A DNA stretch of 64,000 nucleotides from Xanthobacteraceae bacterium (GTDB taxonomy: Bacteria > Pseudomonadota > Alphaproteobacteria > Rhizobiales > Xanthobacteraceae), in the NCBI GenBank assembly GCA_023954195.1, contig JAMLIK010000001.1:496001-560000 (forward strand), read 5' to 3'. How positions within the stretch are numbered: position 1 is the first letter of the stretch; each line of letters starts with the position of its first letter. Below, one piece after another: positions 1 to 64,000 of this stretch. The notes below the pieces were generated by a model, which was not told the origin of the DNA, did no database searches, and saw only the letters and a list, made by a program, of their open reading frames with translations. The position numbers and the translations under genes are program-made.

Positions 1-752
1 GGCGCGCCGAACTGCGCGACATAGCCCATGCGGAACCGCTTGATGGTCTCGGTGACCAGTTGGAACTCCGACACCGGCACCAGATCGAGCCCGCGCATCG
101 TCAGCAATGTGCGTTGGGTTTCGGCGTCGAAGGAGCGGATCGATTCCAGTGCGTCGCCGAAGAAATCGAGCCGCACCGGCTGGTCGAGCCCGGCCGGATA
201 GAGGTCGAGGATGCCGCCGCGGACGGCGTATTCGCCGGGTTCGCGCACCGTCGAGGCGCGATTGTAGCCGTTGTGCTCCAGCCAGGCGACGATGGAGTCC
301 ATCGGCACCACGTTGCCCGGCGCCACCGACAGCGCCTGCGCCGCGATCTGCGCCAGCGCCGGCAGGCGCTGCACGATGGCGTTGACCGTGGTCAGCACGA
401 TCAGCGGCTTGTCGCTGCCCTTGAGCCGCGACAGCCGCGCCAGCGTGGTGACGCGCTGCGCCACGATGCCGTTGTGCGGCGACACCCGGTCGTAGGGCTG
501 GCAGTCCCAGGCCGGGAACTGCATCACGTCGATGTCGGGGGCGAAGAAGGCCAGCGCCCGCGCCAGTTGCGCCATCCGCGGCCCGTCGCGGCAGATCACC
601 GCGAGGCTGACCGCGGGTGGCTTCGGCCTTGCCGCCACGGCGCGCGCCAGATCGGAAACGATCAGGCCTTCCGCGCCGTCGGCGACATTGGCCAGCGTGA
701 TCGCGCGACCGGGGACCAGCCGCTCGGCGGGCGATCGGAGGGCGGTTTTCAT
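1..752 (-). CDS. mfd: Transcription-repair coupling factor Mfd, N-terminal part (cut by window edge)
   Basis: Only the first 250 codons are in the window; the gene runs off the left edge. Mfd removes RNA polymerase stalled at DNA lesions and recruits UvrA. The visible part is the UvrB-like N-terminal module: residues 82-93 (WDCQPYDRVSPH) and 173-186 (GEYAVRGGILDLYP) are typical of it, followed by the PVRLDFFGD strand. The translocase motor and RID domains lie outside. The ATG overlaps the sdhE stop as ATGA, so the two are probably translationally coupled. Recognition is by family motifs read from the translation. Confidence 0.93.
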   Translation of the reverse strand, partial: MKTALRSPAERLVPGRAITLANVADGAEGLIVSDLARAVAARPKPPAVSLAVICRDGPRMAQLARALAFFAPDIDVMQFPAWDCQPYDRVSPHNGIVAQRVTTLARLSRLKGSDKPLIVLTTVNAIVQRLPALAQIAAQALSVAPGNVVPMDSIVAWLEHNGYNRASTVREPGEYAVRGGILDLYPAGLDQPVRLDFFGDALESIRSFDAETQRTLLTMRGLDLVPVSEFQLVTETIKRFRMGYVAQFGA

Positions 753-1039
753 AGGTTCGGATCCGAAACGCGAAACGCCTTGATGCGCTCGAACATCGCG
801 CCGGCGAATTCCGGCGACGGCGCCGCGCCGCCGGCGAAGGCGGGGTAAAGATCATGGTCGTGGGCCGCGATGACCCGTTCGAGTTCCTGAAGATCAGGCT
901 CGGAGAGATGCGCGACATGGGCGTCGGCGAAGCGGCCGAGAATGAGGTCCATCTCGCGGATGCCACGATGCCAGCAGCGATAAAGCAGCCGCTTGCGGCG
1001 GTCGTCGAGCCCGTGGCTCGAACGTGTCGTCCCAGTCAT
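749..1039 (-). CDS. sdhE: FAD assembly factor SdhE (succinate dehydrogenase assembly factor 2 family)
   Basis: This 96-residue protein belongs to the family that helps attach FAD covalently to the succinate dehydrogenase flavoprotein. The signature is RGIREMD at residues 25-31, matching the conserved RGxxExD motif needed for flavinylation, within a small helical fold of normal family length. I chose the ATG at 1039 because a longer reading frame, starting at 1156, adds 39 low-complexity residues absent from the family. It lies directly upstream of mfd with an ATGA overlap and is divergent from recG, from which 158 bp separate it. Confidence 0.9.
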   Translation of the reverse strand: MTGTTRSSHGLDDRRKRLLYRCWHRGIREMDLILGRFADAHVAHLSEPDLQELERVIAAHDHDLYPAFAGGAAPSPEFAGAMFERIKAFRVSDPNL

Positions 1040-1197
1040 GCGCCAACCTTCGGGTAACGGCAAAAGCCCGGACGTGCCGGGCGCCGATGGTATAGTCCTC
1101 GCGGGGCGCGATGTCAGCCCTTGTCGTGGCCGTAAAAAAACGTGGACGCCCGGCACAAAGCCGGCATTCCAGTCCGAAAAATCTTTAGATTCATCCC

Positions 1198-3300
1198 ATG
1201 CGCCCGGCCATTCTCAACCCGCTGTTCACGCCCGTCACCAGCCTGTCCGGCGTCGGCCCGCGCCAGGACAAGCTGTTGCGCTACCTGCTCGACCGCGTTG
1301 AGACGCCGCGCCTTGTCGATCTGCTGCTGCACATGCCGACCGGTGCGATCGACCGCCGGGCGCGGCCGAAAATCCGCGACGCGGTGCCGGGAACCGTGGC
1401 GACGCTGGAGGTCGTGATCGACCGGCATCGCCCGCCGCCGCCGGGCCGCTCGCGCGCGCCGTATCTGGTTTACGCCAGCGACGACACCGGCGGCGTGCTG
1501 CTGACCTATTTTCGCGGCAAGCGCGACTACCTGGAGAAGCTGCTGCCGGTCGGCGAGAAGCGTTATGTCTCCGGCACGGTGCAGCTATTCGACGGCACCT
1601 TGCAGATGGTGCATCCCGACCGCGTGGTGGATGAGGAAGGGCTGGCGAAGCTCGCCGGGATCGAGCCGGTCTATCCGCTCACCGAGGGGCTGGCGCTGGG
1701 ATCGATGCGCCGGGCGGTCGCGCTGGCGCTGCAAAAGCTCCCGACGCTGCCGGAATGGATCAGCCCCGAGGTGCTGCGCCGCTGCGGTTTTCCGCCGCTC
1801 GCGGAGGCGCTGCAACGCATCCATGTCCCGGCCGATCCGACCGATATCCTCCCCGAAAACCGGTTCTGGTCGCGGCTCGCCTTCGATGAACTGCTGGCGG
1901 GTCAACTGGCGCTGGCCTTGGTGCGCGCGCGGTTGCGACGGCCCGCGGGCGCGCGCCATGCGGGCGACGGCCATCTGCGCGACAAGGTGATCGACGCCCT
2001 GCCCTATGCGCTGACCGCCTCGCAGCGCGACGCCGCCGCCGCCATCGCGGCGGACCTGCAACAGCCGGTGCGGATGCTGCGGCTGCTGCAAGGCGACGTC
2101 GGCTCCGGCAAGACGGTGGTGGCGCTATTGGCGGCGGGGGCGGTGGTGGAAGCCGGCAAGCAGGCGGCGTTGATGGCGCCCACCGAAATTTTAGCGCGGC
2201 AGCATATCAAGACCATCGCCCCGCTCGCGGCCCGCGCCGGCCTCAACGTCGCTATCCTCACCGGCCGCGAGAAAGGCAAGGAGCGCCGCGATATTCTCGC
2301 GCGACTGGAGGCGGGTGAGATCGACCTCGTGGTCGGCACCCACGCGCTGATCCAGGATGAGGTGATCTTCAAGTCGCTGGCATTGGCGATCGTCGACGAG
2401 CAGCACCGCTTCGGCGTGCGCGAGCGGCTCGCGCTCACGTCGAAGGGCGAGGCGGTCGACGTGCTGGTGCTGAGCGCGACGCCGATCCCGCGCACGCTGG
2501 TGCTGACCTATTTCGGCGACATGGACATCTCGGAGTTGCGCGAAAAACCGGCGGGGCGGCAGCCGATCGACACCCGCGCCGTTCCCGCGAGCCGCCTGAA
2601 AGAGGTGATCGACGCGGTCGGCCGCGCGGTCAAGGCCGGCAAGCTGGTGTACTGGATCTGTCCGCTGGTCGAGGAGTCCGAGACGGTCGAACACCTCACC
2701 GACGCCACCACGCGGTTCGAGAGCCTGCGAAAGCGGTTCGGCGACCGGGTCGGCCTGGTGCACGGCCAGATGAAGGGCGCGGAGAAGGACCGGGTGATGG
2801 CGCAATTCGCCGCCGCCGAAATCAGCGTGCTGGTGGCGACCACCGTGGTCGAGGTCGGCGTCGATGTGCCGGCCGCCACCATCATGGTGATCGAGAACGC
2901 CGAGCGCTTCGGGCTGGCGCAACTGCACCAGTTGCGCGGGCGGATCGGGCGCGGCGCGGAGGCGTCGACCTGCCTGCTGCTCTATCGCGAGCCACTCGGC
3001 GAAATGTCGGCGGCGCGGCTGCGGGTGATCCGCGAAACCACCGACGGCTTCCGCATCGCCGAGGAGGATTTGCGGTTGCGCGGCGAAGGCGAGGTGCTGG
3101 GCACGCGGCAGAGCGGCCTGCCGGGCTACCGCATCGCCCGCCCCGAGGTTCACGCGCAACTGATTGCGCAGGCCCGCGACGAGGCGCTGCGAATCCTGCG
3201 CGACAACCCGGCGCTCGAAGGCGAAGCCGGTGCGGCGCTGCGCTGCCTGCTCTATCTCTACGAGCGCGACGAAGCGATCCCGCTGATCGGCGCGGGGTAA
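1198..3300 (+). CDS. recG: ATP-dependent DNA helicase RecG
   Basis: The product is 700 residues, the usual RecG length. RecG remodels stalled replication forks and branch-migrates Holliday junctions. An N-terminal wedge/OB region (about 1-230) precedes the superfamily-2 motor: Walker A GDVGSGKT at 299-306, the DEQH box at 400-403, then the helicase C domain, with the family-typical FGVRERL and RIGRG segments. The start is ATG at 1198. The stop abuts the stop of the convergent DUF502 gene with no spacer, so no dedicated terminator is visible between them. Confidence 0.96.
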   Translation: MRPAILNPLFTPVTSLSGVGPRQDKLLRYLLDRVETPRLVDLLLHMPTGAIDRRARPKIRDAVPGTVATLEVVIDRHRPPPPGRSRAPYLVYASDDTGGVLLTYFRGKRDYLEKLLPVGEKRYVSGTVQLFDGTLQMVHPDRVVDEEGLAKLAGIEPVYPLTEGLALGSMRRAVALALQKLPTLPEWISPEVLRRCGFPPLAEALQRIHVPADPTDILPENRFWSRLAFDELLAGQLALALVRARLRRPAGARHAGDGHLRDKVIDALPYALTASQRDAAAAIAADLQQPVRMLRLLQGDVGSGKTVVALLAAGAVVEAGKQAALMAPTEILARQHIKTIAPLAARAGLNVAILTGREKGKERRDILARLEAGEIDLVVGTHALIQDEVIFKSLALAIVDEQHRFGVRERLALTSKGEAVDVLVLSATPIPRTLVLTYFGDMDISELREKPAGRQPIDTRAVPASRLKEVIDAVGRAVKAGKLVYWICPLVEESETVEHLTDATTRFESLRKRFGDRVGLVHGQMKGAEKDRVMAQFAAAEISVLVATTVVEVGVDVPAATIMVIENAERFGLAQLHQLRGRIGRGAEASTCLLLYREPLGEMSAARLRVIRETTDGFRIAEEDLRLRGEGEVLGTRQSGLPGYRIARPEVHAQLIAQARDEALRILRDNPALEGEAGAALRCLLYLYERDEAIPLIGAG

Positions 3301-4086
3301 TCAATCCACCTTGGCGGGCGCGGCCTTGCGCGGGACGTCGCCCTCGGCGGCGCCGGCGCGCGCGGCCTCGGCGGCTTCCGCGGCCGTCGCGATCTTGCGC
3401 TGCGGATCGCTGTTCGGCTGCACCACGCCGGCGGACATAATCAGGGTCGCGGCGTCCTCGGCGCTCATGTCGATCTCGATCACCTTGCTGCGCGGCACGT
3501 AGAAGAAAAAGCCGGTGGTCGGGTTCGGCGCGCACGGCAGGAACACCGAAATATGCTCCTCGTCGCCGGGCAGCCTCGCCGCCACCTCCTCGCTCGGCGA
3601 CTGCGAAATCAGCACGATCGACCACATCCCCGGCGAGGGAAACTCCACCATGCCGACCTTGCGGAAGCTCGACCCGTTGCCGGAGAACAGCGTCTCGAAC
3701 ACTTGCTTGAGGCCGCGATAGATGGCGCGGACCACCGGCATCCGGCCGACCAGCCGCTCGCCGAGGCTGACCAGCTTGCGCCCGATCAGATTCGCCGTCA
3801 GGAACCCGAGCAAGGTCAGCGCCACGAACGCCACCACCAGGCCGAAACCGGGCACATGGTACGGCAGGTAATTTTCCGGGCGATAGCTCGCCGGCATCAG
3901 CGGCCGCACCAGGCCATCGACCCAGGTGACGAACCACCAGGTCAGATAGAGCGTGATCGCGACCGGCCCGGCGACGATCAACCCGGTCAGGAAATAATTA
4001 CGGATGCGGGCCATGAAGCCGCGCGGCGCTTCCGGCGGAACCGGCGGGGGCGGCGGCATCGGCGGCGTTACGGGTCTTGTCGTCAT
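3301..4086 (-). CDS. DUF502 family membrane protein
   Basis: This 261-residue DUF502 protein has a proline-rich cytoplasmic N-terminus (about 1-22) and a first membrane segment near 30-52 (NYFLTGLIVAGPVAITLYLTW begins it). A second segment lies near 80-100, followed by a soluble C-terminal domain. Conserved family stretches such as MPVVRAIYRGLKQ and VEFPSPGMW are present. The biochemical role of DUF502 is not known; relatives in plants are linked to membrane trafficking, which says little about bacteria. It converges on recG and lies next to glmS. The alanine-rich C-terminal tail (about 225-261) is probably disordered. Confidence 0.85.
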   Translation of the reverse strand: MTTRPVTPPMPPPPPVPPEAPRGFMARIRNYFLTGLIVAGPVAITLYLTWWFVTWVDGLVRPLMPASYRPENYLPYHVPGFGLVVAFVALTLLGFLTANLIGRKLVSLGERLVGRMPVVRAIYRGLKQVFETLFSGNGSSFRKVGMVEFPSPGMWSIVLISQSPSEEVAARLPGDEEHISVFLPCAPNPTTGFFFYVPRSKVIEIDMSAEDAATLIMSAGVVQPNSDPQRKIATAAEAAEAARAGAAEGDVPRKAAPAKVD

Positions 4087-4223
4087 CTATCCCAGGTCTG
4101 TTAACGGGCGGAATCCAAGGAGCCGTCCAAGGCGCAGCAAATCATGTCAGCATTGTAGCAGACATTCGGGACGCCGCGATGGAACCATTCCGCGCAGCCG
4201 GATGGGCCGGAGCCCGCCCCCGT

Positions 4224-6047
4224 CTATTCGACGGTGACCGATTTGGCCAGATTTCGCGGCTGATCGACATCGGTGCCCATCACCACGGCGGTGTGATAGG
4301 CCAGCAACTGCACCGGCACGGCATAAACCAACGGCGTGAATGCCACCATGTCCGGCATGGTGATGGTCGCAACCGACTCGATGGTGGCCTCGGCGGCGCC
4401 CTTGGCGTCGGTTATCAGGATGATCCGGCCGCCACGCGCGGCCACCTCCTGCATGTTCGACACGGTTTTCTCGAAGACAGGGTCGAACGGCGCGATCACC
4501 ACCACCGGCGTGGTCTCGTCGATCAGCGCGATCGGCCCGTGCTTGAGTTCGCCGGCGGCATAGCCCTCGGCATGGATGTAGGAGATTTCCTTCAGCTTCA
4601 GCGCGCCCTCCAGCGCCAGCGGGTAGCTGGTGCCGCGCCCGAGATAGAGCACGTCGCGCGATTTGGCGATCTCCCGCGCCAGCCGTTCGATTTGCGGCTC
4701 GCAGGCGAGCGCGGCCGCCATCAGCCGCGGCACCTCGACGAGATTGCGGACCAGCCTGACCTCGTCCTCCGCGGATAGTTCATCGCGGGCGCGGCCGGCG
4801 GCGATCGAAAGCGCCGCGAGCACCATCAATTGGCAGGTGAACGCCTTGGTCGAGGCCACGCCGATTTCCGGCCCGGCCAGCGTCTGCAACACAACCTGAC
4901 TTTCGCGCGCGATGGTCGAGGTCGCGACGTTGACGACGGCGAGCGTGTACGCGCCCTGCGCCTTGGCGTAGCGCAAGGCCGCCAGCGTGTCGGCGGTCTC
5001 GCCAGATTGCGAAACGAAGATCGCAAGGTCGCTCTTGCCCAACGGCGCCTCGCGATAGCGGAATTCGGAGGCGACATCGAGTTCGACCGGCAGCCGCGCG
5101 AATCGCTCCAGCCAGTAGCGGGCGACGAAGCCGGCATAGCTCGCCGTGCCGCAGGCGGTGATTACCACCCGCCGGATATCGCGGAAATCGAACGGCAGCT
5201 TGACGGGCAGCGCGACACGCTCGCTCGCCATGTCCACCATGCGCGCCAGCGTATGGCCGACGACTTCCGGCTGCTCGTGGATTTCCTTGGCCATGAAATG
5301 GCGGTAATTGGCTTTGTCCACCAGGAACGCCGACGCGCCGGACCTGATGACCTCGCGCTCGACCACCGCGCCCTCGGCGTCATGAACCTCACCGCCGGCG
5401 TGATTCAGCACCACCCAGTCGCCGTCGTCGAGATAGCTGATGGTGTCGGTGAGCGACGCCAGCGCGATCGCATCGGAGCCGAGATACATCTCGCCGTCGC
5501 CATAGCCGACCGCCAGCGGCGATCCCTTGCGCGCACCGATCATCAGATCGTGGTGCCCCTGAAAAATGAAAGCCAGCGCGAACGCGCCACGCAGGCGCGG
5601 CAGCGCCGCCTTCACGGCCTCGACCGGCGAAAGCCCCTTGGTCAGGTAGCTGTCAACCAGATGGGCGACCACCTCGGTATCGGTCTCGGTGGTGAAAACG
5701 GCGCCTTCCTTTTCGAGCGCGTGGCGCAGCTCGCGGAAATTCTCGATGATGCCGTTGTGAACCACGGCGACCCGCTCGGTGACATGCGGGTGGGCGTTGT
5801 TCTCGGTCGGCTTGCCGTGGGTCGCCCAGCGGGTGTGTCCGATGCCGAGGCGGCCCGGCAGTGGCGAAGCCGCGAGGCGAGCTGCGAGATTCTTCAGTTT
5901 GCCCTCGGCGCGGCGGCGATCGATCCGGCCGTTTTCCAGCGTGGCGACACCAGCGGAATCATAGCCGCGATATTCCAGGCGCTTGAGGGAATCGACCAAT
6001 TGCTCGGCGACCGGGCCGCGTCCCAAAATTCCAACGATGCCGCACAT
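4224..6047 (-). CDS. glmS: Glutamine--fructose-6-phosphate aminotransferase (isomerizing)
   Basis: GlmS makes glucosamine-6-phosphate from fructose-6-phosphate and glutamine, the entry to UDP-GlcNAc, peptidoglycan and lipid A. The protein is 607 residues. Met1 is followed by the catalytic Cys2 (MCGIVGILG) of the Ntn glutaminase domain (about 1-220). Two SIS sugar-isomerase domains follow, and the C-terminus ends NLAKSVTVE, the invariant tail that closes over the active site. It is on the same strand as glmU, 134 bp downstream, so the two may share regulation. The Gram-positive glmS ribozyme is not expected here and none was seen. Confidence 0.97.
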   Translation of the reverse strand: MCGIVGILGRGPVAEQLVDSLKRLEYRGYDSAGVATLENGRIDRRRAEGKLKNLAARLAASPLPGRLGIGHTRWATHGKPTENNAHPHVTERVAVVHNGIIENFRELRHALEKEGAVFTTETDTEVVAHLVDSYLTKGLSPVEAVKAALPRLRGAFALAFIFQGHHDLMIGARKGSPLAVGYGDGEMYLGSDAIALASLTDTISYLDDGDWVVLNHAGGEVHDAEGAVVEREVIRSGASAFLVDKANYRHFMAKEIHEQPEVVGHTLARMVDMASERVALPVKLPFDFRDIRRVVITACGTASYAGFVARYWLERFARLPVELDVASEFRYREAPLGKSDLAIFVSQSGETADTLAALRYAKAQGAYTLAVVNVATSTIARESQVVLQTLAGPEIGVASTKAFTCQLMVLAALSIAAGRARDELSAEDEVRLVRNLVEVPRLMAAALACEPQIERLAREIAKSRDVLYLGRGTSYPLALEGALKLKEISYIHAEGYAAGELKHGPIALIDETTPVVVIAPFDPVFEKTVSNMQEVAARGGRIILITDAKGAAEATIESVATITMPDMVAFTPLVYAVPVQLLAYHTAVVMGTDVDQPRNLAKSVTVE

Positions 6048-6181
6048 GCAATTCCATCTCTACGGTTGAAGCCGCGCCAAAATCGATACGATGTCTCTTA
6101 ACGAGAAATCCTGACAACAAGGGCTCAAAAATTATTGCGAATTGCCACAGCGTTAAATGAATTCGTTAACGTATCGGAAAC

Positions 6182-7537
6182 TCATTTCCGCAGCGCTTTC
6201 GCCGCCGCCTTCGCCTCGCGGAAATGCCGCGCCCAGCCCTCGCGCGCCGTCTGCCGGCCCCGCCCGATCGCCAGCGCGTCGTCGGCGACGTCACTGGTAA
6301 TCACCGAGCCGGAGCCGATATAGGCGCCGTCGCCGATGCGGACCGGCGCGACCAGCGACGAGTTCGATCCGACGAACGCGCCCTTGCCGATGATGGTCTT
6401 GTACTTGTCGAAGCCGTCGTAGTTGCAGGTGATGGTGCCCGCGCCGATGTTGGCGCCCGCGCCGACATGGGTGTCGCCGATATAGGTCAGATGGTTGACC
6501 TTGGCGCCGGCCTCGATGGTCGCCGCCTTGGTCTCGACGAAATTACCTACCTTGGCGCCCTCGCCCAGCGAGGTTCCCGGCCGCAGCCGGGCGAACGGGC
6601 CGACCAAGGCGCGCGCGCCGATCGCGGCCTTCTCAAGGTACGAGAACGCATGGATCACAGCGCCATCGCCGACGCTGACGCCCGCGCCGAACACCACGTT
6701 AGGCTCGACCACGACATCCCGGCCGAAGGTGGTGTCGGCGGAGAGGAATACGGTGTCCGGGGCGATCAGGGTGACGCCGGCGTCGAGCGCGGCCTGACGC
6801 AGCCGCGCCTGCATCACCTGCTCGGCCTGCGCCAGTTGCGCCTTGGTGTTGATGCCGCGCACCTCATCTTCATCGGTCTCGACGACCACGACGTCGTGGC
6901 CGAGCGCGCGGACAATGCCGACCGCGTCGGTGAGATAGTATTCGCCCTTGCTGTTGGCGTTGCCGATCCGCTCCAGCACCTGCAACGCGATGCGGCCGTC
7001 GAACGCCATCACTCCGGCGTTGCACAATGTGATCGCCCGCTCGGCGGCGCTGGCGTCGGCCTGCTCGCGGATCGCCGTCAGCCGGTCGCCGTCCATCACC
7101 AGCCGGCCGTAGCCGGTCGGATCGGCGGCGCGAAAGCCGAGCACCGCCAGCCCCGCGCCGGCCGCCAGCGGCGCGCGCAGCCGCGCGAACGTCGCCGCCG
7201 AGATCAGCGGGGTGTCGCCGAAGGCGATCAGCAGATCGTCGCAGCCTTGCGCGAGCGCCGCGCGCGCCGCCATCACCGCATGCGCGGTGCCGAGCCGCTC
7301 GGCCTGGACATGGATGCCGGCCTCGGGGCGGGCCAGCCGCGCCTCGTCGGCCACCGCCTGATGATCCGGTCCGACCACCACCGCAAGCGCCGCGCCATCT
7401 CCTTTTGGCGCGGCGGCGAGCACATGGGCCAGCAGCGATTGGCCGGCAACGGGATGCAGCACCTTCGGTAGCGACGAGCGCATCCGCGTGCCCTCGCCGG
7501 CCGCAAGCACGATGGTAAGGGTGGTTCTGCCAGTCAT
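6182..7537 (-). CDS. glmU: Bifunctional UDP-N-acetylglucosamine pyrophosphorylase / glucosamine-1-phosphate acetyltransferase
   Basis: GlmU catalyses the last two steps to UDP-GlcNAc. This 451-residue protein opens with the nucleotidyltransferase loop [11 protein letters not shown] (about residues 11-21) and continues to the uridyltransferase core. From about residue 250 it has left-handed beta-helix hexapeptide repeats, including the acetyl-CoA site region NFVETK and [11 protein letters not shown]. Length and domain order are normal. It precedes glmS in the direction of transcription, placing the amino-sugar pathway enzymes side by side. PGM-type GlmM is not in the window. Confidence 0.96.
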
Positions 7538-7702
7538 GGAAACTTCCTGCGTGATCCGGAAATATCGCCGTCAATAATCGGTTTTTGTCAAAGATCAAAC
7601 CCGGCCGGGCGGCGCGGAAACCGCGACCGGCGAGCGCACCGGCATTTCCTGATATTGTTCATCGAGCGATTCGCCGGCACTGGGGGAGGCCGACAGGATC
7701 TG

Positions 7703-8686
7703 ATGGCAAAGCCCGACAACGACCCGGCACAAAATCCAGCTCAAGTCCCGGCCGACGATCAGCCGCCCCGCGACCCGGTAGGTTCGCGGGGCGGCTGGCT
7801 CGCCGGCGAGGATGCTTTTGAGCGTCGGACACCGTGGCGGCTGGCGTTCTGGGGCATTGGCGCGATCGGCGCGGTCATCATCGCCGTGCTGGCCCATCAA
7901 TCCCACGTTGATACCCGGCAGGATCGCGCGGCCATCGCCGATCTGGCGCAACGCTCCGAACAGATTCAAGCCATCGCGCGGGAAAGCCGCAACGATATCC
8001 GCCGCCTCGCGGCGGCGATCGACACGCTGAACGGCGATCGCGACCGCCTGTTCGCCCGCGCCACCGCGCTCGAACAGGGCCTCGAATCGGTAACCGGTTC
8101 GATCGCGCGCCGAAACGCCGCCTCCCCGCCGCCGCTCGCCGCCGCGCCCCCGCCGTCATCCGGCACGGCCGCCACCGCTCCGCCGCCGTCGACGCCGGAC
8201 CCAAGGCCCGAGACAGCGGTCAACACACCCGACATCACCGGCTCGATTCCCACCGAGCCGACGCCCGCCGCGCCGGAAGTCGCGGTGCCGCGCACCGCGT
8301 TCGCCGTCGATCTCGGGGGCGCCAATTCGATCGACGGCCTCCGCAATCTGTGGCGACGCCTGACGGCGGCGCACCGGGCCGTCCTCGGCAGCTTGCAGCC
8401 GGCCATCGCGCTGGAGGAACGCAAGGCGCCCGCGGGCGTGCAACTGCGGCTGATCGCCGGGCCGCTCGACAACGCGGCGCGGGCGGCGGCGATTTGCGCC
8501 GCCCTCGCCACCCGCCATCAGAATTGCGCCACCACCGTCTTCACAGGCCCGAAACTGACGATGGCCGCCGAACCGGCCGCCGCGCCACCGCTCCGGCGGC
8601 CCAATCCCCATCCCGCTCCGCGCGCGAAACCTTCGCCGCCGCCCGCTCCAACGGCGCCGCCGCCCGCGCCCGCGCCCGCGCGATAG
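7703..8686 (+). CDS. Membrane-anchored proline/alanine-rich protein, possibly SPOR-like at the C-terminus
   Basis: I do not recognise a named family. The 327-residue product has a charged N-terminus, one membrane segment (about 42-64) and a helical, coiled-coil-like stretch (about 70-130). A long Pro/Ala-rich linker follows, then a compact region near 215-300 (AFAVDLGGANSIDGLRNLWR to the Cys-containing TRHQNCATTVFTG) that resembles a SPOR-type peptidoglycan-binding module. The topology suggests an inner-membrane anchor reaching into the periplasm. The ATG at 7703 is preferred over a TTG at 7655 because only the former has nearby purine-rich sequence. SPOR membership is inference. Confidence 0.6.
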   Translation: MAKPDNDPAQNPAQVPADDQPPRDPVGSRGGWLAGEDAFERRTPWRLAFWGIGAIGAVIIAVLAHQSHVDTRQDRAAIADLAQRSEQIQAIARESRNDIRRLAAAIDTLNGDRDRLFARATALEQGLESVTGSIARRNAASPPPLAAAPPPSSGTAATAPPPSTPDPRPETAVNTPDITGSIPTEPTPAAPEVAVPRTAFAVDLGGANSIDGLRNLWRRLTAAHRAVLGSLQPAIALEERKAPAGVQLRLIAGPLDNAARAAAICAALATRHQNCATTVFTGPKLTMAAEPAAAPPLRRPNPHPAPRAKPSPPPAPTAPPPAPAPAR

Positions 8687-8783
8687 TTCGGGTCGCGGGT
8701 TGCCGCGTCATGCACAGGGCGAACGCGCGCACGGCGCGGGCCGCGCTTGCTCCGCCATCCGATCCGAACCATAGTCGCGCCCC

Positions 8784-9164
8784 ATGAAAAAAGATCCGTT
8801 TCGTCTCACGCCGTATCAGGTTCAGTGGCTGCTGGTCGTCGGTTTCGTCACCGTCGGTTACGCGCTCTATCTGCGTTATCTCGCCATCGAGCTGTCGACC
8901 GTGACGCTGGCTTGCGACGCCGGCCTGCAAAGCGACCTTTGCCGCGCGCGATCGATCGCGACCTATCTGTTCCGCAACTCGGTGTTCGGAAGTCTGGCGC
9001 TGATCGTCGCCGTCCTGCACGTGATCCGGCCGTCGATCGTGCTGTTGACCGTGGGGCTGGCGGCGGCGGGGGCCGGCATCGTGCTTTACAACGTCGCGTT
9101 GTCGGGCATCGCCGTCGGGATTCTTATCCTGGGATTTGCGCGGCCCGCGCCCGCCACAGTGTGA
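8784..9164 (+). CDS. Small integral membrane protein of unknown function
   Basis: This 126-residue protein has about four predicted hydrophobic segments (near 13-32, 62-82, 84-100 and 102-118). A short loop with two Cys residues lies near 45-55 (LACDAGLQSDLC), perhaps a periplasmic disulfide. No family is recognised. Its 3' end overlaps the 3' end of the convergent ndvC gene by about 40 bp, so the two transcripts would overlap antisense. Confidence 0.6.
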   Translation: MKKDPFRLTPYQVQWLLVVGFVTVGYALYLRYLAIELSTVTLACDAGLQSDLCRARSIATYLFRNSVFGSLALIVAVLHVIRPSIVLLTVGLAAAGAGIVLYNVALSGIAVGILILGFARPAPATV

Positions 9165-10746
9165 TGGCGAGCATTACATAGATCAGGCAGGTCCACAGCG
9201 CCTGCCAGTTGGCGACGCCCTCGTTGAAGGCGATGTAGGCCGAGGCGATCACCAGCAGACCGGCGAACACCGCTTCCGCGATCGGGCGGGCGCCCTGGCG
9301 CGGGCGGTTGAACACCATCAGCATCCAGAACGGCACCACCGCCATCGTCAGCGCCGCGAACGGAAAATCCTTGTAGCGCGGGTCGAACACCAGACCGAGC
9401 GCGGTGGAGGCCGCGATCACCGTGGTGACGCCCAGCGTCAACCCCAACAGCACCAGCCACCACGACGCCGTGCGCCCCTGGCGCGGCCCGATCAGGTCGA
9501 GAAACGTCGGCAGCGAGTGTCCCGACATCTGCGCGCGGGCGGATAACAGCGGCGCGCTGACCCCGGCGGCCAGCAGCAGGCCCCACTGCGTCCAGCCGCC
9601 GATCCCAAGGCTCTCGGTCATCATTTTCTCGAACGCCACGCCGAGCAGCGCGCCCGCCGCGATCGCGGAGCCGGCGACGCCGAGCCATGAGCCGAGGCGC
9701 GGCGCCCAAGGGCGCCGGCGCGCGGTCCACATCGCCACCGCGAAGATCAGGACGCACAACCCCATCCCGGCGGCCATCTCCCGCTTCCACATCGGGAAGT
9801 TGTTGATCGGCACCCCGGCGGGAAATTTTTCCGCGCGGGACCTCGCGTCGAACAATCCCCAATAGCCGCCGACGGTGCCCTCAAGCCGGCGCTTCCAGGG
9901 CTGGTCGTAAGCCTCGATCAGGTTGACGCGGAAATGCTCCCGCTTCGCCAGCCCGAGAATTTCCGACACCACCCGCGCCTGGTTGGCGCGCGAGGGCAGC
10001 GCCCCTTCCCGCATCCGCCCGGCGCTCGGCCAGCCGGTCTCGCCGATCAGGATTTCCTTGTTCGGAAACGCCACCGCCACCCGTCTGCGGATCGCGGCGA
10101 CGTGGTTGGCGGCGTAGCGCGCCGGAACCGGGAGATCCTCCCAATAGGGCAGGATGTGGATGGTGACGAAATCGACCGCGTCATAGACCTCGCGATTGCG
10201 CAGCCAGTATTCCCAGACGTCGGCATAGGTGACGGGGACCTTCACCTGCGCCTTGACCGAACGGATGTTGGCGGCGAGATCGGCGGCGGTCATCTCGCCC
10301 CGCAACAACACCTCGTTGCCGACGACGACCGCCGTCACCACGTCGGGATAATCATTGGCGAGACGCACGGCGGTGGCAATCTCGATCACGTTGTCGACGC
10401 GGTTGCTACCCAGCCAGATGCCGAGGATCAGCTTGAGCCCGGCCTTGCGCGCCAGTTCCGGCGCCTTGTCGAGTCCGTTCTGGATCGAATAGGTCCGGAC
10501 GCATTGCGATATCTTGGCAAGCTGGGCGAAATCCTCGGCGATCTGCTCGGGCGCGATCTGCGTGCCTGGCACCAGCGGGCTCTGGCCGTCGCGGAAGGGG
10601 GCGTAGGAGACGCATTCGAGCTTGGCCGTGGGATCGATCGGCGCGCGCGCCAGCGTGATCGGCATGGCCAGCCACCACCAGATGGCGGCGATCGCGCACA
10701 ACGACAGCAGCAGCAGGGTCAGCGGCGTTCGCAATGAAATCGACAC
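9124..10746 (-). CDS. ndvC: Putative beta-(1,6)-glucan synthesis protein, GH17-like domain plus membrane domain (NdvC-like)
   Basis: The 540-residue product has an N-terminal membrane anchor (about 8-28) and an extracytoplasmic GH17-like domain (about 35-305). That domain carries the typical VVGNEVLLRG and IGETGWPSAG motifs, with glutamates in the acid and nucleophile positions. Eight or so membrane segments follow to the C-terminus. Length and layout match Bradyrhizobium NdvC, needed for the beta-1,6 linkages of periplasmic cyclic glucan. The start is GTG at 10746 behind a strong AGGAGG site. It is divergent from the ndvD-like gene and lies near ndvB. The function is inferred from family and synteny. 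Confidence 0.82.
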   Translation of the reverse strand: MSISLRTPLTLLLLSLCAIAAIWWWLAMPITLARAPIDPTAKLECVSYAPFRDGQSPLVPGTQIAPEQIAEDFAQLAKISQCVRTYSIQNGLDKAPELARKAGLKLILGIWLGSNRVDNVIEIATAVRLANDYPDVVTAVVVGNEVLLRGEMTAADLAANIRSVKAQVKVPVTYADVWEYWLRNREVYDAVDFVTIHILPYWEDLPVPARYAANHVAAIRRRVAVAFPNKEILIGETGWPSAGRMREGALPSRANQARVVSEILGLAKREHFRVNLIEAYDQPWKRRLEGTVGGYWGLFDARSRAEKFPAGVPINNFPMWKREMAAGMGLCVLIFAVAMWTARRRPWAPRLGSWLGVAGSAIAAGALLGVAFEKMMTESLGIGGWTQWGLLLAAGVSAPLLSARAQMSGHSLPTFLDLIGPRQGRTASWWLVLLGLTLGVTTVIAASTALGLVFDPRYKDFPFAALTMAVVPFWMLMVFNRPRQGARPIAEAVFAGLLVIASAYIAFNEGVANWQALWTCLIYVMLAITLWRARAAQIPG

Positions 10747-11101
10747 GGTCCTCCTGGAGGATCATCTCCCGCGGCCCGCAGAGGGCGACCGCCGCACAGG
10801 TCAGAAACGAAACACAAGGCTCACGCCAAATCCGGCTCTTTGGGAAAGACGCCGGAAACGTCGATTAGCCAATCACCGGCGCTCTGCCAAGTGCCGGGCC
10901 GCCGCAATCCCTTACTTCTTGTCGAGATCCGCGCGCCCGGAACAACGACGCCGGCCACCGCGACCTTCGCACGGCTGGACAAAAAGTATTTTGTGTTTCA
11001 TGGAATCCGGAACTGCGCTTCGCCGCATTGGGGACCCATTTGCGCGGAATCTGGGCAGCGATCGACGACGGGCGGAAATCAGCCATCAAACCGGGGACGG
11101 C
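10747..11101. other. Divergent intergenic region between ndvC and the ndvD-like gene
   Basis: This 355-bp stretch has no convincing gene. A reading frame crosses it from 10622 into the ndvD-like gene, but its first 160 residues look non-coding and are antisense to ndvC at the start. The region must hold the promoters of ndvC (leftward) and the ndvD-like gene (rightward). An AT-richer patch near 10980-11000 is the only departure from local composition. No clear dyad or promoter boxes were identified. Confidence 0.5.
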
Positions 11102-11677
11102 ATGCGTCAGATACGGGTAGAACTGCGAGCCGCGTTGATGCGGACATTGGCCGTGCCGGGACTGGCACTGTTGCTCGGCGTCGGCGGCGCCATCGCCCAG
11201 AGCGGCGATCTCCGCGCCCAGGACCAGGCGCCGAAGCCCGCGCAGCAGAACGCCAATCCGGCGACGGCGGCCGAAGCTGCGGCCAAGGAGAGCCAGCGCC
11301 GGGCCGACGAATTCGCCGAGGCCGCCAAGGCCATCAACGGCCCGGCCGGCAACCCGGAATGCGTCTGGCTCGGACGGCGCGTCGTCCTCCTGATGTGGCG
11401 CGACGATCTCGACACCGCTTTCCGCCATCTCGATCTGTATGATCGCTTCGGCTGTCCCGGCGGACATATCCAGGCGACGTTCCGCTGCCTGGTCCGCTTC
11501 GGCGCCATCGACCCGAAAGTGCCCGACAGCCTGAACAGCCGGGTGCATGCCTGCTGGATCAATCCCAATTCCCAGCCGCAAGCCGCCAGCGCCGCGCCGG
11601 CCCCCGCGCCGCCCTCCGGCGCGCCGGCGGCACCCGCGGCCGCGCCGGCCGCGCCACCGCCCGCGCCGGCGAAATAA
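11102..11677 (+). CDS. Secreted protein at the ndvD position of the cyclic glucan locus
   Basis: The product is 191 residues with a signal peptide (a hydrophobic stretch about 17-31, ending near GAIAQ). A helical charged region (about 50-80) is followed by a conserved-looking core with four Cys (NPECVWLGRR ... DRFGCPGG ... FRCLVRFG ... HACWINP), and the C-terminus is Pro/Ala-rich. Bradyrhizobium carries a third glucan gene, ndvD, between ndvB and ndvC. This gene occupies the same place, but homology cannot be shown by eye, so I leave the symbol blank. The ATG at 11102 follows GGGGACGG. Confidence 0.7.
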   Translation: MRQIRVELRAALMRTLAVPGLALLLGVGGAIAQSGDLRAQDQAPKPAQQNANPATAAEAAAKESQRRADEFAEAAKAINGPAGNPECVWLGRRVVLLMWRDDLDTAFRHLDLYDRFGCPGGHIQATFRCLVRFGAIDPKVPDSLNSRVHACWINPNSQPQAASAAPAPAPPSGAPAAPAAAPAAPPPAPAK

Positions 11678-11876
11678 TTGACGCGGGGCGTCGGAACGAA
11701 CCGAAGCGCCCGCGATTTTCTTTATTGTCGCCTGGAAAATGCCATCGCGTCATACGAGTGGATAATTGCCGCGGCATTGATATGCTCGCCTCGCCGCGGC
11801 TGACGGCGGATCGAGGGGACTGGTCCGCTCATCTGTCATGTCACCCGTCACGCCGCCCCGAAATGGTTGAGTCGCG

Positions 11877-14546
11877 ATGCGCGCTGTGGTCGCCGTTCTA
11901 TTGCTCGTAACCGCCGTCCACGCCGCTATCTGGGGCGTTTTCCGGGAGAAGCAAGCGGCGCCGGATTTCACCGGCTTGTTGCCGAGCCTGTCCTATGCGC
12001 CGTTCGACGGCTCCGGCCACCCCGACGTCGACAACATTCCGACCACCGAGAAGATTCGCGCCGACATGAAGGTGCTGGCGCCGCTGACCCGCGCCATCCG
12101 TCTCTACTCCTCGACCGGCGGCGTCGAACTGGTGCCGCCGATCGCCAACGAAGCCGGCATCAAGGTCACGGTCGGCGCCTGGATCGACAAGCACGTCGAC
12201 CGCAACGAGCGCGAAATCCAGGCCGCGATCGAACTCGCCAAGCATAACAGCAACGTCAACGGCATCGTCGTCGGCAACGAAACCATCTATCGCGGCGACC
12301 AGAAGGTCGATGACCTCATCAAGCTGATTCAGCGGGTGAAGGGCCAGGTCAATGTCCCGGTGACCACGGGTGAAATCTGGAACATCTGGCTGGAGCATCC
12401 GGAGCTGGCCTCATCGGTCGATTTCATCGCCGCGCACATCCTGCCGTACTGGGAAGGGTTCTCGCACAAGCAGGCCGTCGATCAGGCGCTCATCATCTAC
12501 CAGAAGCTTCGCGAGGCGTTTCCGGGCAAGCGCATCGTGATCGCCGAATTCGGCTGGCCGTCGGGCGGCTACAATCTCCAGAACGCGGTGCCCGGCCCGT
12601 TCGAGCAGGCCGTGGTGCTGCGCAATTTCGTCAGCCGCGCCGAGTCGATCGGGATGGAATACAACATTGTCGAAGCGATCGATCAGCCATGGAAGTATTT
12701 TGAAGGCGGCGTCGGTCCGTATTGGGGGATCCTCAACGCCGATCGCGAGCCGAAATTCAACTGGACCGGCCCGGTCGTCGATCAGAACTACTGGAAGCTC
12801 GCCACCATCGCCCTGCTCGTCGGCGTCCTGCTGTCGCTGCCGATCTTCCGCCTGGCGCGGCCGACGATGCTTCAGGCCGGCATGCTGTCGATCGCCGCCA
12901 ACGGCGTCGGCGCCTGGGTCGCCACCGTGTTCGCCTATTGGAACGGCCATTATTTCGTCTGGGGCTCGGCCTTCGCCATGACGCTCGGCCTCACTTTGCT
13001 GGTGCCGCTGATCCTGATCGCGATGGCCCGCATCGAGGAAATCGCCACCATCGCCTTCGGCCACCGCCCGACCCGGCTGTTGTCGCCGGAGAAGACGGCC
13101 GCCGCCGCCTCGGCTCCCGACCGCAAGCATCCGATGGTGTCGATCCACGTTCCGGCCTATTTCGAGCCGCCGGAGATGCTGAAGCAGACGCTCGACGCGG
13201 TGGCGCGGCTCGACTACCCGAACTTCGAATGCGTGGTCATCATCAACAACACCCCGGACCCGGCCTTCTGGCAGCCGATCCAGGACCATTGCCGCGCGCT
13301 CGGCGAACGCTTCAAGTTCATCAACGCCGAGAAGGTGAAGGGCTTCAAGGCCGGCGCGTTGCGCATCGCCATGGACCGCACCGACGCCCGCGCCGAGATC
13401 ATCGGCATCATCGACGCCGACTACGTGGTCGAGCCCGACTGGCTGAAGGACCTGGTTCCGGCGTTCGACGATCCGCGCGTGGGCCTCGTGCAAGCGCCGC
13501 AGGACCATCGCGACGAGGACCTGTCGCTGATGCACTACGCCATGAACGGCGAATATGCCGGGTTCTTCGACATCGGCATGGTGCAGCGCAACGAAACCAA
13601 TTCCATCATCGTCCACGGCACCATGTGCCTGATCCGCCGCGAGGCGATGGACAAGGCCGGCGGCTGGGCCGGCGACACCATCTGCGAGGACACCGACCTC
13701 GGCCTCGCCATCATCGAACAGGGCTGGCTCACCCACTACACCAACAAGCGTTACGGCCACGGCCTGCTGCCCGACACCTACGAGGCGTTCAAGAAGCAGC
13801 GCCATCGCTGGGCCTATGGCGGCTTCCAGATCGTCAAGAAGCACTGGCGGCGCTTCCTGCCCGGCGCCAGCCGGCTCTCCCCGGACCAGAAGCGCGAATT
13901 CGCGCTGGGCTGGCTGAACTGGCTCGGCGCCGAAAGCCTCGGCGTGCTGGTGGCGCTCTTGAACCTGATCTGGGTGCCGATCGTCGCCTTCGCCGACATC
14001 GCCATTCCCGACAAGATCCTGACGCTGCCGATCATCGCCGCCTTCATCGTCTCGATGGCGCACTTCCTGTCGCTCTACAAGCTGCGCGTCACGCTCAAGC
14101 GCGGCCAGATGCTCGGCGCCATGATCGCGGCGATGTCGGTGCAATGGACGGTGTCGCGGGCGGTCGCCAACGGCCTGATTACCGAACACCTGCCATTCGC
14201 CCGCACCTCGAAGGGCGGCTTGTCGCGGATGTCGATCGAATTTCAGGCGTTCTGGGAAGCGATCATCGGCGTGCTGCTGCTGCTCGGCGCGGTGGTGCTG
14301 GTGGCCTCCAACAGTTTCCGGCAGATCACCGAGATCTACATCTTCGCCGGCGTGCTGGTGTTGCAAAGCCTGCCGTTCCTGTCGGCGGTGGCGCTGGCGA
14401 CGCTGGAACTGTCGCGGATCAATTCGTTCGCATTCTGGCGCTACACCTGGACCCGCTCGGCCGAGCTGATCGGTCTGCGGCCGGCACCGATGCCGATCAT
14501 CGCCCCGCCGCAGCGCGTGCCGTCCGACACGCCAACCCGGCCCTGA
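11877..14546 (+). CDS. ndvB: Cyclic beta-(1,3)-glucan synthase, GH17-like domain fused to GT2 glycosyltransferase (NdvB-like)
   Basis: The 889-residue protein matches the size of Bradyrhizobium NdvB. After an N-terminal hydrophobic anchor, a GH17-like domain (about 30-300) shows VVGNETIYRG and IAEFGWPSGG. Membrane segments lead to a family-2 glycosyltransferase (about 415-650) with IDADYVVEPDWL, an EDTDLG acid motif and QRHRWAYGG (the QxxRW motif), followed by four or more membrane segments. It would polymerise UDP-glucose at the inner membrane while the GH17-like part acts as a periplasmic transglucosylase. The product is osmoprotective periplasmic glucan important in symbiosis. The enzymology is from family knowledge. 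Confidence 0.87.
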   Translation: MRAVVAVLLLVTAVHAAIWGVFREKQAAPDFTGLLPSLSYAPFDGSGHPDVDNIPTTEKIRADMKVLAPLTRAIRLYSSTGGVELVPPIANEAGIKVTVGAWIDKHVDRNEREIQAAIELAKHNSNVNGIVVGNETIYRGDQKVDDLIKLIQRVKGQVNVPVTTGEIWNIWLEHPELASSVDFIAAHILPYWEGFSHKQAVDQALIIYQKLREAFPGKRIVIAEFGWPSGGYNLQNAVPGPFEQAVVLRNFVSRAESIGMEYNIVEAIDQPWKYFEGGVGPYWGILNADREPKFNWTGPVVDQNYWKLATIALLVGVLLSLPIFRLARPTMLQAGMLSIAANGVGAWVATVFAYWNGHYFVWGSAFAMTLGLTLLVPLILIAMARIEEIATIAFGHRPTRLLSPEKTAAAASAPDRKHPMVSIHVPAYFEPPEMLKQTLDAVARLDYPNFECVVIINNTPDPAFWQPIQDHCRALGERFKFINAEKVKGFKAGALRIAMDRTDARAEIIGIIDADYVVEPDWLKDLVPAFDDPRVGLVQAPQDHRDEDLSLMHYAMNGEYAGFFDIGMVQRNETNSIIVHGTMCLIRREAMDKAGGWAGDTICEDTDLGLAIIEQGWLTHYTNKRYGHGLLPDTYEAFKKQRHRWAYGGFQIVKKHWRRFLPGASRLSPDQKREFALGWLNWLGAESLGVLVALLNLIWVPIVAFADIAIPDKILTLPIIAAFIVSMAHFLSLYKLRVTLKRGQMLGAMIAAMSVQWTVSRAVANGLITEHLPFARTSKGGLSRMSIEFQAFWEAIIGVLLLLGAVVLVASNSFRQITEIYIFAGVLVLQSLPFLSAVALATLELSRINSFAFWRYTWTRSAELIGLRPAPMPIIAPPQRVPSDTPTRP

Positions 14547-14601
14547 TCGCTTGGGTCGCCCGAAATGGCTGATATCCCGCATAAGGATTAGCCATCAAGA
14601 T

Positions 14602-14629
14602 CCGGTATTCTCGCGGGAATCCGGTTTTT
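14602..14629 (+). terminator. Probable rho-independent terminator of ndvB
   Basis: A CCGG/ATTC stem with one bulge, a short loop, and GAATCCGG is followed directly by five T residues. It lies 55 bp after the ndvB stop. Confidence 0.55.
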
Positions 14630-14761
14630 CCACGACGCGAGGCCATCGCTCGCCGGCTCGGGCGACGGCAGTTCCGATTCGGTCTGAACGGGGCTGGGGA
14701 TTTTTGCTTCGACGCGTTTTCCTCGTACGAACCGGTATCCACTTCGCTCGAAAACGCTCTA

Positions 14762-14790
14762 TTGACCCACGCGGGTCCGTTCCCTACACA
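14762..14790 (+). promoter_or_regulatory. Sigma-70-type promoter of tRNA-Lys
   Basis: TTGACC at 14762-14767 and TACACA at 14785-14790 are separated by exactly 17 bp, ending 10 bp before the first base of the tRNA. Placement and spacing fit a stable-RNA promoter. Confidence 0.65.
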
Positions 14791-14800
14791 GCCCCCACGT

Positions 14801-14876
14801 GAGCGCGTAGCTCAGCCGGTAGAGCACGTGACTTTTAATCATGGGGTCGAGGGTTCGAGTCCCTCCGCGCTCACCA
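14801..14876 (+). tRNA. tRNA-Lys (anticodon UUU)
   Basis: This is a complete 76-nt cloverleaf. The acceptor stem GAGCGCG pairs with CGCGCTC, followed by discriminator A and an encoded CCA. The anticodon loop CTTTTAA gives UUU, and the T arm contains GGTTCGAGTCC. Its 3' 45 bases are duplicated exactly at 25410-25454, so the present gene is a chromosome/element hybrid restored on integration. It remains functional by structure. Confidence 0.96.
14832..14876 (+). repeat. attL: 45-bp direct repeat within the tRNA-Lys 3' half
   Basis: It runs from the anticodon loop to CCA and is identical to 25410-25454. It marks the left junction of the integrated element, with the integrase gene starting its stop end 58 bp away. 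Bases on either side of the repeat differ between the two copies, defining its limits. Confidence 0.93.
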
Positions 14877-14933
14877 ATGATATCAATCACTTAGCTTGTG
14901 GACAGTATGTCATTCCGACACGCTGTCACTTGC

Positions 14934-16145
14934 TCATTCCGACGCATTCCCCTTCTTTGTTCTGAAATCTCGGCGCTTCCGAGCGCCCTCTACTCTCTGA
15001 GTCTTGCTGGCTTGCACGTATCTGAGCATCGCCGCCGTGGTCAGATGACCGCTCAATGCTCTGATTTGCGCATCCGTTAGATTGGCTTCCGCGCCTTCCG
15101 TGTTGCCGCCGTGGCGAAGTCCCATGAACTTCACTTCGTCGGGTATGTCGGCAGCCTTCCGCACCTTCGCAACCGCCTTCGCGAAAGAAAACCGGTCCGG
15201 CCACGGCAATATCAACTTTTTGAACCTGTCGGGCTTGTCCTTCATGATGATAAGCGTCCCACGACGCTCCGCCTTATCTAGGCGCTCCATCAATTCAGGC
15301 CACAACGCCGAACCGTCAACATCGTAAAGCGGTGTGTCTACGGTCTCCCCGGTCTTATGGTGGAAGATGCGAGCACAGTTCGGTGCATCCGCCGGTTTGA
15401 TGTGGCCCCATGTCAGGCGGCCGATAATGTCGGTTTCGCGCTGCAACCAGAAGAAAGCCAACATGGCGGCGGTGCCGAGCGATGGCTCGCCCCGCTCATC
15501 GGCCTTGGCGACGAACTTCATCAAGTCATCGTACTGGAAAAGTCGTGTCGGCTTGGCCTTGTAAGTCAGCCCCATTTTCCCGAAGGGGTTTTCGACGGGC
15601 ACCCTAGCCGTTTCCGAGCGGCGCGCTGTATTCCATGCGCGGCTGCAAACCCTCATCGCCAAGATGGCTGTTCTGGTCCGCTCCTTGCCGTCCTTGTTAA
15701 CCCGCACCTTCTCGTAAAGCTTGTCAGCGACACCGGGGGTTATGCTTTTCAACCCGATGACGCCGAGCCGCCTGCCATCGGTCAGGGTCACGTCTGACAC
15801 TAGCGCCAGCATTCGGTCGTATGAACTTCGGGTTTCGGCGGGGAGCTTCGTATAGCGCGGCGAACGCTTGTAGATGGAAACGAGCCAATCGAAGGTGCCG
15901 GTCTTGGCGATTCCCGGCTCTGTCGGCTCATCTGAGCTTGTCCGCCATGCGTGGTAATGCGGATTGAGAACCGTATCGCAACGAGCCTTGGCGGCTCCGT
16001 AGTCGGTCCCTAGCGCCTCTGCGGCGACCGGACATCCCGCCTTCTTCGCTCGTGTAGGCGGTGCCCAATAGTAAGAAACCAGCCCAGACGCCAGCCTTTT
16101 TGCTGTCATCAGGTCGGGCCATCCGGCTGGTTTCTTTTGGCGCAT
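14934..16145 (-). CDS. int: Tyrosine recombinase / integrase
   Basis: This 403-residue site-specific recombinase is positioned at the tRNA end of the element and transcribed toward it. The C-terminal catalytic domain (about 190-395) shows the first arginine in LQRETDIIGRLTW, the GLRHGG box, and LSGHLTTAAMLRYV, supplying the late His and the tyrosine nucleophile. The His of the usual H-x-L-R-H box is replaced by Met. The N-terminal part (about 1-180) would include arm-binding and SAM-like core-binding regions. Its ATG overlaps the stop of the preceding small gene as TGATG, so the two are translationally coupled. Confidence 0.93.
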   Translation of the reverse strand: MRQKKPAGWPDLMTAKRLASGLVSYYWAPPTRAKKAGCPVAAEALGTDYGAAKARCDTVLNPHYHAWRTSSDEPTEPGIAKTGTFDWLVSIYKRSPRYTKLPAETRSSYDRMLALVSDVTLTDGRRLGVIGLKSITPGVADKLYEKVRVNKDGKERTRTAILAMRVCSRAWNTARRSETARVPVENPFGKMGLTYKAKPTRLFQYDDLMKFVAKADERGEPSLGTAAMLAFFWLQRETDIIGRLTWGHIKPADAPNCARIFHHKTGETVDTPLYDVDGSALWPELMERLDKAERRGTLIIMKDKPDRFKKLILPWPDRFSFAKAVAKVRKAADIPDEVKFMGLRHGGNTEGAEANLTDAQIRALSGHLTTAAMLRYVQASKTQRVEGARKRRDFRTKKGNASE

Positions 16146-16324
16146 CAGAGCAGTTCAGCGATGTTTTCCGGCTCCGCCTCAATAGGCTGAATCGGCATCG
16201 GCGGTTCAAACACGGCTGCACCGTTCGGCTGCAAGGTCACACGAAACGGCACCTTCTCACGCTGACAGGCGCGGATGATACGCTGGACGTCGGCCTGGTT
16301 AACGTTGGATTTCCTACGCGGCAT
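16145..16324 (-). CDS. Small integrase-coupled protein, possible recombination directionality or regulatory factor
   Basis: This is a 59-residue protein with a basic start (MPRRKSNVNQ), a short helix-rich core (DVQRIIRACQREKVPFRVTL) and an acidic Pro-rich tail. The ATG at 16324 follows AGGTGAG at ideal distance, and the stop overlaps the integrase start (TGATG). Co-transcription with int and divergence from an Arc-type repressor suggest a role in excision or its control. I recognise no excisionase fold, so the function is inference. Confidence 0.75.
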   Translation of the reverse strand: MPRRKSNVNQADVQRIIRACQREKVPFRVTLQPNGAAVFEPPMPIQPIEAEPENIAELL

Positions 16325-16391
16325 TAACTCACCTCTTGACAGTTCCTTAAGTATCGATATGCCATAATGGCACCGAAAGGTCAAGGAAATT
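16325..16391. promoter_or_regulatory. Divergent promoter/operator between the int operon and the Arc-like repressor
   Basis: This 67-bp spacer carries TTGACA at 16336-16341 reading rightward and a perfect palindrome TGCCATAATGGCA at 16360-16372 (6-bp arms, one central base). Such a dyad between a ribbon-helix-helix gene and the integrase operon is a likely operator where the Arc-like protein controls both directions. Binding is not shown. Confidence 0.55.
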
Positions 16392-16724
16392 ATGTCCGAG
16401 GGGTCAGCAGTGGCAAAACAATCAGATAGTATCCACGATAGAGACCGAATTATCGTCCGCCTACCTGACGGAATGCGGGACCGATTAGCCGCGCTTGCCG
16501 AGTCTAATGGGCGGTCGATGACGGCCGAAGTCGTTGCGGCACTTGAGCAGCATTTAACCGGACCAAGCCGGATGGACGCCATCGAGGAAGAGCTAGAGAA
16601 ACACAAGCAGCTACTTGATATTGTTGATGTTCTCTACAATGTCGGCGGCGACTTAGAGAGTGCTGTGATTGAACTGCAAGAGCAGGTATTCGGCGGGCAG
16701 CGGCTGCCGCGCGTCCTGAAGTGA
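16392..16724 (+). CDS. Arc-family ribbon-helix-helix DNA-binding protein
   Basis: This 110-residue protein has an N-terminal RHH domain at about residues 17-56: a beta strand RIIVRLPDGM, then helices with LAALAESNGRSMTAEVVAALEQHL, the pattern of phage P22 Arc. The C-terminal half (about 60-100) is heptad-like and may oligomerise. It is the only rightward gene in the left part of the element and is divergent from the int operon, the usual place for a lysogeny-type repressor. The ATG at 16392 follows AAGGAAA. Confidence 0.85.
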   Translation: MSEGSAVAKQSDSIHDRDRIIVRLPDGMRDRLAALAESNGRSMTAEVVAALEQHLTGPSRMDAIEEELEKHKQLLDIVDVLYNVGGDLESAVIELQEQVFGGQRLPRVLK

Positions 16725-16769
16725 AGCCTGCTTCGGTCGATTCCGGTTGCCTAGGCCGGTTCCCGTCAC

Positions 16770-17297
16770 TTAGGGTTGCGGGAACAAGGGAGGGTTAAAT
16801 GAATGACTGGTTGCGAAAAGGCGCGCGAACCGCTGACGGTCGTCGTCTTGCTTGGCGCGGATGCGGGCGCGGGCACCGGCATAGGCGTCATCTAGCATTA
16901 CTTCGCCAGATAAGACCTGTTCTGCAACCGACCGCGAATCTGCAAGGACGGTACGAGCATATGATAGTCGCTGGCTCGAAAACCCTATTGTTTCAGTAGC
17001 CTTTTTTCCTCGCCCGCCCCTCTCCGGCTCAGGATAAATCATCGCCGTAGCCATCGCGCGCTGACCGCTACTCATATGCCGACGATTAACATTGACGGAG
17101 AGGATGAACTCTTTCGGGTCGCGGTCTTCGATGCTGGTGAAGGAAGGTTCAACTCCGGCGATCTCACAAGCCTTGAGGCGGTTGCGTCCATCGATAATGA
17201 CATCCTTGCCGTCTACTTTACCGACGACTATTGGATGCACGAGTCCGTTCGCCTTGATGTCTTCCGCAAGAGTGTTGAGTTCTTCATCCGACATCAT
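16770..17297 (-). CDS. ParB N-terminal domain (ParB/Srx-like) protein
   Basis: The 175-residue product matches the ParB nuclease/CTPase-like fold at about 1-75: SDEELNTLAEDIKANGLVHP, IIDGRNRLKAC and NVNRRHMSSGQRAMA. A helical region follows (about 85-160). There is no ParA partner. The start is uncertain. The ATG at 17297 has no Shine-Dalgarno, and the open frame continues upstream for 15 codons to a TGA, through residues that resemble the family. A 23-bp perfect inverted repeat lies just upstream. The role could be partition, packaging accessory or regulation; none is proven. Confidence 0.8.
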   Translation of the reverse strand: MMSDEELNTLAEDIKANGLVHPIVVGKVDGKDVIIDGRNRLKACEIAGVEPSFTSIEDRDPKEFILSVNVNRRHMSSGQRAMATAMIYPEPERGGRGKKATETIGFSSQRLSYARTVLADSRSVAEQVLSGEVMLDDAYAGARARIRAKQDDDRQRFARLFATSHSFNPPLFPQP

Positions 17298-17311
17298 TGG
17301 GAACCCGGCTA

Positions 17312-17334
17312 AAAGATTTACCGAGTAAATCTTT
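17312..17334. repeat. Perfect 23-bp palindrome upstream of the ParB-like gene
   Basis: Ten-base arms (AAAGATTTAC and GTAAATCTTT on the minus strand) flank a three-base centre, and one more T follows. It lies 15 bp upstream of the ParB-domain start codon and after the portal operon. It could be an AT-rich terminator of the head operon or a protein-binding site such as a centromere-like or operator sequence. Confidence 0.7.
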
Positions 17335-17384
17335 CCTTGCGCTCACCCCGCAATCGCCGGGGTCCGCACCCATCAACGAAATGT

Positions 17385-17486
17385 TCATCCCCCATTCGGC
17401 GGGACCAGCCCCGTCCGGGTGAAGGTCACGTCATGTCCGACTCTATCGATGGCGGCTTTCGCCCGATTGGCTGCGGCCTGGTTCAT
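17385..17486 (-). CDS. 33-residue ORF coupled to portal, possible remnant of a head-tail joining protein
   Basis: The reading frame starts MNQAAANRAKAAIDRVG and stops after 33 codons. Its ATG overlaps the portal stop as ATGA, as expected for a real next gene in this operon. The sequence looks like the first residues of a head completion or head-tail joining protein, cut short. Its own stop overlaps another ATG (17388), opening a 34-codon frame that ends at 17284. This may be the scar left where a tail module was lost. Confidence 0.4.
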   Translation of the reverse strand: MNQAAANRAKAAIDRVGHDVTFTRTGLVPPNGG

Positions 17487-18544
17487 GGCTTCGACCAATC
17501 CAGCATTGCGAGCGCGGCCTTTGCATCAACACCGGCTTCCTTGGCCTGAGCGAGACCCTGCACCAAGGTCGCAAAGGCGCGAGCACTGCCACCGGCATCA
17601 AAGGCCTGGGTTGGCCCCATGGTATCGATGCTGACAGCACCGCCGAGCTTTTCGGTGCATTCTTCGGCAATGAGTCCGCCGATAGGCTGTAGCGTCCATT
17701 GGGCAAGGTGACGCTGCGCTTCCCGCACAAGCGGCCCCTGAGCGGCATCAACGAACAGGCTGGGTAAGACGCCGAAGGCGGCACAAATCGCCCCACGCGC
17801 CTCCCTGAGCGATTCCACGGCCATGCTGCGCTCTAAGTCTGGGGTAAGGTCTTGCGGCTTCCAATCAACCTGCGGCTGAGGTCCACCGGCTGCCGAAACC
17901 GTGACGGATTCTCGCAACAGGACGCGACCACGTTGGCCTCGGAAGGACCGGCCCAAAGTCTCGTTATTCGTTTCGGGTGACTCCGGAAACGGGACAACCT
18001 GACTGCCGAGCGGGGCCAATTCGAACACTTCCGCCAATGCCGATTCCACGGCGTTTAGAAGCCCGCTGGTAAGGCTGGCGCGCTTCAAGGGTGCTGTGCC
18101 GTAGTACGGAGCCGCAGCATCACAGCCCGTTCTAATGTGCAGGATTTCGCCTGCCAAAGCGGTTCGGGAAGTGCCGCCACCAGCTTCAGGAATCGAGATG
18201 CGATAAGCGACGGGTTTGCCGTTCTTCGTCCGCAAATCCCAGTCGGAGCAAGGGACCAGGCTGTCCCCTTCAATCAAGAAAACAGATTCACCACGCAAGG
18301 CGAGCGAACGTCCAATCAGCGCCAGCATCGAGGGCGGCAACATGTCCGTGCCCTTGACTTCGGCAAGCGACAAGCCGCCTTCCCAAAGGGACACGCACGA
18401 CTGAGCCGTGGCCGTCAATTCAGCGATGCCACGCCGTCCGCTGATGTAGGCTTCTCTCGCCTGCATAATCTCAGCGGTGAATCCACTCATCGCTGACCGC
18501 TTTTCGACGGGAGCCGAGCGGCGAAATAAATCCATGATTCCCAT
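17483..18544 (-). CDS. Phage portal protein (HK97 family)
   Basis: The product is 353 residues. The portal is the dodecameric ring at one capsid vertex through which DNA enters and leaves. Family features are the N-terminal MGIMDLFRR, an early GGLSLAEVKG strand, ALRGESVFLIE, AGEILHIRTG, and the stem/wing region ending in the helix with EARGAICAAFGVLPSLF and REAQRHLAQWTLQPIGGLI. It is shorter than many HK97 portals. The ATG at 18544 shares a base with the connector stop (TAATG), so translation is probably coupled. A TTG-type extension to 18604 exists but is antisupported by this overlap. Confidence 0.9.
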   Translation of the reverse strand: MGIMDLFRRSAPVEKRSAMSGFTAEIMQAREAYISGRRGIAELTATAQSCVSLWEGGLSLAEVKGTDMLPPSMLALIGRSLALRGESVFLIEGDSLVPCSDWDLRTKNGKPVAYRISIPEAGGGTSRTALAGEILHIRTGCDAAAPYYGTAPLKRASLTSGLLNAVESALAEVFELAPLGSQVVPFPESPETNNETLGRSFRGQRGRVLLRESVTVSAAGGPQPQVDWKPQDLTPDLERSMAVESLREARGAICAAFGVLPSLFVDAAQGPLVREAQRHLAQWTLQPIGGLIAEECTEKLGGAVSIDTMGPTQAFDAGGSARAFATLVQGLAQAKEAGVDAKAALAMLDWSKP

Positions 18545-19077
18545 TAGCGATACCCCCGCAGTAGGTCGGCTGCACCGGAGTTTTGGAGCGCCCGCGCCAT
18601 CCATGAAGGCGAGCGGCTGACGGACACGGATTCGATATCGGTGACGTCAACACGTTCCGATGCAGCGCCAGCCGTGCCGGGGTCCTGCGCCAGATATTCG
18701 GCTAGACGCTTCACAGCTTCGGTGACAGCGGCCGGGATATCTGCATCGTCATCACCCACGGTTGCGGTGAATCGATACGGACCAGCGCCGGTCAACCAGA
18801 CGCCATCGAAAGCGGTCGGCTCAAGGTCGACATCCTCATAGTATCCGGCAGCAAAGATTTCAGCCCTGGTGATGGTCGCAGGCTGCAACGGCGGCGACCA
18901 CTCGCCCGGACCTTCGACAATCCAAACCACGCTACGCTCGCTGTAGCGGTGCGACGTGTAGGCTTCGATGCGAGCCCATGCGACATCAGCGAGCGCCGCA
19001 GCGGCGGTAGACAGCCCGCTAGGAGCATCTGGATAGGCTTCCGGGATGTTTTCGAGTTGCTTCAAAGTGACGGTCAT
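18544..19077 (-). CDS. Head-tail connector protein (gp6-like)
   Basis: This 177-residue protein is positioned between protease and portal. It has an N-terminal helical start (TVTLKQLENIPEAYP), a central helix with ADVAWARIEAYTSHRYSERSV, a beta-rich middle (PLQPATITRAEIFAAGY), and a final helix region (IPAAVTEAVKRLAEYLAQD). These are features of the HK97 gp6 family that sits under the portal. Start and stop overlap neighbouring genes as TAATG. Connectors normally seat the tail, so its retention suggests the particle is built to accept one. Confidence 0.82.
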   Translation of the reverse strand: MTVTLKQLENIPEAYPDAPSGLSTAAAALADVAWARIEAYTSHRYSERSVVWIVEGPGEWSPPLQPATITRAEIFAAGYYEDVDLEPTAFDGVWLTGAGPYRFTATVGDDDADIPAAVTEAVKRLAEYLAQDPGTAGAASERVDVTDIESVSVSRSPSWMARALQNSGAADLLRGYR

Positions 19078-19625
19078 TAGACCCTCCAGCGCCGGAGCGC
19101 GTCCTGCATATTTCCCCACTTTTGCGCGTTTTCTGGATTCCAGTTTCGCGCCTCGATTTGAGCGGTGGGATAAGCCGGCTTCGTCACCGCTGAAAATTCG
19201 GTGGCAATGGCGGCTGTCACGGTGCGAAGAACACCATTGCCGCGACGTTCAATCCGTTCGCCATTCGGCGCGACACGGAAGCCGGGAGACAGCCCGCGAA
19301 TGAGTCCGGCCGCATTTGCCGCCAGAAAGTCCTGAGCCCATGACGTCCGGTTTTCGATTGTCGCCTCAATCTCAAGCGCGGAGTCGGTATCGCGGAGCTG
19401 AAGCGAACCAGCCGCGCGTGATGCAAGCGGTTTCGCCATGTCGTGCTGAAACAACAGCATGACGTCGCTGCCATCATTTACAGACTGGCGAAAGGCACCG
19501 GGGGCAAAGACTTCACGCCTGCCGGGTGCAAGTTCGGTTTCTGCATTGTACGGAAACGAAGCACGAAGGCGGGTTGTCCCGCCTTCGCTTCGAATCTCAA
19601 TGCTCGCTGCGGAGCCGTACAGCAT
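19077..19625 (-). CDS. HK97-family prohead protease
   Basis: This is a 182-residue serine protease of the Caudovirales prohead family, which removes capsid delta domains and matures the head. The catalytic His is in LLFQHDMAKP (His61) and the Ser in GLSPGF (Ser113), with the EATIENRTSWAQD segment between. It directly follows the capsid gene with a four-base gap, an order reversed from canonical HK97 (protease then capsid). Its stop overlaps the connector start (TAATG). Confidence 0.92.
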   Translation of the reverse strand: MLYGSAASIEIRSEGGTTRLRASFPYNAETELAPGRREVFAPGAFRQSVNDGSDVMLLFQHDMAKPLASRAAGSLQLRDTDSALEIEATIENRTSWAQDFLAANAAGLIRGLSPGFRVAPNGERIERRGNGVLRTVTAAIATEFSAVTKPAYPTAQIEARNWNPENAQKWGNMQDALRRWRV

Positions 19626-19629
19626 TGGC

Positions 19630-20895
19630 TTAGCTCGCGGAGCTTTGAACGCCGATCAGGATCTGAAGCTGCTCAGCCCGACTGACAGTCACGTCCATTG
19701 TTGCCAACGCGGTTAAACGTAGCCCGCCCGACGCCGCGTCCGAATACGGGTCGCGAATGACGTCGATGGAACCGAATGTCGCAACAAAAATAGGAGAGAC
19801 CCCGTTTACGCTTGTCGTGAGCAAGGCTTTGCTAGCTTTCGGCGTGCCGGTCGGAGCGGCCAACGCATTCGACGACATCACCGGCTTGCCGACGTTTTTC
19901 ACGAGTCGGTCCCATTCGGACACCGCCGTCGACGTAATCAGCGTGTCGTCCATGAAGTCATAGACTTCTGGACGAATGAGCAGATTGACCGAACCCGGAC
20001 CATTGGCAGCGTTCGCCGTCATGAAGCGAACCACCGCACCACGGAACGCCTTCCACGACGCCGCAGCAGTCACCGCCGTCGAAGTGATGCCATAGCTACC
20101 GACCAGAACGCCCGCAGGCTCACCGCCGGTGCCCGCACCCTGAAACACCGCCTTGTCCATGCCAACGGCTAGACAGCCGTTCATGTCGCGGCGGATAGCG
20201 GCTTCAAGGCCAGCACCGGATTGCAGCAGCGCCTTCCGGGTAATCGACATGGTGATTCCGAAGGTGTTGTTCGGCCCCACGCTACGTTCTGCGGTGCTGT
20301 ACACGGTCGGTCCCGCCACGGAGCCGCCTTCACTCGCCGCCCAGCCGCCGGTCACGGACGAATTGACAATCGGATATTCGTTCGAGCCGTGGTCAATGTT
20401 GATGAAGCGAGCACCCATCGAACCGGCTGCCGACTTGGCAAAGATACGGTCAATGATGGGAGCCGTCACCACCGGCGAAGGAACGCCGCTGGCAACGGTT
20501 TCGCCGGCGCGGGTTTCAATATCCAGCGCGGCATAAGGCACCGGAACGCCCTTGTAGGCACCATGCGAGCGCATTTCAGCGACAACTTCGGCAGTCTCAC
20601 CCGAAAGCGCCCGCTGCGAGTTGTAGAAGTCCACAACCTGACGAACTTCGAACTTGCTGACCAGGTCGGCGTATTCTTTGCCGTCGCGGGTTTCCAGTTC
20701 GGCACCGGCTTCGCGGCGTTCGCTGTCTTCGGCAATCAGCGCGGCACGGAAACGGGTTTCTCCGGTACGGTATTCGAGGTCCATCGCCTCAATCTGACGA
20801 ACCTCCTCTTCGGTCGGCTTTTCCTTGCCGACAAGCGCGGCGAGCGCCTGACGGATTTCGCTTTGACGACGGGAGATTTTTACTGACTCAAGCAT
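19630..20895 (-). CDS. HK97-type major capsid protein with N-terminal scaffold domain
   Basis: This is a 421-residue capsid precursor. Residues about 1-105 are charged and helical (the delta/scaffold region cleaved by the prohead protease). The mature fold follows with SPVVTAPIIDRI, FINIDHGSNEYPIV, the E-loop region and the P-domain, ending in IDVIRDPYSDAASGGLRLTALATMDVTVSRAEQLQIL. The start at 20895 follows AAGGAAA; an upstream extension to 21021 reads through non-homologous sequence. It is the clearest evidence that the element makes its own heads. Confidence 0.95.
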   Translation of the reverse strand: MLESVKISRRQSEIRQALAALVGKEKPTEEEVRQIEAMDLEYRTGETRFRAALIAEDSERREAGAELETRDGKEYADLVSKFEVRQVVDFYNSQRALSGETAEVVAEMRSHGAYKGVPVPYAALDIETRAGETVASGVPSPVVTAPIIDRIFAKSAAGSMGARFINIDHGSNEYPIVNSSVTGGWAASEGGSVAGPTVYSTAERSVGPNNTFGITMSITRKALLQSGAGLEAAIRRDMNGCLAVGMDKAVFQGAGTGGEPAGVLVGSYGITSTAVTAAASWKAFRGAVVRFMTANAANGPGSVNLLIRPEVYDFMDDTLITSTAVSEWDRLVKNVGKPVMSSNALAAPTGTPKASKALLTTSVNGVSPIFVATFGSIDVIRDPYSDAASGGLRLTALATMDVTVSRAEQLQILIGVQSSAS

Positions 20896-20909
20896 GTAGT
20901 TTTCCTTGG

Positions 20910-21215
20910 TTAGGGTTTCGCCATGGCGGCGACTAATGCGCGCCAGGCTTGGCGCTTTGGGTCCGGCGGTGACCGGAGTCCAATCTCGGTGATGGTCTTG
21001 CGGGAGTGGTCCCGGGCGCACAAAGTTTGGAGATTGCTCAAAGTGAGCGCCAATTCAGGGTGAGTCCGAACCGGCTTGATATGGTCGACTTCCAGCCGAT
21101 GACGTGAGCCGCATTGGACGCATTTCCAGCCATCGCGGCGCTTCGCTTCGAGCCGGACAACCTGCCATGCTTTCGTTCGCCGAATTGCTGCCGAGTGGCG
21201 GAAGTAATCCTTCAC
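20910..21215 (-). CDS. HNH endonuclease of the packaging module
   Basis: This 101-residue HNH protein has CVQCG, LEVDHIKPV and LSNLQTLCARDHSRKT, giving the two zinc-type Cys and the H-N-H active-site pattern. HNH proteins next to large terminase in HK97-like phages assist cos cleavage during packaging. The GTG at 21215 overlaps the terminase TGA (GTGA), which decides the start. It lies between terminase and capsid. Confidence 0.9.
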   Translation of the reverse strand: MKDYFRHSAAIRRTKAWQVVRLEAKRRDGWKCVQCGSRHRLEVDHIKPVRTHPELALTLSNLQTLCARDHSRKTITEIGLRSPPDPKRQAWRALVAAMAKP

Positions 21216-22744
21216 ACCCAAACCGGAGCCCTTGCCTTACGAACCGGCAGCGCCGTCATACGGTCGCCTTGTGCGACGGCAAGCACCGTCGAAACCGCAG
21301 CATCGATTCTGCCGAGCGAACGCGACTTTGCCATTTTGTGATTCTGGAACGGGTCAACCAAGGTGATTGCATCCGCAAACGCGGAGCGAAGTAATAGCGA
21401 TGCCGTCGTCTTAATCTTGCCGTCGAATAGCGAGCGGCGGAACCGTTCGATATCTTCGGAACCGTCTTTCCAGCCCATGCCGCGCGAAACGAACTGCACC
21501 CGCAAACCAGCGTTCTGCATCGCCTCGCTAAATTCAGCGAAGCGGAAACGGTCGCCAACGATACAAGCAATCGGATAGCCGTCAGCAAGCCGCGCTAGGT
21601 CCGCCAGCCATGGCCCCGCTGGAACTGTATTTTCACCCATGACGCGGAGTTCGCCACGCTCATGCATTCGGCTGTAGCGGTCGCCGACGCCATCGGCGGC
21701 ACCGCGATCGATAAGGTTCGGTTTCGCGGCAAAGGTGCCATAGGATTCGAGCCGCCCTGTTTCCGGGAAATAGAACGATGCTGCCGACATGGAGCGCGAA
21801 CCGCCAAGGTCGACGCCAAGGATGCAGATGCCTTTTCGTGGTGGTAGCTGTTCGGGTGAGACTTCAGCCGATAGCCATTCGTCGACGGTCACCAGGACCG
21901 ACCTATCATCGGAACTGACACGCTCGTTTCGATTCAGGTTGCGAAAGGACGATAGAGCCGAACCGCCGCGAGCGATGGCGCGTCGTGCCTGCGCCTGCAA
22001 CCATTCGAGACTGGCACCGATGCCTTCGGTGGCACCCGGATTCGCGATAAGCAGGGACTCGACATCATCGGCAGGAAGGCCGAACGCCGGTCTATGTTCC
22101 TGCACGTAGGTTCCGGGCGGAGGCTCATCTAACCAGCGGCTAAAGGTGTTGGCGTCGTCCGGTGCGGAGGTGCTGATAATTAGAGCTTTACCGTTGCGCT
22201 TTCCGAGACCCGAAAGGATAGCGTTTTCAAGCTCGTCGCCTTTTTCCGGGGACCAGGCAGACCTCTCATCAAGCACGGCGAGCGTGCTGCTACCGCCGAG
22301 TACGGACTTGCCATCGGCAGCAATACAGCGCGCCAGCCCGCCGCCATTGCCGAGGTATTCCACCTCCAGCCTTGAACCGCGACGGATGATGAACTTGTCG
22401 CGTTCTCGCTTCGGCAGCCCTTCGACGAATCCAACCAGATAGTTGAATGCGACCTTGGCTTGGTCCCGGTTCCGGGCGGCAAAAAGGATATCGCGCTTTG
22501 GCTGCTTATCGATGACTCCCATCAGAGACATCAGCGAGATTCCCGAGGAAAGTGCCGTTTTCGCATTGCCGCGACCGATGCTAAGCACCGCGACCATGTT
22601 CGCCGGGTCCAGCGCACCACGGACAAATCGCTTCTGAAATTCGGCCAAGCGGAGGCGCTTGCCCGCAAGCGGGCCTTCTGGAATCCGTAGCGTTTCGAGA
22701 AACGCGAAGGCTGTTTCCACCGTGGATTTTTCTATTTTCGGCAT
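21212..22744 (-). CDS. Phage terminase large subunit
   Basis: The 510-residue packaging motor carries Walker A SIGRGNAKT (55-63), Walker B TLAVLDE (154-160) and a C-terminal RNase H-like nuclease with acidic Asp311 (GVDLGGSRS) and Asp397 (VGDRFRF). It would pump element DNA into the prohead and cut it. I chose the ATG at 22744; a TTG 36 bp upstream is possible, and neither has a clear ribosome site. The intact ATPase and nuclease residues argue for function. Confidence 0.94.
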   Translation of the reverse strand: MPKIEKSTVETAFAFLETLRIPEGPLAGKRLRLAEFQKRFVRGALDPANMVAVLSIGRGNAKTALSSGISLMSLMGVIDKQPKRDILFAARNRDQAKVAFNYLVGFVEGLPKRERDKFIIRRGSRLEVEYLGNGGGLARCIAADGKSVLGGSSTLAVLDERSAWSPEKGDELENAILSGLGKRNGKALIISTSAPDDANTFSRWLDEPPPGTYVQEHRPAFGLPADDVESLLIANPGATEGIGASLEWLQAQARRAIARGGSALSSFRNLNRNERVSSDDRSVLVTVDEWLSAEVSPEQLPPRKGICILGVDLGGSRSMSAASFYFPETGRLESYGTFAAKPNLIDRGAADGVGDRYSRMHERGELRVMGENTVPAGPWLADLARLADGYPIACIVGDRFRFAEFSEAMQNAGLRVQFVSRGMGWKDGSEDIERFRRSLFDGKIKTTASLLLRSAFADAITLVDPFQNHKMAKSRSLGRIDAAVSTVLAVAQGDRMTALPVRKARAPVWV

Positions 22745-22791
22745 CTCGGGAGAGAGAAAGAAGAAGCCCCCATGCGGCAACGCGCCCCCAA

Positions 22792-22804
22792 ACCTTTTTA
22801 AGGT
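22792..22804. promoter_or_regulatory. Palindrome upstream of terminase, candidate operator of the head operon
   Basis: ACCTTTTTAAGGT is a perfect 5-bp-arm dyad with three central T. It lies between the terminator at 22838-22868 and the terminase start, where the promoter of the head operon must be. Regulatory function is inference. Confidence 0.35.
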
Positions 22805-22837
22805 ATTGGGACCATTACGCTTTCAGGTAGGGATATG

Positions 22838-22868
22838 AAAAAGGACGGCAGCGCCTGGCTTGCCGTCC
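22838..22868 (-). terminator. Rho-independent terminator between early and head modules
   Basis: On the minus strand GGACGGCA, a 10-base loop and TGCCGTCC are followed by TTTTT. It would end transcripts from the small-terminase-like and 118-residue genes before the terminase gene, giving two separate leftward units. Confidence 0.75.
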
Positions 22869-22982
22869 AAAGTATTCCGAGTACGGGGAACAATCGACGC
22901 AGCGTCAAAGCTTGCGCCGATACTCGTTTCCATTACCTGAACGAGTCACAGTTGTCAACCGAATACTTACGAACACGCCAAT

Positions 22983-23339
22983 TCATGCGCGTTTGCGTAT
23001 TCGTTTACTTGGTTTGGCCTTGCGAGACTTGGCCTTCCGCGCCTTCTCGGCGGCCTTGGCCTCTTCCTCTTCGATAATAACCGCGATGGCGTCACGGTTG
23101 CTTGTTGTGAGCCATGTAGACTGCGGGGACAACGCGACATCGAGCGAGGTCAGCGCGCGGACGGGACACGTCGCATAAACCAGCCTGTCATCTAGGATGC
23201 GTACCAATGTTGCCATGTGGCCGACGACATCCACGACCTTGAACACGACGCGGCCGACCATGGCGACATCACCAACGCCTAGCCTGCGCGGTGCAGGCGG
23301 GAATAGGGAGCGCAGGTCAACGTCGTCGGGGGCTATCAT
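22983..23339 (-). CDS. Unknown protein coupled to the small-terminase-like gene
   Basis: The product is 118 residues. A beta-rich N-terminal domain (RRLGVGDVAMVGRVVFKVVD; DDRLVYATCPVRAL) is followed by an acidic patch (IIEEEEAKAAEKA) and a very basic tail (KSRKAKPSKRIRKRA) that could bind nucleic acid. The ATG overlaps the upstream stop as ATGA. No family recognised. Its place before terminase suggests a packaging or regulatory role. Confidence 0.65.
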   Translation of the reverse strand: MIAPDDVDLRSLFPPAPRRLGVGDVAMVGRVVFKVVDVVGHMATLVRILDDRLVYATCPVRALTSLDVALSPQSTWLTTSNRDAIAVIIEEEEAKAAEKARKAKSRKAKPSKRIRKRA

Positions 23340-24469
23340 GCGATGAAGTCCAAGTTAGCTACACGGTCGAGCATGGTGGTGGCAGCATCATCGAACACCT
23401 TTTCATCCAGCGACCGCTTATCGCGGCCCTTGTGCTGGCGTCCGGTGCGGTTGATGTGGCGGCTGGCGGCTTTCCTCGCCATCGCGGCATCGATGCTTTC
23501 CCCGCGTTCGAGCGCGGCAAGGATTAAGTCTTGCGTGACGTCTTCGCGGTCGATTGCATCCAGCCAACCGGGAACCGCTTGACGCGCGGCGCGGTACATC
23601 CCGTTGCGGTTGAGTTGCCGCTCGCGTCGTCCGGCCTCAATGAGTTTGCGCTCGGCGTTGGAAACGGAACGCTCGATTCCAACGGTGATGTTTCGTTTCG
23701 TTAGGACTTGGTCGAGCCGCTGGCGCAGCTTTGGATTATCCAATGCGCGGCGACGAAACGTCGATAGCGCGGGAGCCTCGACAATGATGGAGTCGTAAGC
23801 GTTATCCACGGCACCAATGGCGGCAACGCGCGGCGCAAACTCGATAAGGTCGGAGTCTGTCCACTCACAAGCCTTGCCGCGTTTGGTCGCCGGGTTGGCC
23901 TCACGGCGCAATGTCGCCTCTTGGTACTGGCGACGGCGCTCCGGGTCCGCATTGAGCACGGCCCGAAAGGGTTGGTATGATGGAAACTTAGGATCCGACT
24001 TCAGCGCCTCGCGGTACAACATGCCGCCTTCGACAAGCCGCAGAATCTCATCAAAGTATTTCAGGACGGCGGTGCGACCAGGACGATTCATCCCGGTTGC
24101 GCGGCGAGCCGCCATCACCTCTGCCTTAATGTCGGCGTCGTAGGTGCAGGCCCCCTTTACGGTGGACGCTGATGGCTTTTCCGGTAGCGCCGCAGCGATT
24201 GCCTTCCACGATTTCCCCTCACCACGGAGGCGCTTAATCAAGCCTAGATGACGTTTGACGATGGTAGCCCCGTTGCGGACTCCGCTGGCCGCCTTTGCCT
24301 CGCGGAGCCGTGTCCGATGTTCGGGGCTGTGCGCGCAAAACGACGCGAACTTCAAATCAGTCGGGAACCGCGAATCGCTCTGACATGCCGCGCGTATCGT
24401 CATGCCGGATGCTATCAAAGCAATGATGGCGTCGAAGTGGACGCGCGACGGTGACGGCGGACGTTTCAT
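23336..24469 (-). CDS. Repeated helix-turn-helix protein, probable small-terminase-like DNA-recognition protein
   Basis: The 377-residue protein holds three related homeodomain-like modules at about 11-60, 73-122 and 138-190. Each has a helix, a G-x-s/t turn, a recognition helix and a 'DP-E-R-R' style helix, as in phage small terminases. The C-terminal part (about 300-350) contains AIDREDVTQDLILAALERGES, recalling sigma-factor region 2. It lies upstream of terminase in the same direction. I infer recognition of the packaging site; a transcription activator is the main alternative. Confidence 0.65.
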   Translation of the reverse strand: MKRPPSPSRVHFDAIIALIASGMTIRAACQSDSRFPTDLKFASFCAHSPEHRTRLREAKAASGVRNGATIVKRHLGLIKRLRGEGKSWKAIAAALPEKPSASTVKGACTYDADIKAEVMAARRATGMNRPGRTAVLKYFDEILRLVEGGMLYREALKSDPKFPSYQPFRAVLNADPERRRQYQEATLRREANPATKRGKACEWTDSDLIEFAPRVAAIGAVDNAYDSIIVEAPALSTFRRRALDNPKLRQRLDQVLTKRNITVGIERSVSNAERKLIEAGRRERQLNRNGMYRAARQAVPGWLDAIDREDVTQDLILAALERGESIDAAMARKAASRHINRTGRQHKGRDKRSLDEKVFDDAATTMLDRVANLDFIA

Positions 24470-25046
24470 CGAGACTCAATCACAAGCAGGCATAGCTCCG
24501 CCCTTTCCCTCCCTCCGGTCTAGCCTCCCGGCCAACCAGTAGAGCCCCTAACCAAGGGGAGCCGACCAATCATGGCCAGCTAGGTACTCGGTACCCTTTC
24601 GCCGGTTGTCCGGCTCACTGAATTGTCCCTTCAGTGCCTCCGAGAGCTTTTTTGGGCGCTCCCGCATCAAAATTCGGTCGCGGTGGTCAGCCGCTTGACG
24701 AGTCTTGATGCCTTTCGACCCTCTGCCGTTAGGCTTACCGTGTGGTCGCTGGATGTAATGGGCACAACAGAGCCAGCTCTGATTTTGGAACGACCCAAGC
24801 ACCTCAACGGTGCCCCTTGTGGCGTGTCGCCTGCCAACCAGTGAAGTCACTGGCACCTGCGGTCATTCATCAACGGTTGCGCACACAATGGCTGCTTTTA
24901 CCCGGCGACGGGACATGGCCGAATCTCGACCCGACGCTATTGCGCTGGACGGCCAGTTGCGAACGATGGCGATGGCGGGACCTCCGAGCACCTTCACCAA
25001 GAGCGAGCACAACCAGCCGAACGCGGTGTTCGGTGTTGCGATGCTC
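24470..25046. other. Weakly coding stretch of the element
   Basis: These 577 bp have no strongly supported gene. A GTG-initiated leftward frame at 24548-24856 is listed separately. A rightward 80-codon frame at 24810-25052 is an alternative and is followed by a rightward terminator at 25262-25291. The promoter of the small-terminase-like gene should lie near 24470-24550. No clear boxes seen. Confidence 0.4.
24548..24856 (-). CDS. Hypothetical protein of the element
   Basis: This 102-residue frame starts at GTG with a poor ribosome site. It is basic, with Cys pair WLCCAHY and a C-terminal PDNRRKGTEYLAGHDW. No family recognised. Coding status is uncertain because rightward frames overlap it. 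Confidence 0.35.
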   Translation of the reverse strand: MPVTSLVGRRHATRGTVEVLGSFQNQSWLCCAHYIQRPHGKPNGRGSKGIKTRQAADHRDRILMRERPKKLSEALKGQFSEPDNRRKGTEYLAGHDWSAPLG

Positions 25047-25349
25047 CTATGAGGTGAAGGCTGCGGCGGCCTGAGCCCGCTTCGCGTAGGTGCCTAGGAT
25101 TGTGCCGTCTGCGGCAACGGCGATGTGGATGCCGGTCCGGGGTTCCAGCACGTCGCCAAGATAATTGCGGCCTACATAAACTGAGACTCTTGAAGTCGAC
25201 TCGTCCGCCGCGTATCTTGCTATTTGACGGCCCGCCAGAGCCTTCGAAGTTTTGCTACGAGCCCCGCCCTTCCCGGCGGGGTTTCGTTTTTGCGGGGTAT
25301 CTCCCCGCGATTTACGTTCCGACAAAGCGAAATTCTCCTTTTCGTTCAA
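25047..25349 (-). CDS. Hypothetical protein at the right end of the element
   Basis: The product is 100 residues. The basic N-terminal half (SRGDTPQKRNPAGKGGARSK) looks disordered. The C-terminal half (SVYVGRNYLGDVLEPRTGIH, then AVAADGTILGTYAKRAQAA) has a plausible small beta fold. The only upstream start is TTG at 25349, with no clear ribosome site, and an inverted GTTC-N7-GAAC lies across it at 25344-25358. A shorter form beginning near the conserved half is possible. Confidence 0.45.
   Translation of the reverse strand: MNEKENFALSERKSRGDTPQKRNPAGKGGARSKTSKALAGRQIARYAADESTSRVSVYVGRNYLGDVLEPRTGIHIAVAADGTILGTYAKRAQAAAAFTS
25262..25291 (+). terminator. Rightward rho-independent terminator near the right end
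   Basis: CCCCGCC, a short loop, GGCGGGG and then TTTCGTTTTT. It faces the right attachment site and would stop element transcripts from reading into the chromosome, although it lies antisense within the weak 25047-25349 frame. Confidence 0.55.
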
Positions 25350-25409
25350 TAAGCGAACAAAAAGGGAAACTGTCGGAATGGTGATTGACTCAGTTAGTGA
25401 GTTACTGGC

Positions 25410-25454
25410 CTTTTAATCATGGGGTCGAGGGTTCGAGTCCCTCCGCGCTCACCA
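25410..25454 (+). repeat. attR: 45-bp duplicate of the tRNA-Lys 3' end
   Basis: It is identical to 14832-14876 from the anticodon loop to CCA, but lacks the tRNA 5' half, so it is not a gene. It is the original chromosomal 3' end displaced by integration. Confidence 0.93.
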
Positions 25455-25618
25455 TTTCAAGGCGTTCCGGGGATTTTGATCCCGCCGCGTCGGAGCGGGC
25501 CGCCATGGTTACCGATTGTTGACGATCGGCCGCTACAAAGTCCATGCGGCGGTGCAGCAAATTTTGGACACATTGGTCCGGAATAAGCCGTCCATCACAT
25601 CATCGAGGATTTTGATTC

Positions 25619-25978
25619 ATGCGTTTTCGCCGCCGGCACGCTTGCCTTGGCCTTGCCGCCATCGCCGGCGCCGCCATTACCGCCGCGACCTCGGCCCAGG
25701 CCCAGACTCCTTATGACGGGCAATGGAGCGTCACCATCGTCACCAAATCCGGAAATTGCGAACCGACGGCGCAATACCCGCTCACCGTCAACGACGGCAA
25801 GATCACCGCGCCGGGCGCCGACATCTCGGGCCGGGTCGGACCCGCCGGGCTGGTCAAGGTTTCGTTCCAGGGCGCTTTCGCCAATGGCCAGTTGAGCGGC
25901 AATGCCGGCTCCGGCAAGTGGAACGGCGCCTCCGGCGGCATCCCGTGCAGCGGCAACTGGCAGGCGTCGCGTCAATAG
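25619..25978 (+). CDS. Small secreted protein
   Basis: This 119-residue protein has a signal peptide (basic MRFRRRH, hydrophobic core, cleavage near AQAQ at about 29). The mature part, about 90 residues, has a repetitive beta pattern (YDGQWSVTIVTKSGNCEP ... GRVGPAGLVKVSFQG ... GSGKWNGASGG) and two Cys that could pair. It resembles the next gene in layout, and both may be paralogues. No family named with certainty; export to the periplasm is predicted. Confidence 0.7.
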   Translation: MRFRRRHACLGLAAIAGAAITAATSAQAQTPYDGQWSVTIVTKSGNCEPTAQYPLTVNDGKITAPGADISGRVGPAGLVKVSFQGAFANGQLSGNAGSGKWNGASGGIPCSGNWQASRQ

Positions 25979-26032
25979 CCGGGCCATTTCCGTTCCGATT
26001 CGCTCAAAACGCTGTAAAGCAGGACCGATCAC

Positions 26033-26533
26033 ATGAACGCCGGGGCGACACGTCGAGGCCGGATTACGCGATGGGCCGTCGCGGCGGCAATGCTGCTGAG
26101 CGCCGGATCGTTGGCTGCGGCGCAGTCGCCGGGCGCGTTCACGGGCCTGGCAGGGGTGTGGTCCGGCAGCGGCACCGTCTCCCTCGACAACGGGCAGAGC
26201 GAGCGGATTCGCTGCCGCGCGACCTATGCCGTCAGCGCCGACGGCAACGGCCTCAACCAGACCCTGACCTGCGCCAGCGACAGCTATAAATTCGACCTCA
26301 GGAGCAACGTGATCGCCAAGGCCGGCGCGCTGTCCGGAACCTGGGGCGAACTGAGCCGCAACATCGGCGGCAATCTGCAAGGCAGCGCCCGCGGCGGCCA
26401 ATTCGATGTCACCGTCAGCGGCCCTTCCTTCACGGCCGACCTGTCGATGGTCACCACCGGCAACAGGCAGCGGGTGACCATTCGCTCCGGCGGCTCGTTC
26501 CGAACCGCCTCGATCTCGCTATCGCGCTCCTGA
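26033..26533 (+). CDS. Secreted protein of unknown function
   Basis: This 166-residue protein has a signal peptide (about 1-31, ending near AAAQS). The mature region is beta-rich with Gly/Ser turns (GVWSGSGTVSLDNGQSERIRC, TCASDSYKFDLRS, GTWGE, GNLQGSARGGQFDVTVSG) and two Cys about 20 residues apart. The pattern suggests a lipocalin-like or barrel-like periplasmic protein, but I recognise no assigned function. It follows a related-looking secreted protein by 54 bp. Confidence 0.7.
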   Translation: MNAGATRRGRITRWAVAAAMLLSAGSLAAAQSPGAFTGLAGVWSGSGTVSLDNGQSERIRCRATYAVSADGNGLNQTLTCASDSYKFDLRSNVIAKAGALSGTWGELSRNIGGNLQGSARGGQFDVTVSGPSFTADLSMVTTGNRQRVTIRSGGSFRTASISLSRS

Positions 26534-26656
26534 GCATACGGGGCGGCAACCACCTTCCGCGCATCCGCATTGAGCGGCCATCGACGGCGCGAGCGGGATC
26601 GCTATGATCGCGCCCCTGTCGTTCCCCGTCCCTCCTTGCCGCCACCGGTCCCGCCC

Positions 26657-27529
26657 ATGCCGCCTCAAGCCTCGACGTCGAAAGCCGCCCTATGGATGGC
26701 CGGCTGGCTCCTGCAATTGCTGGTGATCGCCATCGCGGGCCGCGAGGCGTTGCGCGAGTTGAGCGTTTTTCAGGTGATGGAAGTGCGCTCCGTGCTCGGT
26801 TTGATGCTGTTGCTGCCGCTGATCCATCGCGCCGGCGGGCTGGCGCGACTGCGCACCCGGCGCCCGCTCCAGCACGTCGTCCGCAATTTGGTGCATTACG
26901 CGGCGCAGCTCGGCTGGTTGCTGGCGCTGACGCTGACCCCGCTCGCCGAGGTCGTCGCCATCGAATTCACCACGCCGATCTGGACCGCGATCATGGCCGC
27001 GGTCTTTCTCGGCGAGCGCATGACTGGCGGCAAGGTTCTCGCCGTCGTGCTCGGGCTGCTCGGCGTCGTCATCATCGTCCGGCCGGGATTAAGCGGAGCC
27101 AGCATCGGACAACTTGTCGTGCTGCTCGCCGCGGTCGCCTTCGGCGTCTCGATCATCATGGTCAAGTCGCTGACCCGCACCGACACCACGCTTCAGATCA
27201 TTGTCTGGATGACGGTGGTGCAGTCGGTCATCGGGCTTGTCCCCGCCGTGGCGATGTGGACCTGGCCGGATGCGACAACATGGGGCTGGCTTGTCGTGGT
27301 GGCGTTCTGCGGCACATTTTCGCATTACTGCATGGCGCGGGCGATGCTGTACGCCGATGCGACCGTCGTGGTGCCGATGGACTTCCTTCGGGTTCCTCTG
27401 ACGGCGATCGCCGGCTGGCTGATCTACGCCGAACGCATCGACCTGCCGACGGTGCTGGGCGCGATCATCATCCTGGGCGGCAATTTTCTCAATCTTCGCA
27501 GTCCGGCGAGACCGCGCGCGGCGGCGTGA
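26657..27529 (+). CDS. EamA (DMT superfamily) transporter
   Basis: The 290-residue product has ten hydrophobic segments arranged as two EamA repeats (about 15-145 and 155-285), with the family sequence AIEFTTPIWTAIMAAVFLGER and a second-repeat counterpart PMDFLRVPLTAIAGWLIYAER. It acts in the inner membrane as an exporter of small metabolites; substrate unknown. The ATG at 26657 gives the normal length; an upstream frame from 26570 adds a Pro/Arg-rich leader unlike the family. Confidence 0.87.
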   Translation: MPPQASTSKAALWMAGWLLQLLVIAIAGREALRELSVFQVMEVRSVLGLMLLLPLIHRAGGLARLRTRRPLQHVVRNLVHYAAQLGWLLALTLTPLAEVVAIEFTTPIWTAIMAAVFLGERMTGGKVLAVVLGLLGVVIIVRPGLSGASIGQLVVLLAAVAFGVSIIMVKSLTRTDTTLQIIVWMTVVQSVIGLVPAVAMWTWPDATTWGWLVVVAFCGTFSHYCMARAMLYADATVVVPMDFLRVPLTAIAGWLIYAERIDLPTVLGAIIILGGNFLNLRSPARPRAAA

Positions 27530-27535
27530 GGCTAT

Positions 27536-27775
27536 TCATTTCCCCGCGGCCGCGCGCAGGGCGGCGTTGATGCGGTCCTGCCAGCCGGGGCCGTCCGCGC
27601 GAAAATACTCCAGCACGTCCTGATCGATCCGCAACGTCACCTGCTCCTTCACGCCGGGAATCGCAGTCTGGCGCGGCGGCGGCGCGGCGAGCTTGGTGGT
27701 CGCTTTCTTGAACGCCGCCTCCGCCTCGGTGCGGGCGTCGTTCAAGGTGCGGGGGCGGCGCGGCGGTTGTGACAT
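27536..27775 (-). CDS. BrnA-like (DUF4415) antitoxin-type protein without a visible BrnT
   Basis: The 79-residue protein ends in the typical BrnA/DUF4415 ribbon-helix-helix: KEQVTLRIDQDVLEYFRADG, then GWQDRINAALRAA. BrnA normally follows brnT and neutralises its RNase. The 219 bp upstream contain no BrnT-like frame. It may act as an orphan repressor or regulate a distant toxin. It converges on the EamA gene with a 6-bp gap. Confidence 0.8.
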   Translation of the reverse strand: MSQPPRRPRTLNDARTEAEAAFKKATTKLAAPPPRQTAIPGVKEQVTLRIDQDVLEYFRADGPGWQDRINAALRAAAGK

Positions 27776-27994
27776 TATCGTGTCCCGTTCAGTCAGGTTC
27801 GCGTCAGGCTGCTTTGCTATTCAAATAAGTGACGCGGCGCGAGTCGCGCAAGCCGCGATCACGCGCGATCACACGTCCGGCGTTGCGAGTGGGAAAGCTT
27901 TAGAAATCGTAAAAGCAACGCATTTGCGTTGCGACATCGTCAAATATCGCAGTGTATCCTGCCGGCGCAAATCAGCACCACAGAGGAGATCACG

Positions 27995-28213
27995 ATGCCA
28001 GCCATTGCGGAATCCCTGTCCTCACCCCGAGGCCGCGCGGCACCGCGCGAGCGCGAATTGCCGATCTGCCCGGTTTGCGCCGACCAGATGGTCGCCGCCG
28101 AAGCCTCGGCGTTTCTCGCCGACAGCAACCTGGTCAGTTATCTGTGGACTTGCGAGACTTGCGGCTATGGCTTCGTCACCAAGCATTCATTCAGGGCGAT
28201 CGTCTGCAACTGA
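27995..28213 (+). CDS. Small zinc-ribbon protein
   Basis: This 72-residue protein has two CxxC pairs, CPVCAD near 26-31 and CETCGY near 53-58, spaced as in a zinc ribbon with a W/Y-rich intervening strand. The ATG at 27995 is preceded by GAGGAG. Rhizobia carry many such small proteins of unknown role; nucleic-acid or protein binding is possible. It converges on tgt. Confidence 0.7.
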   Translation: MPAIAESLSSPRGRAAPRERELPICPVCADQMVAAEASAFLADSNLVSYLWTCETCGYGFVTKHSFRAIVCN

Positions 28214-28237
28214 GTCCCCGCGACCGGGCGAACGGCG

Positions 28238-29371
28238 CTATCGCGGCGCGAGATCGCCGCGCGCCCAGCCCTCGCGCACGCCGGCCGCGAAATCGGCGAA
28301 GGCGTCGCGCGCGATGGCGTCGCGCATTGCCGCCATCAAACCCTGGTAATAGGCGATATTGATCTCGGACAACAGCATGGCGCCGAGCGCCTCGCCCGAC
28401 CTGACGAGATGATGCAGATAGGCCCGTGAGTAACCGCGCGTGGCGGGCCATGGACTGCCCTCGTCGAGCGGGCGCGGATCGTCGCCATGGCGGGCGTTGC
28501 GCAGGTTGACCGGCCCGCGCCGCGTGAACGCCAGCCCGTGGCGGCCGTTGCGGGTCGGCAGCACGCAGTCGAACATGTCGATGCCGCGCGCGACCGCATG
28601 CAGCAGATCGTCGGGGGTGCCGACGCCCATCAGGTAGCGCGGCCGGTCTTGCGGCAAATGCGGCACCGTCTCCTCGATCATCCGCAGCATCACGTCCTGC
28701 GGCTCGCCGACCGCGAGGCCGCCGATGGCATAGCCGTGAAAGCCGAGATCGACCAGGCCGCGCGCGCTTTCGTGCCGCAACGCCGGAACGTCGCCGCCCT
28801 GCACGATGCCGAACAGCATATGCCCGGCCGGCGCGGTCTCGAAGGCGCGCTTGCAGCGCTCGGCCCAGCGCAGCGACAATTGCATCGCGCGCGCGATATC
28901 GGCGCGCTCCGCCGGCAGCCGCACGCATTCGTCGAGCTGCATCGCGATGTCGGAGCCGAGCAGCCGCTGCACCGCGATGGCGCGCTCCGGCGACAATTCG
29001 ACGCGCGCGCCGTCGATGTGGGAGCGGAAGGTGACGGCATGCTCGGTCACCTTGCGCAGTTGCGCCAGCGACATCACCTGGAAGCCGCCGGAATCGGTCA
29101 GCATCGGGCCGTTCCAGCCGGTGAAGACTTGCAGGCCGCCCAGCGCCGCGATGCGCTCCGCGCCCGGCCGCAGCATCAGGTGGTAGGTGTTGCCGAGCAC
29201 GATATCGGCGCCGCTGTCGCGGATCTCGCGCCAATGAATGCCCTTCATCGCGCCGGCGGTGCCGACCGGCATGAAGGCCGGGGTCCGCACCGTCCCGTGC
29301 GGCGTGGTCAGCCGGCCCAAACGCGCCTCGCCGCTCTGGCCGAGCCACTCGAAATGATTGGGAAGGCTCAT
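28238..29371 (-). CDS. tgt: tRNA-guanine transglycosylase (queuosine pathway), zinc ligands absent
   Basis: The 377-residue enzyme exchanges guanine-34 for preQ1 in tRNAs for Asp, Asn, His and Tyr. Catalytic Asp93 (TDSGGFQVM) and nucleophile Asp268 ([10 protein letters not shown]) are present, as is IVQGG at 189-193. However, the Cys-x-Cys-x2-Cys and His zinc ligands of bacterial Tgt are replaced: residues 306, 308 and 311 are Ser, Trp and Thr, and the His position (337) is Ile. The surrounding YSRAYLHHL and YYQGLM are intact, so this is not misalignment. The start overlaps the queA stop (ATGA). Confidence 0.95.
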
Positions 29372-30450
29372 CGACTGGCCGGATCCGGAAACAGCAGGCT
29401 GGCGTCGCCGTAGGAATAGAAGCGGTAGCCGTCCGCGATGGCGTGCGCGTAAGCCTGCTTCATCGTCCCAAGCCCGCTGAAGGCCGACACCAGCATGAAC
29501 AGCGTCGAGCGCGGCAGGTGAAAATTGGTCATCAGCACGTCGACCGCGCGAAAACGATAGCCCGGCGTGATGAAGATGTCGGTGTCGCCGGAAAACGGCT
29601 GGATGGCGCCGCTGGCGTCAGCGGCGCTTTCGAGCAGGCGCAGCGAGGTGGTGCCGACCGCGACGATGCGCCCGCCGGCCGCCCGCGCCGCGTTGAGCGC
29701 CGTCGCGGTTTGCCCGGAAACCGTCCCCCACTCGGAATGCATCCGGTGCTCGTCGGTGTCGTCGACCTTGACCGGCAGAAAGGTTCCTGCCCCCACATGC
29801 AGGGTCAGGCGATGGATCGCGACGCCGCGCGCCGCGAGCGCCGCCTCCAGCGCCGGCGTGAAATGCAGCCCGGCGGTGGGCGCCGCCACCGCGCCCGCGT
29901 GCGCCGCGAACATGGTCTGATAGTCGCTTGCGTCCTGCTCGTCCGGCGCGCGCCGCGCGGCGATATAGGGCGGCAGCGGCGGCGCGCCGACATCGGCGAT
30001 GGCCTGGTCCAGCGTCGGGCCGTGAAACGAGAATGTCAGCGTTACCTCGCCGTTGTCGCCCTTGGCTTCCACCTGCGCGTCGAGATGGCCGAGCAGGCAT
30101 ACCCGGCCCTCGTTGCCGAAGCGAATGGTGTCGCCCTCGATCAACTTCTTGGCGGGCTTCGCCAAGGCCTGCCAGCGCGAGCCGTCGAGGCGCTTGATTA
30201 GCGTCGCCTCGATGCGCGGCTCGGCGTCGCGCCCGATGCGGCGACCCGTGAGTTGCGCCGGGATCACCCTGGTGTCGTTGACGACGAGCTGATCGCCGTC
30301 TTGCAGGAGTTCCGCGAGGTCGGACACGCGGCGGTCCTGCAAGGCCGCGCCGGGCCGCACCACGAGAAGCCGCGCGGCGTCGCGCGGATGCGCCGGCCGC
30401 AGCGCGATGCGCTCCGGCGGCAGTTCGAAGTCGAAAAGATCGGTCCGCAT
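29368..30450 (-). CDS. queA: S-adenosylmethionine:tRNA ribosyltransferase-isomerase
   Basis: QueA moves the ribosyl group of S-adenosylmethionine to preQ1 in tRNA to make epoxyqueuosine, the step after Tgt. The 360-residue protein begins [19 protein letters not shown] and holds conserved [36 protein letters not shown] and [15 protein letters not shown]. An upstream extension to 30531 encodes a palindromic repeat and is rejected as a start. It precedes tgt with an ATGA overlap, forming a queuosine operon. Confidence 0.95.
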
Positions 30451-30460
30451 GTTCCTGCCC

Positions 30461-30536
30461 GTCATTGCCGGACTTGATCCGGCAATCCATCCTTCTTCAC
30501 GAAGATGGATGCCCGGATCAAGTCCGGGCATGACAC
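30461..30536. repeat. Rhizobial intergenic palindromic element
   Basis: Two tandem hairpins: GCCGGACTTGATCCGGC, and GCCCGGATCAAGTCCGGGC, joined by an ATCCATC...GATGGAT stem. Related to the element at 50581-50686 in the opposite orientation. It is between queA and a cyclophilin gene and could stabilise or process mRNA. Confidence 0.8.
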
Positions 30537-30546
30537 TACCCTGTTT

Positions 30547-31008
30547 TCAGGCGTCGGCCGCCATCCGCGCCTTGACGATCTTGTCCGGGTTCTGCACCGG
30601 CTCGCCGCGCTTGATCTTGTCGACGTTCTCCATGCCCGATGTCACCTTGCCCCAGACGGTATATTGCTTGTCGAGGAAGCGGGCGTCGTCGAAGCAGATA
30701 AAGAACTGGCTGTCGCCGGAATCCGGACTTGCGGCGCGCGCCATCGACACCACGCCGCGCACATGCGGCTCGGCGTTGAACTCGGCCTTGAGCTTCTGGC
30801 CGGAGCCGCCGGTGCCGGTGCCGTGCGGGCAGCCGGTCTGGGCCATGAAGCCGTCGATCACGCGATGGAACACGATGCCGTCGTAAAAGCCCTCGCGCAC
30901 CAGTTGCTTGATCCGCGCGACGTGATTCGGCGCGAGATCCGGGCGCATCTCGATGGTGACCGGCCCCTGCGTGGTTTCGAGGATCAAAGTGTTGTCGTTG
31001 TCAGCCAT
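30547..31008 (-). CDS. Cytoplasmic cyclophilin-type peptidyl-prolyl isomerase
   Basis: This 153-residue cyclophilin without a signal peptide accelerates proline isomerisation during folding. Family residues are VFHRVIDGFMAQTGCPHGTGTGG, the catalytic-Arg strand, MARAASPDSGDSQFFI, and the DNVDKIKRGEP region (read as MENVDKIKRGE). The ATG at 31008 follows GAGAAAAG. Its first 25 bp overlap the end of the upstream secreted-protein gene, so the three genes to 31994 probably form one leftward unit. Confidence 0.92.
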   Translation of the reverse strand: MADNDNTLILETTQGPVTIEMRPDLAPNHVARIKQLVREGFYDGIVFHRVIDGFMAQTGCPHGTGTGGSGQKLKAEFNAEPHVRGVVSMARAASPDSGDSQFFICFDDARFLDKQYTVWGKVTSGMENVDKIKRGEPVQNPDKIVKARMAADA

Positions 31009-31421
31009 GCTCTTTTCTCGGTTGGTTTGAGGGAATTTCGGCGATCGTCGAATTTCAATGTCAGCGGACGTCCGGCCACCGCATCGCCCATGCCATGGAT
31101 AAATGGCATCGGAACGCAGCGCTGCAATGTTTCCATCACCGCGACGCGGTAGACCAGCCGCTCGTCGTCAGACGCGTCTCGCGTCTCGAACGTGACGCGC
31201 GGCCGCCCCAGAATGCGGCCGTCGCGCGTGAAAGCGACCCGAACCGTGATCTCCATGCCCGGACTGCCGCTCGGCAACCGCCGCGCGCGCCAACAGCTTT
31301 TCAGCCGCGCGAACATCTCCTTCAGGCTGCCGACACCCTGTTCCTGCGCCACAGTCGCGCCGGGCGCGAGGCCACACGACAGCGCCGCGAACATCAGAAC
31401 GGCGAGAACGCGTCGCCACAT
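30984..31421 (-). CDS. Secreted protein with a TonB/TolA C-terminal-like domain
   Basis: This 145-residue protein has a signal peptide (about 1-25). The mature part reads LKSCWRARR ... GMEITVRVAFTRDGRILGRPRV ... YRVAVMETLQRCVPMPF, the strand-helix-strand pattern of TonB C-terminal-like domains, including the paired Cys. It is inserted between two cyclophilins. A role in envelope protein contacts is likely; exact partner unknown. No energy-transducing N-terminal region is present. Confidence 0.7.
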   Translation of the reverse strand: MWRRVLAVLMFAALSCGLAPGATVAQEQGVGSLKEMFARLKSCWRARRLPSGSPGMEITVRVAFTRDGRILGRPRVTFETRDASDDERLVYRVAVMETLQRCVPMPFIHGMGDAVAGRPLTLKFDDRRNSLKPTEKRAWLTTTTL

Positions 31422-31430
31422 CGTTCCTCG

Positions 31431-31994
31431 TCACTTGATGTCGGAGGCGACTTGCACCTTCACCATCTTGTCGGGATCGGCGACCGCGCCGCTCTGCACG
31501 CCGGGGGGCGCTTTCTTCAGTCTGTCCACCACGTCCATGCCGGACACGACGTTGCCGATCACGGTATATTTGCCGTTCAGGAACGGTGCATCGGCGAAGG
31601 TGATGAAGAACTGCGAGTTGGCGCTGTCGTTGCTGTCGCCGCGGCGCGCCATGCCGACCACGCCGCGGGTGAACGGCACCTTGGAGAACTCGGCTTTGAG
31701 GTTCGGGTATTTCGAGCCGCCGGTGCCGTTGAAGTTCTGGCCGTCGCCGGTCTGCGCCATGAACCCGTCCATCACCCGATGGAACGGCACGTTGTTGTAG
31801 AAGCCGTCGCGCGCCAGTTGCTTGATGCGCTCGGCGTGCATCGGAGCGATGTCGGGGCGCAACTGGATGACGATGCGGCCCTTGGTGGTGTCGATGACGA
31901 TGGCGTTGGCCTTGTCGAGATTGGCGGGCAACGGCTGCGCCAGGACGGGAGCCGCGCAGATCAGCGCGGCGACGACGGCGAGAATGCGGATCAT
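31431..31994 (-). CDS. Periplasmic cyclophilin-type peptidyl-prolyl isomerase
   Basis: This 187-residue cyclophilin has a signal peptide (cleavage near LAQPLP, about residue 19). The fold is shown by VPFHRVMDGFMAQTGDG, NFNGTGGSKYPNLKAEF, GMARRGDSNDSANSQFFI and GNVVSGMDVVDRL. It is the exported counterpart of the cytoplasmic isomerase two genes downstream and probably a duplicate. It lies 27 bp after coaD in the direction of transcription. Confidence 0.92.
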   Translation of the reverse strand: MIRILAVVAALICAAPVLAQPLPANLDKANAIVIDTTKGRIVIQLRPDIAPMHAERIKQLARDGFYNNVPFHRVMDGFMAQTGDGQNFNGTGGSKYPNLKAEFSKVPFTRGVVGMARRGDSNDSANSQFFITFADAPFLNGKYTVIGNVVSGMDVVDRLKKAPPGVQSGAVADPDKMVKVQVASDIK

Positions 31995-32021
31995 GTCGAC
32001 TCCGGACGGAGAGAGGTAAGG

Positions 32022-32519
32022 TCAGCTCTGGAACTTGGTCTTGAGGCTGGCGGCGACCGAGGCCGGCACGAAGGCCGAAACGTCGCCACCCATCGCCGCG
32101 ATCTGCCGCACCAGTGTGGCGGTGATCGGGCGGACGGCGACGGAAGCCGGCAAGAACACGGTCTGCACCTCCGGCGCCATGGTCTCGTTCATGCCGGCGA
32201 TCTGCATTTCGTAGTCGAGATCGGTGCCGTCGCGCAGGCCCCGGATCATCAGCCGCGCGCCATGGTCGCGCGCCGAGGTGATGGTGAGGCCGTCATAAGT
32301 GACGGCCTCGAAGCCGCAGCCGGCCTTGGCCGCCACCGGACCGAACACCTCGCGGACCATCGCCAGCCGCTCCTCGGTGGTGAACAGCGGCTTCTTGCCG
32401 GGGTGGATGCCGATGGCGACGATCAGCTTGTCGCACAGGCCGACGGCCTGGCGGACCACGTCGAGGTGGCCGTTGCTGACGGGATCGAAGGAGCCGGGAT
32501 AGAGCGCGACGCGGGTCAT
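32022..32519 (-). CDS. coaD: Phosphopantetheine adenylyltransferase
   Basis: This 165-residue CoaD catalyses the fourth step of coenzyme A synthesis, adenylating phosphopantetheine. The N-terminal [16 protein letters not shown] supplies the nucleotidyltransferase GSFDP and T/HxGH-type motif. The central [12 protein letters not shown] and C-terminal [22 protein letters not shown] are typical (the usual Ser-Ser-x is VRPITATL here). The length is normal. It leads the unit with the periplasmic cyclophilin. Confidence 0.95.
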
Positions 32520-32818
32520 CGCTTCGTCTAACCCGCCCGGCCGCCCCCCGCAAGCGGCGGGTTCCGGACCGCCGCGCCCGGCCTGAAGTTTATTTGATCG
32601 CCGGATGAACCAAATGCCGGTTCCGGACGTCTTTCCGAAAGCGCGTCCCGGCCGACTGTTTCACGCGTCCCTCGCGATGAAACATTTCCCGGCCGGAACG
32701 AAACCGTTTTTATCCCGCCGCGACAACCGGAGGAAACCGGCCAAGGTTATCAAACGGTCAACCGGCATCCAGACCGGTCTCCAGAACGGCCGCAAGGTCC
32801 GCGCCACAGGGGAACGTC

Positions 32819-33061
32819 ATGATTAAGGCACTTTCAGCTCTGACCGTCGTTGCATTCATCGCAGCCGCCCTGACCATCCTTCCGGGGTTCGCGCCCGAGG
32901 TCGAGGCCGGGGTCTCGACCGCCCCGCTGACCAAGAGCGACCGGCTCGACCTGCGCTCCGACGCCTGCGCCCGGCAGAACTGGCCCAATTTCGACGCATC
33001 CTGCCTGCGCGGAACCAGCGCGCGCGACACCCTGGCGCCGGCGCGTGTCATCCGCGGCTGA
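32819..33061 (+). CDS. Small secreted protein
   Basis: This 80-residue protein has a signal peptide (about 1-30, ending near VEAGVS). The mature 50 residues are hydrophilic with two Cys (DACARQNWPNFDASCLRG) likely paired. It looks like a small rhizobial periplasmic protein; function unknown. The ATG at 32819 follows GGGGAACG. The 299 bp upstream are otherwise empty. Confidence 0.65.
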   Translation: MIKALSALTVVAFIAAALTILPGFAPEVEAGVSTAPLTKSDRLDLRSDACARQNWPNFDASCLRGTSARDTLAPARVIRG

Positions 33062-33113
33062 GCCATCGCCTTCGCCGCATGCCCGCGGCAAACCTCCGAA
33101 ACGGCTCAAAACG

Positions 33114-33146
33114 GCGAAGGGCTCCGATCCGGAGCCCTTCGCTTTT
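33114..33146. terminator. Bidirectional terminator between the small secreted gene and gyrA
   Basis: GCGAAGGGCTCC, a two-base loop and GGAGCCCTTCGC, followed by TTTT on the plus strand; on the minus strand the stem is followed by CGTTTTGAG. It lies between two convergent genes. Confidence 0.8.
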
Positions 33147-33175
33147 GGCGGAAACATCATCCCTCGGCGCGGAGC

Positions 33176-35920
33176 CTACCCCTCGCCGTTGCCGTTGTCG
33201 CCGTCGTCCCCGATGTGCTCGACCGACACCACGCGCTCCCCCTCGGCGGTGTTGAACACGCGCACGCCCTTCGAGGCGCGGCTGGTGATGCGAATGCCTT
33301 CCACGGGCACGCGGATCAACTGGCCGCCGTCGCTCACCAGCATGATCTGGTCGGAATCCTCGACCGGAAACGCCGCCACGAGAGGGCCGATCTCGCCGAG
33401 CTTGGTCGGATCGCTGGCGCGGATGCCCTTGCCGCCGCGTCCCGAGACCCGGAACTCGAACGACGACGACCGCTTGCCGTAACCCTGCGCGGTGACGGTG
33501 AGCACGAACTGTTCGGCGCCGCCCATCTCCGCGTAGCGTTCCTGCGGCAACGAAAGGTCGGTATGAGCCGCCTCGTCGGCCTCCGGCGTCGCCTCCTCCG
33601 GCTCGATGTCCTCGCCGGTGGCGGCGCGGCGGATCGCGCCCGACTGCTTCAGATAGGCGGCGCGCTCGGCTGGCGTCGCCTCGAAATGATGCAGGATCGC
33701 CAGCGAGATCACCCGGTCGTCGGCGGCGAGCCCGATGCCGCGCACGCCCATCGAGGTGCGGCCCGAGAACACCCGAACCTCGGATACCGGGAAGCGGATG
33801 CACTGCCCGGCGGCGGCGGTGAGCAGCACGTCGTCATGCTCGGTGCAGATCTGGACGTCGACGATGGCCTCGCCCTCGTCGAGCTTCATGGCGATGATGC
33901 CGGAGCGGCGGACATCGACGAAGTCCGACAGCTTGTTGCGGCGGACGTTGCCGCCGGTGGTGGCGAACATCACGTCGAGGTCGGCCCACGAGGTTTCATC
34001 CTCCGGCAGCGGCATGATGGTGGTGATGCGCTCGCCCTGCTCCAGCGGCAGGATGTTAATCAGCGCCTTGCCGCGGCCGTTCGGCGGCGCCATCGGCAAC
34101 CGCCACACCTTTTCCTTGTAGACCTGGCCGCGCGAGGAGAAGAACAGCACCGGCGTGTGCGTCGAGGCGACGAACAGCCGGCTGACGAAATCCTCGTCGC
34201 GGGTCTGCATGCCCGAGCGGCCCTTGCCGCCACGCTTCTGCGCGCGATAGGTCGAGAGCGGCACGCGCTTGACGTAGCCGAGATGCGACACGGTGACGAC
34301 CATGTCCTCGCGCTGGATCAGATCCTCGTCCTCGACCTCGCCTTCCTGATCGACGATCTCGGTGCGGCGCGGGGTGGCGAATTCCGCCTTCACCGCGCCG
34401 AGTTCGTTCTTGATGATGCCCTGGATCCGCGCGCGGGAGCGCAGGATGTCGAGATAATCGGCGATCTCGACGGCCAGCTTGTCGATCTCGTCGGAGATTT
34501 CCTCGCGGCCGAGCGCGGTGAGCCGCTGCAAGCGCAGATCGAGAATGGCTTTCGCCTGCTCCAGCGACAGCCGCGCGGTGCCGTCGGGATTGACGCGGTG
34601 GCGCGGGTCGTCGATCAGCGCGATCATCGGCGCGACGTCCTGTGCCGGCCAGTCCCGCGACATCAGGGTTTCGCGCGCGGTGTTCGGGTCGGGTGATTCA
34701 CGGATGACGCGGATGATCTCGTCGATATTGGCCACCGCGATCGCCAGGCCCACCAGGATATGGGCGCGGTCGCGCGCCTTGTTGAGCAGGAATTTGGTGC
34801 GCCGCGACACCACCTGCTCGCGGAACGCGATGAACAGCGTCAGCAGGTCCTTGAGGTTCATCAACTGCGGACGGCCGGCGTCGAGCGCCACCATGTTGGC
34901 GCCGAAATTGGTTTGCAGCGGGGTATATTTGTAGAGCTGGTTCAGCACCACTTCCGGCACCGCGTCGCGCTTCAGCTCCACCACCACGCGAAAGCCGTCG
35001 CGGTCGGACTCGTCGCGCAGATCGGAGATACCCTCGATCTTCTTGTCGCGCACCAGTTCGGCGATACGCTCCACCATGGTGGCCTTGTTCACCTGGTAGG
35101 GAATTTCCGAGATGATGATGGCCTCGCGATCCTTGCGCGCCGGCTCGATCGAGACCTTGCCGCGCATCACGATGGAGCCGCGGCCGAGGTGATAGGCCGA
35201 GCGGATGCCCTGGCGGCCGAGGATGATGCCGCCGGTCGGGAAATCCGGCCCCGGCACGATGCTGATGAGATCGTCGATGCCGAGCGCGGGATCGTCGATC
35301 AGCGCCACGCAGGCGTCGATCACCTCGCCGAGATTGTGCGGCGGAATGTTGGTGGCCATGCCGACCGCGATGCCGCCCGCGCCGTTGACCAGTAGATTGG
35401 GAAACTTCGCGGGAAGAACCGACGGTTCCTTCTCGCTGCTGTCGTAGTTCGGCTGGAAATCGACAGTGTCCTTGTCGATGTCGTCGAGCAGCGACTGCGC
35501 GATCTTGGCGAGGCGGGATTCGGTGTAGCGCATGGCCGCCGCCATGTCGCCGTCCACCGAGCCGAAATTGCCCTGCCCGTCGATCAGGGGCACGCGCATG
35601 GAGAAATCCTGCGCCATCCGCACCATCGCGTCATAGACCGACTGGTCGCCGTGCGGGTGATACTTACCGATTACGTCGCCGACGGTGCGCGCCGACTTGC
35701 GGTAGGGCTTGTTCCACTCGAAGCCGTTCTCGTGCATCGCGTAGAGGATGCGCCGATGCACCGGCTTGAGGCCGTCGCGCGCATCGGGCAGTGCGCGGGC
35801 CACGATCACGCTCATGGCGTAATCGAGGTAAGAGCGTTTCATCTCGTCGAGGATGGAAACGGGGCGAATATCGGAGGGCGCCGCCGGCTCCTCCGGGGTG
35901 TTGTCGTCGTTATCGGCCAA
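33176..35920 (-). CDS. gyrA: DNA gyrase subunit A
   Basis: The 914-residue protein is the breakage-reunion subunit that introduces negative supercoils with GyrB. Catalytic Tyr132 lies in [11 protein letters not shown]. The C-terminal domain has the GyrA box [10 protein letters not shown] and six beta-pinwheel blades. The quinolone region reads [15 protein letters not shown], so the position of the E. coli Ser83 is Gln93, with Asp97 kept. An acidic insert (about 765-790) precedes the last blades. The start is TTG at 35920, without a strong ribosome site. Confidence 0.97.
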
Positions 35921-36126
35921 GGGTGGATTCCGATCAATTTCTGCTGGGAATCATATAGCGCATCGGGGTCGCGCAAACTACCCCCGGCCGCTGTTCCGCG
36001 CGGCTTTTTCCCTCCGTTTCTCCAAATACTTAGAGGATGGTCGCGGCTCGTCTTGAACGGTCGGCGGAGACCCTGCGGGCCGCTTTCTCCAGGCTCGCCC
36101 CCCGGTCCATCCCAGGATTTGCCGGC

Positions 36127-36624
36127 TCAAGCGGGAGCGCGAAACGCCGGGGCGTAATCGACGCTTCCCGTCGTCGCGGGCAGCGCCTCGACGAGCGGCC
36201 GCACCGTGAAATGCGGTCCCGCATAAGGCGACAAGAAGCCAATGGCGAGATCGGCGCGGAAGCCGAAGCGGCCGTAGTAAACCGGATCGCCCAGCACGAA
36301 GATGGCGGACCATCCATCCTGCCGCGCCTGACTGATCGCGACATTCATCAGCGCCGTGCCGACACCCTGCTTTTGACGCTCCGGGACAACGGACAACGGC
36401 GCCAGACCCAGCGCGCGAAACGGCGCCGACATCGGCGACAGCAAGACGTGCCCGATCACGGCGTCACCCGCGAGGGCGACAAGAGAGAGCGTCGCATCGC
36501 CGTCCCGTCGCAATTGCGCGACCAGTCGCGCCTCGTCGTCGCGGCCGAAGGCGCGGCTCACCACATCGCCGATGGCCGTCCCGTCACCGGCCTGCTCGGG
36601 CCGGACGCTCACCGCCCTTGTCAT
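36127..36624 (-). CDS. GNAT family N-acetyltransferase
   Basis: This 165-residue single-domain GNAT has acetyl-CoA motif A LAPLSVVPERQKQGVGTALM (about 73-92), then GWSAIFVLGDPVYYGRFGFR, the YhbS-type motif following it. It acetylates an unknown small molecule or protein. It is located between gyrA and ssb, on the same strand as both, but with no clear operon link. Confidence 0.87.
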   Translation of the reverse strand: MTRAVSVRPEQAGDGTAIGDVVSRAFGRDDEARLVAQLRRDGDATLSLVALAGDAVIGHVLLSPMSAPFRALGLAPLSVVPERQKQGVGTALMNVAISQARQDGWSAIFVLGDPVYYGRFGFRADLAIGFLSPYAGPHFTVRPLVEALPATTGSVDYAPAFRAPA

Positions 36625-36648
36625 GCGACGGTTCGCCGCCGGCCGGTC

Positions 36649-37146
36649 TCAGAACGGAATGTCGTCGTCGATATCGGCATTGCGGCCGCCGCCGCCCCCG
36701 ACCGCGGCGCGGCGCGGCGCGCCGCCACCGCCGGACGGCCCGCTGGCGCCGAAATCGCCGCCGCCGTCATCGCCGCCGAAGGAACCGCCGCCGCCGCGGC
36801 CGTCAAGCATGGTCAGCGTGGCGTTGAAACCTTGCAGCACCACCTCGGTGGAATAGCGCTCCGCGCCGCTCTGGTCGGTCCATTTGCGGGTCTGCAACTG
36901 GCCCTCGATATAAACCTTGGAGCCCTTCTTCAGATATTGCTCGGCGATCCGGCACAGGCCCTCGCTGAAGATCACCACGCGGTGCCACTCGGTCCTTTCC
37001 TTGCGCTCGCCGGTGTTCTTGTCGCGCCAACTCTCGGAGGTCGCGACCCGCAGGTTGGCGATCGGCCTGCCGTCCTGGGTCCGCTTGATTTCCGGATCGG
37101 CGCCGAGGTTGCCGACCAGAATCACCTTGTTCACGCTTCCCGCCAT
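36649..37146 (-). CDS. ssb: Single-stranded DNA-binding protein
   Basis: This 165-residue SSB has an OB fold at about 1-110 beginning [20 protein letters not shown], a Gly/Pro-rich linker and the acidic tip DIDDDIPF that binds repair partners. I chose the ATG at 37146; an upstream frame adds 13 unlike residues. A LexA box (GTTC-N7-GTTC) lies 166 bp upstream, so SOS induction is likely. Normally ssb and uvrA are close divergent neighbours in rhizobia; here an outer-membrane gene lies between them. Confidence 0.96.
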
Positions 37147-37311
37147 CGACGCCTCCACTCTTTCGAACCAAACTCCGACCCGCATCGCATCCGGATGGCG
37201 GACAGCCGGGCGCTTCGGCCACGGCAGCCGAAGCTATACTGCCTTCGGCTCTCAAGGGATGCCGGCAAGTAGCTTATCCACACGGCGATGCTCGCGTCAG
37301 ACGGGGAATAT

Positions 37312-37326
37312 GTTCCCTTTTTGTTC
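37312..37326. promoter_or_regulatory. LexA (SOS) box of ssb
   Basis: GTTC, seven bases (CCTTTTT) and GTTC match the alphaproteobacterial LexA consensus exactly. Confidence 0.75.
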
Positions 37327-37414
37327 GAATGACAACAAGCTTCGCCGACCATCGCCACCCAACCTTGGGATTGCAAAGCGCCATTGCTGACGGTTTCGCC
37401 TGCCCGCCAACCGG

Positions 37415-37451
37415 CCAATCGTTAACGAAAGCCCTCCAATCGTTAATGAAA
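37415..37451 (+). repeat. Tandem 16-mers upstream of the outer-membrane barrel gene
   Basis: CCAATCGTTAACGAAA (37415-37430) and CCAATCGTTAATGAAA (37436-37451) differ at one base and start 21 bp apart, about two helical turns, suggesting cooperative binding by one regulator. Confidence 0.55.
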
Positions 37452-37611
37452 CGACCGCCCACCACGGTCGCCGCGCCGCTCCACTTGATTGCAAAGTGTT
37501 GCATTCGGGAGACGGCATTTCTCGCGAAAGCGGGTATATTGGCGAAATCGATTTGACTTGGCGGGCCTGCAATCACCTTTCCCGCCGATACGGAAAGTTC
37601 GGAGACTAAAG

Positions 37612-38283
37612 ATGAAATCCTTCCTTTTGGGTACGGTCGCCCTCGCAGCAATTGGCCTGGCGCTTCCCGCGAACGCCGCCGACCTGGCCGCGCGTCCCTA
37701 CACCAAGGCTCCGGCTTACGTTCCGGCCCAGATCTACAACTGGACCGGCTTCTATCTCGGCGGCCACATCGGCGGCGCTTTCGGCGGCAACAACAACGTC
37801 CTCGCCGCCGGCTTCAACGGCAACAACAGCGACGGCGTGTTCATGGGCGGCGTGCAGATCGGCTATGACGCCCAGTTCGCCCAGAACTGGGTGTTCGGCA
37901 TCGAAGCCAACTACAGCTTCCTCGACACCAACAGCTGGTTCGCCAACCGTGGCCTCGGCTCGGTGACCGGCCGCCTCGGCTACACCTGGGGTCCGGCGCT
38001 GCTCTACGTCAAGGGCGGCTACGGCTGGGCCGACTCGCGCTACACCAACGGCTTCAGCGGCTCCGGCGGCCGCAACGGCTACACCGTCGGCGGCGGTCTG
38101 GAATACATGTTCAACCAGAACTGGTCGGGCAAGATCGAATACCAGTACTATGATTTCGGCACCGTCAACTACGTCACCCCGAACCTGGTGGTGGGCGGTT
38201 TCCGCAACGACGAGCATACCGTCAAGGCCGGCATCAACTACCGCTTCGGCTGGGGCGCCCCGCCAGTGGTCGCCAAGTACTAA
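37612..38283 (+). CDS. Outer-membrane beta-barrel protein (Omp25/Omp31-like)
   Basis: This 223-residue protein has a signal peptide (about 1-22, ending NAADL) and an eight-stranded barrel pattern. It shows [18 protein letters not shown] near the mature N-terminus, alternating aromatic/Gly strands and a final [10 protein letters not shown] with a C-terminal aromatic-rich strand. Rhizobiaceae and Brucella relatives are abundant outer-membrane proteins. The ATG at 37612 follows GGAG. A strong terminator follows at 38327. It separates ssb from uvrA. Confidence 0.9.
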
Positions 38284-38326
38284 GCCCCGGCGCCCCAGCC
38301 GGTTTCTTCTTCAAGCGATTATCAAG

Positions 38327-38355
38327 GGCCGGCCTCGCGCCGGCCTTTTTGTTTT
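38327..38355 (+). terminator. Rho-independent terminator of the outer-membrane barrel gene
   Basis: GGCCGGC, loop CTCGC, GCCGGCC, then TTTTTGTTTT, 44 bp after the stop. Confidence 0.88.
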
Positions 38356-38470
38356 GTTGCGCTGTGCCGCCTCGCCGCGGCGGCGCTTACGCGACCATCG
38401 CGCCTGCCCCGGTGGGGTTCTGCGCAACAAACCGTTGGACGACGACCGGAAACGCTGGAAATCCTTCCAC

Positions 38471-38485
38471 GTTCTTCCTATGTTC
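38471..38485 (+). promoter_or_regulatory. LexA (SOS) box of uvrA
   Basis: GTTC, seven bases (TTCCTAT) and GTTC, 91 bp before the uvrA start, match the alphaproteobacterial consensus. A GAAC/GTTC pair just downstream may widen the site. Confidence 0.8.
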
Positions 38486-38576
38486 CGAACGAAGCCCCGT
38501 TCCTGACAAAGCCTTGGCGTCCGCTGCCGGCCTTCCGGTCTTGCACGCCTCAAGCGGCGCAGTTCAGCGCCCGGAA

Positions 38577-41500
38577 ATGCCGAACATGGTCGATGAAGTT
38601 CTCAGGGCAAAACGCCAACTCGCCGCTGGCCCGAATCAGCGCTCCATTACCATTCGCGGCGCGCGCGAGCACAATCTCAAGAACATCGATGTCGAAATCC
38701 CGCGCGATCGCCTGGTGGTGCTGACGGGCCTGTCCGGTTCCGGCAAGTCGTCGCTGGCCTTCGACACCATCTATGCCGAGGGCCAGCGCCGCTATGTCGA
38801 ATCGCTGTCGGCTTACGCGCGGCAATTCCTGGAGATGATGCAGAAGCCGGACGTCGACCAGATCGACGGGTTGTCGCCGGCGATCTCCATCGAGCAGAAG
38901 ACCACGTCGAAGAATCCGCGCTCGACCGTCGGCACCGTCACCGAGATTTACGACTACATGCGGCTGTTGTGGGCGCGCGTCGGCGTGCCCTATTCGCCCG
39001 CGACCGGCCTGCCGATCGAGAGCCAGACCGTGTCGCAGATGGTCGACCGCGTGCTGGCGCTGCCGGAAGGCACCCGGCTCTATCTGCTGGCGCCGGTGGT
39101 GCGTGGCCGCAAGGGCGAATACCGCAAGGAACTGGCGGACTACCTCAAGAAGGGGTTTCAGCGCGTCAAGATCGACGGCGCGTTTCATGAACTGGCCGAG
39201 GCGCCGGCGCTCGACAAGAAATTCCCGCACGACATCGACGTGGTGGTCGACCGCATCGTGGTGCGGCCCGATCTCGGCCAGCGGCTGGCGGAGAGTTTCG
39301 AGACCGCGCTCAAACTCGCGGAGGGGCTCGCGGTGATCGAATACGCCGATGCACCCGCCATCGCCGACGACAAGAAGACTGACAAGAAGACGGCGAAGAT
39401 CCACGACAAGAGCGGCCCCGAGCGCCTCCTGTTCTCGGAGAAATTCGCCTGTCCGGTGTCCGGCTTCACCATTCCCGAAATCGAGCCGCGGCTGTTCTCG
39501 TTCAACAATCCCTACGGCGCCTGCCCGGCCTGCGGCGGCCTTGGCATCGAGCAGCACATCGACCCCGATCTGGTCGTCCCCGACAAGGAGTTGACGCTGC
39601 GCAAGGGCGCGATCGCGCCATGGGCGAAGTCGTCGTCGCCCTATTACGTGCAGACGTTGCAGGCGCTCGGCAAATTCTACAAGTTCACCCTCGACACCAA
39701 ATGGAAGGACCTGCCGAAGAAGACGCAAAACGCGCTGCTGTTCGGATCCGGCGACGACGAGATCAAGTTCTCCTACGAGGACGGCGTGCGCGCCTACGAC
39801 ACCAGGAAACCGTTCGAGGGCGTCGTCACCAACATCGAGCGCCGCTTCCGCGAAACCGAGAGCGAATGGGCGCGCGAGGAACTCGGCAAGTATTTCTCCG
39901 ACGTGCCATGCGAAGCCTGCCACGGCTATCGCCTCAAGCCCGAGGCGTTGTGCGTCAAGGTCGGGGCCAGGCACATCGGCGAGATCGCCGAACTGTCGGT
40001 GAAGGCGGCCGGCGACTGGTTCGCCTCGGTGCCCGAGGCGCTCAACGCGCAGCAGAACGAGATCGCCGGCCGCGTGCTCAAGGAAATCCGCGAGCGGCTG
40101 TCGTTCCTGCTCGACGTCGGCCTCAATTACCTGACGCTGGCGCGCGCCTCCGGCACCTTGTCCGGCGGCGAGAGCCAGCGCATCCGCCTCGCCTCGCAGA
40201 TCGGCTCGGGCCTCACCGGCGTGCTCTACGTGCTGGACGAGCCTTCCATCGGCCTGCACCAGCGCGACAACGCGCGGCTGCTCGACACTTTGAAGCGGCT
40301 GCGCGACCTCGGCAACACCGTGATCGTGGTGGAGCACGACGAGGACGCGATCCGTCTCGCCGATCATGTCATCGACGTCGGCCCCGGCGCCGGCGTTCAC
40401 GGCGGCCACATCGTCGCCAAGGGCACGCCCGCCGAGATCATGGCCAACAAGAAGTCGCTCACCGGGCAATATCTCACCGGCGAGCGTTTCGTCGCCATCC
40501 CCGAGCGGCGGCCGCCGAACCACCGGCGCACGCTGAAGGTCGTCAACGCGCGCGGCAACAACTTGAAAAACGTCTCGGCGGAAATTCCGCTGGGCCTGTT
40601 CACCTGCGTCACCGGCGTCTCCGGCGGCGGCAAGTCGACGCTTCTGATCGACACGCTCTATCGCGCCATCGCGCGAAAACTCAACAATGCCAGCGAGCCG
40701 CCCGCGCCGCACGATCGCATCGAGGGGCTGGAGCACATCGACAAGATCATCGACATCGACCAGTCACCGATCGGCCGCACCCCGCGCTCGAACCCCGCGA
40801 CCTACACCGGCGCGTTCACGCCGATCCGCGAATGGTTCGCGGGGCTCCCCGAGGCGAAGGCGCGCGGCTACGAGCCGGGACGTTTCAGCTTCAACGTCAA
40901 GGGCGGCCGCTGCGAGGCGTGCCAGGGCGACGGCGTCCTCAAGATCGAGATGCACTTCCTGCCGGATGTCTACGTCACCTGCGACGTCTGCAAGGGCAAG
41001 CGCTACAACCGCGAGACGCTGGAGGTGCTGTTCAAGGGCAAGTCGATCGCCGACGTGCTCGACATGACGGTGGAGGAAGCCGCCGACTTCTTCAAGGCGG
41101 TGCCGCGCGTGCGCGAAACCTTCAAGACGCTGCATCGCGTCGGCCTCGACTACATCAAGGTCGGCCAGCAGGCCACCACGCTGTCCGGCGGCGAGGCGCA
41201 GCGCGTGAAACTCGCCAAGGAGCTGTCGAAGCGCGCCACCGGCCGCACCCTTTACATCCTCGACGAGCCGACCACCGGCTTGCATTTTCATGACGTGGCG
41301 AAGCTGCTGGAGGTGCTGCACGAGCTGGTGGCGCAGGGCAACACCGTCGTCGTCATCGAGCACAATCTCGAAGTCATCAAGACCGCCGACTGGGTGATCG
41401 ACCTGGGCCCCGAGGGCGGCGACGGCGGCGGCGAAATCGTCGCCTGGGGCCCGCCGGAGGACATCGCCAAGGCCCCGCGCAGCCATACGGGGGCGTTTCT

Positions 41501-41579
41501 GAAACCGGTGCTGGGCGAAGGCGGGCGGCAAGCGGAAGCGTGGCGAGGCGGCGGAGTGAGGAGGTCAGGTGGTGTCTGA
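38577..41579 (+). CDS. uvrA: Excinuclease ABC subunit A
   Basis: The 1000-residue damage sensor of nucleotide excision repair has two ABC ATPase halves with Walker [11 protein letters not shown] and [10 protein letters not shown]. Both halves have ABC signatures (LSGGESQRI and LSGGEAQRV), and there are Cys-rich zinc modules (including CEACHGYRL and [18 protein letters not shown]). It loads UvrB after damage recognition, and Mfd, encoded at the left edge, can recruit it. The ATG at 38577 is chosen; a frame open upstream to 38349 lacks coding character and contains the LexA box. Confidence 0.97.
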
Positions 41580-41985
41580 TAGCATGACCGCCTCGTGCCT
41601 GTGCGGCACTGTCCGAATATCCTGCGGCAAACAGGCCGGACCCGCCGCCTATTGCCATTGCGCGGATTGCCGCAAATGCACCGGGAGCGCGTTCAACGTC
41701 AGCCTCGCGTTCGAGAGCGACAGCTTTCAAGTACAGTCAGGCAAGATCGGGACGTTCATGAAAAACGCTGATAGCGGTCACGAACTGACGCGGCATTTCT
41801 GCCTGAATTGCGGGTCTCCCCTCTATACCTCGTCCCCGAAACATCCCGACCGGGTCTACGTCAAGGCGGGAATTATCGATCAGCCCACGCGGGTCCGGCC
41901 CGCCTATCAAAGCTGGACCCAATCGAAGGTCGAATGGGCGACGATCGACCCTCTGCTTCCGTCGTATCAAAAAGGGCGACCGTAA
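41572..41985 (+). CDS. GFA/CENP-V family zinc protein
   Basis: The 137-residue protein belongs to the glutathione-dependent formaldehyde-activating enzyme / CENP-V fold. It has [18 protein letters not shown] and CLNCGSPL, supplying the structural and labile zinc ligands. Most relatives have unknown substrates. The GTG at 41572 sits seven bases after AGGAGG and overlaps the uvrA stop by 8 bp; an ATG at 41584 is the alternative. Confidence 0.87.
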
Positions 41986-41987
41986 AC

Positions 41988-42275
41988 TCACGCCACCTTT
42001 GCCGGCCGCACCCGCCGCGCGATTTCGTCGCCCTTCTCCCGCTCGACCACGCCGATGTCATGCTGGCTTTGCAGATCAAGCCAGAACTGCGCGCTGTTGC
42101 CGAAGTAGCGGCCGAGCCGCACCGCCGTATCGGCGGTGATCGAACGGCGCCCGTTCAGGATGTCGGTGATGCGGCCGGAAGGGACGCCGATGTCGAGCGA
42201 CAGCCGGTTGGCGCTCAGTTCCCGCGCAACAAGCTCGCGCTTCAGCAAACGGCCGGGATGCACGATGGGAGCCAT
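41988..42275 (-). CDS. higA: HigA-type antitoxin
   Basis: This 95-residue protein has an XRE helix-turn-helix of the HigA/VapA-antitoxin family: VHPGRLLKRELVARELSANRLS, then IGVPSGRITDILNGRRSITADTA and AQFWLDLQ, all typical. It neutralises HigB and represses the operon. It is downstream of higB with a 5-bp gap, the usual higBA order. Confidence 0.92.
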   Translation of the reverse strand: MAPIVHPGRLLKRELVARELSANRLSLDIGVPSGRITDILNGRRSITADTAVRLGRYFGNSAQFWLDLQSQHDIGVVEREKGDEIARRVRPAKVA

Positions 42276-42280
42276 GATAT

Positions 42281-42568
42281 TCAGCCTTTGTGGTAATCCA
42301 CGATTTCAACCTCGTAGGCATCGCCCTTGCGAAATTCGAAGCAGACACGCCAACGTCCGTTCACCGTCATTGCCCATTGACCTTTTCGGTCGCCCTTGAG
42401 TTTGTGCAGACCGACACTTTTCAATGGGCTCAGATCGTCGAGAGCCTTAGCGACATTCAGCGCCAGCAAAAGATCAATCGCGGTATCGACGTCGAGTCCA
42501 CGGAACTGGTTCGGCCTTTCGCCGTCCCAGACCTTGCGGCTCGCCACATTCCGCCACGATCCGATCAT
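42281..42568 (-). CDS. higB: HigB-type (RelE superfamily) mRNA interferase toxin
   Basis: This 95-residue toxin ends with GQWAMTVNGRWRVCFEFRKGDAYEVEIVDYHKG, the conserved HigB terminal strands with catalytic Arg and His-type residues. It would cleave mRNA on ribosomes. It is preceded in the same operon by nothing else, and divergent or convergent neighbours (SPW protein, GFA protein) are unrelated, suggesting a mobile pair. Confidence 0.92.
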   Translation of the reverse strand: MIGSWRNVASRKVWDGERPNQFRGLDVDTAIDLLLALNVAKALDDLSPLKSVGLHKLKGDRKGQWAMTVNGRWRVCFEFRKGDAYEVEIVDYHKG

Positions 42569-42635
42569 GGCGAATATATACTACGAGAAACGGTGAAGAA
42601 CAACGATGCGCCATCGTGTAGGGCACATCGCCCCC

Positions 42636-43028
42636 TCACCGCCCGAACAGCCTGCTCTGCCTCAGCATCTCCTGATCGCTGCGCTGCCAGTCCTGCCAGA
42701 GTTCGAGCGCGGCGAGCAGGATGACGAGGCCACCGAGCGTCGAGTGCCAGAAGCGCAAGGTGCCGGCGTTGAAGTAGCCGAACACATAGGGCGACAGCAC
42801 CAGCCACAGGCCAAGCAGGATCTGGCCGGTTTCCTCCCAGCGGCGCAGCGCGACGTATTCGAGTTCGGCGAGGAAGAACACCAGAACGCCGACCAGCGCT
42901 GCGTTCCAGACCGCGCTCGGGCCGACATGATCGCCCGCCGCCCACGGCGACAGCGCGATCGCGAGGCCCAGCGTCATGCCGAGCCAGTCCTGCCAACTGC
43001 GATGGATGGTGAACAACCGCGACAACAT
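42636..43028 (-). CDS. SPW-repeat membrane protein
   Basis: This 130-residue protein has four membrane segments in two SPW repeats, with IALSPWAAG and LVLSPYVFG at equivalent places. The family is widespread but unstudied. The ATG at 43028 follows AGGAGG; a frame open to 43055 is less likely. It is between higB and an acetyltransferase gene. Confidence 0.85.
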   Translation of the reverse strand: MLSRLFTIHRSWQDWLGMTLGLAIALSPWAAGDHVGPSAVWNAALVGVLVFFLAELEYVALRRWEETGQILLGLWLVLSPYVFGYFNAGTLRFWHSTLGGLVILLAALELWQDWQRSDQEMLRQSRLFGR

Positions 43029-43295
43029 GGAAGCCTCCTGTCTGACAAGAGGCATACGCCCGCGGCGGGACAGCGTGGCGCTCCGACGATCGCGACGTCC
43101 GGTCCAGCCGCGTCGGGCGCATGTCTGCTACTTCACTTAGAGATGCGGCCAAGCGCCACAAGACCCGGCGCGATGAAATTTCAGCTTGCAGCGCGGCGTT
43201 TCCGCGGCTTGCGGCCAGACCGCGGATCGCTACGATGCCTCGAAACCCGGCGCCGGCGCACCGGCTGCCTCATCCAGCCAAAAGCAGGAATTGCC

Positions 43296-43580
43296 ATGAC
43301 CGAACCGACCCGCCGCGTCCGCGACAACACCGCGCAAAACCGCTACGAACTCAGCATCGACGGCGCCACCGCCTTCGCCACTTACCGGCGCAGCGCCACC
43401 GCCGACACCATCACCCACACCGAGACCCCGCCCACCTTGCGCGGACGCGGCATCGGCTCCGAGCTGGTCAAGGGCGCGCTGGACCTGATCCGCGCCGACG
43501 GCCGCAAGGTGATCCCCGGTTGCAGCTTCGTCGCCGATTATCTGGACAAGCATCCTGAGAACGCGGACCTGAGGGGCTGA
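43296..43580 (+). CDS. Small GNAT-type N-acetyltransferase (YjdJ-like)
   Basis: This 94-residue protein holds only the core GNAT fold: RYELSIDGATAFATYRR, TETPPTLRGRGIGSELVKGAL (the acetyl-CoA loop) and GRKVIPGCSFVADYLDKHPE. This is the YjdJ-like family, often called predicted acetyltransferase. The ATG at 43296 gives the standard length; a frame from 42606 is antisense to the SPW gene and rejected. Confidence 0.88.
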   Translation: MTEPTRRVRDNTAQNRYELSIDGATAFATYRRSATADTITHTETPPTLRGRGIGSELVKGALDLIRADGRKVIPGCSFVADYLDKHPENADLRG

Positions 43581-43656
43581 TCGGACTTCGTTTTGTGCGC
43601 GGATTGACAGTACGAATAATGTCGTCCCGGCGCGGAGGCCATGCCGAATACACAAG

Positions 43657-43680
43657 AAAAGGCCCGCGTTGCCGCGGGCC
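43657..43680 (-). terminator. Terminator of the DUF3597 gene
   Basis: On the minus strand GGCCCGCG, a short loop and CGCGGGCC are followed by TTTTCTTG; the plus strand has TTTGGTT. It can serve both converging genes. Confidence 0.78.
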
Positions 43681-43706
43681 TTTGGTTGTCGGATCGTCGA
43701 GACCGA

Positions 43707-44102
43707 TCAGTTCTTGAGGTCGTCCGGCACCTTGCCGCCATTGGCGGCGAGCTTGGCCATCACCTGCTTGTGCAGCCAAATGTTCATCGAGGCGGAATCG
43801 CCGGTGTCGCCGGTATAGCCGAGTTCCTTGGCGAGGTCCTTGCGCGCGGCGAAGCTGGAATCGATGTCGAGCGCCTTCATGAGGTCGACGATCGACTTGC
43901 GCCAATCCAGCTTCTCGCCCTTGGCGGCCACCGCCTTGTCGAGGATCGGAGCGACATCGACCGTCGGCGCGGCCGTGGCGGCACCGGACGAAGCCGGCGC
44001 CGCACCGCCGGCCGACCCGGCGGCGGGGGCGGTGGTTTCAGGCGTCGCGGCGTCGGCCTTGGTGCCGAAGATCGCGCCCATGATCTTTCCGAAAATGCTC
44101 AT
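43707..44102 (-). CDS. DUF3597 domain protein
   Basis: This 131-residue protein has an N-terminal amphipathic start (MSIFGKIMGAIFGT), an Ala/Pro-rich linker and a C-terminal DUF3597 domain (about 60-131) with LDWRKSIVDLMKALDIDSS and AKELGYTGDTGDSASMNIWLHKQVM. The role is unknown. The ATG at 44102 is preceded by AGGAGC, and a frame starting at 44402 is rejected. Confidence 0.85.
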   Translation of the reverse strand: MSIFGKIMGAIFGTKADAATPETTAPAAGSAGGAAPASSGAATAAPTVDVAPILDKAVAAKGEKLDWRKSIVDLMKALDIDSSFAARKDLAKELGYTGDTGDSASMNIWLHKQVMAKLAANGGKVPDDLKN

Positions 44103-44521
44103 CTCATAAAGCTCCTGGTGACTGTCGAATGAATGAACCGGCAGGCGAAGGAAGGCTCCGAAGCCGGAACCCGGATCGCGCGTGACCTTAACGGGTCGGT
44201 CGATAATTGCCAATGTCGGGGGCATGTTCCGGGAGTCGGCGCGACATTGCGACCGTGGACAACGCGTGCGAGTTCCGCAAGCCTGGCACAACCAACTTCC
44301 CACCCTCCAACGGCATCCCGTTACCGTTATCATGAAGCGAGCCGTCGCGCGGTTTTGATCGCGGCGATCGGAACATCTGTCGCGAGCGGCGTTAAGCTTC
44401 ATTCACCGGTCGCGGCATGATCGCACCTGCGCTCGCGGATCTGGTCGGGTCGTGACCCAATCGCGGCAGCACTTGCCGTTGCGAGGCGGTCGGCGCTGTC
44501 CCTGCGACAAGGGAGACAACC

Positions 44522-45436
44522 ATGCCAACTTCAATTTACAGCCATGACGCACCGCTCGCGCGCGGCGAGACATCGCGGATTTCGACCTTGCCGGCGGTGC
44601 GGCGGATCGGCCTGTCCGATCTGCATGACGCGCTTCGGCGCGGCTGGGAGGATTTCAAGGCGGTGCCGAGCCACGCCATCGTCCTATGTGCGATCTATCC
44701 GGTGCTGGGCCTGATGCTGGCGCGGCTGGTGCTCGGCTATTCGGTGCTGCCGCTGCTGTTTCCGTTGGCGGCGGGTTTCGCCCTGCTCGGCCCGTTCGCC
44801 GCGCTGGGCCTCTATGAGCTGAGCCGCCGCCGCGAACTCGGCGAATCCCCCGCGGCATGGCAGGCGGCCTCGGTGCTGCGCTCGCCCTCGTTCGGCTCGA
44901 TGCTGATGCTCGGCGCGTTACTGTTGACGCTGTTCGTGGTCTGGGTAGCGGCGGCGCAGGCCATCTACGTGTCCACCTTCGGCTACGAGCCGGCGGCGGA
45001 TATTCCGGGCTTCGCCTCCCGCGTGCTGACCACTCCCGAAGGCTGGCGCCTGATCGCGGTGGGCTGCGGCGTCGGCTTCCTGTTCGCTTTGGCGGCCCTC
45101 TGCCTCAGCGTGGTGTCGTTCCCGATGATGCTGGACCGGCACGCCGGCGTCGCCGACGCCATGCTGACATCGATGCGGGTGATCGCCAAAAATCCGCTGA
45201 CCATGGCGGCCTGGGGCTTGATCGTCGCGGTGTTGCTGGTTCTGGGTTCGATCCCGTTCTTCCTCGGCCTCGCGGTGGTGGTGCCCCTGCTCGGCCATGC
45301 GACATGGCATCTGTATCGCAAGGCGCTGGAACCGAACCCATTTCCGCAATCGGAAGCGTTGCCGCCCCAACGCGAACCCCGGTCCGCCGCCGATTTTCCC
45401 GCCGCCCTGTTCCCCTGGCAGCACAAGGGCCACTGA
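44522..45436 (+). CDS. DUF2189 family integral membrane protein
   Basis: The 304-residue protein has six to seven hydrophobic segments and the DUF2189 signature near 30-60 (RRIGLSDLHDALRRGWEDF) and near 90-115 (FALLGPFAALGLYELSRRRE). It is an inner-membrane protein of unknown function in alphaproteobacteria. The ATG follows GGGAGA. A terminator follows at 45552. Confidence 0.88.
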   Translation: MPTSIYSHDAPLARGETSRISTLPAVRRIGLSDLHDALRRGWEDFKAVPSHAIVLCAIYPVLGLMLARLVLGYSVLPLLFPLAAGFALLGPFAALGLYELSRRRELGESPAAWQAASVLRSPSFGSMLMLGALLLTLFVVWVAAAQAIYVSTFGYEPAADIPGFASRVLTTPEGWRLIAVGCGVGFLFALAALCLSVVSFPMMLDRHAGVADAMLTSMRVIAKNPLTMAAWGLIVAVLLVLGSIPFFLGLAVVVPLLGHATWHLYRKALEPNPFPQSEALPPQREPRSAADFPAALFPWQHKGH

Positions 45437-46030
45437 GAAACCCGGCCGCGCGTCGCCCGCCGGCGGCTGCCGCAAGGCATTTCCCGGCTGGAGGCGGGGC
45501 GCGGCCAGCGTCGCTGGTCCCTCACCGGAAGCCATCCGGACGCGCTCCGTGCGGCACCGCGCGGGGCCGTTTTTGTGCGTCGGGATTCAAAAGTCGGGAG
45601 ATTTCGTGGATCAAACCGATCGGTCAGGAGCATTTTGTCGCTAGGGCGACGGTAACTGAATATCTGTTCATAATATGATCGCAACATGCGTCAAACGATT
45701 ACCAGACAATCGCCCCGAAACCTCCATCGTCCAACCGTTAAATTCACCTTCATATTTCATGTCAAATATCAAATAAAAACATTAAATCATTGAAAAATCG
45801 ATAATTTTATAAATATCTACTTTGAATATCGTCACTTGAACGAGTTCCCGAGATCAAAATCGATACCAGGAGCTGGCTCGACATACTTAATCATTTCTTT
45901 ATTTAGCCATGCGTTTTTATATTAGCTGCATCGCAACAATTCGTCTGTTGCACCGCAGGGAGATATCTATATTCGCTTCAACGGTTCGCCGCTTCCTCCA
46001 AGGTCTGAACCGAGAATACAGGAGACCACC
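45437..46030. other. Long intergenic region with an AT-rich tract
   Basis: There are 594 bp without a gene. The first part (to about 45600) has normal GC and a terminator at 45552-45574. The part from about 45690 to 45960 is strikingly AT-rich, with runs such as AATAAAAACATTAAATCATTG, unlike all its surroundings. No frame of useful length, repeat or insertion-sequence end was seen. It may hold promoter elements for the DUF1127 gene or a small RNA. Confidence 0.6.
45552..45574 (+). terminator. Probable terminator of the DUF2189 gene
   Basis: CGGC-a-CC, loop GCGC, GG-g-GCCG and five T residues. Confidence 0.5.
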
Positions 46031-46183
46031 ATGTTGCTTTCCATCATCCGCATGATCAACTCGTTCCGTGAGTATCGGCGGAACCTCGATGAACTGTCGC
46101 GGTTGAGCGATCGCGAACTGGCCGATATCGGCATCGAGCGTTCGGACATTCCGCGTGTCGCCTCGGGTTCCTATAACGGATAA
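46031..46183 (+). CDS. DUF1127 small protein
   Basis: This 50-residue protein with the YjiS-type signature RNLDELSRLSDRELADIGIE belongs to DUF1127. Such proteins in rhizobia are RNA-binding or stress-related regulators of phosphate and carbon metabolism. The ATG at 46031 follows GGAGACC. A terminator follows at 46212. The long AT-rich leader is unusual. Confidence 0.92.
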   Translation: MLLSIIRMINSFREYRRNLDELSRLSDRELADIGIERSDIPRVASGSYNG

Positions 46184-46211
46184 CCCGCCACGTTGCCGAT
46201 GGATAAGATAG

Positions 46212-46238
46212 CGCCCGCTCCCGAGCGGGCGTTGTTGC
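46212..46238 (+). terminator. Terminator of the DUF1127 gene
   Basis: CGCCCGCT, four-base loop, AGCGGGCG and TTGTTG; 28 bp after the stop. Confidence 0.72.
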
Positions 46239-46316
46239 GTCCGGCTCCGCGCTGCTGTCCCCACTCCCCGACCGAATCGGATTCCACTTCGGGTCAAAAC
46301 GCGCTACCTGTGCGCC

Positions 46317-47762
46317 ATGACCGATCCGATCATCGATTTGACCGCCCCGCCCCGCCCCGTTCACGTCGTCGGCGGCGGCCTCGCCGGCTCGGAAGCCGCC
46401 TGGCAGATCGCCGGGACCGGCGTCCCGGTGGTGCTGCATGAGATGCGCCCGGTGCGCACGACGGAGGCGCACCATACCGACGGCCTGGCCGAGCTGGTCT
46501 GCTCCAATTCCTTCCGCTCCGACGACGCCGCCAATAACGCGGTCGGCCTGCTGCACGCCGAGATGCGGCGACTTGGATCGCTGGTGATGCGGGCCGCCGA
46601 CGCCAATCAGGTGCCCGCCGGCGGCGCGCTGGCGGTGGACCGCGACGGTTTTTCCGCCGCCGTGAGCGCGGCGATCGAGGCCCATCCCTTGATCGAGGTG
46701 GCGCGCGAGGAAATCGCGGGGATTCCGCCAGCCGACTGGTCCAACGTCATCATCGCCACCGGGCCTTTGACCTCGGCGCCGCTGGCGGAGGCGGTTCGCG
46801 GCCTTACCGGGCAGGATTCGCTGGCCTTCTTCGACGCCATCGCGCCGATCGTGCATCGCGATTCCATCGATATGGAGAAAGCCTGGTTCCAGTCGCGCTA
46901 CGACAAGGTCGGCCCCGGCGGCAGCGGCGCCGACTACATCAACTGTCCCCTGACCCGCGAGCAGTACGACGCCTTCGTCGACGCCCTGATCGCCGGCGAA
47001 AAGGTCGACTTCAAGGATTGGGAGACCAACACGCCGTATTTCGACGGTTGCCTGCCGATCGAGGTGATGGCCGAGCGCGGCCGCGAAACCTTGCGCTACG
47101 GCCCGATGAAGCCGGTCGGCCTCACCGACCCGCGCAACCCCACCGTCAAGCCCTACGCCATCATCCAGTTGCGGCAGGACAACAAGCTCGGCACGCTTTA
47201 TAACCTGGTCGGCTTCCAGACCAAGCTGAAGCACGGCGCGCAACTGCGGATCTTTCGCACCATTCCGGGCCTGGAGAACGCCGAGTTCGCGCGTCTCGGC
47301 GGCCTGCATCGCAACACCTTCCTGAACTCGCCCAAACTGCTGGACGAGCAGTTGCGGCTGCGCGCCGATCCGCGGCTGCGCTTCGCCGGCCAGATCACCG
47401 GCTGCGAGGGCTATGTCGAATCCGCCGGCGTCGGGCTGGTCGCCGGGCTGTGCGCCGCCGCCGACGCGCGCGGACAAACCTTGCCGCCGCCGCCTCCGAC
47501 CACCGCGCTCGGCAGCCTGCTCAACCACATTACCGGCGGACATATCGAGACGGTCGATGCCGGGCCGCGTTCGTTTCAGCCGATGAACATCAATTTCGGC
47601 CTGTTCCCGCCGCTCGCCAACCCGCCGACCCGCAAGGCCGACGGCACAAGATTGCGCGGCAACGAGAAGTCGGTGGCCCGGAAACAGGCGCTCAGCGCCC
47701 GCGCGCTCGCCGATATCGACGGCTGGATCGCCGACCGGGCGCATCTGGCGCGCGCGGCCTGA
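46317..47762 (+). CDS. trmFO: Methylenetetrahydrofolate--tRNA-(uracil-5-)-methyltransferase
   Basis: The 481-residue flavoprotein forms m5U54 in tRNA using methylene-THF. FAD motif [13 protein letters not shown] is at about 17-29, then [20 protein letters not shown], NYxNCPLT-type [32 protein letters not shown] and [18 protein letters not shown]. All are diagnostic of TrmFO. The gene starts at ATG 46317 with no operon partner upstream, and a 20-bp gap follows to the kinase-like gene. Confidence 0.96.
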
Positions 47763-47782
47763 CGTTCGCCCGGACCCCGCTC

Positions 47783-48856
47783 ATGACCTTGCCCGCACAG
47801 GACGAAGCCGTGCTGTCCGCCCGATGGACCGAGGGCGTGCTGCTCAAGCGCGACGTGTTCTCGACCGTCGAGCGCGGGCGGTTTCAAGGCGAGCACGGCG
47901 AGGTCGACGCGGTGCTGCGCCGGCTCGATCAGGTGCCGTGGTGGTCGTTCGCGCCCGCCTATCATCTGTTCAGCCGCGAGCGGCGGGCGCTGCGACTGGC
48001 GCACGACCTCAAGGTCGGGCCGGAGTTGCTCTGGGCCGGTCGGCGGGCGCTGGTGCGCGGCTTCATCGACGGCGTCGCGCTGCATCTGGCGCGGCCGGTC
48101 GGCGACGCCGCCTATTTCCGCTCCGCCAAGCTGGCGCTGCGCCAGTTGCACCGGCGCGGCATCTGCCACAACGATCTCGCCAAGGAGCAGAACTGGCTGC
48201 GCGGCAGCGACGGCCGCGCCTATGTGACGGATTTCCAGCTCGCGGTCTGTTTCAAGAGACGCGGCAAGCTGTTCCGCATCGCCGCCTATGAGGATCTGCG
48301 CCACCTCCTGAAACACAAGCGCACTTACGCGCCGGACCTGCTGACCCCGAAGGAGCGCAAGATCCTGGCGCGCAAATCCGCGCCCGCGCGGCTGTGGCTC
48401 GCCACCGGCAAGAAGGTCTACAAGGCGATCACCCGCGGCGTCTTCAACTTCACCGACCGCGAGGGCGGCGGGCGGCGCCTCGTCAACGACGCGCCGCTGC
48501 TGCGCGTGACGATGATGCGCGTCGATGACGTGCGCGACGTCGCCATCGTCGCCTTCGCCGACCGCCGCGCCGGTGTCGGCCTCTACGCCTTCGCGGAAAC
48601 CAGCCGCCCGGACGCCGAGGATCGCCTGAAAGCGGCGCTCGACGCCGCCAACGGGCCGAAGCCGCCGGAGCACGTGCAGGCGGTCGCGGCGCTGCCGCGC
48701 GATGCCTCGGGCCAGATCCGCACCGAGATCCTGCAACTGGTGGCGATGAACCAGGTCGACCTGATTCCGCCGCTTCTCGCCACCGACGCCGACCGCGCTT
48801 TGATGCGCGACATCCTCGACGCGCGGAAGAATTTGCGGGACCGGTTCAGTTTCTGA
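47783..48856 (+). CDS. Kinase-like protein fused to an acyl-CoA-synthetase C-terminal-like domain
   Basis: This 357-residue protein has two parts. Residues about 20-215 hold a RIO/WaaP-type kinase core: HNDLAKEQN (129-137, catalytic Asp131 and Asn137) and TDFQLA (149-154) replacing DFG. Residues about 240-320 resemble the C-terminal domain of AMP-forming ligases: DVRDVAIVAFADRRAG and PPEHVQAVAALPRDASGQIRTEI, with Gln311 where the catalytic lysine usually is. Function unknown. It follows trmFO by 20 bp, probably co-transcribed. Confidence 0.72.
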   Translation: MTLPAQDEAVLSARWTEGVLLKRDVFSTVERGRFQGEHGEVDAVLRRLDQVPWWSFAPAYHLFSRERRALRLAHDLKVGPELLWAGRRALVRGFIDGVALHLARPVGDAAYFRSAKLALRQLHRRGICHNDLAKEQNWLRGSDGRAYVTDFQLAVCFKRRGKLFRIAAYEDLRHLLKHKRTYAPDLLTPKERKILARKSAPARLWLATGKKVYKAITRGVFNFTDREGGGRRLVNDAPLLRVTMMRVDDVRDVAIVAFADRRAGVGLYAFAETSRPDAEDRLKAALDAANGPKPPEHVQAVAALPRDASGQIRTEILQLVAMNQVDLIPPLLATDADRALMRDILDARKNLRDRFSF

Positions 48857-48860
48857 ATTC

Positions 48861-48947
48861 CGTTATTGCGAGACGCGTCAGCGACGAAGCAATCGAGTGC
48901 CTGCTTTGTGGCCTTCTGGATTGCTTCGCCGCGCTCGCAATGACGGT
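48861..48947. repeat. Intergenic palindromic element
   Basis: It runs from an end reading CGTTATTGCGAG to one reading CTCGCAATGACGG, with inner GAAGCAAT and ATTGCTTC arms. Same family as 56704-56786. Confidence 0.75.
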
Positions 48948-48965
48948 GCAAGCCGACGAGGCATT

Positions 48966-50516
48966 TCAAATCTTCCGCCCCGCCTGAACCCAGTACGGAT
49001 CGCGCAGGCGGCGCTTGAAAATCTTGCCGGAGTCTTCACGCGGCAACTCCGCGCGCAGCTCGATATGCTTCGGCACCTTGTAGCCCGCCAGCGACTTCGC
49101 CAGCTCGGCGCGGATCGTGGCGGCGTCGAGAGCGACGCCGGCCGTCGGCTGCACCACCGCCATCAGCGCCTCGCCGAATTCGTCGTCGGGAATGCCGAAC
49201 ACCGCGCAATCATGCACGCCCGGCACCGCGAGCAGCACCGCCTCGATCTCGGCCGGATAGATGTTGACGCCGCCCGAAATCACCATGTCGCGCTTGCGGT
49301 CGGAGATGAAGACGTAACCGTCGGCGTCGATGTAGCCGACATCGCCCGAGGTGATGAAGCCGTCGCGGTCGATCTCGGCGCGCTTGTCCGGCTTGTTGTG
49401 ATAGGTGAAGTCGGGATTGCCGGCGATCCGCGAATAGATTTCGCCGATCTCGCCCGCCGGCAGCTCGCGCCCCTGTTCGCCGACGAAGCGCAGCTCCGCG
49501 CCTGGCGAAATCTTTCCGACGGTGCCGGGCTTCCTCAGCGCATCCTCGGAGGTGGCGAAGGTCACCGCGCCGGATTCGGTGCTGCCGTAGAATTCGTAGA
49601 TCACCGGCCCCCACCACTCGATCATCGCGCGCTTGACGTCGGCGGGACATGGCGCCGCGGCGTGAATGACATGACGAAGCGACGACATGTCGTATCGCGC
49701 GCGAACGCTCGGCGGCAGCTTCATCAGGCGGATGAACATGGTCGGCACCATGAAAATGGTGTCGATCTTCTCTTGCGCGATCAGGCGGAGAAACTGTTCG
49801 GGCTCGAAGCGCGGCATCAGCGCCAGCAGGCCGCCGAGCTTGCCGGCGCGCAGCCCGAAGGAATTTGGCGCGGAGTGATACAGCGGGCCGGGGCACAGCG
49901 CCCGCGCGCCCGGCTTGAGGCCATAGATCATCGCCCGCATCCGCTCGGACGACGCGGTCTGCTCCGGCGTCGGCGCGAAACGCTTGACGCCCTTGGGATG
50001 CCCGGTGGTGCCGGAGGTGTAGATCATGTTCTGCGGCTGCGGCAACGCCGGGCCGTCGTACGGCGATTGCCCGGCGAGCCACGTCTCAAGATCGATCACG
50101 CCCGGAAGCCCGTCGAGCCCGGCGGGATCGATGGCGTAGCTCGCGGAAATTTCCGGCGGTGGCGGCGCGGAGAGCACGGTGACGCCGGCCGGCACATGCC
50201 CCGCCAGCGGATGCAGCAGATCGGCGTGGCCGATCAGCACGCGCGTCCCGGTGTCGCCGAGAATATAGGCGACCTCGTCCGGCTTGAAGTGCCAGTTGAT
50301 CGGCACCGCGTAGGCGCCCAGCGTCATCGTCGCGTAGGCCGCCTCGATGAAGGCGATGTCGTTGCGCATCAGGATGCAGACGCAGTCGCCGGGCCCGACG
50401 CCCAGCGCTTGCAGGCCGCCGGCAAGACGCGCCGCCCGCGCCGCGACCTCGGCATGGCTTCGCCGCCGCTCGCCGCTGAGGATGCCGTGAAAGAGAGTTT
50501 CAATCTGTGTCATCAT
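48966..50516 (-). CDS. AMP-forming acyl-CoA synthetase
   Basis: The 516-residue ligase activates a carboxylic acid to its CoA thioester. It has P-loop YTSGTTGHPKGVKR, the acyl/aromatic-site stretch YEFYGSTESG, TSGDVGYIDADGYVFISDRKRDMVISGGVNIYP, and the C-terminal lysine in REDSGKIFKRRL. All are intact. The start is ATG 50516 or 50513; a longer frame to 50642 covers a palindromic repeat and is rejected. Substrate is unknown but neighbours point to fatty or hydroxy acids. Confidence 0.9.
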   Translation of the reverse strand: MMTQIETLFHGILSGERRRSHAEVAARAARLAGGLQALGVGPGDCVCILMRNDIAFIEAAYATMTLGAYAVPINWHFKPDEVAYILGDTGTRVLIGHADLLHPLAGHVPAGVTVLSAPPPPEISASYAIDPAGLDGLPGVIDLETWLAGQSPYDGPALPQPQNMIYTSGTTGHPKGVKRFAPTPEQTASSERMRAMIYGLKPGARALCPGPLYHSAPNSFGLRAGKLGGLLALMPRFEPEQFLRLIAQEKIDTIFMVPTMFIRLMKLPPSVRARYDMSSLRHVIHAAAPCPADVKRAMIEWWGPVIYEFYGSTESGAVTFATSEDALRKPGTVGKISPGAELRFVGEQGRELPAGEIGEIYSRIAGNPDFTYHNKPDKRAEIDRDGFITSGDVGYIDADGYVFISDRKRDMVISGGVNIYPAEIEAVLLAVPGVHDCAVFGIPDDEFGEALMAVVQPTAGVALDAATIRAELAKSLAGYKVPKHIELRAELPREDSGKIFKRRLRDPYWVQAGRKI

Positions 50517-50580
50517 CTTCTTGTCATTGTCGTGACCCGCACCGTCTCGGAATGCCGAAGCGCGCCCCACACAGACACTG

Positions 50581-50686
50581 TCATGCCCGGACATAACCGT
50601 TCGAAGAACGGCGTCGCTTCCGCTTGCCTGCGATCCGGGCATCCATCTTCAAAACGATGGATTGCCGGATCAAGTCCGGCAATGAC
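50581..50686. repeat. Intergenic palindromic element with an inserted segment
   Basis: It has the same arms as 30461-30536 but in reverse orientation. The left hairpin loop is replaced by about 37 bp (from TAACCGTTCG to CTTGCCTG). The right hairpin ends GCCGGATCAAGTCCGGC. Confidence 0.75.
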
Positions 50687-50721
50687 ACTTGAGAGAAACG
50701 CTCCGAAAGTCGTGCGAGCCA

Positions 50722-51519
50722 TCAATCGACGAAATTCGGCGCGCGCTTCTCGATGTTGGCGCGGACCGCCTCGGTCTGGTTCGCCGTTCCCATCAGCGCC
50801 TGCTGTTCATAGGATTCCGCGAGCAGCGCCTTGGCCGGATCGTTCGCCAGGTTGTTGAGGAGCCGCTTCGCGGCGCGGATCGCGCTCGGGCTCTTGCCGG
50901 CGATCTCGCGCGCCGCCGCCATCGCCTCCTTGTAGGGGTCGTCGCAAACCCGCGTGGCGAGGCCGTAGTCCTTCGCCTCCCGGCCCGAGAAGATGCGGCC
51001 GGTGAAAGTCAGGTCGCGCAGGGTGTCGTCGCGGACCAGTTGCGCCAGGATCGGCGTCCCCGCCATGTCCGGCACCAGCCCCCACTTGATTTCGAGAATC
51101 GACAATTTGGTGTCGGGCGCGATGAAGCGCATGTCGGCGCCGAGCATGAGCTGGAAGCCGCCGCCGAGCGCCACGCCATGCACGGCGGCGATCACCGGCA
51201 CCGGCAATTCGCGCCAGCCCCACACCGCATATTGCGGATCGTTGACGATGCCGCGGGTGCGCGGCACCAGGCTGCCGAGCCGGCCGGAGCCCTTGCCTTC
51301 CTTCATGGTCTCGAAACGGGAGGTGTCGAGGCCGGCGCAAAAACCCCGGCCCTCGCCCGACAGCACCACGGCGCGCAGCCCCTTCTCGGTCTTGAGCCGG
51401 TCGCAGGCCGCCGTCAGCGCGTCGAACATCGCGAAGTCGAGCGCATTCATCTTGTCGGCCCGCACCAGCCGGACGTCGGCGACGCCGTCCTCAATCGTGA
51501 TCGAGACGCGGTCTTGCAT
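50722..51519 (-). CDS. Crotonase-family enoyl-CoA hydratase/isomerase
   Basis: The 265-residue crotonase fold has oxyanion-hole segments GRGFCAGLD and VHGVALGGGFQLMLGADM, followed by EIKWGLVPDM. In classical hydratases two Glu act; here the second region EIKWGLVPD has Asp at the equivalent end, so isomerase or other crotonase chemistry is possible. It is adjacent to an acyl-CoA ligase on the same strand, separated by a palindromic element. Confidence 0.88.
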   Translation of the reverse strand: MQDRVSITIEDGVADVRLVRADKMNALDFAMFDALTAACDRLKTEKGLRAVVLSGEGRGFCAGLDTSRFETMKEGKGSGRLGSLVPRTRGIVNDPQYAVWGWRELPVPVIAAVHGVALGGGFQLMLGADMRFIAPDTKLSILEIKWGLVPDMAGTPILAQLVRDDTLRDLTFTGRIFSGREAKDYGLATRVCDDPYKEAMAAAREIAGKSPSAIRAAKRLLNNLANDPAKALLAESYEQQALMGTANQTEAVRANIEKRAPNFVD

Positions 51520-51626
51520 GGAACGGTTCCCCCAAAAAAATCCAGGTTTCGCGCTTTACAGAAATGCTTCGGCAGGTTTTAGTCAACCGACTAATTAACA
51601 TCCCTCATATTTCAGAACGGTGCGCC

Positions 51627-52499
51627 ATGTTCAATCCGCAACTCCTCGCCAATCGACGCATCCTGGTGACCGGAGGCGGCACCGGCCTCGGCAAGGCGAT
51701 GGCCGCGCGCTTCCTCAGCCTCGGCGCCGAGGTCCACATCTGCGGCCGCCGCAAGGGCGTGTGCGACAACACCGCCGCCGAATTGATGCGCGAGTTCGGC
51801 GGCAAGGTGACGGCCCACGGCGTCGATATCCGCGACGCCGGGGCGGTCGACCACATGGTCGAAACCATCTTCGAGGGAGGTCCCCTCACCGATCTCATCA
51901 ACAACGCCGCCGGCAATTTCATCTCCCGCACCGAGGAACTGTCGCCGCGCGGCTTCGACGCCGTCGCCAACATCGTCATGCGCGGCACTTTCTATGTGAC
52001 CCACGCGGTGGGGCGGCGGTGGGTCGCCGGCAAGCACCCCGGCAACGTCGTCTCGATCACGGTGACGTGGGTGCGCAACGGCAGCCCCTATGTGGTGCCC
52101 TCGGCGATGAGCAAGTCCGCCATCCATGCCATGACCATGTCGCTCGCCACCGAATGGGGCCATTACGGCATCCGCCTCAACACCATCGCGCCGGGCGAAA
52201 TCCCGACCGAGGGCATGAGCAAGCGGATCAAGCCCGGCGACGAGGCCGGCGCGCGGACCAAGGCGATGAACCCGATGGGCCGGGTCGGCCGCATGGAGGA
52301 ATTGCAGAACCTCGCGGTGTTCCTGATTTCCGGCGGCTGCGACTGGATCAACGGCGAAACCATCGCCATGGACGGCGGACAGGCGCTGGCGATGGGCGGC
52401 AATTTCTACCAGCTCCGCGACTGGTCGGACGCCGACTGGCAAAAGGCGCGCGATTCCATCAAGGCGCAGAACGACAAGGACCGCGCCGCGCGCGGCTGA
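51627..52499 (+). CDS. 2,4-dienoyl-CoA reductase-like SDR
   Basis: The 290-residue Rossmann protein has TGGGTGLGKAMA for NADP. It matches the mitochondrial-type DECR family: INNAAGNFISRTEELSP, VPSAMSKSAIHAMTMSLATEWG and the C-terminal WINGETIAMDGGQ and GGNFYQLRDW. The usual YxxxK is replaced by SxxxK (PSAMSK), as in DECR enzymes. It would reduce 2,4-dienoyl-CoA from polyunsaturated fatty acids. The ATG at 51627 is preferred over a TTG-type extension to 51564. Divergent from the crotonase gene. Confidence 0.85.
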   Translation: MFNPQLLANRRILVTGGGTGLGKAMAARFLSLGAEVHICGRRKGVCDNTAAELMREFGGKVTAHGVDIRDAGAVDHMVETIFEGGPLTDLINNAAGNFISRTEELSPRGFDAVANIVMRGTFYVTHAVGRRWVAGKHPGNVVSITVTWVRNGSPYVVPSAMSKSAIHAMTMSLATEWGHYGIRLNTIAPGEIPTEGMSKRIKPGDEAGARTKAMNPMGRVGRMEELQNLAVFLISGGCDWINGETIAMDGGQALAMGGNFYQLRDWSDADWQKARDSIKAQNDKDRAARG

Positions 52500-52685
52500 G
52501 TCCGCGCCTCGGCGGGCGCGCCGACGCCGCAAGGATTCGCGCGCCCGCTCCGGCATGTCCACACCGATATGGCGCTCATCCGCCCAATAATGTCGCGGCA
52601 AGGCCGTTTTGCACCTTGTCAGCGGCGAATTGCGCGCCAAAGATCGCTTCCAATCGTCAAAATAAAAATCACATGAGGGAATGCA

Positions 52686-54259
52686 ATGACCAAGCTTGAG
52701 GATGTGACCAACCTTGCCGACGCGGTGCGCTTCCACAGCCAGTCCCGCGGGGATTCGATCATCTTCGACTTCGAAGATCGCATCTCGACCTTCGCCCAGT
52801 TCGACGCGCATACCAATCAGGTCGCCAACGGGCTCAAGGCGCTGGGCGTCAAGCCCGGCGACCACATCGCCTATATCGGCAAGAACAGCGACATCTATTT
52901 CGAACTGCTGATCGGCGGCATGAAAGCCGGGGCCATCATGACGCCGGTGAACTGGCGTCTCGCGGGACCGGAAATCGCCTTCATCCTTGAGGATTCCAAG
53001 TCCGCCATCCTGTTCCTCGGCCCCGAATTCGTCGATCAGGTGCGCGGCATCAAGGATCAGATTCCGTCCGTCCGCCATATCATGACCACCGAGGGCGGCG
53101 CGCCGGAATGGCAGGACGTGCCGGCGTGGCGCGACGCCCAGAGCAGCGCCGATCCCGGCCGACCGATCGACGCCGGCGACGTGGCCATCCAGCTTTACAC
53201 GTCGGGCACCACCGGCAAGCCGAAAGGCGCGATGCTGTCGCATTCCAATCTTCTGTCGATGGTGCGATCCGGCAACGGCGAGGTGCCGGAGTGGAACAAG
53301 TGGGACGATCAGGACGTCTCGCTGGTGGCGATGCCGGTGTTCCACATCGGCGGCACCGGCTGGGGCGCGCTCGGCGTGTATTTCGGCGCCAAGGGCGTGG
53401 TGGCGCGCGAGTTCGACCCGACCAAGATTCTCGACTTCATCGAGCATTCCAAGGTCAGCAAGATGTTCATGGTGCCGGCCGCGATGCAGTTCGTCGTGCG
53501 GCTGCCCCGCGCCAAGCAGACCGACTTCTCGCGCCTGCGCCATATCGCCTATGGCGCGTCGCCGATCCCGGCCGCCCTGCTCCAAGAATGCATCGACGTC
53601 TTCAAATGCGGCTTCGTCCAGATGTACGGCATGACGGAAACCACCGGCACCATCGTCGCGCTGCCGCCGGAGGACCACATTCCCGGCGAGGAGCGCATGC
53701 GCTCCGCCGGCAAGGCGCTGCCCGGCGTCGAACTCGCCATTCTCGATCCCGACGGCAATCCGCTGCCGCCGCGTCAGGTCGGCGAGATCGCCACCCGCTC
53801 CGGCGCCAACATGGTCGGCTACTGGAACCTGCCGGAGGCCACCGCCAAGACCATCACCAAGGACGGCTGGCTATTGACCGGCGACGCCGGCTATCTCGAC
53901 GAGAACGGCTTCCTCTACAGGATCGCATCAAGGACATGATTATCTCCGGCGGCGAAAACGTCTATCCGGCCGAGGTCGAAAGCGCGGTCTGCGACCACCC
54001 CGACGTGGCGGAAGCCGCCGTGGTCGGCGTCCCCGACGACAAGTGGGGCGAGGCGGTGAAGGCCATCGTCGTGCTCAAGCCCGGCAAGACCGCGACCGCC
54101 ACCGACATCATCAACTTCACCCGCAGCCGGATCGCCGGCTACAAGACGCCGAAGACCGTGGACTTCATCCCCGCCCTGCCGCGCAATCCGTCCGGCAAGA
54201 TCCTGCGTCGTGAATTGCGCGCGCCGTTCTGGGAAGGCAAGGACCGGCAGGTGAATTGA
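52686..54259 (+). pseudogene. AMP-forming acyl-CoA synthetase disrupted by a frameshift
   Basis: The first frame (52686-53939) contains [13 protein letters not shown] and continues to DENGFLY, then ends after six out-of-frame codons. The other frame resumes at [21 protein letters not shown] and continues to [14 protein letters not shown], stop 54259. Homologues read LYIQDRIKD, so about four bases seem missing near 53920. The first stop and an ATG at 53936 overlap as ATGA, which could allow re-initiation of the C-terminal domain. Either a real mutation, a split enzyme or a sequencing error. Start ATG 52686 follows GAGGGA. Confidence 0.85.
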
Positions 54260-54297
54260 CTGCCATCGCAAAGCGACGGCCTCGGCATCACTCTCAG

Positions 54298-54422
54298 CGT
54301 CGTCCCCGCGCAGGCGGGGACCCATACGCCGCAGCGTCAGTGGGACGGAAAACATTTGTTGCCCGCACCCATGACGATAACCAAGGCCAGGGGTTATGGT
54401 CCTCGCCTGCGCGAGGACGACA
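54298..54422. repeat. Intergenic hairpin-rich repeat
   Basis: Two outer arms CGTCGTCCCCGCGCAGGCGG and CCTGCGCGAGGACGAC-like, with internal GGGACCCATA / AGGGGTTATGGTCC pairs, are typical of Bradyrhizobium intergenic repeats. Non-coding. Confidence 0.65.
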
Positions 54423-54461
54423 ATTCTCGTGCCGAAAATCCGCGCACAAAAAAGCCGCCCC

Positions 54462-55736
54462 TCACCGCTTGTTCGCGCCCATGTAGCCGAACAGGAAGCC
54501 CGCGACCTTGCGCATCTGGATTTCCTCGCTGCCCTCGGTGATGCGGTAGCGGCGGTGATGCCGGTAGATGTGCTCGAACGGCTTGTGCCGTGAATAGCCG
54601 ATGCCGCCATGCACCTGAATGGCGCGGTCCGCCGCCTGCCCGCACAGCCGGTTGGCCCAGTAGTTGCACATCGACACCTTGTCGGACAGCGTGTGCTCGA
54701 CCTGCGCCTGGGTCATCCGGTCCATCTCCCACGCCGTCTTGCGGATCAAGAGCCGCAGCATCTCCGCCTGGGTCGCAAGCTCCACCAGCGGGAACTGGAT
54801 CGCCTGGTTGCGCGCCAGTTCCTCGCCGAACGGTTTGCGCTCGCGCGCGTATTTCACGCTCTCGTTGATGCAGAACACCGCGGCGCCCAGCGAACTCGCC
54901 GCCTGCCGGATGCGGTTCTCGTGGACGAAGCACTGCGCCAGCGAGAGCCCGCGCCCGACCTCGCCGAACAGCGCCTCGTCCGGCACGAAAACGTCGGTGA
55001 AGGAGACGCGCGGATGATCGGTCGGCATGTTGAAGGTCCACAGATACTCCTCGACCTTCACGCCCTTCGCGTCCGCTGGCACCAGGAAACAGGTGATGCC
55101 GCGCGCGTCGCCGTCCTCGCCCGAGGTGCGGGCGAACAGCGCGCAATGGGTGGCGACGTGCATGCCCGTGGTCCACATTTTCTCGCCGTTGACGATCCAG
55201 CCGGATTGGCCGTCGCGCATTCCCCGCGCCGCGCGGGTTTCCATATGCGTCGCGTCCGAGCCGTGATCCGGCTCCGTCAGGCCGAAGGTGATGCGGTACT
55301 TGCCGGCGATCGATCCCTCGATCATCGCCTTCTGGTCGTCGCGGCCGTAGAGATCGAGCATCTTCACGATCGGGAAATTACCGACGATAGAGTGCTCGTT
55401 CTGCAAATCATTGTGCAGCCCGAGCCCCTGCGCGGCGAAATGCTCGCGGATCACCGCCATCCACAGGTTGGAGCCGTCCTTGCCGCCGTAACGTTTGGGG
55501 ATCGCGAAGCGCAGATGGCCGGCCTCGTCGGCCTTGTCCTTGGCCTGCCGCAGCAGCGCCTCCCACTCGTGACGCGGCAGGCCGCCGTTCTCGAAATCGG
55601 TGCGCGCCCATTCGCGGCGATGGTCGAAGAAGCGGATGTTGTCGTCCCGCGCTTCCAGCGGCTTGATCGTGGTCGCGATGAACCGGTCCAGTTCCGAAAG
55701 ATAGGCGACGAGGTCCGCAGGCAAGGCAAAATCCAA
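54462..55736 (-). CDS. Acyl-CoA dehydrogenase
   Basis: The 424-residue flavoprotein introduces a double bond into an acyl-CoA. FAD-site ITFGLTEPDHGSDATHM, WIVNGEKMWTTG and the C-terminal AIQVHGGIGYSRHKPFEHIYRHHRRYRITEGSEEIQ carry the typical features. The catalytic Glu is probably in ITEGSEE, as in canonical dehydrogenases. The start is TTG at 55736 behind GGGAGA; no ATG gives a normal N-terminus. Divergent from a crotonase gene. Confidence 0.9.
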   Translation of the reverse strand: MDFALPADLVAYLSELDRFIATTIKPLEARDDNIRFFDHRREWARTDFENGGLPRHEWEALLRQAKDKADEAGHLRFAIPKRYGGKDGSNLWMAVIREHFAAQGLGLHNDLQNEHSIVGNFPIVKMLDLYGRDDQKAMIEGSIAGKYRITFGLTEPDHGSDATHMETRAARGMRDGQSGWIVNGEKMWTTGMHVATHCALFARTSGEDGDARGITCFLVPADAKGVKVEEYLWTFNMPTDHPRVSFTDVFVPDEALFGEVGRGLSLAQCFVHENRIRQAASSLGAAVFCINESVKYARERKPFGEELARNQAIQFPLVELATQAEMLRLLIRKTAWEMDRMTQAQVEHTLSDKVSMCNYWANRLCGQAADRAIQVHGGIGYSRHKPFEHIYRHHRRYRITEGSEEIQMRKVAGFLFGYMGANKR

Positions 55737-55902
55737 GGCTTTTCTCCCACACGCCGATGTTGCTTTCGGCCGACTTAAGGTGACGATCGCGCGCGAAGTC
55801 AAGCCGACGATTGTGGTTGCGGGGCCGATGCCGCCATGCGTATCTGGACGCTCGCCGCCCGGCGCATTTCGCCTGACGACAACGACCCCGCGAGGAGCCA
55901 CC

Positions 55903-56682
55903 ATGGATTTGAAATTCTCCAAAGTCGAACGCAAGGGCCCGGTGACCATCGTGACGCTGTCGCGGCCCGAGGTCTACAACGCCCTGCACACCGACGCGCA
56001 TTTCGAACTGAACCGTGTCTTCAACGATTTCGCCGCCGATCCCGAGCAATGGGTGGCCATCGTCACCGGCGCTGGCGACAAGGCGTTCTGCGCCGGCAAC
56101 GACCTGAAATGGCAGGCCGCCGGCGGCAAGCGCGGCTGGGACACCGGCGGATTCGGCGGCCTCACCTCGCGCTTCGACTGCGACAAGCCGATCATCGCCG
56201 CCGTCAACGGCGTGGCGATGGGCGGCGGCTTCGAGATTGCGCTGGCCTGCGATCTCATCATCGCCGCCGAGAACGCCAAGTTCGCGCTGCCCGAGCCGCA
56301 TGTCGGCCTCGCCGCGCTCGCCGGCGGGTTGCACCGGCTGCCGCGCCAGATCGGGCTGAAGCGCGCCATGGGCATGATCCTCACCGCGCGCCACGTCTCC
56401 GCGCGCGAGGGTTTCGAACTGGGCTTCGTCAACGAGGTGGTGCCGCAGGGCGAGGCGCTGAGCGCGGCGCAACGCTGGGCGGAGGCGATCTGCAAGAACA
56501 GCCCGATGTCGATCCGCGCCTCCAAGCAGGCCATTTCACGCGGGCTCGCGGTGTCGCTCGAACAGGCGATCAACGACCAGCGGGACTATCCGGCCGTCAA
56601 GGCGATGGCCGCATCGCAGGATTTCATCGAGGGACCGAAGGCGTTTGCCGAAAAGCGGCCACCGAAATGGGTGGGGAAGTAA
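55903..56682 (+). CDS. Enoyl-CoA hydratase/carnitinyl-CoA dehydratase-like crotonase
   Basis: The 259-residue crotonase has CAGNDLKWQ, AVNGVAMGGGFEIALACDLIIAA and LPEPHVGLAALAGGLHRLPRQIG, the last typical of CaiD-type members, with the catalytic Glu in PEPHVG. The C-terminal FIEGPKAFAEKRPPKWVGK is standard. The ATG at 55903 follows GAGGAGCC. Divergent from the acyl-CoA dehydrogenase, with which it likely acts. Confidence 0.9.
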   Translation: MDLKFSKVERKGPVTIVTLSRPEVYNALHTDAHFELNRVFNDFAADPEQWVAIVTGAGDKAFCAGNDLKWQAAGGKRGWDTGGFGGLTSRFDCDKPIIAAVNGVAMGGGFEIALACDLIIAAENAKFALPEPHVGLAALAGGLHRLPRQIGLKRAMGMILTARHVSAREGFELGFVNEVVPQGEALSAAQRWAEAICKNSPMSIRASKQAISRGLAVSLEQAINDQRDYPAVKAMAASQDFIEGPKAFAEKRPPKWVGK

Positions 56683-56703
56683 TAGCCGATTTGCCTTGAA
56701 TTT

Positions 56704-56786
56704 CGTCATTGCGAGCGAAGCGAAGCAATCCAGTCCTCCTTTGCGGCTTCTGGATTGCTTCGTCGCTTGCGCGCCTCGCAATGACG
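56704..56786. repeat. Intergenic palindromic element
   Basis: CGTCATTGCGAGCGAAGCG and CGCGCCTCGCAATGACG arms, inner GAAGCAATCCAG / CTGGATTGCTTC. Same family as 48861-48947. Confidence 0.78.
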
Positions 56787-56794
56787 AATGCGGC

Positions 56795-57181
56795 TTACGT
56801 TGAAGCTTTCTCCCCCGCCAACTCCCGGCGATAGCTCGCGTAGTTCGGCTGATCGACCGCGAGCTTATCCATCGTGGTTTGCCACAGGTGATCGGCGAGG
56901 CCCGGCGTGCGCAGGTCGATCGCCCCGGCGGCGATCGCATTCGCCAGTTTTCGATTGAGGTCGGGCAGCGTTCCGCTCTCGCCGGTGAGCTTGACGAGAC
57001 GCGCCAGTTCGTCGGCGGCGCGCGGCTCCGACAATTCCAACTGCCGCACCACCAGATCGATGGCGTTGGTCGCCACCCGCAGCTTGAACGCGGCCGCGCC
57101 GGAGATTTGCGGCGCGATGTCGTTGCGAAGAAATTCGGCGACCGCGTTAAGCAGTTCGACCGGCGTCGGCTCATCCTGCAT
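56795..57181 (-). CDS. DUF6285 protein, probable partner of the adjacent kinase (LvaB-like)
   Basis: This 128-residue helical protein (TPVELLNAVAEFLRNDIAPQ; AFKLRVATNAIDLVVRQLEL; LWQTTMDKLAVDQPNY) belongs to DUF6285. It lies 2 bp after the phosphotransferase gene. In Pseudomonas, LvaA kinase needs a small partner, LvaB; my recollection is that LvaB is of this family, so the pair may be equivalent. The ATG at 57181 is chosen; the frame open to 57349 is antisense-like. Confidence 0.75.
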   Translation of the reverse strand: MQDEPTPVELLNAVAEFLRNDIAPQISGAAAFKLRVATNAIDLVVRQLELSEPRAADELARLVKLTGESGTLPDLNRKLANAIAAGAIDLRTPGLADHLWQTTMDKLAVDQPNYASYRRELAGEKAST

Positions 57182-57183
57182 GC

Positions 57184-58182
57184 TCAGCCTCCCGCGCGCG
57201 GCGCCAAGAGCCGCAACAGATCGATCTCGGTCTCGGAGGCGCGCCGCCCGATCATCGCGCGCTCCATCGAATGATCCGGCCCGGTCCGGAACCGCTGCAT
57301 CATGCCGCAGCACATCACGCCCCAGCGCAACGTGCCCATCACTTCCCAATAGTTCGCGCGCACGACGTCAACGTGACCACCCGCGGCCTCGTAACCGGCG
57401 AACATCTCCTCGCGCGCGCCGAAACCGCCGACCGGCTTGTCGATGGCGCCGAACCGCCACGAGTTGACGCAAATCCAGCCGAGATCCTCCATCGGGTCGC
57501 CGACATGGGCCAGCTCCCAGTCCAGCACGGCGCGAATGCCTTCCGTGCCGACGATCAGGTTGCCGTTGCGAAAATCGCCGTGAACCAGCGTGTCGTGCCG
57601 CGCCGGCCCCGGATCATTGTCGGCGAGCCAGCGCAACGCCAGATCGAACACCGGGCGCGGCCAATCGAAGCCGCGATAGTCGCGCGCGAGTTCGGCGATT
57701 TCCATCGCCGGAGTGACGCGGCGAAGCGCGGGCAGCGTGGCGGCATCGAGGCCATGGATGCCCCGCAACACCGCCCCCGCCTGCCGCGCCAGTTTCGGCC
57801 GCACCGCGGCGAAGGCGTCGTCGCGCAGAATCTTGCGCGCGATGGTCTCGCCGGCGACGCGCCCCATGATGAAGCCGGTGCCCAGCCCATCCGTCGCGGT
57901 CAGGACGTGCAGCACCGGCGGCGACGGAACGCCCGCCGCGCCGGCGCGCCGCATCAGCGCCGCCTCGGCGTCGAGCCCCGCCGCGCGCTCGGGGGCCGCG
58001 CCATAACCCGGCGGGGCGCGGCGCAGGATCGCGCCGATGTCGCCATCGGGATGCAGGATGTCGAACGACCACGTCTCCTGACTCGCGCCGCCGGACAACC
58101 GCGCGAGGCGGGCGACGCCCGTGGCGCCAGCGCACCATGCGGTGACGCAACGGGTCAGATCGGCTGCGAAACCCTCGCTCAA
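57184..58182 (-). CDS. APH-family phosphotransferase (ACAD10/11 N-terminal and LvaA type)
   Basis: The 332-residue kinase has SGGASQETWSF nucleotide loop, catalytic HGDFRNGN (201-208) and LDWELAHVGDP (220-230), which bind Mg-ATP. This subfamily phosphorylates hydroxyl groups of hydroxyacyl-CoA rather than antibiotics. It is followed by DUF6285 and preceded by a crotonase with a 3-bp gap, forming an operon 58977-56795. The start is TTG at 58182. Confidence 0.88.
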   Translation of the reverse strand: MSEGFAADLTRCVTAWCAGATGVARLARLSGGASQETWSFDILHPDGDIGAILRRAPPGYGAAPERAAGLDAEAALMRRAGAAGVPSPPVLHVLTATDGLGTGFIMGRVAGETIARKILRDDAFAAVRPKLARQAGAVLRGIHGLDAATLPALRRVTPAMEIAELARDYRGFDWPRPVFDLALRWLADNDPGPARHDTLVHGDFRNGNLIVGTEGIRAVLDWELAHVGDPMEDLGWICVNSWRFGAIDKPVGGFGAREEMFAGYEAAGGHVDVVRANYWEVMGTLRWGVMCCGMMQRFRTGPDHSMERAMIGRRASETEIDLLRLLAPRAGG

Positions 58183-58185
58183 CGG

Positions 58186-58977
58186 CTACTTGCCCTTGAA
58201 CCTGGCGGGCCGCTTTTCGAGGAACGCGGTGACGCCCTCCTTGAAATCCTCGGTCGCGCCGGCGCGCCGCTGCATCTGGAATTCGAGGTTGAGTTGCTCC
58301 TCGTAGGAATTCTCCTCGCTGTCCCAATACAATTGGCGAATGGCCGCCAGCGCCACCGTCGGACCGCCCGCGAGATCGTGCGCGAGCTTCATCGCCTCGC
58401 CCATCAGCGCAGCGTCGTCGTACACGCGATTAACCAGCCCCCATTCCAGCGCCTTTTCGGCCGGCAGTTTCTCGCCCATCAGCGACAGCTCGACCGAACG
58501 CGCCTTGCCGATCAGGCGCGGCAGCAGCCAGGTCGAGCCGCAGTCCGGCACCAGCCCGATGCGGCGGAAGGCTTGCAGGAAGTAGGCCGAGCGCGCGCAC
58601 AGGATCATGTCGCCCATCAGCGCGAAACTCATGCCCGCGCCCGCCGCCGGGCCGTTGACCGCGGTGACGATCGGGCAATGCAGGTTGCGCAAGCGCCGCA
58701 GGAACGGATGAAACGCCGTTTCCAGCGTGCCGCCCGCATTGCGCTTGCTGCCGGGCTTCGCATTGCCGCGGCCTTGCAGGTTGGCGCCGGTGCAGAACGC
58801 GCGGCCGGCGCCGGTGATGACCAGGCAACGCACCTCGCCGTGATCCTCGACGGCGTCGAGCGCCTCCGACAATCCGCCCAGCATGTCGACGGAGACCGCG
58901 TTCATCACCTCCTGATGATCGAGGGTGAGAACCGCCACCGAACCGTCGAAGTCGAGCGTCACGTGTTTGAACTGCAT
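58186..58977 (-). CDS. Enoyl-CoA hydratase/isomerase (PaaG-like crotonase)
   Basis: This 263-residue crotonase has GRAFCTGANLQG, AVNGPAAGAGMSFALMGDMILCA and FRRIGLVPDCGSTWLLPRLIG, a PaaG-like pattern with Asp in the second active-site segment. It starts at ATG 58977 behind GAGGAAA; the frame to 59055 is not favoured. First gene of the leftward operon with the kinase and the DUF6285 protein. Confidence 0.9.
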   Translation of the reverse strand: MQFKHVTLDFDGSVAVLTLDHQEVMNAVSVDMLGGLSEALDAVEDHGEVRCLVITGAGRAFCTGANLQGRGNAKPGSKRNAGGTLETAFHPFLRRLRNLHCPIVTAVNGPAAGAGMSFALMGDMILCARSAYFLQAFRRIGLVPDCGSTWLLPRLIGKARSVELSLMGEKLPAEKALEWGLVNRVYDDAALMGEAMKLAHDLAGGPTVALAAIRQLYWDSEENSYEEQLNLEFQMQRRAGATEDFKEGVTAFLEKRPARFKGK

Positions 58978-59160
58978 GGTTTCCTCATCGCACGCGGTTG
59001 GCATCCGGCACGGCGCGGGAGCCTCGCGAATTTCGGGTTGAAAGTCGGCGGCCATATTTGATTTTTAATCCGTGGTTGTCCATGGTCGCTTTCGCCAACA
59101 GCCGCCCGAACGACAGCGGGCAGCGACCACACAACGCAAGACAAAGCCAGGATTCAGCCC

Positions 59161-59940
59161 ATGTCGATTTTCGATCTTTCCGGTCGCGTCGCGGTCGTCA
59201 CCGGCGGCAATGGCGGCATCGGCCTCGGCATCGCGCAGGCGCTGGCGACGGCCGGCTGCCACGTCGCGATCTGGGGCCGCAACGCCGACAAGAACAGGAG
59301 CGCCGCCGCCAGCATGGCGGGCGCGCCGGGCGCGGTCGATACGCAGGTCTGCGACGTCACCGACATCGCCTCGGTCAAGGCGGCGATGGATGCGACGCTG
59401 ACCCGATTCGGCCGCGTCGACGGCTGCTTCGCCAATGCCGGCATCGGCGGCGGCGGACGCCACGCCTTCATCGACCGCCCGCCGGAGGAATGGCGCAAGA
59501 TGTTCGCGACCAATCTCGACGGCGTCGTGCATGTCTTCCAGGCGGTCGCGCGCCACATGACGGAACGCGCCGCGAAAGGCGACGCCTTCGGCCGGCTGGT
59601 GGCGACATCGAGCATGGCCGCGCTGTTCGGCACCGCGCGCAACGAGCACTATGCCGCGACCAAGGCCGCCATCAACGCGCTGGTGCGGGCGCTGGCGGTC
59701 GAGCAGGCGCGCTACGGCATCACCGCCAACGCCATCCTGCCGGGCTGGATCAAGAGCGACATGACATCCGGCCTGATGGCCAACGACAAGTTCGTCGGCA
59801 ACGTCATGCCGCGCATTCCGATGCGGCGCTTCGGCGAGCCGTCGGATTTCGGCGGCATCGCGGTCTACCTGATGAGCAAGGCGTCGTCGTACCACACCGC
59901 CGACTGCTTCGTGATCGACGGCGGCTATAGCGCCTTCTGA
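59161..59940 (+). CDS. Short-chain dehydrogenase/reductase, 3-hydroxyacyl type
   Basis: The 259-residue classical SDR has TGGNGGIGLGIA, NAGIGGGG, the SxS of VATSSMAA, and catalytic YAATK (about 164-168), then AILPGWIKSDMT. It would oxidise a 3-hydroxyacyl-CoA or reduce a keto group. It is divergent from the crotonase-kinase operon and 48 bp before the thiolase-like gene, so oxidation and cleavage may be consecutive steps. Confidence 0.88.
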   Translation: MSIFDLSGRVAVVTGGNGGIGLGIAQALATAGCHVAIWGRNADKNRSAAASMAGAPGAVDTQVCDVTDIASVKAAMDATLTRFGRVDGCFANAGIGGGGRHAFIDRPPEEWRKMFATNLDGVVHVFQAVARHMTERAAKGDAFGRLVATSSMAALFGTARNEHYAATKAAINALVRALAVEQARYGITANAILPGWIKSDMTSGLMANDKFVGNVMPRIPMRRFGEPSDFGGIAVYLMSKASSYHTADCFVIDGGYSAF

Positions 59941-59988
59941 CCGCCAGCCGCCGCCGACATCCCGCAAGCTTCGGAATCCGACAAGCCC

Positions 59989-61506
59989 ATGAGCGCTTCC
60001 GCCGCCCTTTCTCCCGATCGCATTCCCGTCATCGTCGGCGTCGGCGAGGTCTCTGACCATCCGGCGGACCCCTCCGCCGGACTGGAGCCGATCGACCTGA
60101 TGGTCGCGGCGCTCGGGCAGGCCGAGCAGGACAGCGGCGGCGCGCTCTTGGCCGAGGTGCAATCGCTCGACATCGTCAATTTCCTGAGCTGGCGCTATCA
60201 CGACCCGGTGGCGCTGTTGTGCGCGCGGCTCGGCATCGCGCCGGCGCACGCTTGTTACGGGCCGGTCGGCGGCGAAAGTCCGATCCGCTACATTCACGAG
60301 GCGGCGAAGCGGATCGCGCGCGGCGAATGCGGCGTCGCCGCCATTTGCGGGGCGGAGGCGCAAAGCACCTTCACCAAGGCGGAGCGCGCCGGCGTCGCGC
60401 TGCCATGGACGCCGTTCGCGCATGAGGCGCCGGTATCGCCGCGCGCCGCCAGCTTCCAGAAGCCGATGGCGGTCACGCTCGGCGTCGCCAAGCCGGTGAC
60501 GGTCTATCCGCTCTACGAGGCGGCCGCGTCGGCGCATTGGGGCCAGACCCCGCGCGAGGCGCGCGCGGAGTCCGGCGAATTATGGGCGCGCTACGCCGCC
60601 GTCGCCGCGCAAAATCCCAATGCCTGGCTGAAACGCGCGGTGCCGGCGGACGAAATCGTAACGCCCTCGCCAAGCAATCGCCTGATCGCCTGGCCCTACA
60701 CCAAGCTGATGGTCGCCAATCCGTCCGTCAACCAGGGCGCGGCGATCCTCGTCACCAGCCTTGCCAAGGCACGCGAAGCCGGAATCGCCGAGGAGAAACT
60801 GATTTACGTCTGGGGCGGCGCGTCGGCGGAGGAGCCGCGCGACTATCTCGACCGCGATCAATTCCACCAGAGCCACGCCCAGAACGCCGTGCTCGGCGCG
60901 GCGATGGACATGGCGGAGGGCGACGGCCGCGCCTTCGACGCCATCGAACTCTATAGCTGCTTCCCGACCGTGCCGAAGATGGCGCGGCGCACGCTGAAGC
61001 TCGGCCCCGACGTACAGCCGACCGTCACCGGCGGCCTCACCTTCTTCGGCGCACCGCTCAACGCCTACATGGCGCACGCCGCCTGCGCCATGGTGCGCCG
61101 CTTGCGCGGCGGCGGCCGGCTCGGACTGCTTTATGGCCAGGGCGGCTTCGTCACCAAGCATCACGCGCTGGTGCTGTCGCCGCAAGCCGCTTCCGCTCCG
61201 CTGGCGCAGGACACCAGCGTGCAGGCCGAGGCCGACCGCAACCGCCGGCCCGCTCCGCCTTTCGTCACCGAGGCGAACGGCCCCGCCAGGGTGGAGAGCT
61301 TTACCGTGATCTACGGCCGCAAGGGCGAGGTCGAGCACGGCGTGGCGATGCTGCGCACCGCCGAGAACTCCCGCGCCCTCGCCCGCGTCCCGGCCGACGA
61401 CACGGGAACGCTGGCATGCCTGACGGATCTCGACCGCACGCCGGTCGGCGGGCTCGGCGACATTTCCACCGCCGCCGACGGCATTCTGGAGTGGCGACCA
61501 CGTTGA
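59989..61506 (+). CDS. Thiolase-like (SCP2-type) protein without the usual nucleophilic cysteine
   Basis: The 505-residue thiolase-fold protein has GGLTFFGAPLNAYMAHAACA and LLYGQGGFVTKHHALVLS, the C-terminal His regions of the family, plus a C-terminal OB-like extension (about 400-505). At the usual active Cys the region reads HACYGPVGGESPIRYIHEAA, with Gly/Pro where thiolases have C-x-S/G; Cys is shifted earlier. The NEAF loop is EAIELYSCF-like. It could be a ligase-like or decarboxylating variant. It follows the SDR. Confidence 0.75.
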   Translation: MSASAALSPDRIPVIVGVGEVSDHPADPSAGLEPIDLMVAALGQAEQDSGGALLAEVQSLDIVNFLSWRYHDPVALLCARLGIAPAHACYGPVGGESPIRYIHEAAKRIARGECGVAAICGAEAQSTFTKAERAGVALPWTPFAHEAPVSPRAASFQKPMAVTLGVAKPVTVYPLYEAAASAHWGQTPREARAESGELWARYAAVAAQNPNAWLKRAVPADEIVTPSPSNRLIAWPYTKLMVANPSVNQGAAILVTSLAKAREAGIAEEKLIYVWGGASAEEPRDYLDRDQFHQSHAQNAVLGAAMDMAEGDGRAFDAIELYSCFPTVPKMARRTLKLGPDVQPTVTGGLTFFGAPLNAYMAHAACAMVRRLRGGGRLGLLYGQGGFVTKHHALVLSPQAASAPLAQDTSVQAEADRNRRPAPPFVTEANGPARVESFTVIYGRKGEVEHGVAMLRTAENSRALARVPADDTGTLACLTDLDRTPVGGLGDISTAADGILEWRPR

Positions 61507-61585
61507 CCCCGCCACTCGCCGCTGGCATTTTGGCACATCGGAGGCAATAACTTCGCGCCACTTGTGCAAAAATGCGAGCGACGGC

Positions 61586-62470
61586 ATGGACTGGGACAAT
61601 GTCCGGGTGTTTCTGAGCGTCGCGCGCGCCGGCCAATTCCTCGCCGCTGCGCGGCAACTCAGGATCGATCACGGCACCGTCAGCCGCAGGATCGGCGCGC
61701 TGGAAAAGTCGCTCGGGGTGCGGCTGTTCGACCGCCAGACCACCGGCTGCGTGCTCACCTCGGCCGGCGACCGCCTCTACGCCGCGGCCGAGGAAGTCGA
61801 GGCGCAACTGCTGCGGGCGCAGGGCGACCTGTCGCAGTCCGACGTCGAACTGTCCGGCACCGTGCGGGTCGCCGCGCCGGACGGCTTCACCGCGCTGTTT
61901 CTGTGTTCGCGCCTCGGCAAGCTGAAGCGCAAATATCCGTCGCTGACCATTCAGACGGTGCCGATGTCGCGCACCTTCTCGCTGTCCAAGCGCGAGGCCG
62001 ACATCGCCATCACCATCGAGCGGCCGGAGGAAGGCCGCCTCACCGTCCGCAAGCTGACCGATTACTCGCTGCATTTTTACGCGGCGAAGGATTATCTCGC
62101 CGAGCACGGCGCGCCGAAAACCTTAGCCGACCTCGAACCGCATTGCCTGATTACCTATGTGCAGGACCTCGTCTTCGCCGACCAGCTCCATTTCATGCCG
62201 GAACTGTACGGGCCGAACTACAGCCGGCTGGAATGCTCCGGCGCGGTCGGCCAGCTTGAGACGGTGCGCGGCGGCGCCGGCATCGGCATCCTGCACGACT
62301 ACGCCGCGCAGACCGATCCGCGCTTGCAGATGGTGCTGCCGGACACCGGATTTCAACGCAGCTACTGGATCATCACCCATGTCGACATGCGCCGCTTAAG
62401 CCGGGTGCGCGCGGTGTCGGATTTCATCTTCGCGGAGGTCGGCGCGCAACGCTCGATCTTCCTGCGGTAG
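61586..62470 (+). CDS. LysR-family transcriptional regulator
   Basis: This 294-residue LTTR has an N-terminal wHTH (MDWDNVRVFLSVARAGQFLAAARQL through RRIGALEKSLGVRLFDR) and a type-2 periplasmic-binding fold effector domain (about 90-294). The start is ATG 61586; TTG at 61562 is alternative. As the last gene of the lipid region, it is a likely regulator of it, but its own operator has not been identified. Confidence 0.88.
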   Translation: MDWDNVRVFLSVARAGQFLAAARQLRIDHGTVSRRIGALEKSLGVRLFDRQTTGCVLTSAGDRLYAAAEEVEAQLLRAQGDLSQSDVELSGTVRVAAPDGFTALFLCSRLGKLKRKYPSLTIQTVPMSRTFSLSKREADIAITIERPEEGRLTVRKLTDYSLHFYAAKDYLAEHGAPKTLADLEPHCLITYVQDLVFADQLHFMPELYGPNYSRLECSGAVGQLETVRGGAGIGILHDYAAQTDPRLQMVLPDTGFQRSYWIITHVDMRRLSRVRAVSDFIFAEVGAQRSIFLR

Positions 62471-62479
62471 CGGGCTGTT

Positions 62480-62626
62480 GAAAATGGCTCCGTGCTCCGG
62501 GCGCGCTGCGGCACGAAGTGACGCTGCGCAGAACCGGGGCCGTTCCAACGACAGTGTTTGCGACGATCCCGGTTCTGCGAAGCAGCGTTTCACGCTGCAT
62601 CGCGCCCGGGACACCGGGATCTGAAA
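62480..62626. repeat. Complex inverted-repeat intergenic element
   Basis: CGGGCGCGCTGCGGCACGAAG and the CTTCGTGCC-type arms, plus CGCTGCGCAGAACCGGG / CCCGGTTCTGCGAAGCAGCG arms, form two nested hairpins between the LysR gene and the efflux genes. Probably non-coding repeat. Confidence 0.65.
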
Positions 62627-62655
62627 ACTGGACCTGGCAGTTTCTCAACGGCCCG

Positions 62656-63870
62656 TCAACCCTTCTCGTCCTGCGTCCGCGACGCAGTCGCGGGCTTCGG
62701 CGCCTTGTCTTCCCCGGCGACGCGAACCTTGTCGCCGTCGACGATGCCGTCCGGCGGCGCGATCACGACGCGGTCGCCGGCCGTGATCCCGGACGCCAGT
62801 TCGATGTCCTTGCCGAGATCGCGCGCGATCGTCACCGGCTTGAATACGATGCGGTCCTCGGCGTTCACGGTCGCGACGCGCAGGCCGTTGCGATTGAAGA
62901 TCAGCGCACTCGCCGGGATGTGCAGCGGCGCGGTGCCGCGATCGAGGCTCATCCGCACATTGGCGTAGCTGCCCGGCATCAGTTCACCGCCGGGGTTGTC
63001 CAGCGCGAGCTGCATCCGCGTGGTGCCGGTCGCGGCGTCCACCGATTGCGAGGACGACTCCACCGTCGCCGCGAAGATCCGGTCGGCATAGCCCGGCATG
63101 GTGATTTCCGACTTGGCGCCGATCCGGATCATCGGGACGTAGCTTTGCGGCACGTCGACATAGACCCGCAGCCGGCTGATGTCGGAGACCACGAACATCG
63201 CCGGACCGGTGGAGGAGCCGGCGTTGATGAGCGCGCCGACGTCGGTGTTGCGCGCCGTCACCACGCCGTCGAACGGCGCGACGATGCGCTTGAATCCGGT
63301 CAGCGCCTCAAGCCGATCGACATTGGCCTGTCCGGCCTTCACCGCCGCGCGCTTGTTGGCGAGGTCGGCGGTGCGCTCGTCGATTTCCTGCTTGGACACG
63401 AAATTCGACGACAGCAGCGTCCTGCGCCGCTCCAGCGTCGCCGCCGACAATTCGGCGCTGGCCTGAAGGCTGACGAGATCGGCGCGGGCCTGCACCAGTT
63501 GCTGGTCGAGGTCGGGCGCCTCGATATCGGCCAGCATTTGCCCGGCCTTCACCTTGGCGCCGATATCGACATACCAGCCCTTCACGTAGCCCGAGACCCG
63601 CGCGTAGATCGGCGCGCGGGAATAGGCTTCCAGCCGTCCGGGCAATTGCAGCGTCGGGTTGAGCGCGGTGGCGCTCGGCGCGATCACCGCCACCGTCGGC
63701 ACCGCCTGCTCGTCGGTCCAGGTTCGCAGGTCGGCGCTCGATTTCTCGCGCGACATGATCCCGGTGGCGACGGCGAACGCCGCCGCGCACACCACGACGA
63801 CGCCGACGAGGCCCAGCTTGCGGGGCGCGACCTTGGCCTCGCCCTGGGTGGCATCGTGTTCAGTGGGCAT
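62656..63870 (-). CDS. RND efflux periplasmic adaptor (MFP/HlyD type)
   Basis: The 404-residue adaptor has an N-terminal membrane anchor (about 20-40), lipoyl/hairpin segments (ARVSGYVKGWYVDIGAKVKAGQ; EIDERTADLANKRAAVKAGQANVDRLEALTGFKRIVAPFDGVVTARNTDVG) and beta-barrel/membrane-proximal domains. It links an RND pump to an outer-membrane channel. It is first in an operon, overlapped by 11 bp with the pump gene whose end lies at the right edge. Confidence 0.93.
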   Translation of the reverse strand: MPTEHDATQGEAKVAPRKLGLVGVVVVCAAAFAVATGIMSREKSSADLRTWTDEQAVPTVAVIAPSATALNPTLQLPGRLEAYSRAPIYARVSGYVKGWYVDIGAKVKAGQMLADIEAPDLDQQLVQARADLVSLQASAELSAATLERRRTLLSSNFVSKQEIDERTADLANKRAAVKAGQANVDRLEALTGFKRIVAPFDGVVTARNTDVGALINAGSSTGPAMFVVSDISRLRVYVDVPQSYVPMIRIGAKSEITMPGYADRIFAATVESSSQSVDAATGTTRMQLALDNPGGELMPGSYANVRMSLDRGTAPLHIPASALIFNRNGLRVATVNAEDRIVFKPVTIARDLGKDIELASGITAGDRVVIAPPDGIVDGDKVRVAGEDKAPKPATASRTQDEKG

Positions 63871-64000
63871 ACGCCATCTCCGTGGTGCGCGGAGCCGCCG
63901 CCGGCTGCCGTTTATGAACCATGCTGAAAACCACCGGCACGAACATCAATGTCGCGAAGGTCGCGAAAATCAGGCCGCCGATCACGGCGCGGCCGAGCGG
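63860..64000 (-). CDS. RND efflux pump, C-terminal part (cut by window edge)
   Basis: The last 46 codons end PLGRAVIGGLIFATFATLMFVPVVFSMVHKR, the last membrane helix (VPVVF), then a short tail and TGA at 63860. Overlaps the adaptor start. RND pumps expel drugs, solvents or metals; substrate unknown. Confidence 0.85.
   Translation of the reverse strand, partial: PLGRAVIGGLIFATFATLMFVPVVFSMVHKRQPAAAPRTTEMAYAH

Follow-up and report, generated by a model that had tools for sequence, protein, structure and literature searches.

A candidate capsid-forming, tailless satellite at a tRNA-Lys gene of a Xanthobacteraceae bacterium and its relatives among the alphaproteobacteria

Capsid-forming phage-inducible islands (cf-PICIs) encode their own capsid, protease, portal, connector, TerL, TerS and HNH proteins and need a helper only for tails, as summarised in the available part of PMC10690885. 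AlpA and primase are listed among their signature genes in the accessible text of PMC10448857, and three published clades of cf-PICI capsids are cited in the available section of PMC11389934. The Mulch and Flayer satellites of Streptomyces phages are described, in the same part of PMC10690885, as carrying genes for packaging and capsid but no evident replicase, and one of them is believed to take its tail from the helper. The cf-PISP satellite-plasmids of Vibrio are episomal and, in the excerpt available of PMC13230959, encode heads and packaging functions but no tails. Searches of an open-access library listed no report of capsid-forming satellites from alphaproteobacteria; they covered neither subscription journals nor the primary literature on cf-PICIs, and novelty is unproven.

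The window analysed here is a 64,000-nucleotide stretch of a Xanthobacteraceae bacterium (assembly GCA_023954195.1, contig JAMLIK010000001.1, positions 496,001 to 560,000). The element occupies window positions 14832-25454 (10,623 bp) between exact 45-bp direct repeats at 14832-14876 and 25410-25454, which are identical at 45/45 positions with a spacing of 10,578, as the first-pass annotation had stated. This att pair was the sole direct-repeat family of at least 20 bp within 13500-27000. The GC content of the element was 58.8%, against 0.63-0.70 in 1-kb blocks wholly outside it. An empty site was identified in the genus relative G072, which matched the joined flanks unbroken over the junction (query 328-845 of 845, 82%). 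Promoter-like sites (5 vs 3.3 in shuffles) and terminator-like sites (13 vs 11.5) were at about the shuffle level. The features, with their evidence, are:

14801..14876, plus strand: tRNA-Lys(TTT), the integration target (ARAGORN, Rfam); attL, 14832-14876, is its 3' part
14934..16145, minus strand: divergent tyrosine integrase, 403 aa (PF00589, E 0.0045, below the family cut-off)
16145..16324, minus strand: 59-aa ORF overlapping the integrase start (from sequence; no family at E<0.01)
16392..16724, plus strand: Arc-like ribbon-helix-helix regulator (PF03869, E 2.6e-12)
16770..17297, minus strand: ParB_N-domain protein, 175 aa (PF02195, E 7e-6; phrog_21315, E 4.5e-16)
17483..18544, minus strand: portal protein, 353 aa (PF04860, E 2.4e-11 on the longer ORF 17483-18604; start from comparison with relatives)
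18544..19077, minus strand: head-tail adaptor, 177 aa (phrog_442, E 6e-7 on ORF 18544-19119)
19077..19625, minus strand: prohead protease S78, 182 aa (PF04586, E 1.5e-22)
19630..20895, minus strand: HK97-fold major capsid protein, 421 aa (PF05065, E 3.4e-8 on ORF 19630-21021)
20910..21221, minus strand: HNH endonuclease, 103 aa (PF01844, E 2.5e-10; phrog_144, E 5e-21)
21212..22744, minus strand: large terminase TerL, 510 aa (PF03354, PF20441 and phrog_9, E 1.5e-56, on ORF 21212-22780)
22983..23339, minus strand: 118-aa ORF before TerL (no family above cut-off; homologue in L108, E 2e-17)
23336..24469, minus strand: 377-aa protein with an Sf6-type TerS domain (PF20901 Sf6_terminase, E 1e-9; phrog_1482, E 1.7e-14)
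25047..25349, minus strand: 100-aa ORF, a doubtful gene (no family)
25410..25454, plus strand: attR, an exact 45-bp copy of attL (repeat search)

The integrase, Arc, HNH, TerL, capsid, protease, connector and portal genes listed in the first-pass annotation were all recovered, the integrase by a weak match, but the TerS-like 377-aa ORF and the ParB_N gene had been missed. The overlapping genes and unbroken frames it described were also seen: the reading frames are open, and overlaps of 1-10 bases occur at the integrase/59-aa ORF, portal/adaptor, adaptor/protease, HNH/TerL and 118-aa/377-aa ORF boundaries. The capsid start, formerly put at 21021, was moved by conservation to 20895, where an MLxS-type start is common to nearly all relatives; the capsid of L088, for example, is a 421-aa open frame. 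By our reading, the apparent internal stops in capsid matches would come from alignment upstream of the true start. The TerL start at 22744 was chosen by comparison with relatives.

A profile of the capsid, searched against solved-structure sequences, matched the siphophage capsid 8gta (E 1.7e-8), with a weak second match. The predicted capsid model had a middling mean pLDDT of 71.7 and its fold matched HK97-fold shells, which supports an HK97 fold and nothing beyond. The TerS assignment is based on one Sf6-type domain within the 377-aa protein, and among the best-listed families of the pooled scans described below a TerS family was recognised in the window element alone. The 118-aa ORF was considered as head closure Hc1 and rejected on a negative profile comparison. 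The ParB_N protein scored 26.4 bits with PF02195, whose cut-off is 26.3, and the Arc-like gene lies on the opposite strand to the element's other genes. A PHROG search gave no match for the integrase; weak tblastn matches to it were obtained in L010, L199 and L200.

Scans of the element's ORFs with Pfam and PHROG returned no tail, lysis or primase family, in agreement with the earlier statement that tail, lysis and replication genes are absent, and no match to AlpA. Sister elements carry head-closure Hc1 genes, matched by 12/131 pooled family ORFs, though none was found in the window element by profile. The pool consisted of 131 ORFs, other than head and integrase genes, from the 20 att-bounded elements, and was drawn from 151 ORFs outside head-gene matches, with the window element's ORFs included; 20 presumed integrases, judged by place and size, were left out together with window:17076-17312, L010:14074-14277, L011:6179-6403 and L195:6689-6889, and window:16770-17297, L010:6655-7419, L010:14182-14697 and L011:5454-6140 were added. 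In this pool the best 25 of 126 PHROG families and the best 25 of 47 Pfam families included none for a tail tube, tape measure or fibre. Similarly, 83 of the 89 ORFs called on ten longer viral contigs (leaving out L026:11509-11856, L176:13647-14666, L021:13829-14896, L124:13278-14444, L142:12931-14058 and L020:13103-13609) gave no tail tube or tape measure among the best 25 of 132 PHROG families; the 'tail completion or Neck1' families phrog_169 and phrog_5 matched two ORFs each.

The 20 att-bounded elements, the window's included, span 9,754-11,750 bp (mean 10,744, sd 492). Overlap between the repeat and a tRNA gene was seen in 18/20 (Ser 10, Lys 2, Glu 2, Asn 2, Arg 1, Met 1), the repeat at the tRNA having been chosen where there were several short flanking ones (L196, L197, L198, L200 and others); several att repeats of the family are short, at 14-17 bp. 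The order TerL-HNH-capsid-protease-portal was found in all 20 elements, and the adaptor was detected in 17 with the window's sequence as the only query. Nineteen of the 20 have full-length TerL, capsid, protease and portal genes; the exception, the truncated L199, is evidence that family members do decay. The L192 capsid was counted as full length, and a 47-aa length for it was rejected as a script error because a 445-aa open frame without stops is present there. Across four pairs, dN/dS lay at 0.046-0.298 in 23/23 gene comparisons. Pfam AlpA was matched by 6/131 pooled ORFs, primase genes occur in sisters such as L082 (DUF5906, phrog_1156) and L084 (Prim-Pol), and other accessory genes also vary between sister elements. 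The first-pass annotation was right that the window element lacks recognisable AlpA and primase, but this does not account for its compactness, since such genes occur in relatives of equal size. As shown by this comparison of sequences, the family combines a near-constant size and one conserved head and packaging block with varied integration, regulation and replication genes.

The distribution is patchy, with 10/397 genomes of the order carrying the family. Five of the 398 genomes sampled across the phylum (own genome included; class make-up not given) had a capsid match at E<=1e-40, all of them from the same class, which fits the lineage-specific nature proposed earlier. In the TerL tree, 25 family members, chosen out of 60 extracted, formed one clade with support 100/100 against six phages and four host-genome TerLs. 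In a search of 50,697 phage records, the top-ranked match to TerL had 29.6% identity over 92% of the query, Rhizobium phage 16-3 gave a shorter TerL match (34.8% over 45%), the best capsid match reached 28.3% over 56% (three records) and the portal had no match. In the six compared phages no more than one gene separates TerL from the portal behind it, whereas the family has the portal last.

We consider that the element is an integrated capsid-forming satellite, which would package its DNA in a small head of its own and depend on a helper for the tail, and we place the probability of this reading at about 0.8. The result upholds the proposal of a capsid-encoding tailless satellite, with a helper step that we infer. 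The integrase would insert the element at tRNA-Lys, where the att repeats and the empty site were observed. With a tailed helper phage active, the portal, adaptor, protease and capsid would build a small HK97-type head, and TerL, the TerS-like protein and the HNH nuclease, as judged from their gene families, would package the genome of ~10.6 kb. The element's portal and adaptor would then connect the filled head to a tail made by the helper, and the element probably spreads by borrowing the tails of other phages. Replication and lysis are probably supplied by the helper or the host, since no such gene was recognised. A helper with a matching connector, as previously suggested, did not emerge: portal and adaptor profiles gave no match at E<=1 in eleven host-genome stretches. 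Two candidate tail loci, C4 ~280-299 kb and C1 ~982-996 kb, lie elsewhere in that genome.

The element would work like a cf-PICI, although we do not file it as one. It shares the capsid, maturation protease, portal and head-tail connector genes, TerL, a TerS-like gene and HNH, att sites with a weakly matched integrase, and the lack of a tail family among the scanned ORFs; its sisters include AlpA-like and primase genes, whereas the window element has no recognised AlpA and no recognised primase or Pri-Rep. Like Mulch and Flayer it has packaging and capsid genes and no recognised replication gene; those satellites, likened here by description and not by sequence, differ in that, by the available account, their hosts are actinobacteria, their helpers are virulent and they have direct terminal repeats.

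The shortage of recognised genes might also mean that mobility has gone. Because AlpA, primase and head closure, present in sisters, are not recognisable in the window element, it could be less complete than they are, and a satellite without mobility, kept for another use such as interference with phages, would also fit the very divergent integrase. This is unlikely, as the att copies are perfect over 45 bp, the head genes are intact and under purifying selection, and accessory genes differ between sisters as well. A complete temperate phage was rejected, the tail, lysis and replication modules not being recognised between the att sites. A defective prophage that lost these genes and is now decaying has the ordinary HK97-type phage families of the head genes, the absence of recognised lysis or replication genes and the truncated L199 in its favour. 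However, separate deletions would hardly leave 20 repeat-bounded elements of 9.75-11.75 kb, 18 of them at tRNA genes, with four intact head-gene frames in 19/20 and dN/dS below 0.3 in every comparison, and both the portal-last order and the separate TerL clade set the family apart from the compared phages; we regard decay as quite improbable. The first-pass annotation had taken a tail module in relatives, or widespread head-gene frameshifts, as pointers to decay; the best-listed families of the pooled ORFs held no tail module, and the head genes were as described above.

Gene transfer agents (GTAs) are equipped with tail genes of their own and are not known to have an integrase. The element resembles the Rhodobacter-type GTA in having an HK97-type head in alphaproteobacteria, GTA capsid chains rank 14, 15, 19 and 29 among the structural matches of the capsid model, and the host genome has an apparent GTA-like cluster elsewhere (C1 ~982-996 kb), with a tail tube (PF06199) and a 1306-aa frame with PF13550. 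In contrast, the element is a self-contained 10.6 kb that includes HNH and TerS-like genes as well as an integrase and att repeats; its distribution is patchy, and no tail genes were recognised in it. That it is a GTA or a piece of one is therefore highly improbable.

The satellite reading suggests that some ~10-kb 'incomplete prophages' of alphaproteobacteria are complete satellites. At least 566 of at least 600 candidate stretches in a viral-contig collection encode a relative of the element's capsid, which indicates that self-encapsidating, tail-dependent satellites are common in the class, outside the main cf-PICI hosts named in PMC10803314. The near-constant size, with varied replication and regulation genes, provides a basis for asking which functions are the minimum for a head-making satellite. 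A more far-reaching idea, which we hold to be very unlikely, is an alphaproteobacteria-specific radiation of ~10-kb capsid-forming satellites that arose independently of the three published cf-PICI clades; the members of this radiation may attach to tails from chromosomal GTA-like clusters in addition to those of phages. If true, docking on GTA-like tails would remove the need for a co-resident helper phage and would explain the restriction to the class.

Two scans yielded 121 distinct viral contigs with TerL or capsid, with median lengths of 9.7 and 9.8 kb, a maximum of 26.8 kb and none above 30 kb; these lengths partly reflect prophage-boundary prediction and fragmentation. Terminal direct repeats of 56-144 bp were found in 3/121 contigs (five were covered in part), giving units of 9.4-10.1 kb, and we read these three as circular from their ends. 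The circular relatives without an integrase (L047, L048 and L055) recall the Vibrio satellite-plasmids, as far as the available excerpt describes them, whereas the window element is integrated at tRNA-Lys.

The best explanation for the element at positions 14832-25454, to which we assign a probability of about 0.8, is a satellite that forms its own capsid and belongs to a compact lineage in alphaproteobacteria. The window corresponds to C1:496001-560000 of a 4.18 Mb assembly, and the element within it is 10,623 bp long, bounded by exact 45-bp repeats at 14832-14876 and 25410-25454, the left of which forms the 3' part of tRNA-Lys(TTT). Its GC content is 58.8%, against 63-70% in the 1-kb blocks lying wholly outside it. 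Read leftwards from the right end, the gene order begins with an ORF of 100 aa that is doubtful as a gene, followed by a 377-aa protein carrying a TerS domain of the Sf6 type and an ORF of 118 aa. The head and packaging genes come next (TerL, HNH, capsid, prohead protease, head-tail adaptor and portal), and then a ParB_N protein, an ORF of 59 aa and an integrase of divergent sequence; the gene for an Arc-like regulator lies on the strand opposite to the others. Tail, lysis and primase families gave no match among the scanned ORFs of the element.

The occurrence of relatives was assessed by capsid searches at several taxonomic levels. In the family, 17 of 391 genomes matched at E<=0.001, and matches with E below 1e-140 were found at eight places in seven of these genomes, own included. 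The capsid profile was matched at E<=1e-60 in 10 of the 397 genomes searched from the order and in 2 of 385 from a class sample, and at E<=1e-40 in 5 of 398 from a phylum sample, own being counted in each; all five belong to the same class, the share of the 398 lying outside that class not being given. Short peptide patterns recovered seven loci from a species-genome collection; the record titles name alphaproteobacterial groups for six of them and 'Proteobacteria bacterium' for the seventh. Two plasmid records matched, one from Pseudorhodobacter turbinis (62.5% identical) and a distant one from Acinetobacter (23.3%). The former, NZ_CP039965.1 (L206), is a 1.58-Mb replicon on which the relative spans 13.8 kb between 55-bp repeats at tRNA-Cys, with two integrase matches.

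Ends were sought in 20 distinct elements with adequate flanks (the window element, L082-L088, L010, L011 and L191-L200). Direct repeats were present at both sides in all 20 and overlapped a tRNA gene in 18, several of these repeats being just 14-17 bp long and the tRNA repeat being taken where chance short repeats also occurred. The spans ranged from 9,754 to 11,750 bp (mean 10,744, sd 492). The order TerL, HNH, capsid, protease, portal was shared by all 20 elements, and the adaptor, searched with that of the window element, was detected in 17. Full-length TerL, capsid, protease and portal were found in 19 of the 20, and dN/dS was 0.046-0.298 (Nei-Gojobori, 23 gene comparisons in four pairs, with some dS values close to saturation). 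Together, these two results point to head genes that are under purifying selection rather than decaying. One element, L199, encodes truncated products (TerL 345, capsid 299 and portal 251 aa), and decay therefore does occur within the family.

Outside the head block, few genes of the window element were matched among the compared loci: the integrase (weakly) and Arc had matches in five loci each, the 118-aa ORF had a match in a single locus, and the ParB and 377-aa proteins had none. What the elements have in common is thus the head block, while their remaining genes vary from one to another. Individual scans identified an integrase, an AlpA/excisionase-like HTH protein (phrog_66, E 0.001), a DUF5906 primase-type protein and the head closure protein Hc1 in L082, a Prim-Pol/AAA protein in L084, AAA/primase-helicase-type proteins in L083 and L085, and a replication-initiation O-like protein with Hc1 in L088. 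The 131 non-head, non-integrase ORFs of the 20 elements were also scanned as a pool, and the best 25 of 126 PHROG and 25 of 47 Pfam families were considered. These included Hc1 (12 ORFs), the excisionase/regulator families phrog_66 (n=9) and phrog_2790 (n=6), Pfam AlpA (n=6), primases and helicases, and a TerS family matched by the window's own 377-aa protein only; tail tube, tape measure and fibre families were absent from them.

TerL matched 45 viral contigs and the capsid profile at least 80, and a capsid relative was encoded in at least 566 of 600 candidate stretches of the viral-contig collection. Among the matches listed there were 121 distinct contigs, with a median length of 9.7 kb in one of the two scans and 9.8 kb in the other; one exceeded 20 kb and none 30 kb. 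Terminal direct repeats were found in three of the 121 (L047, L048 and L055; five partial contigs were left out), consistent with circular or terminally redundant molecules of 9.4-10.1 kb. The integrase profile matched 18 of 22 contigs tested and gave no match in these three, which were among the 22 and are possibly episomal or non-integrating forms of the relatives. In 83 ORFs of ten longer contigs, two 'tail completion or Neck1' families had two ORF matches each, a tally that does not assign matches to individual contigs; tail tube and tape measure were absent from the best 25 of 132 families. From these sequence matches, some family members may carry an extended neck.

The family is distant from the phages compared. 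Against 50,697 phage records, TerL matched 89, all below 60% identity; the best-ranked match shared 29.6% identity across 92% of the query, and Rhizobium phage 16-3 TerL was 34.8% identical over 45%. The capsid matched three records (best 28.3% over 56%) and the portal none. In a midpoint-rooted TerL tree, where CRP-811 forms a very long branch, 25 family members formed one clade (100/100) apart from six phages and four host-genome TerLs. In the six fetched phages the portal comes directly after TerL or one gene further on, unlike in the element family, where it is last. The predicted capsid structure (pLDDT 71.7) matched encapsulins, the capsid of marine siphophage vB_Dshs-R4C and gene transfer agent (GTA) capsids, and the model thus supports an HK97 fold.

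Capsid-forming phage-inducible islands (cf-PICIs) are treated in PMC10690885, PMC10448857, PMC10803314, PMC13230959, PMC11389934 and PMC12846349. In the portions of these sources considered here, cf-PICIs share with the window element the head, packaging and integration functions and the lack of a tail; unlike them, the element carries no AlpA or primase, both of which occur among its sister elements. The element works like a cf-PICI, within a family that has cf-PICI-like members, but because AlpA and primase are missing it is not filed as a strict cf-PICI. The main host groups named in the part of PMC10803314 considered include no alphaproteobacterial one, though the primary cf-PICI literature may already include this lineage.

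The satellite would be packaged, use the tail of a helper and be transferred. Tape-measure matches in the host genome were located on contigs C2, C4 and C1, and the C1 match contains two internal stops; a tail-tube match lay on C1, and PF13550 matched frames of >1,300 aa on C1 and C4. Judging by gene sizes and order, the C1 cluster at ~982-996 kb (L203) looks GTA-like and the C4 cluster at ~280-299 kb (L204) looks like a second tail-bearing cluster; both are candidate tail donors. No portal or adaptor similarity was found between the element and the searched host-genome stretches.

The joined flanks of the element were searched against eight genus genomes, own included. In G072 they matched as one piece over the junction (query 328-845 of 845, 82% identity), which is an empty site. 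The tRNA and right flank lay ~16 kb apart in G112 and ~19 kb apart in G093; therefore, the tRNA-Lys site is used by other insertions. These occupy G112 C9 at ~203-219 kb and G093 C26 at ~54.8-74 kb, and the two fetched stretches covering or inside the gaps (L201, L202) had no match to window-element genes.

Two further elements were observed in the host genome. The one at tRNA-Ser (C1:339985-355908; L092, L093) is 15.9 kb long with 17-bp repeats and encodes an integrase, a DNA-topoisomerase-family protein (phrog_6247), portal, protease, capsid, adaptor, TerS, TerL and Hc1. No tail family was matched among its scanned ORFs, and it may be a further satellite of the capsid-forming type, from a separate lineage. 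The one at tRNA-Asn (C1:388479-406458; L094, L095) is 18.0 kb long with exact 45-bp repeats and encodes an integrase, a ParB-like protein, a topoisomerase-family protein, a 376-aa TerS-like protein, portal, protease, capsid and TerL; in addition, a central tail fibre J family was matched once, weakly. Its 376-aa protein is distantly similar to the 377-aa protein of the window element (E 4e-8).
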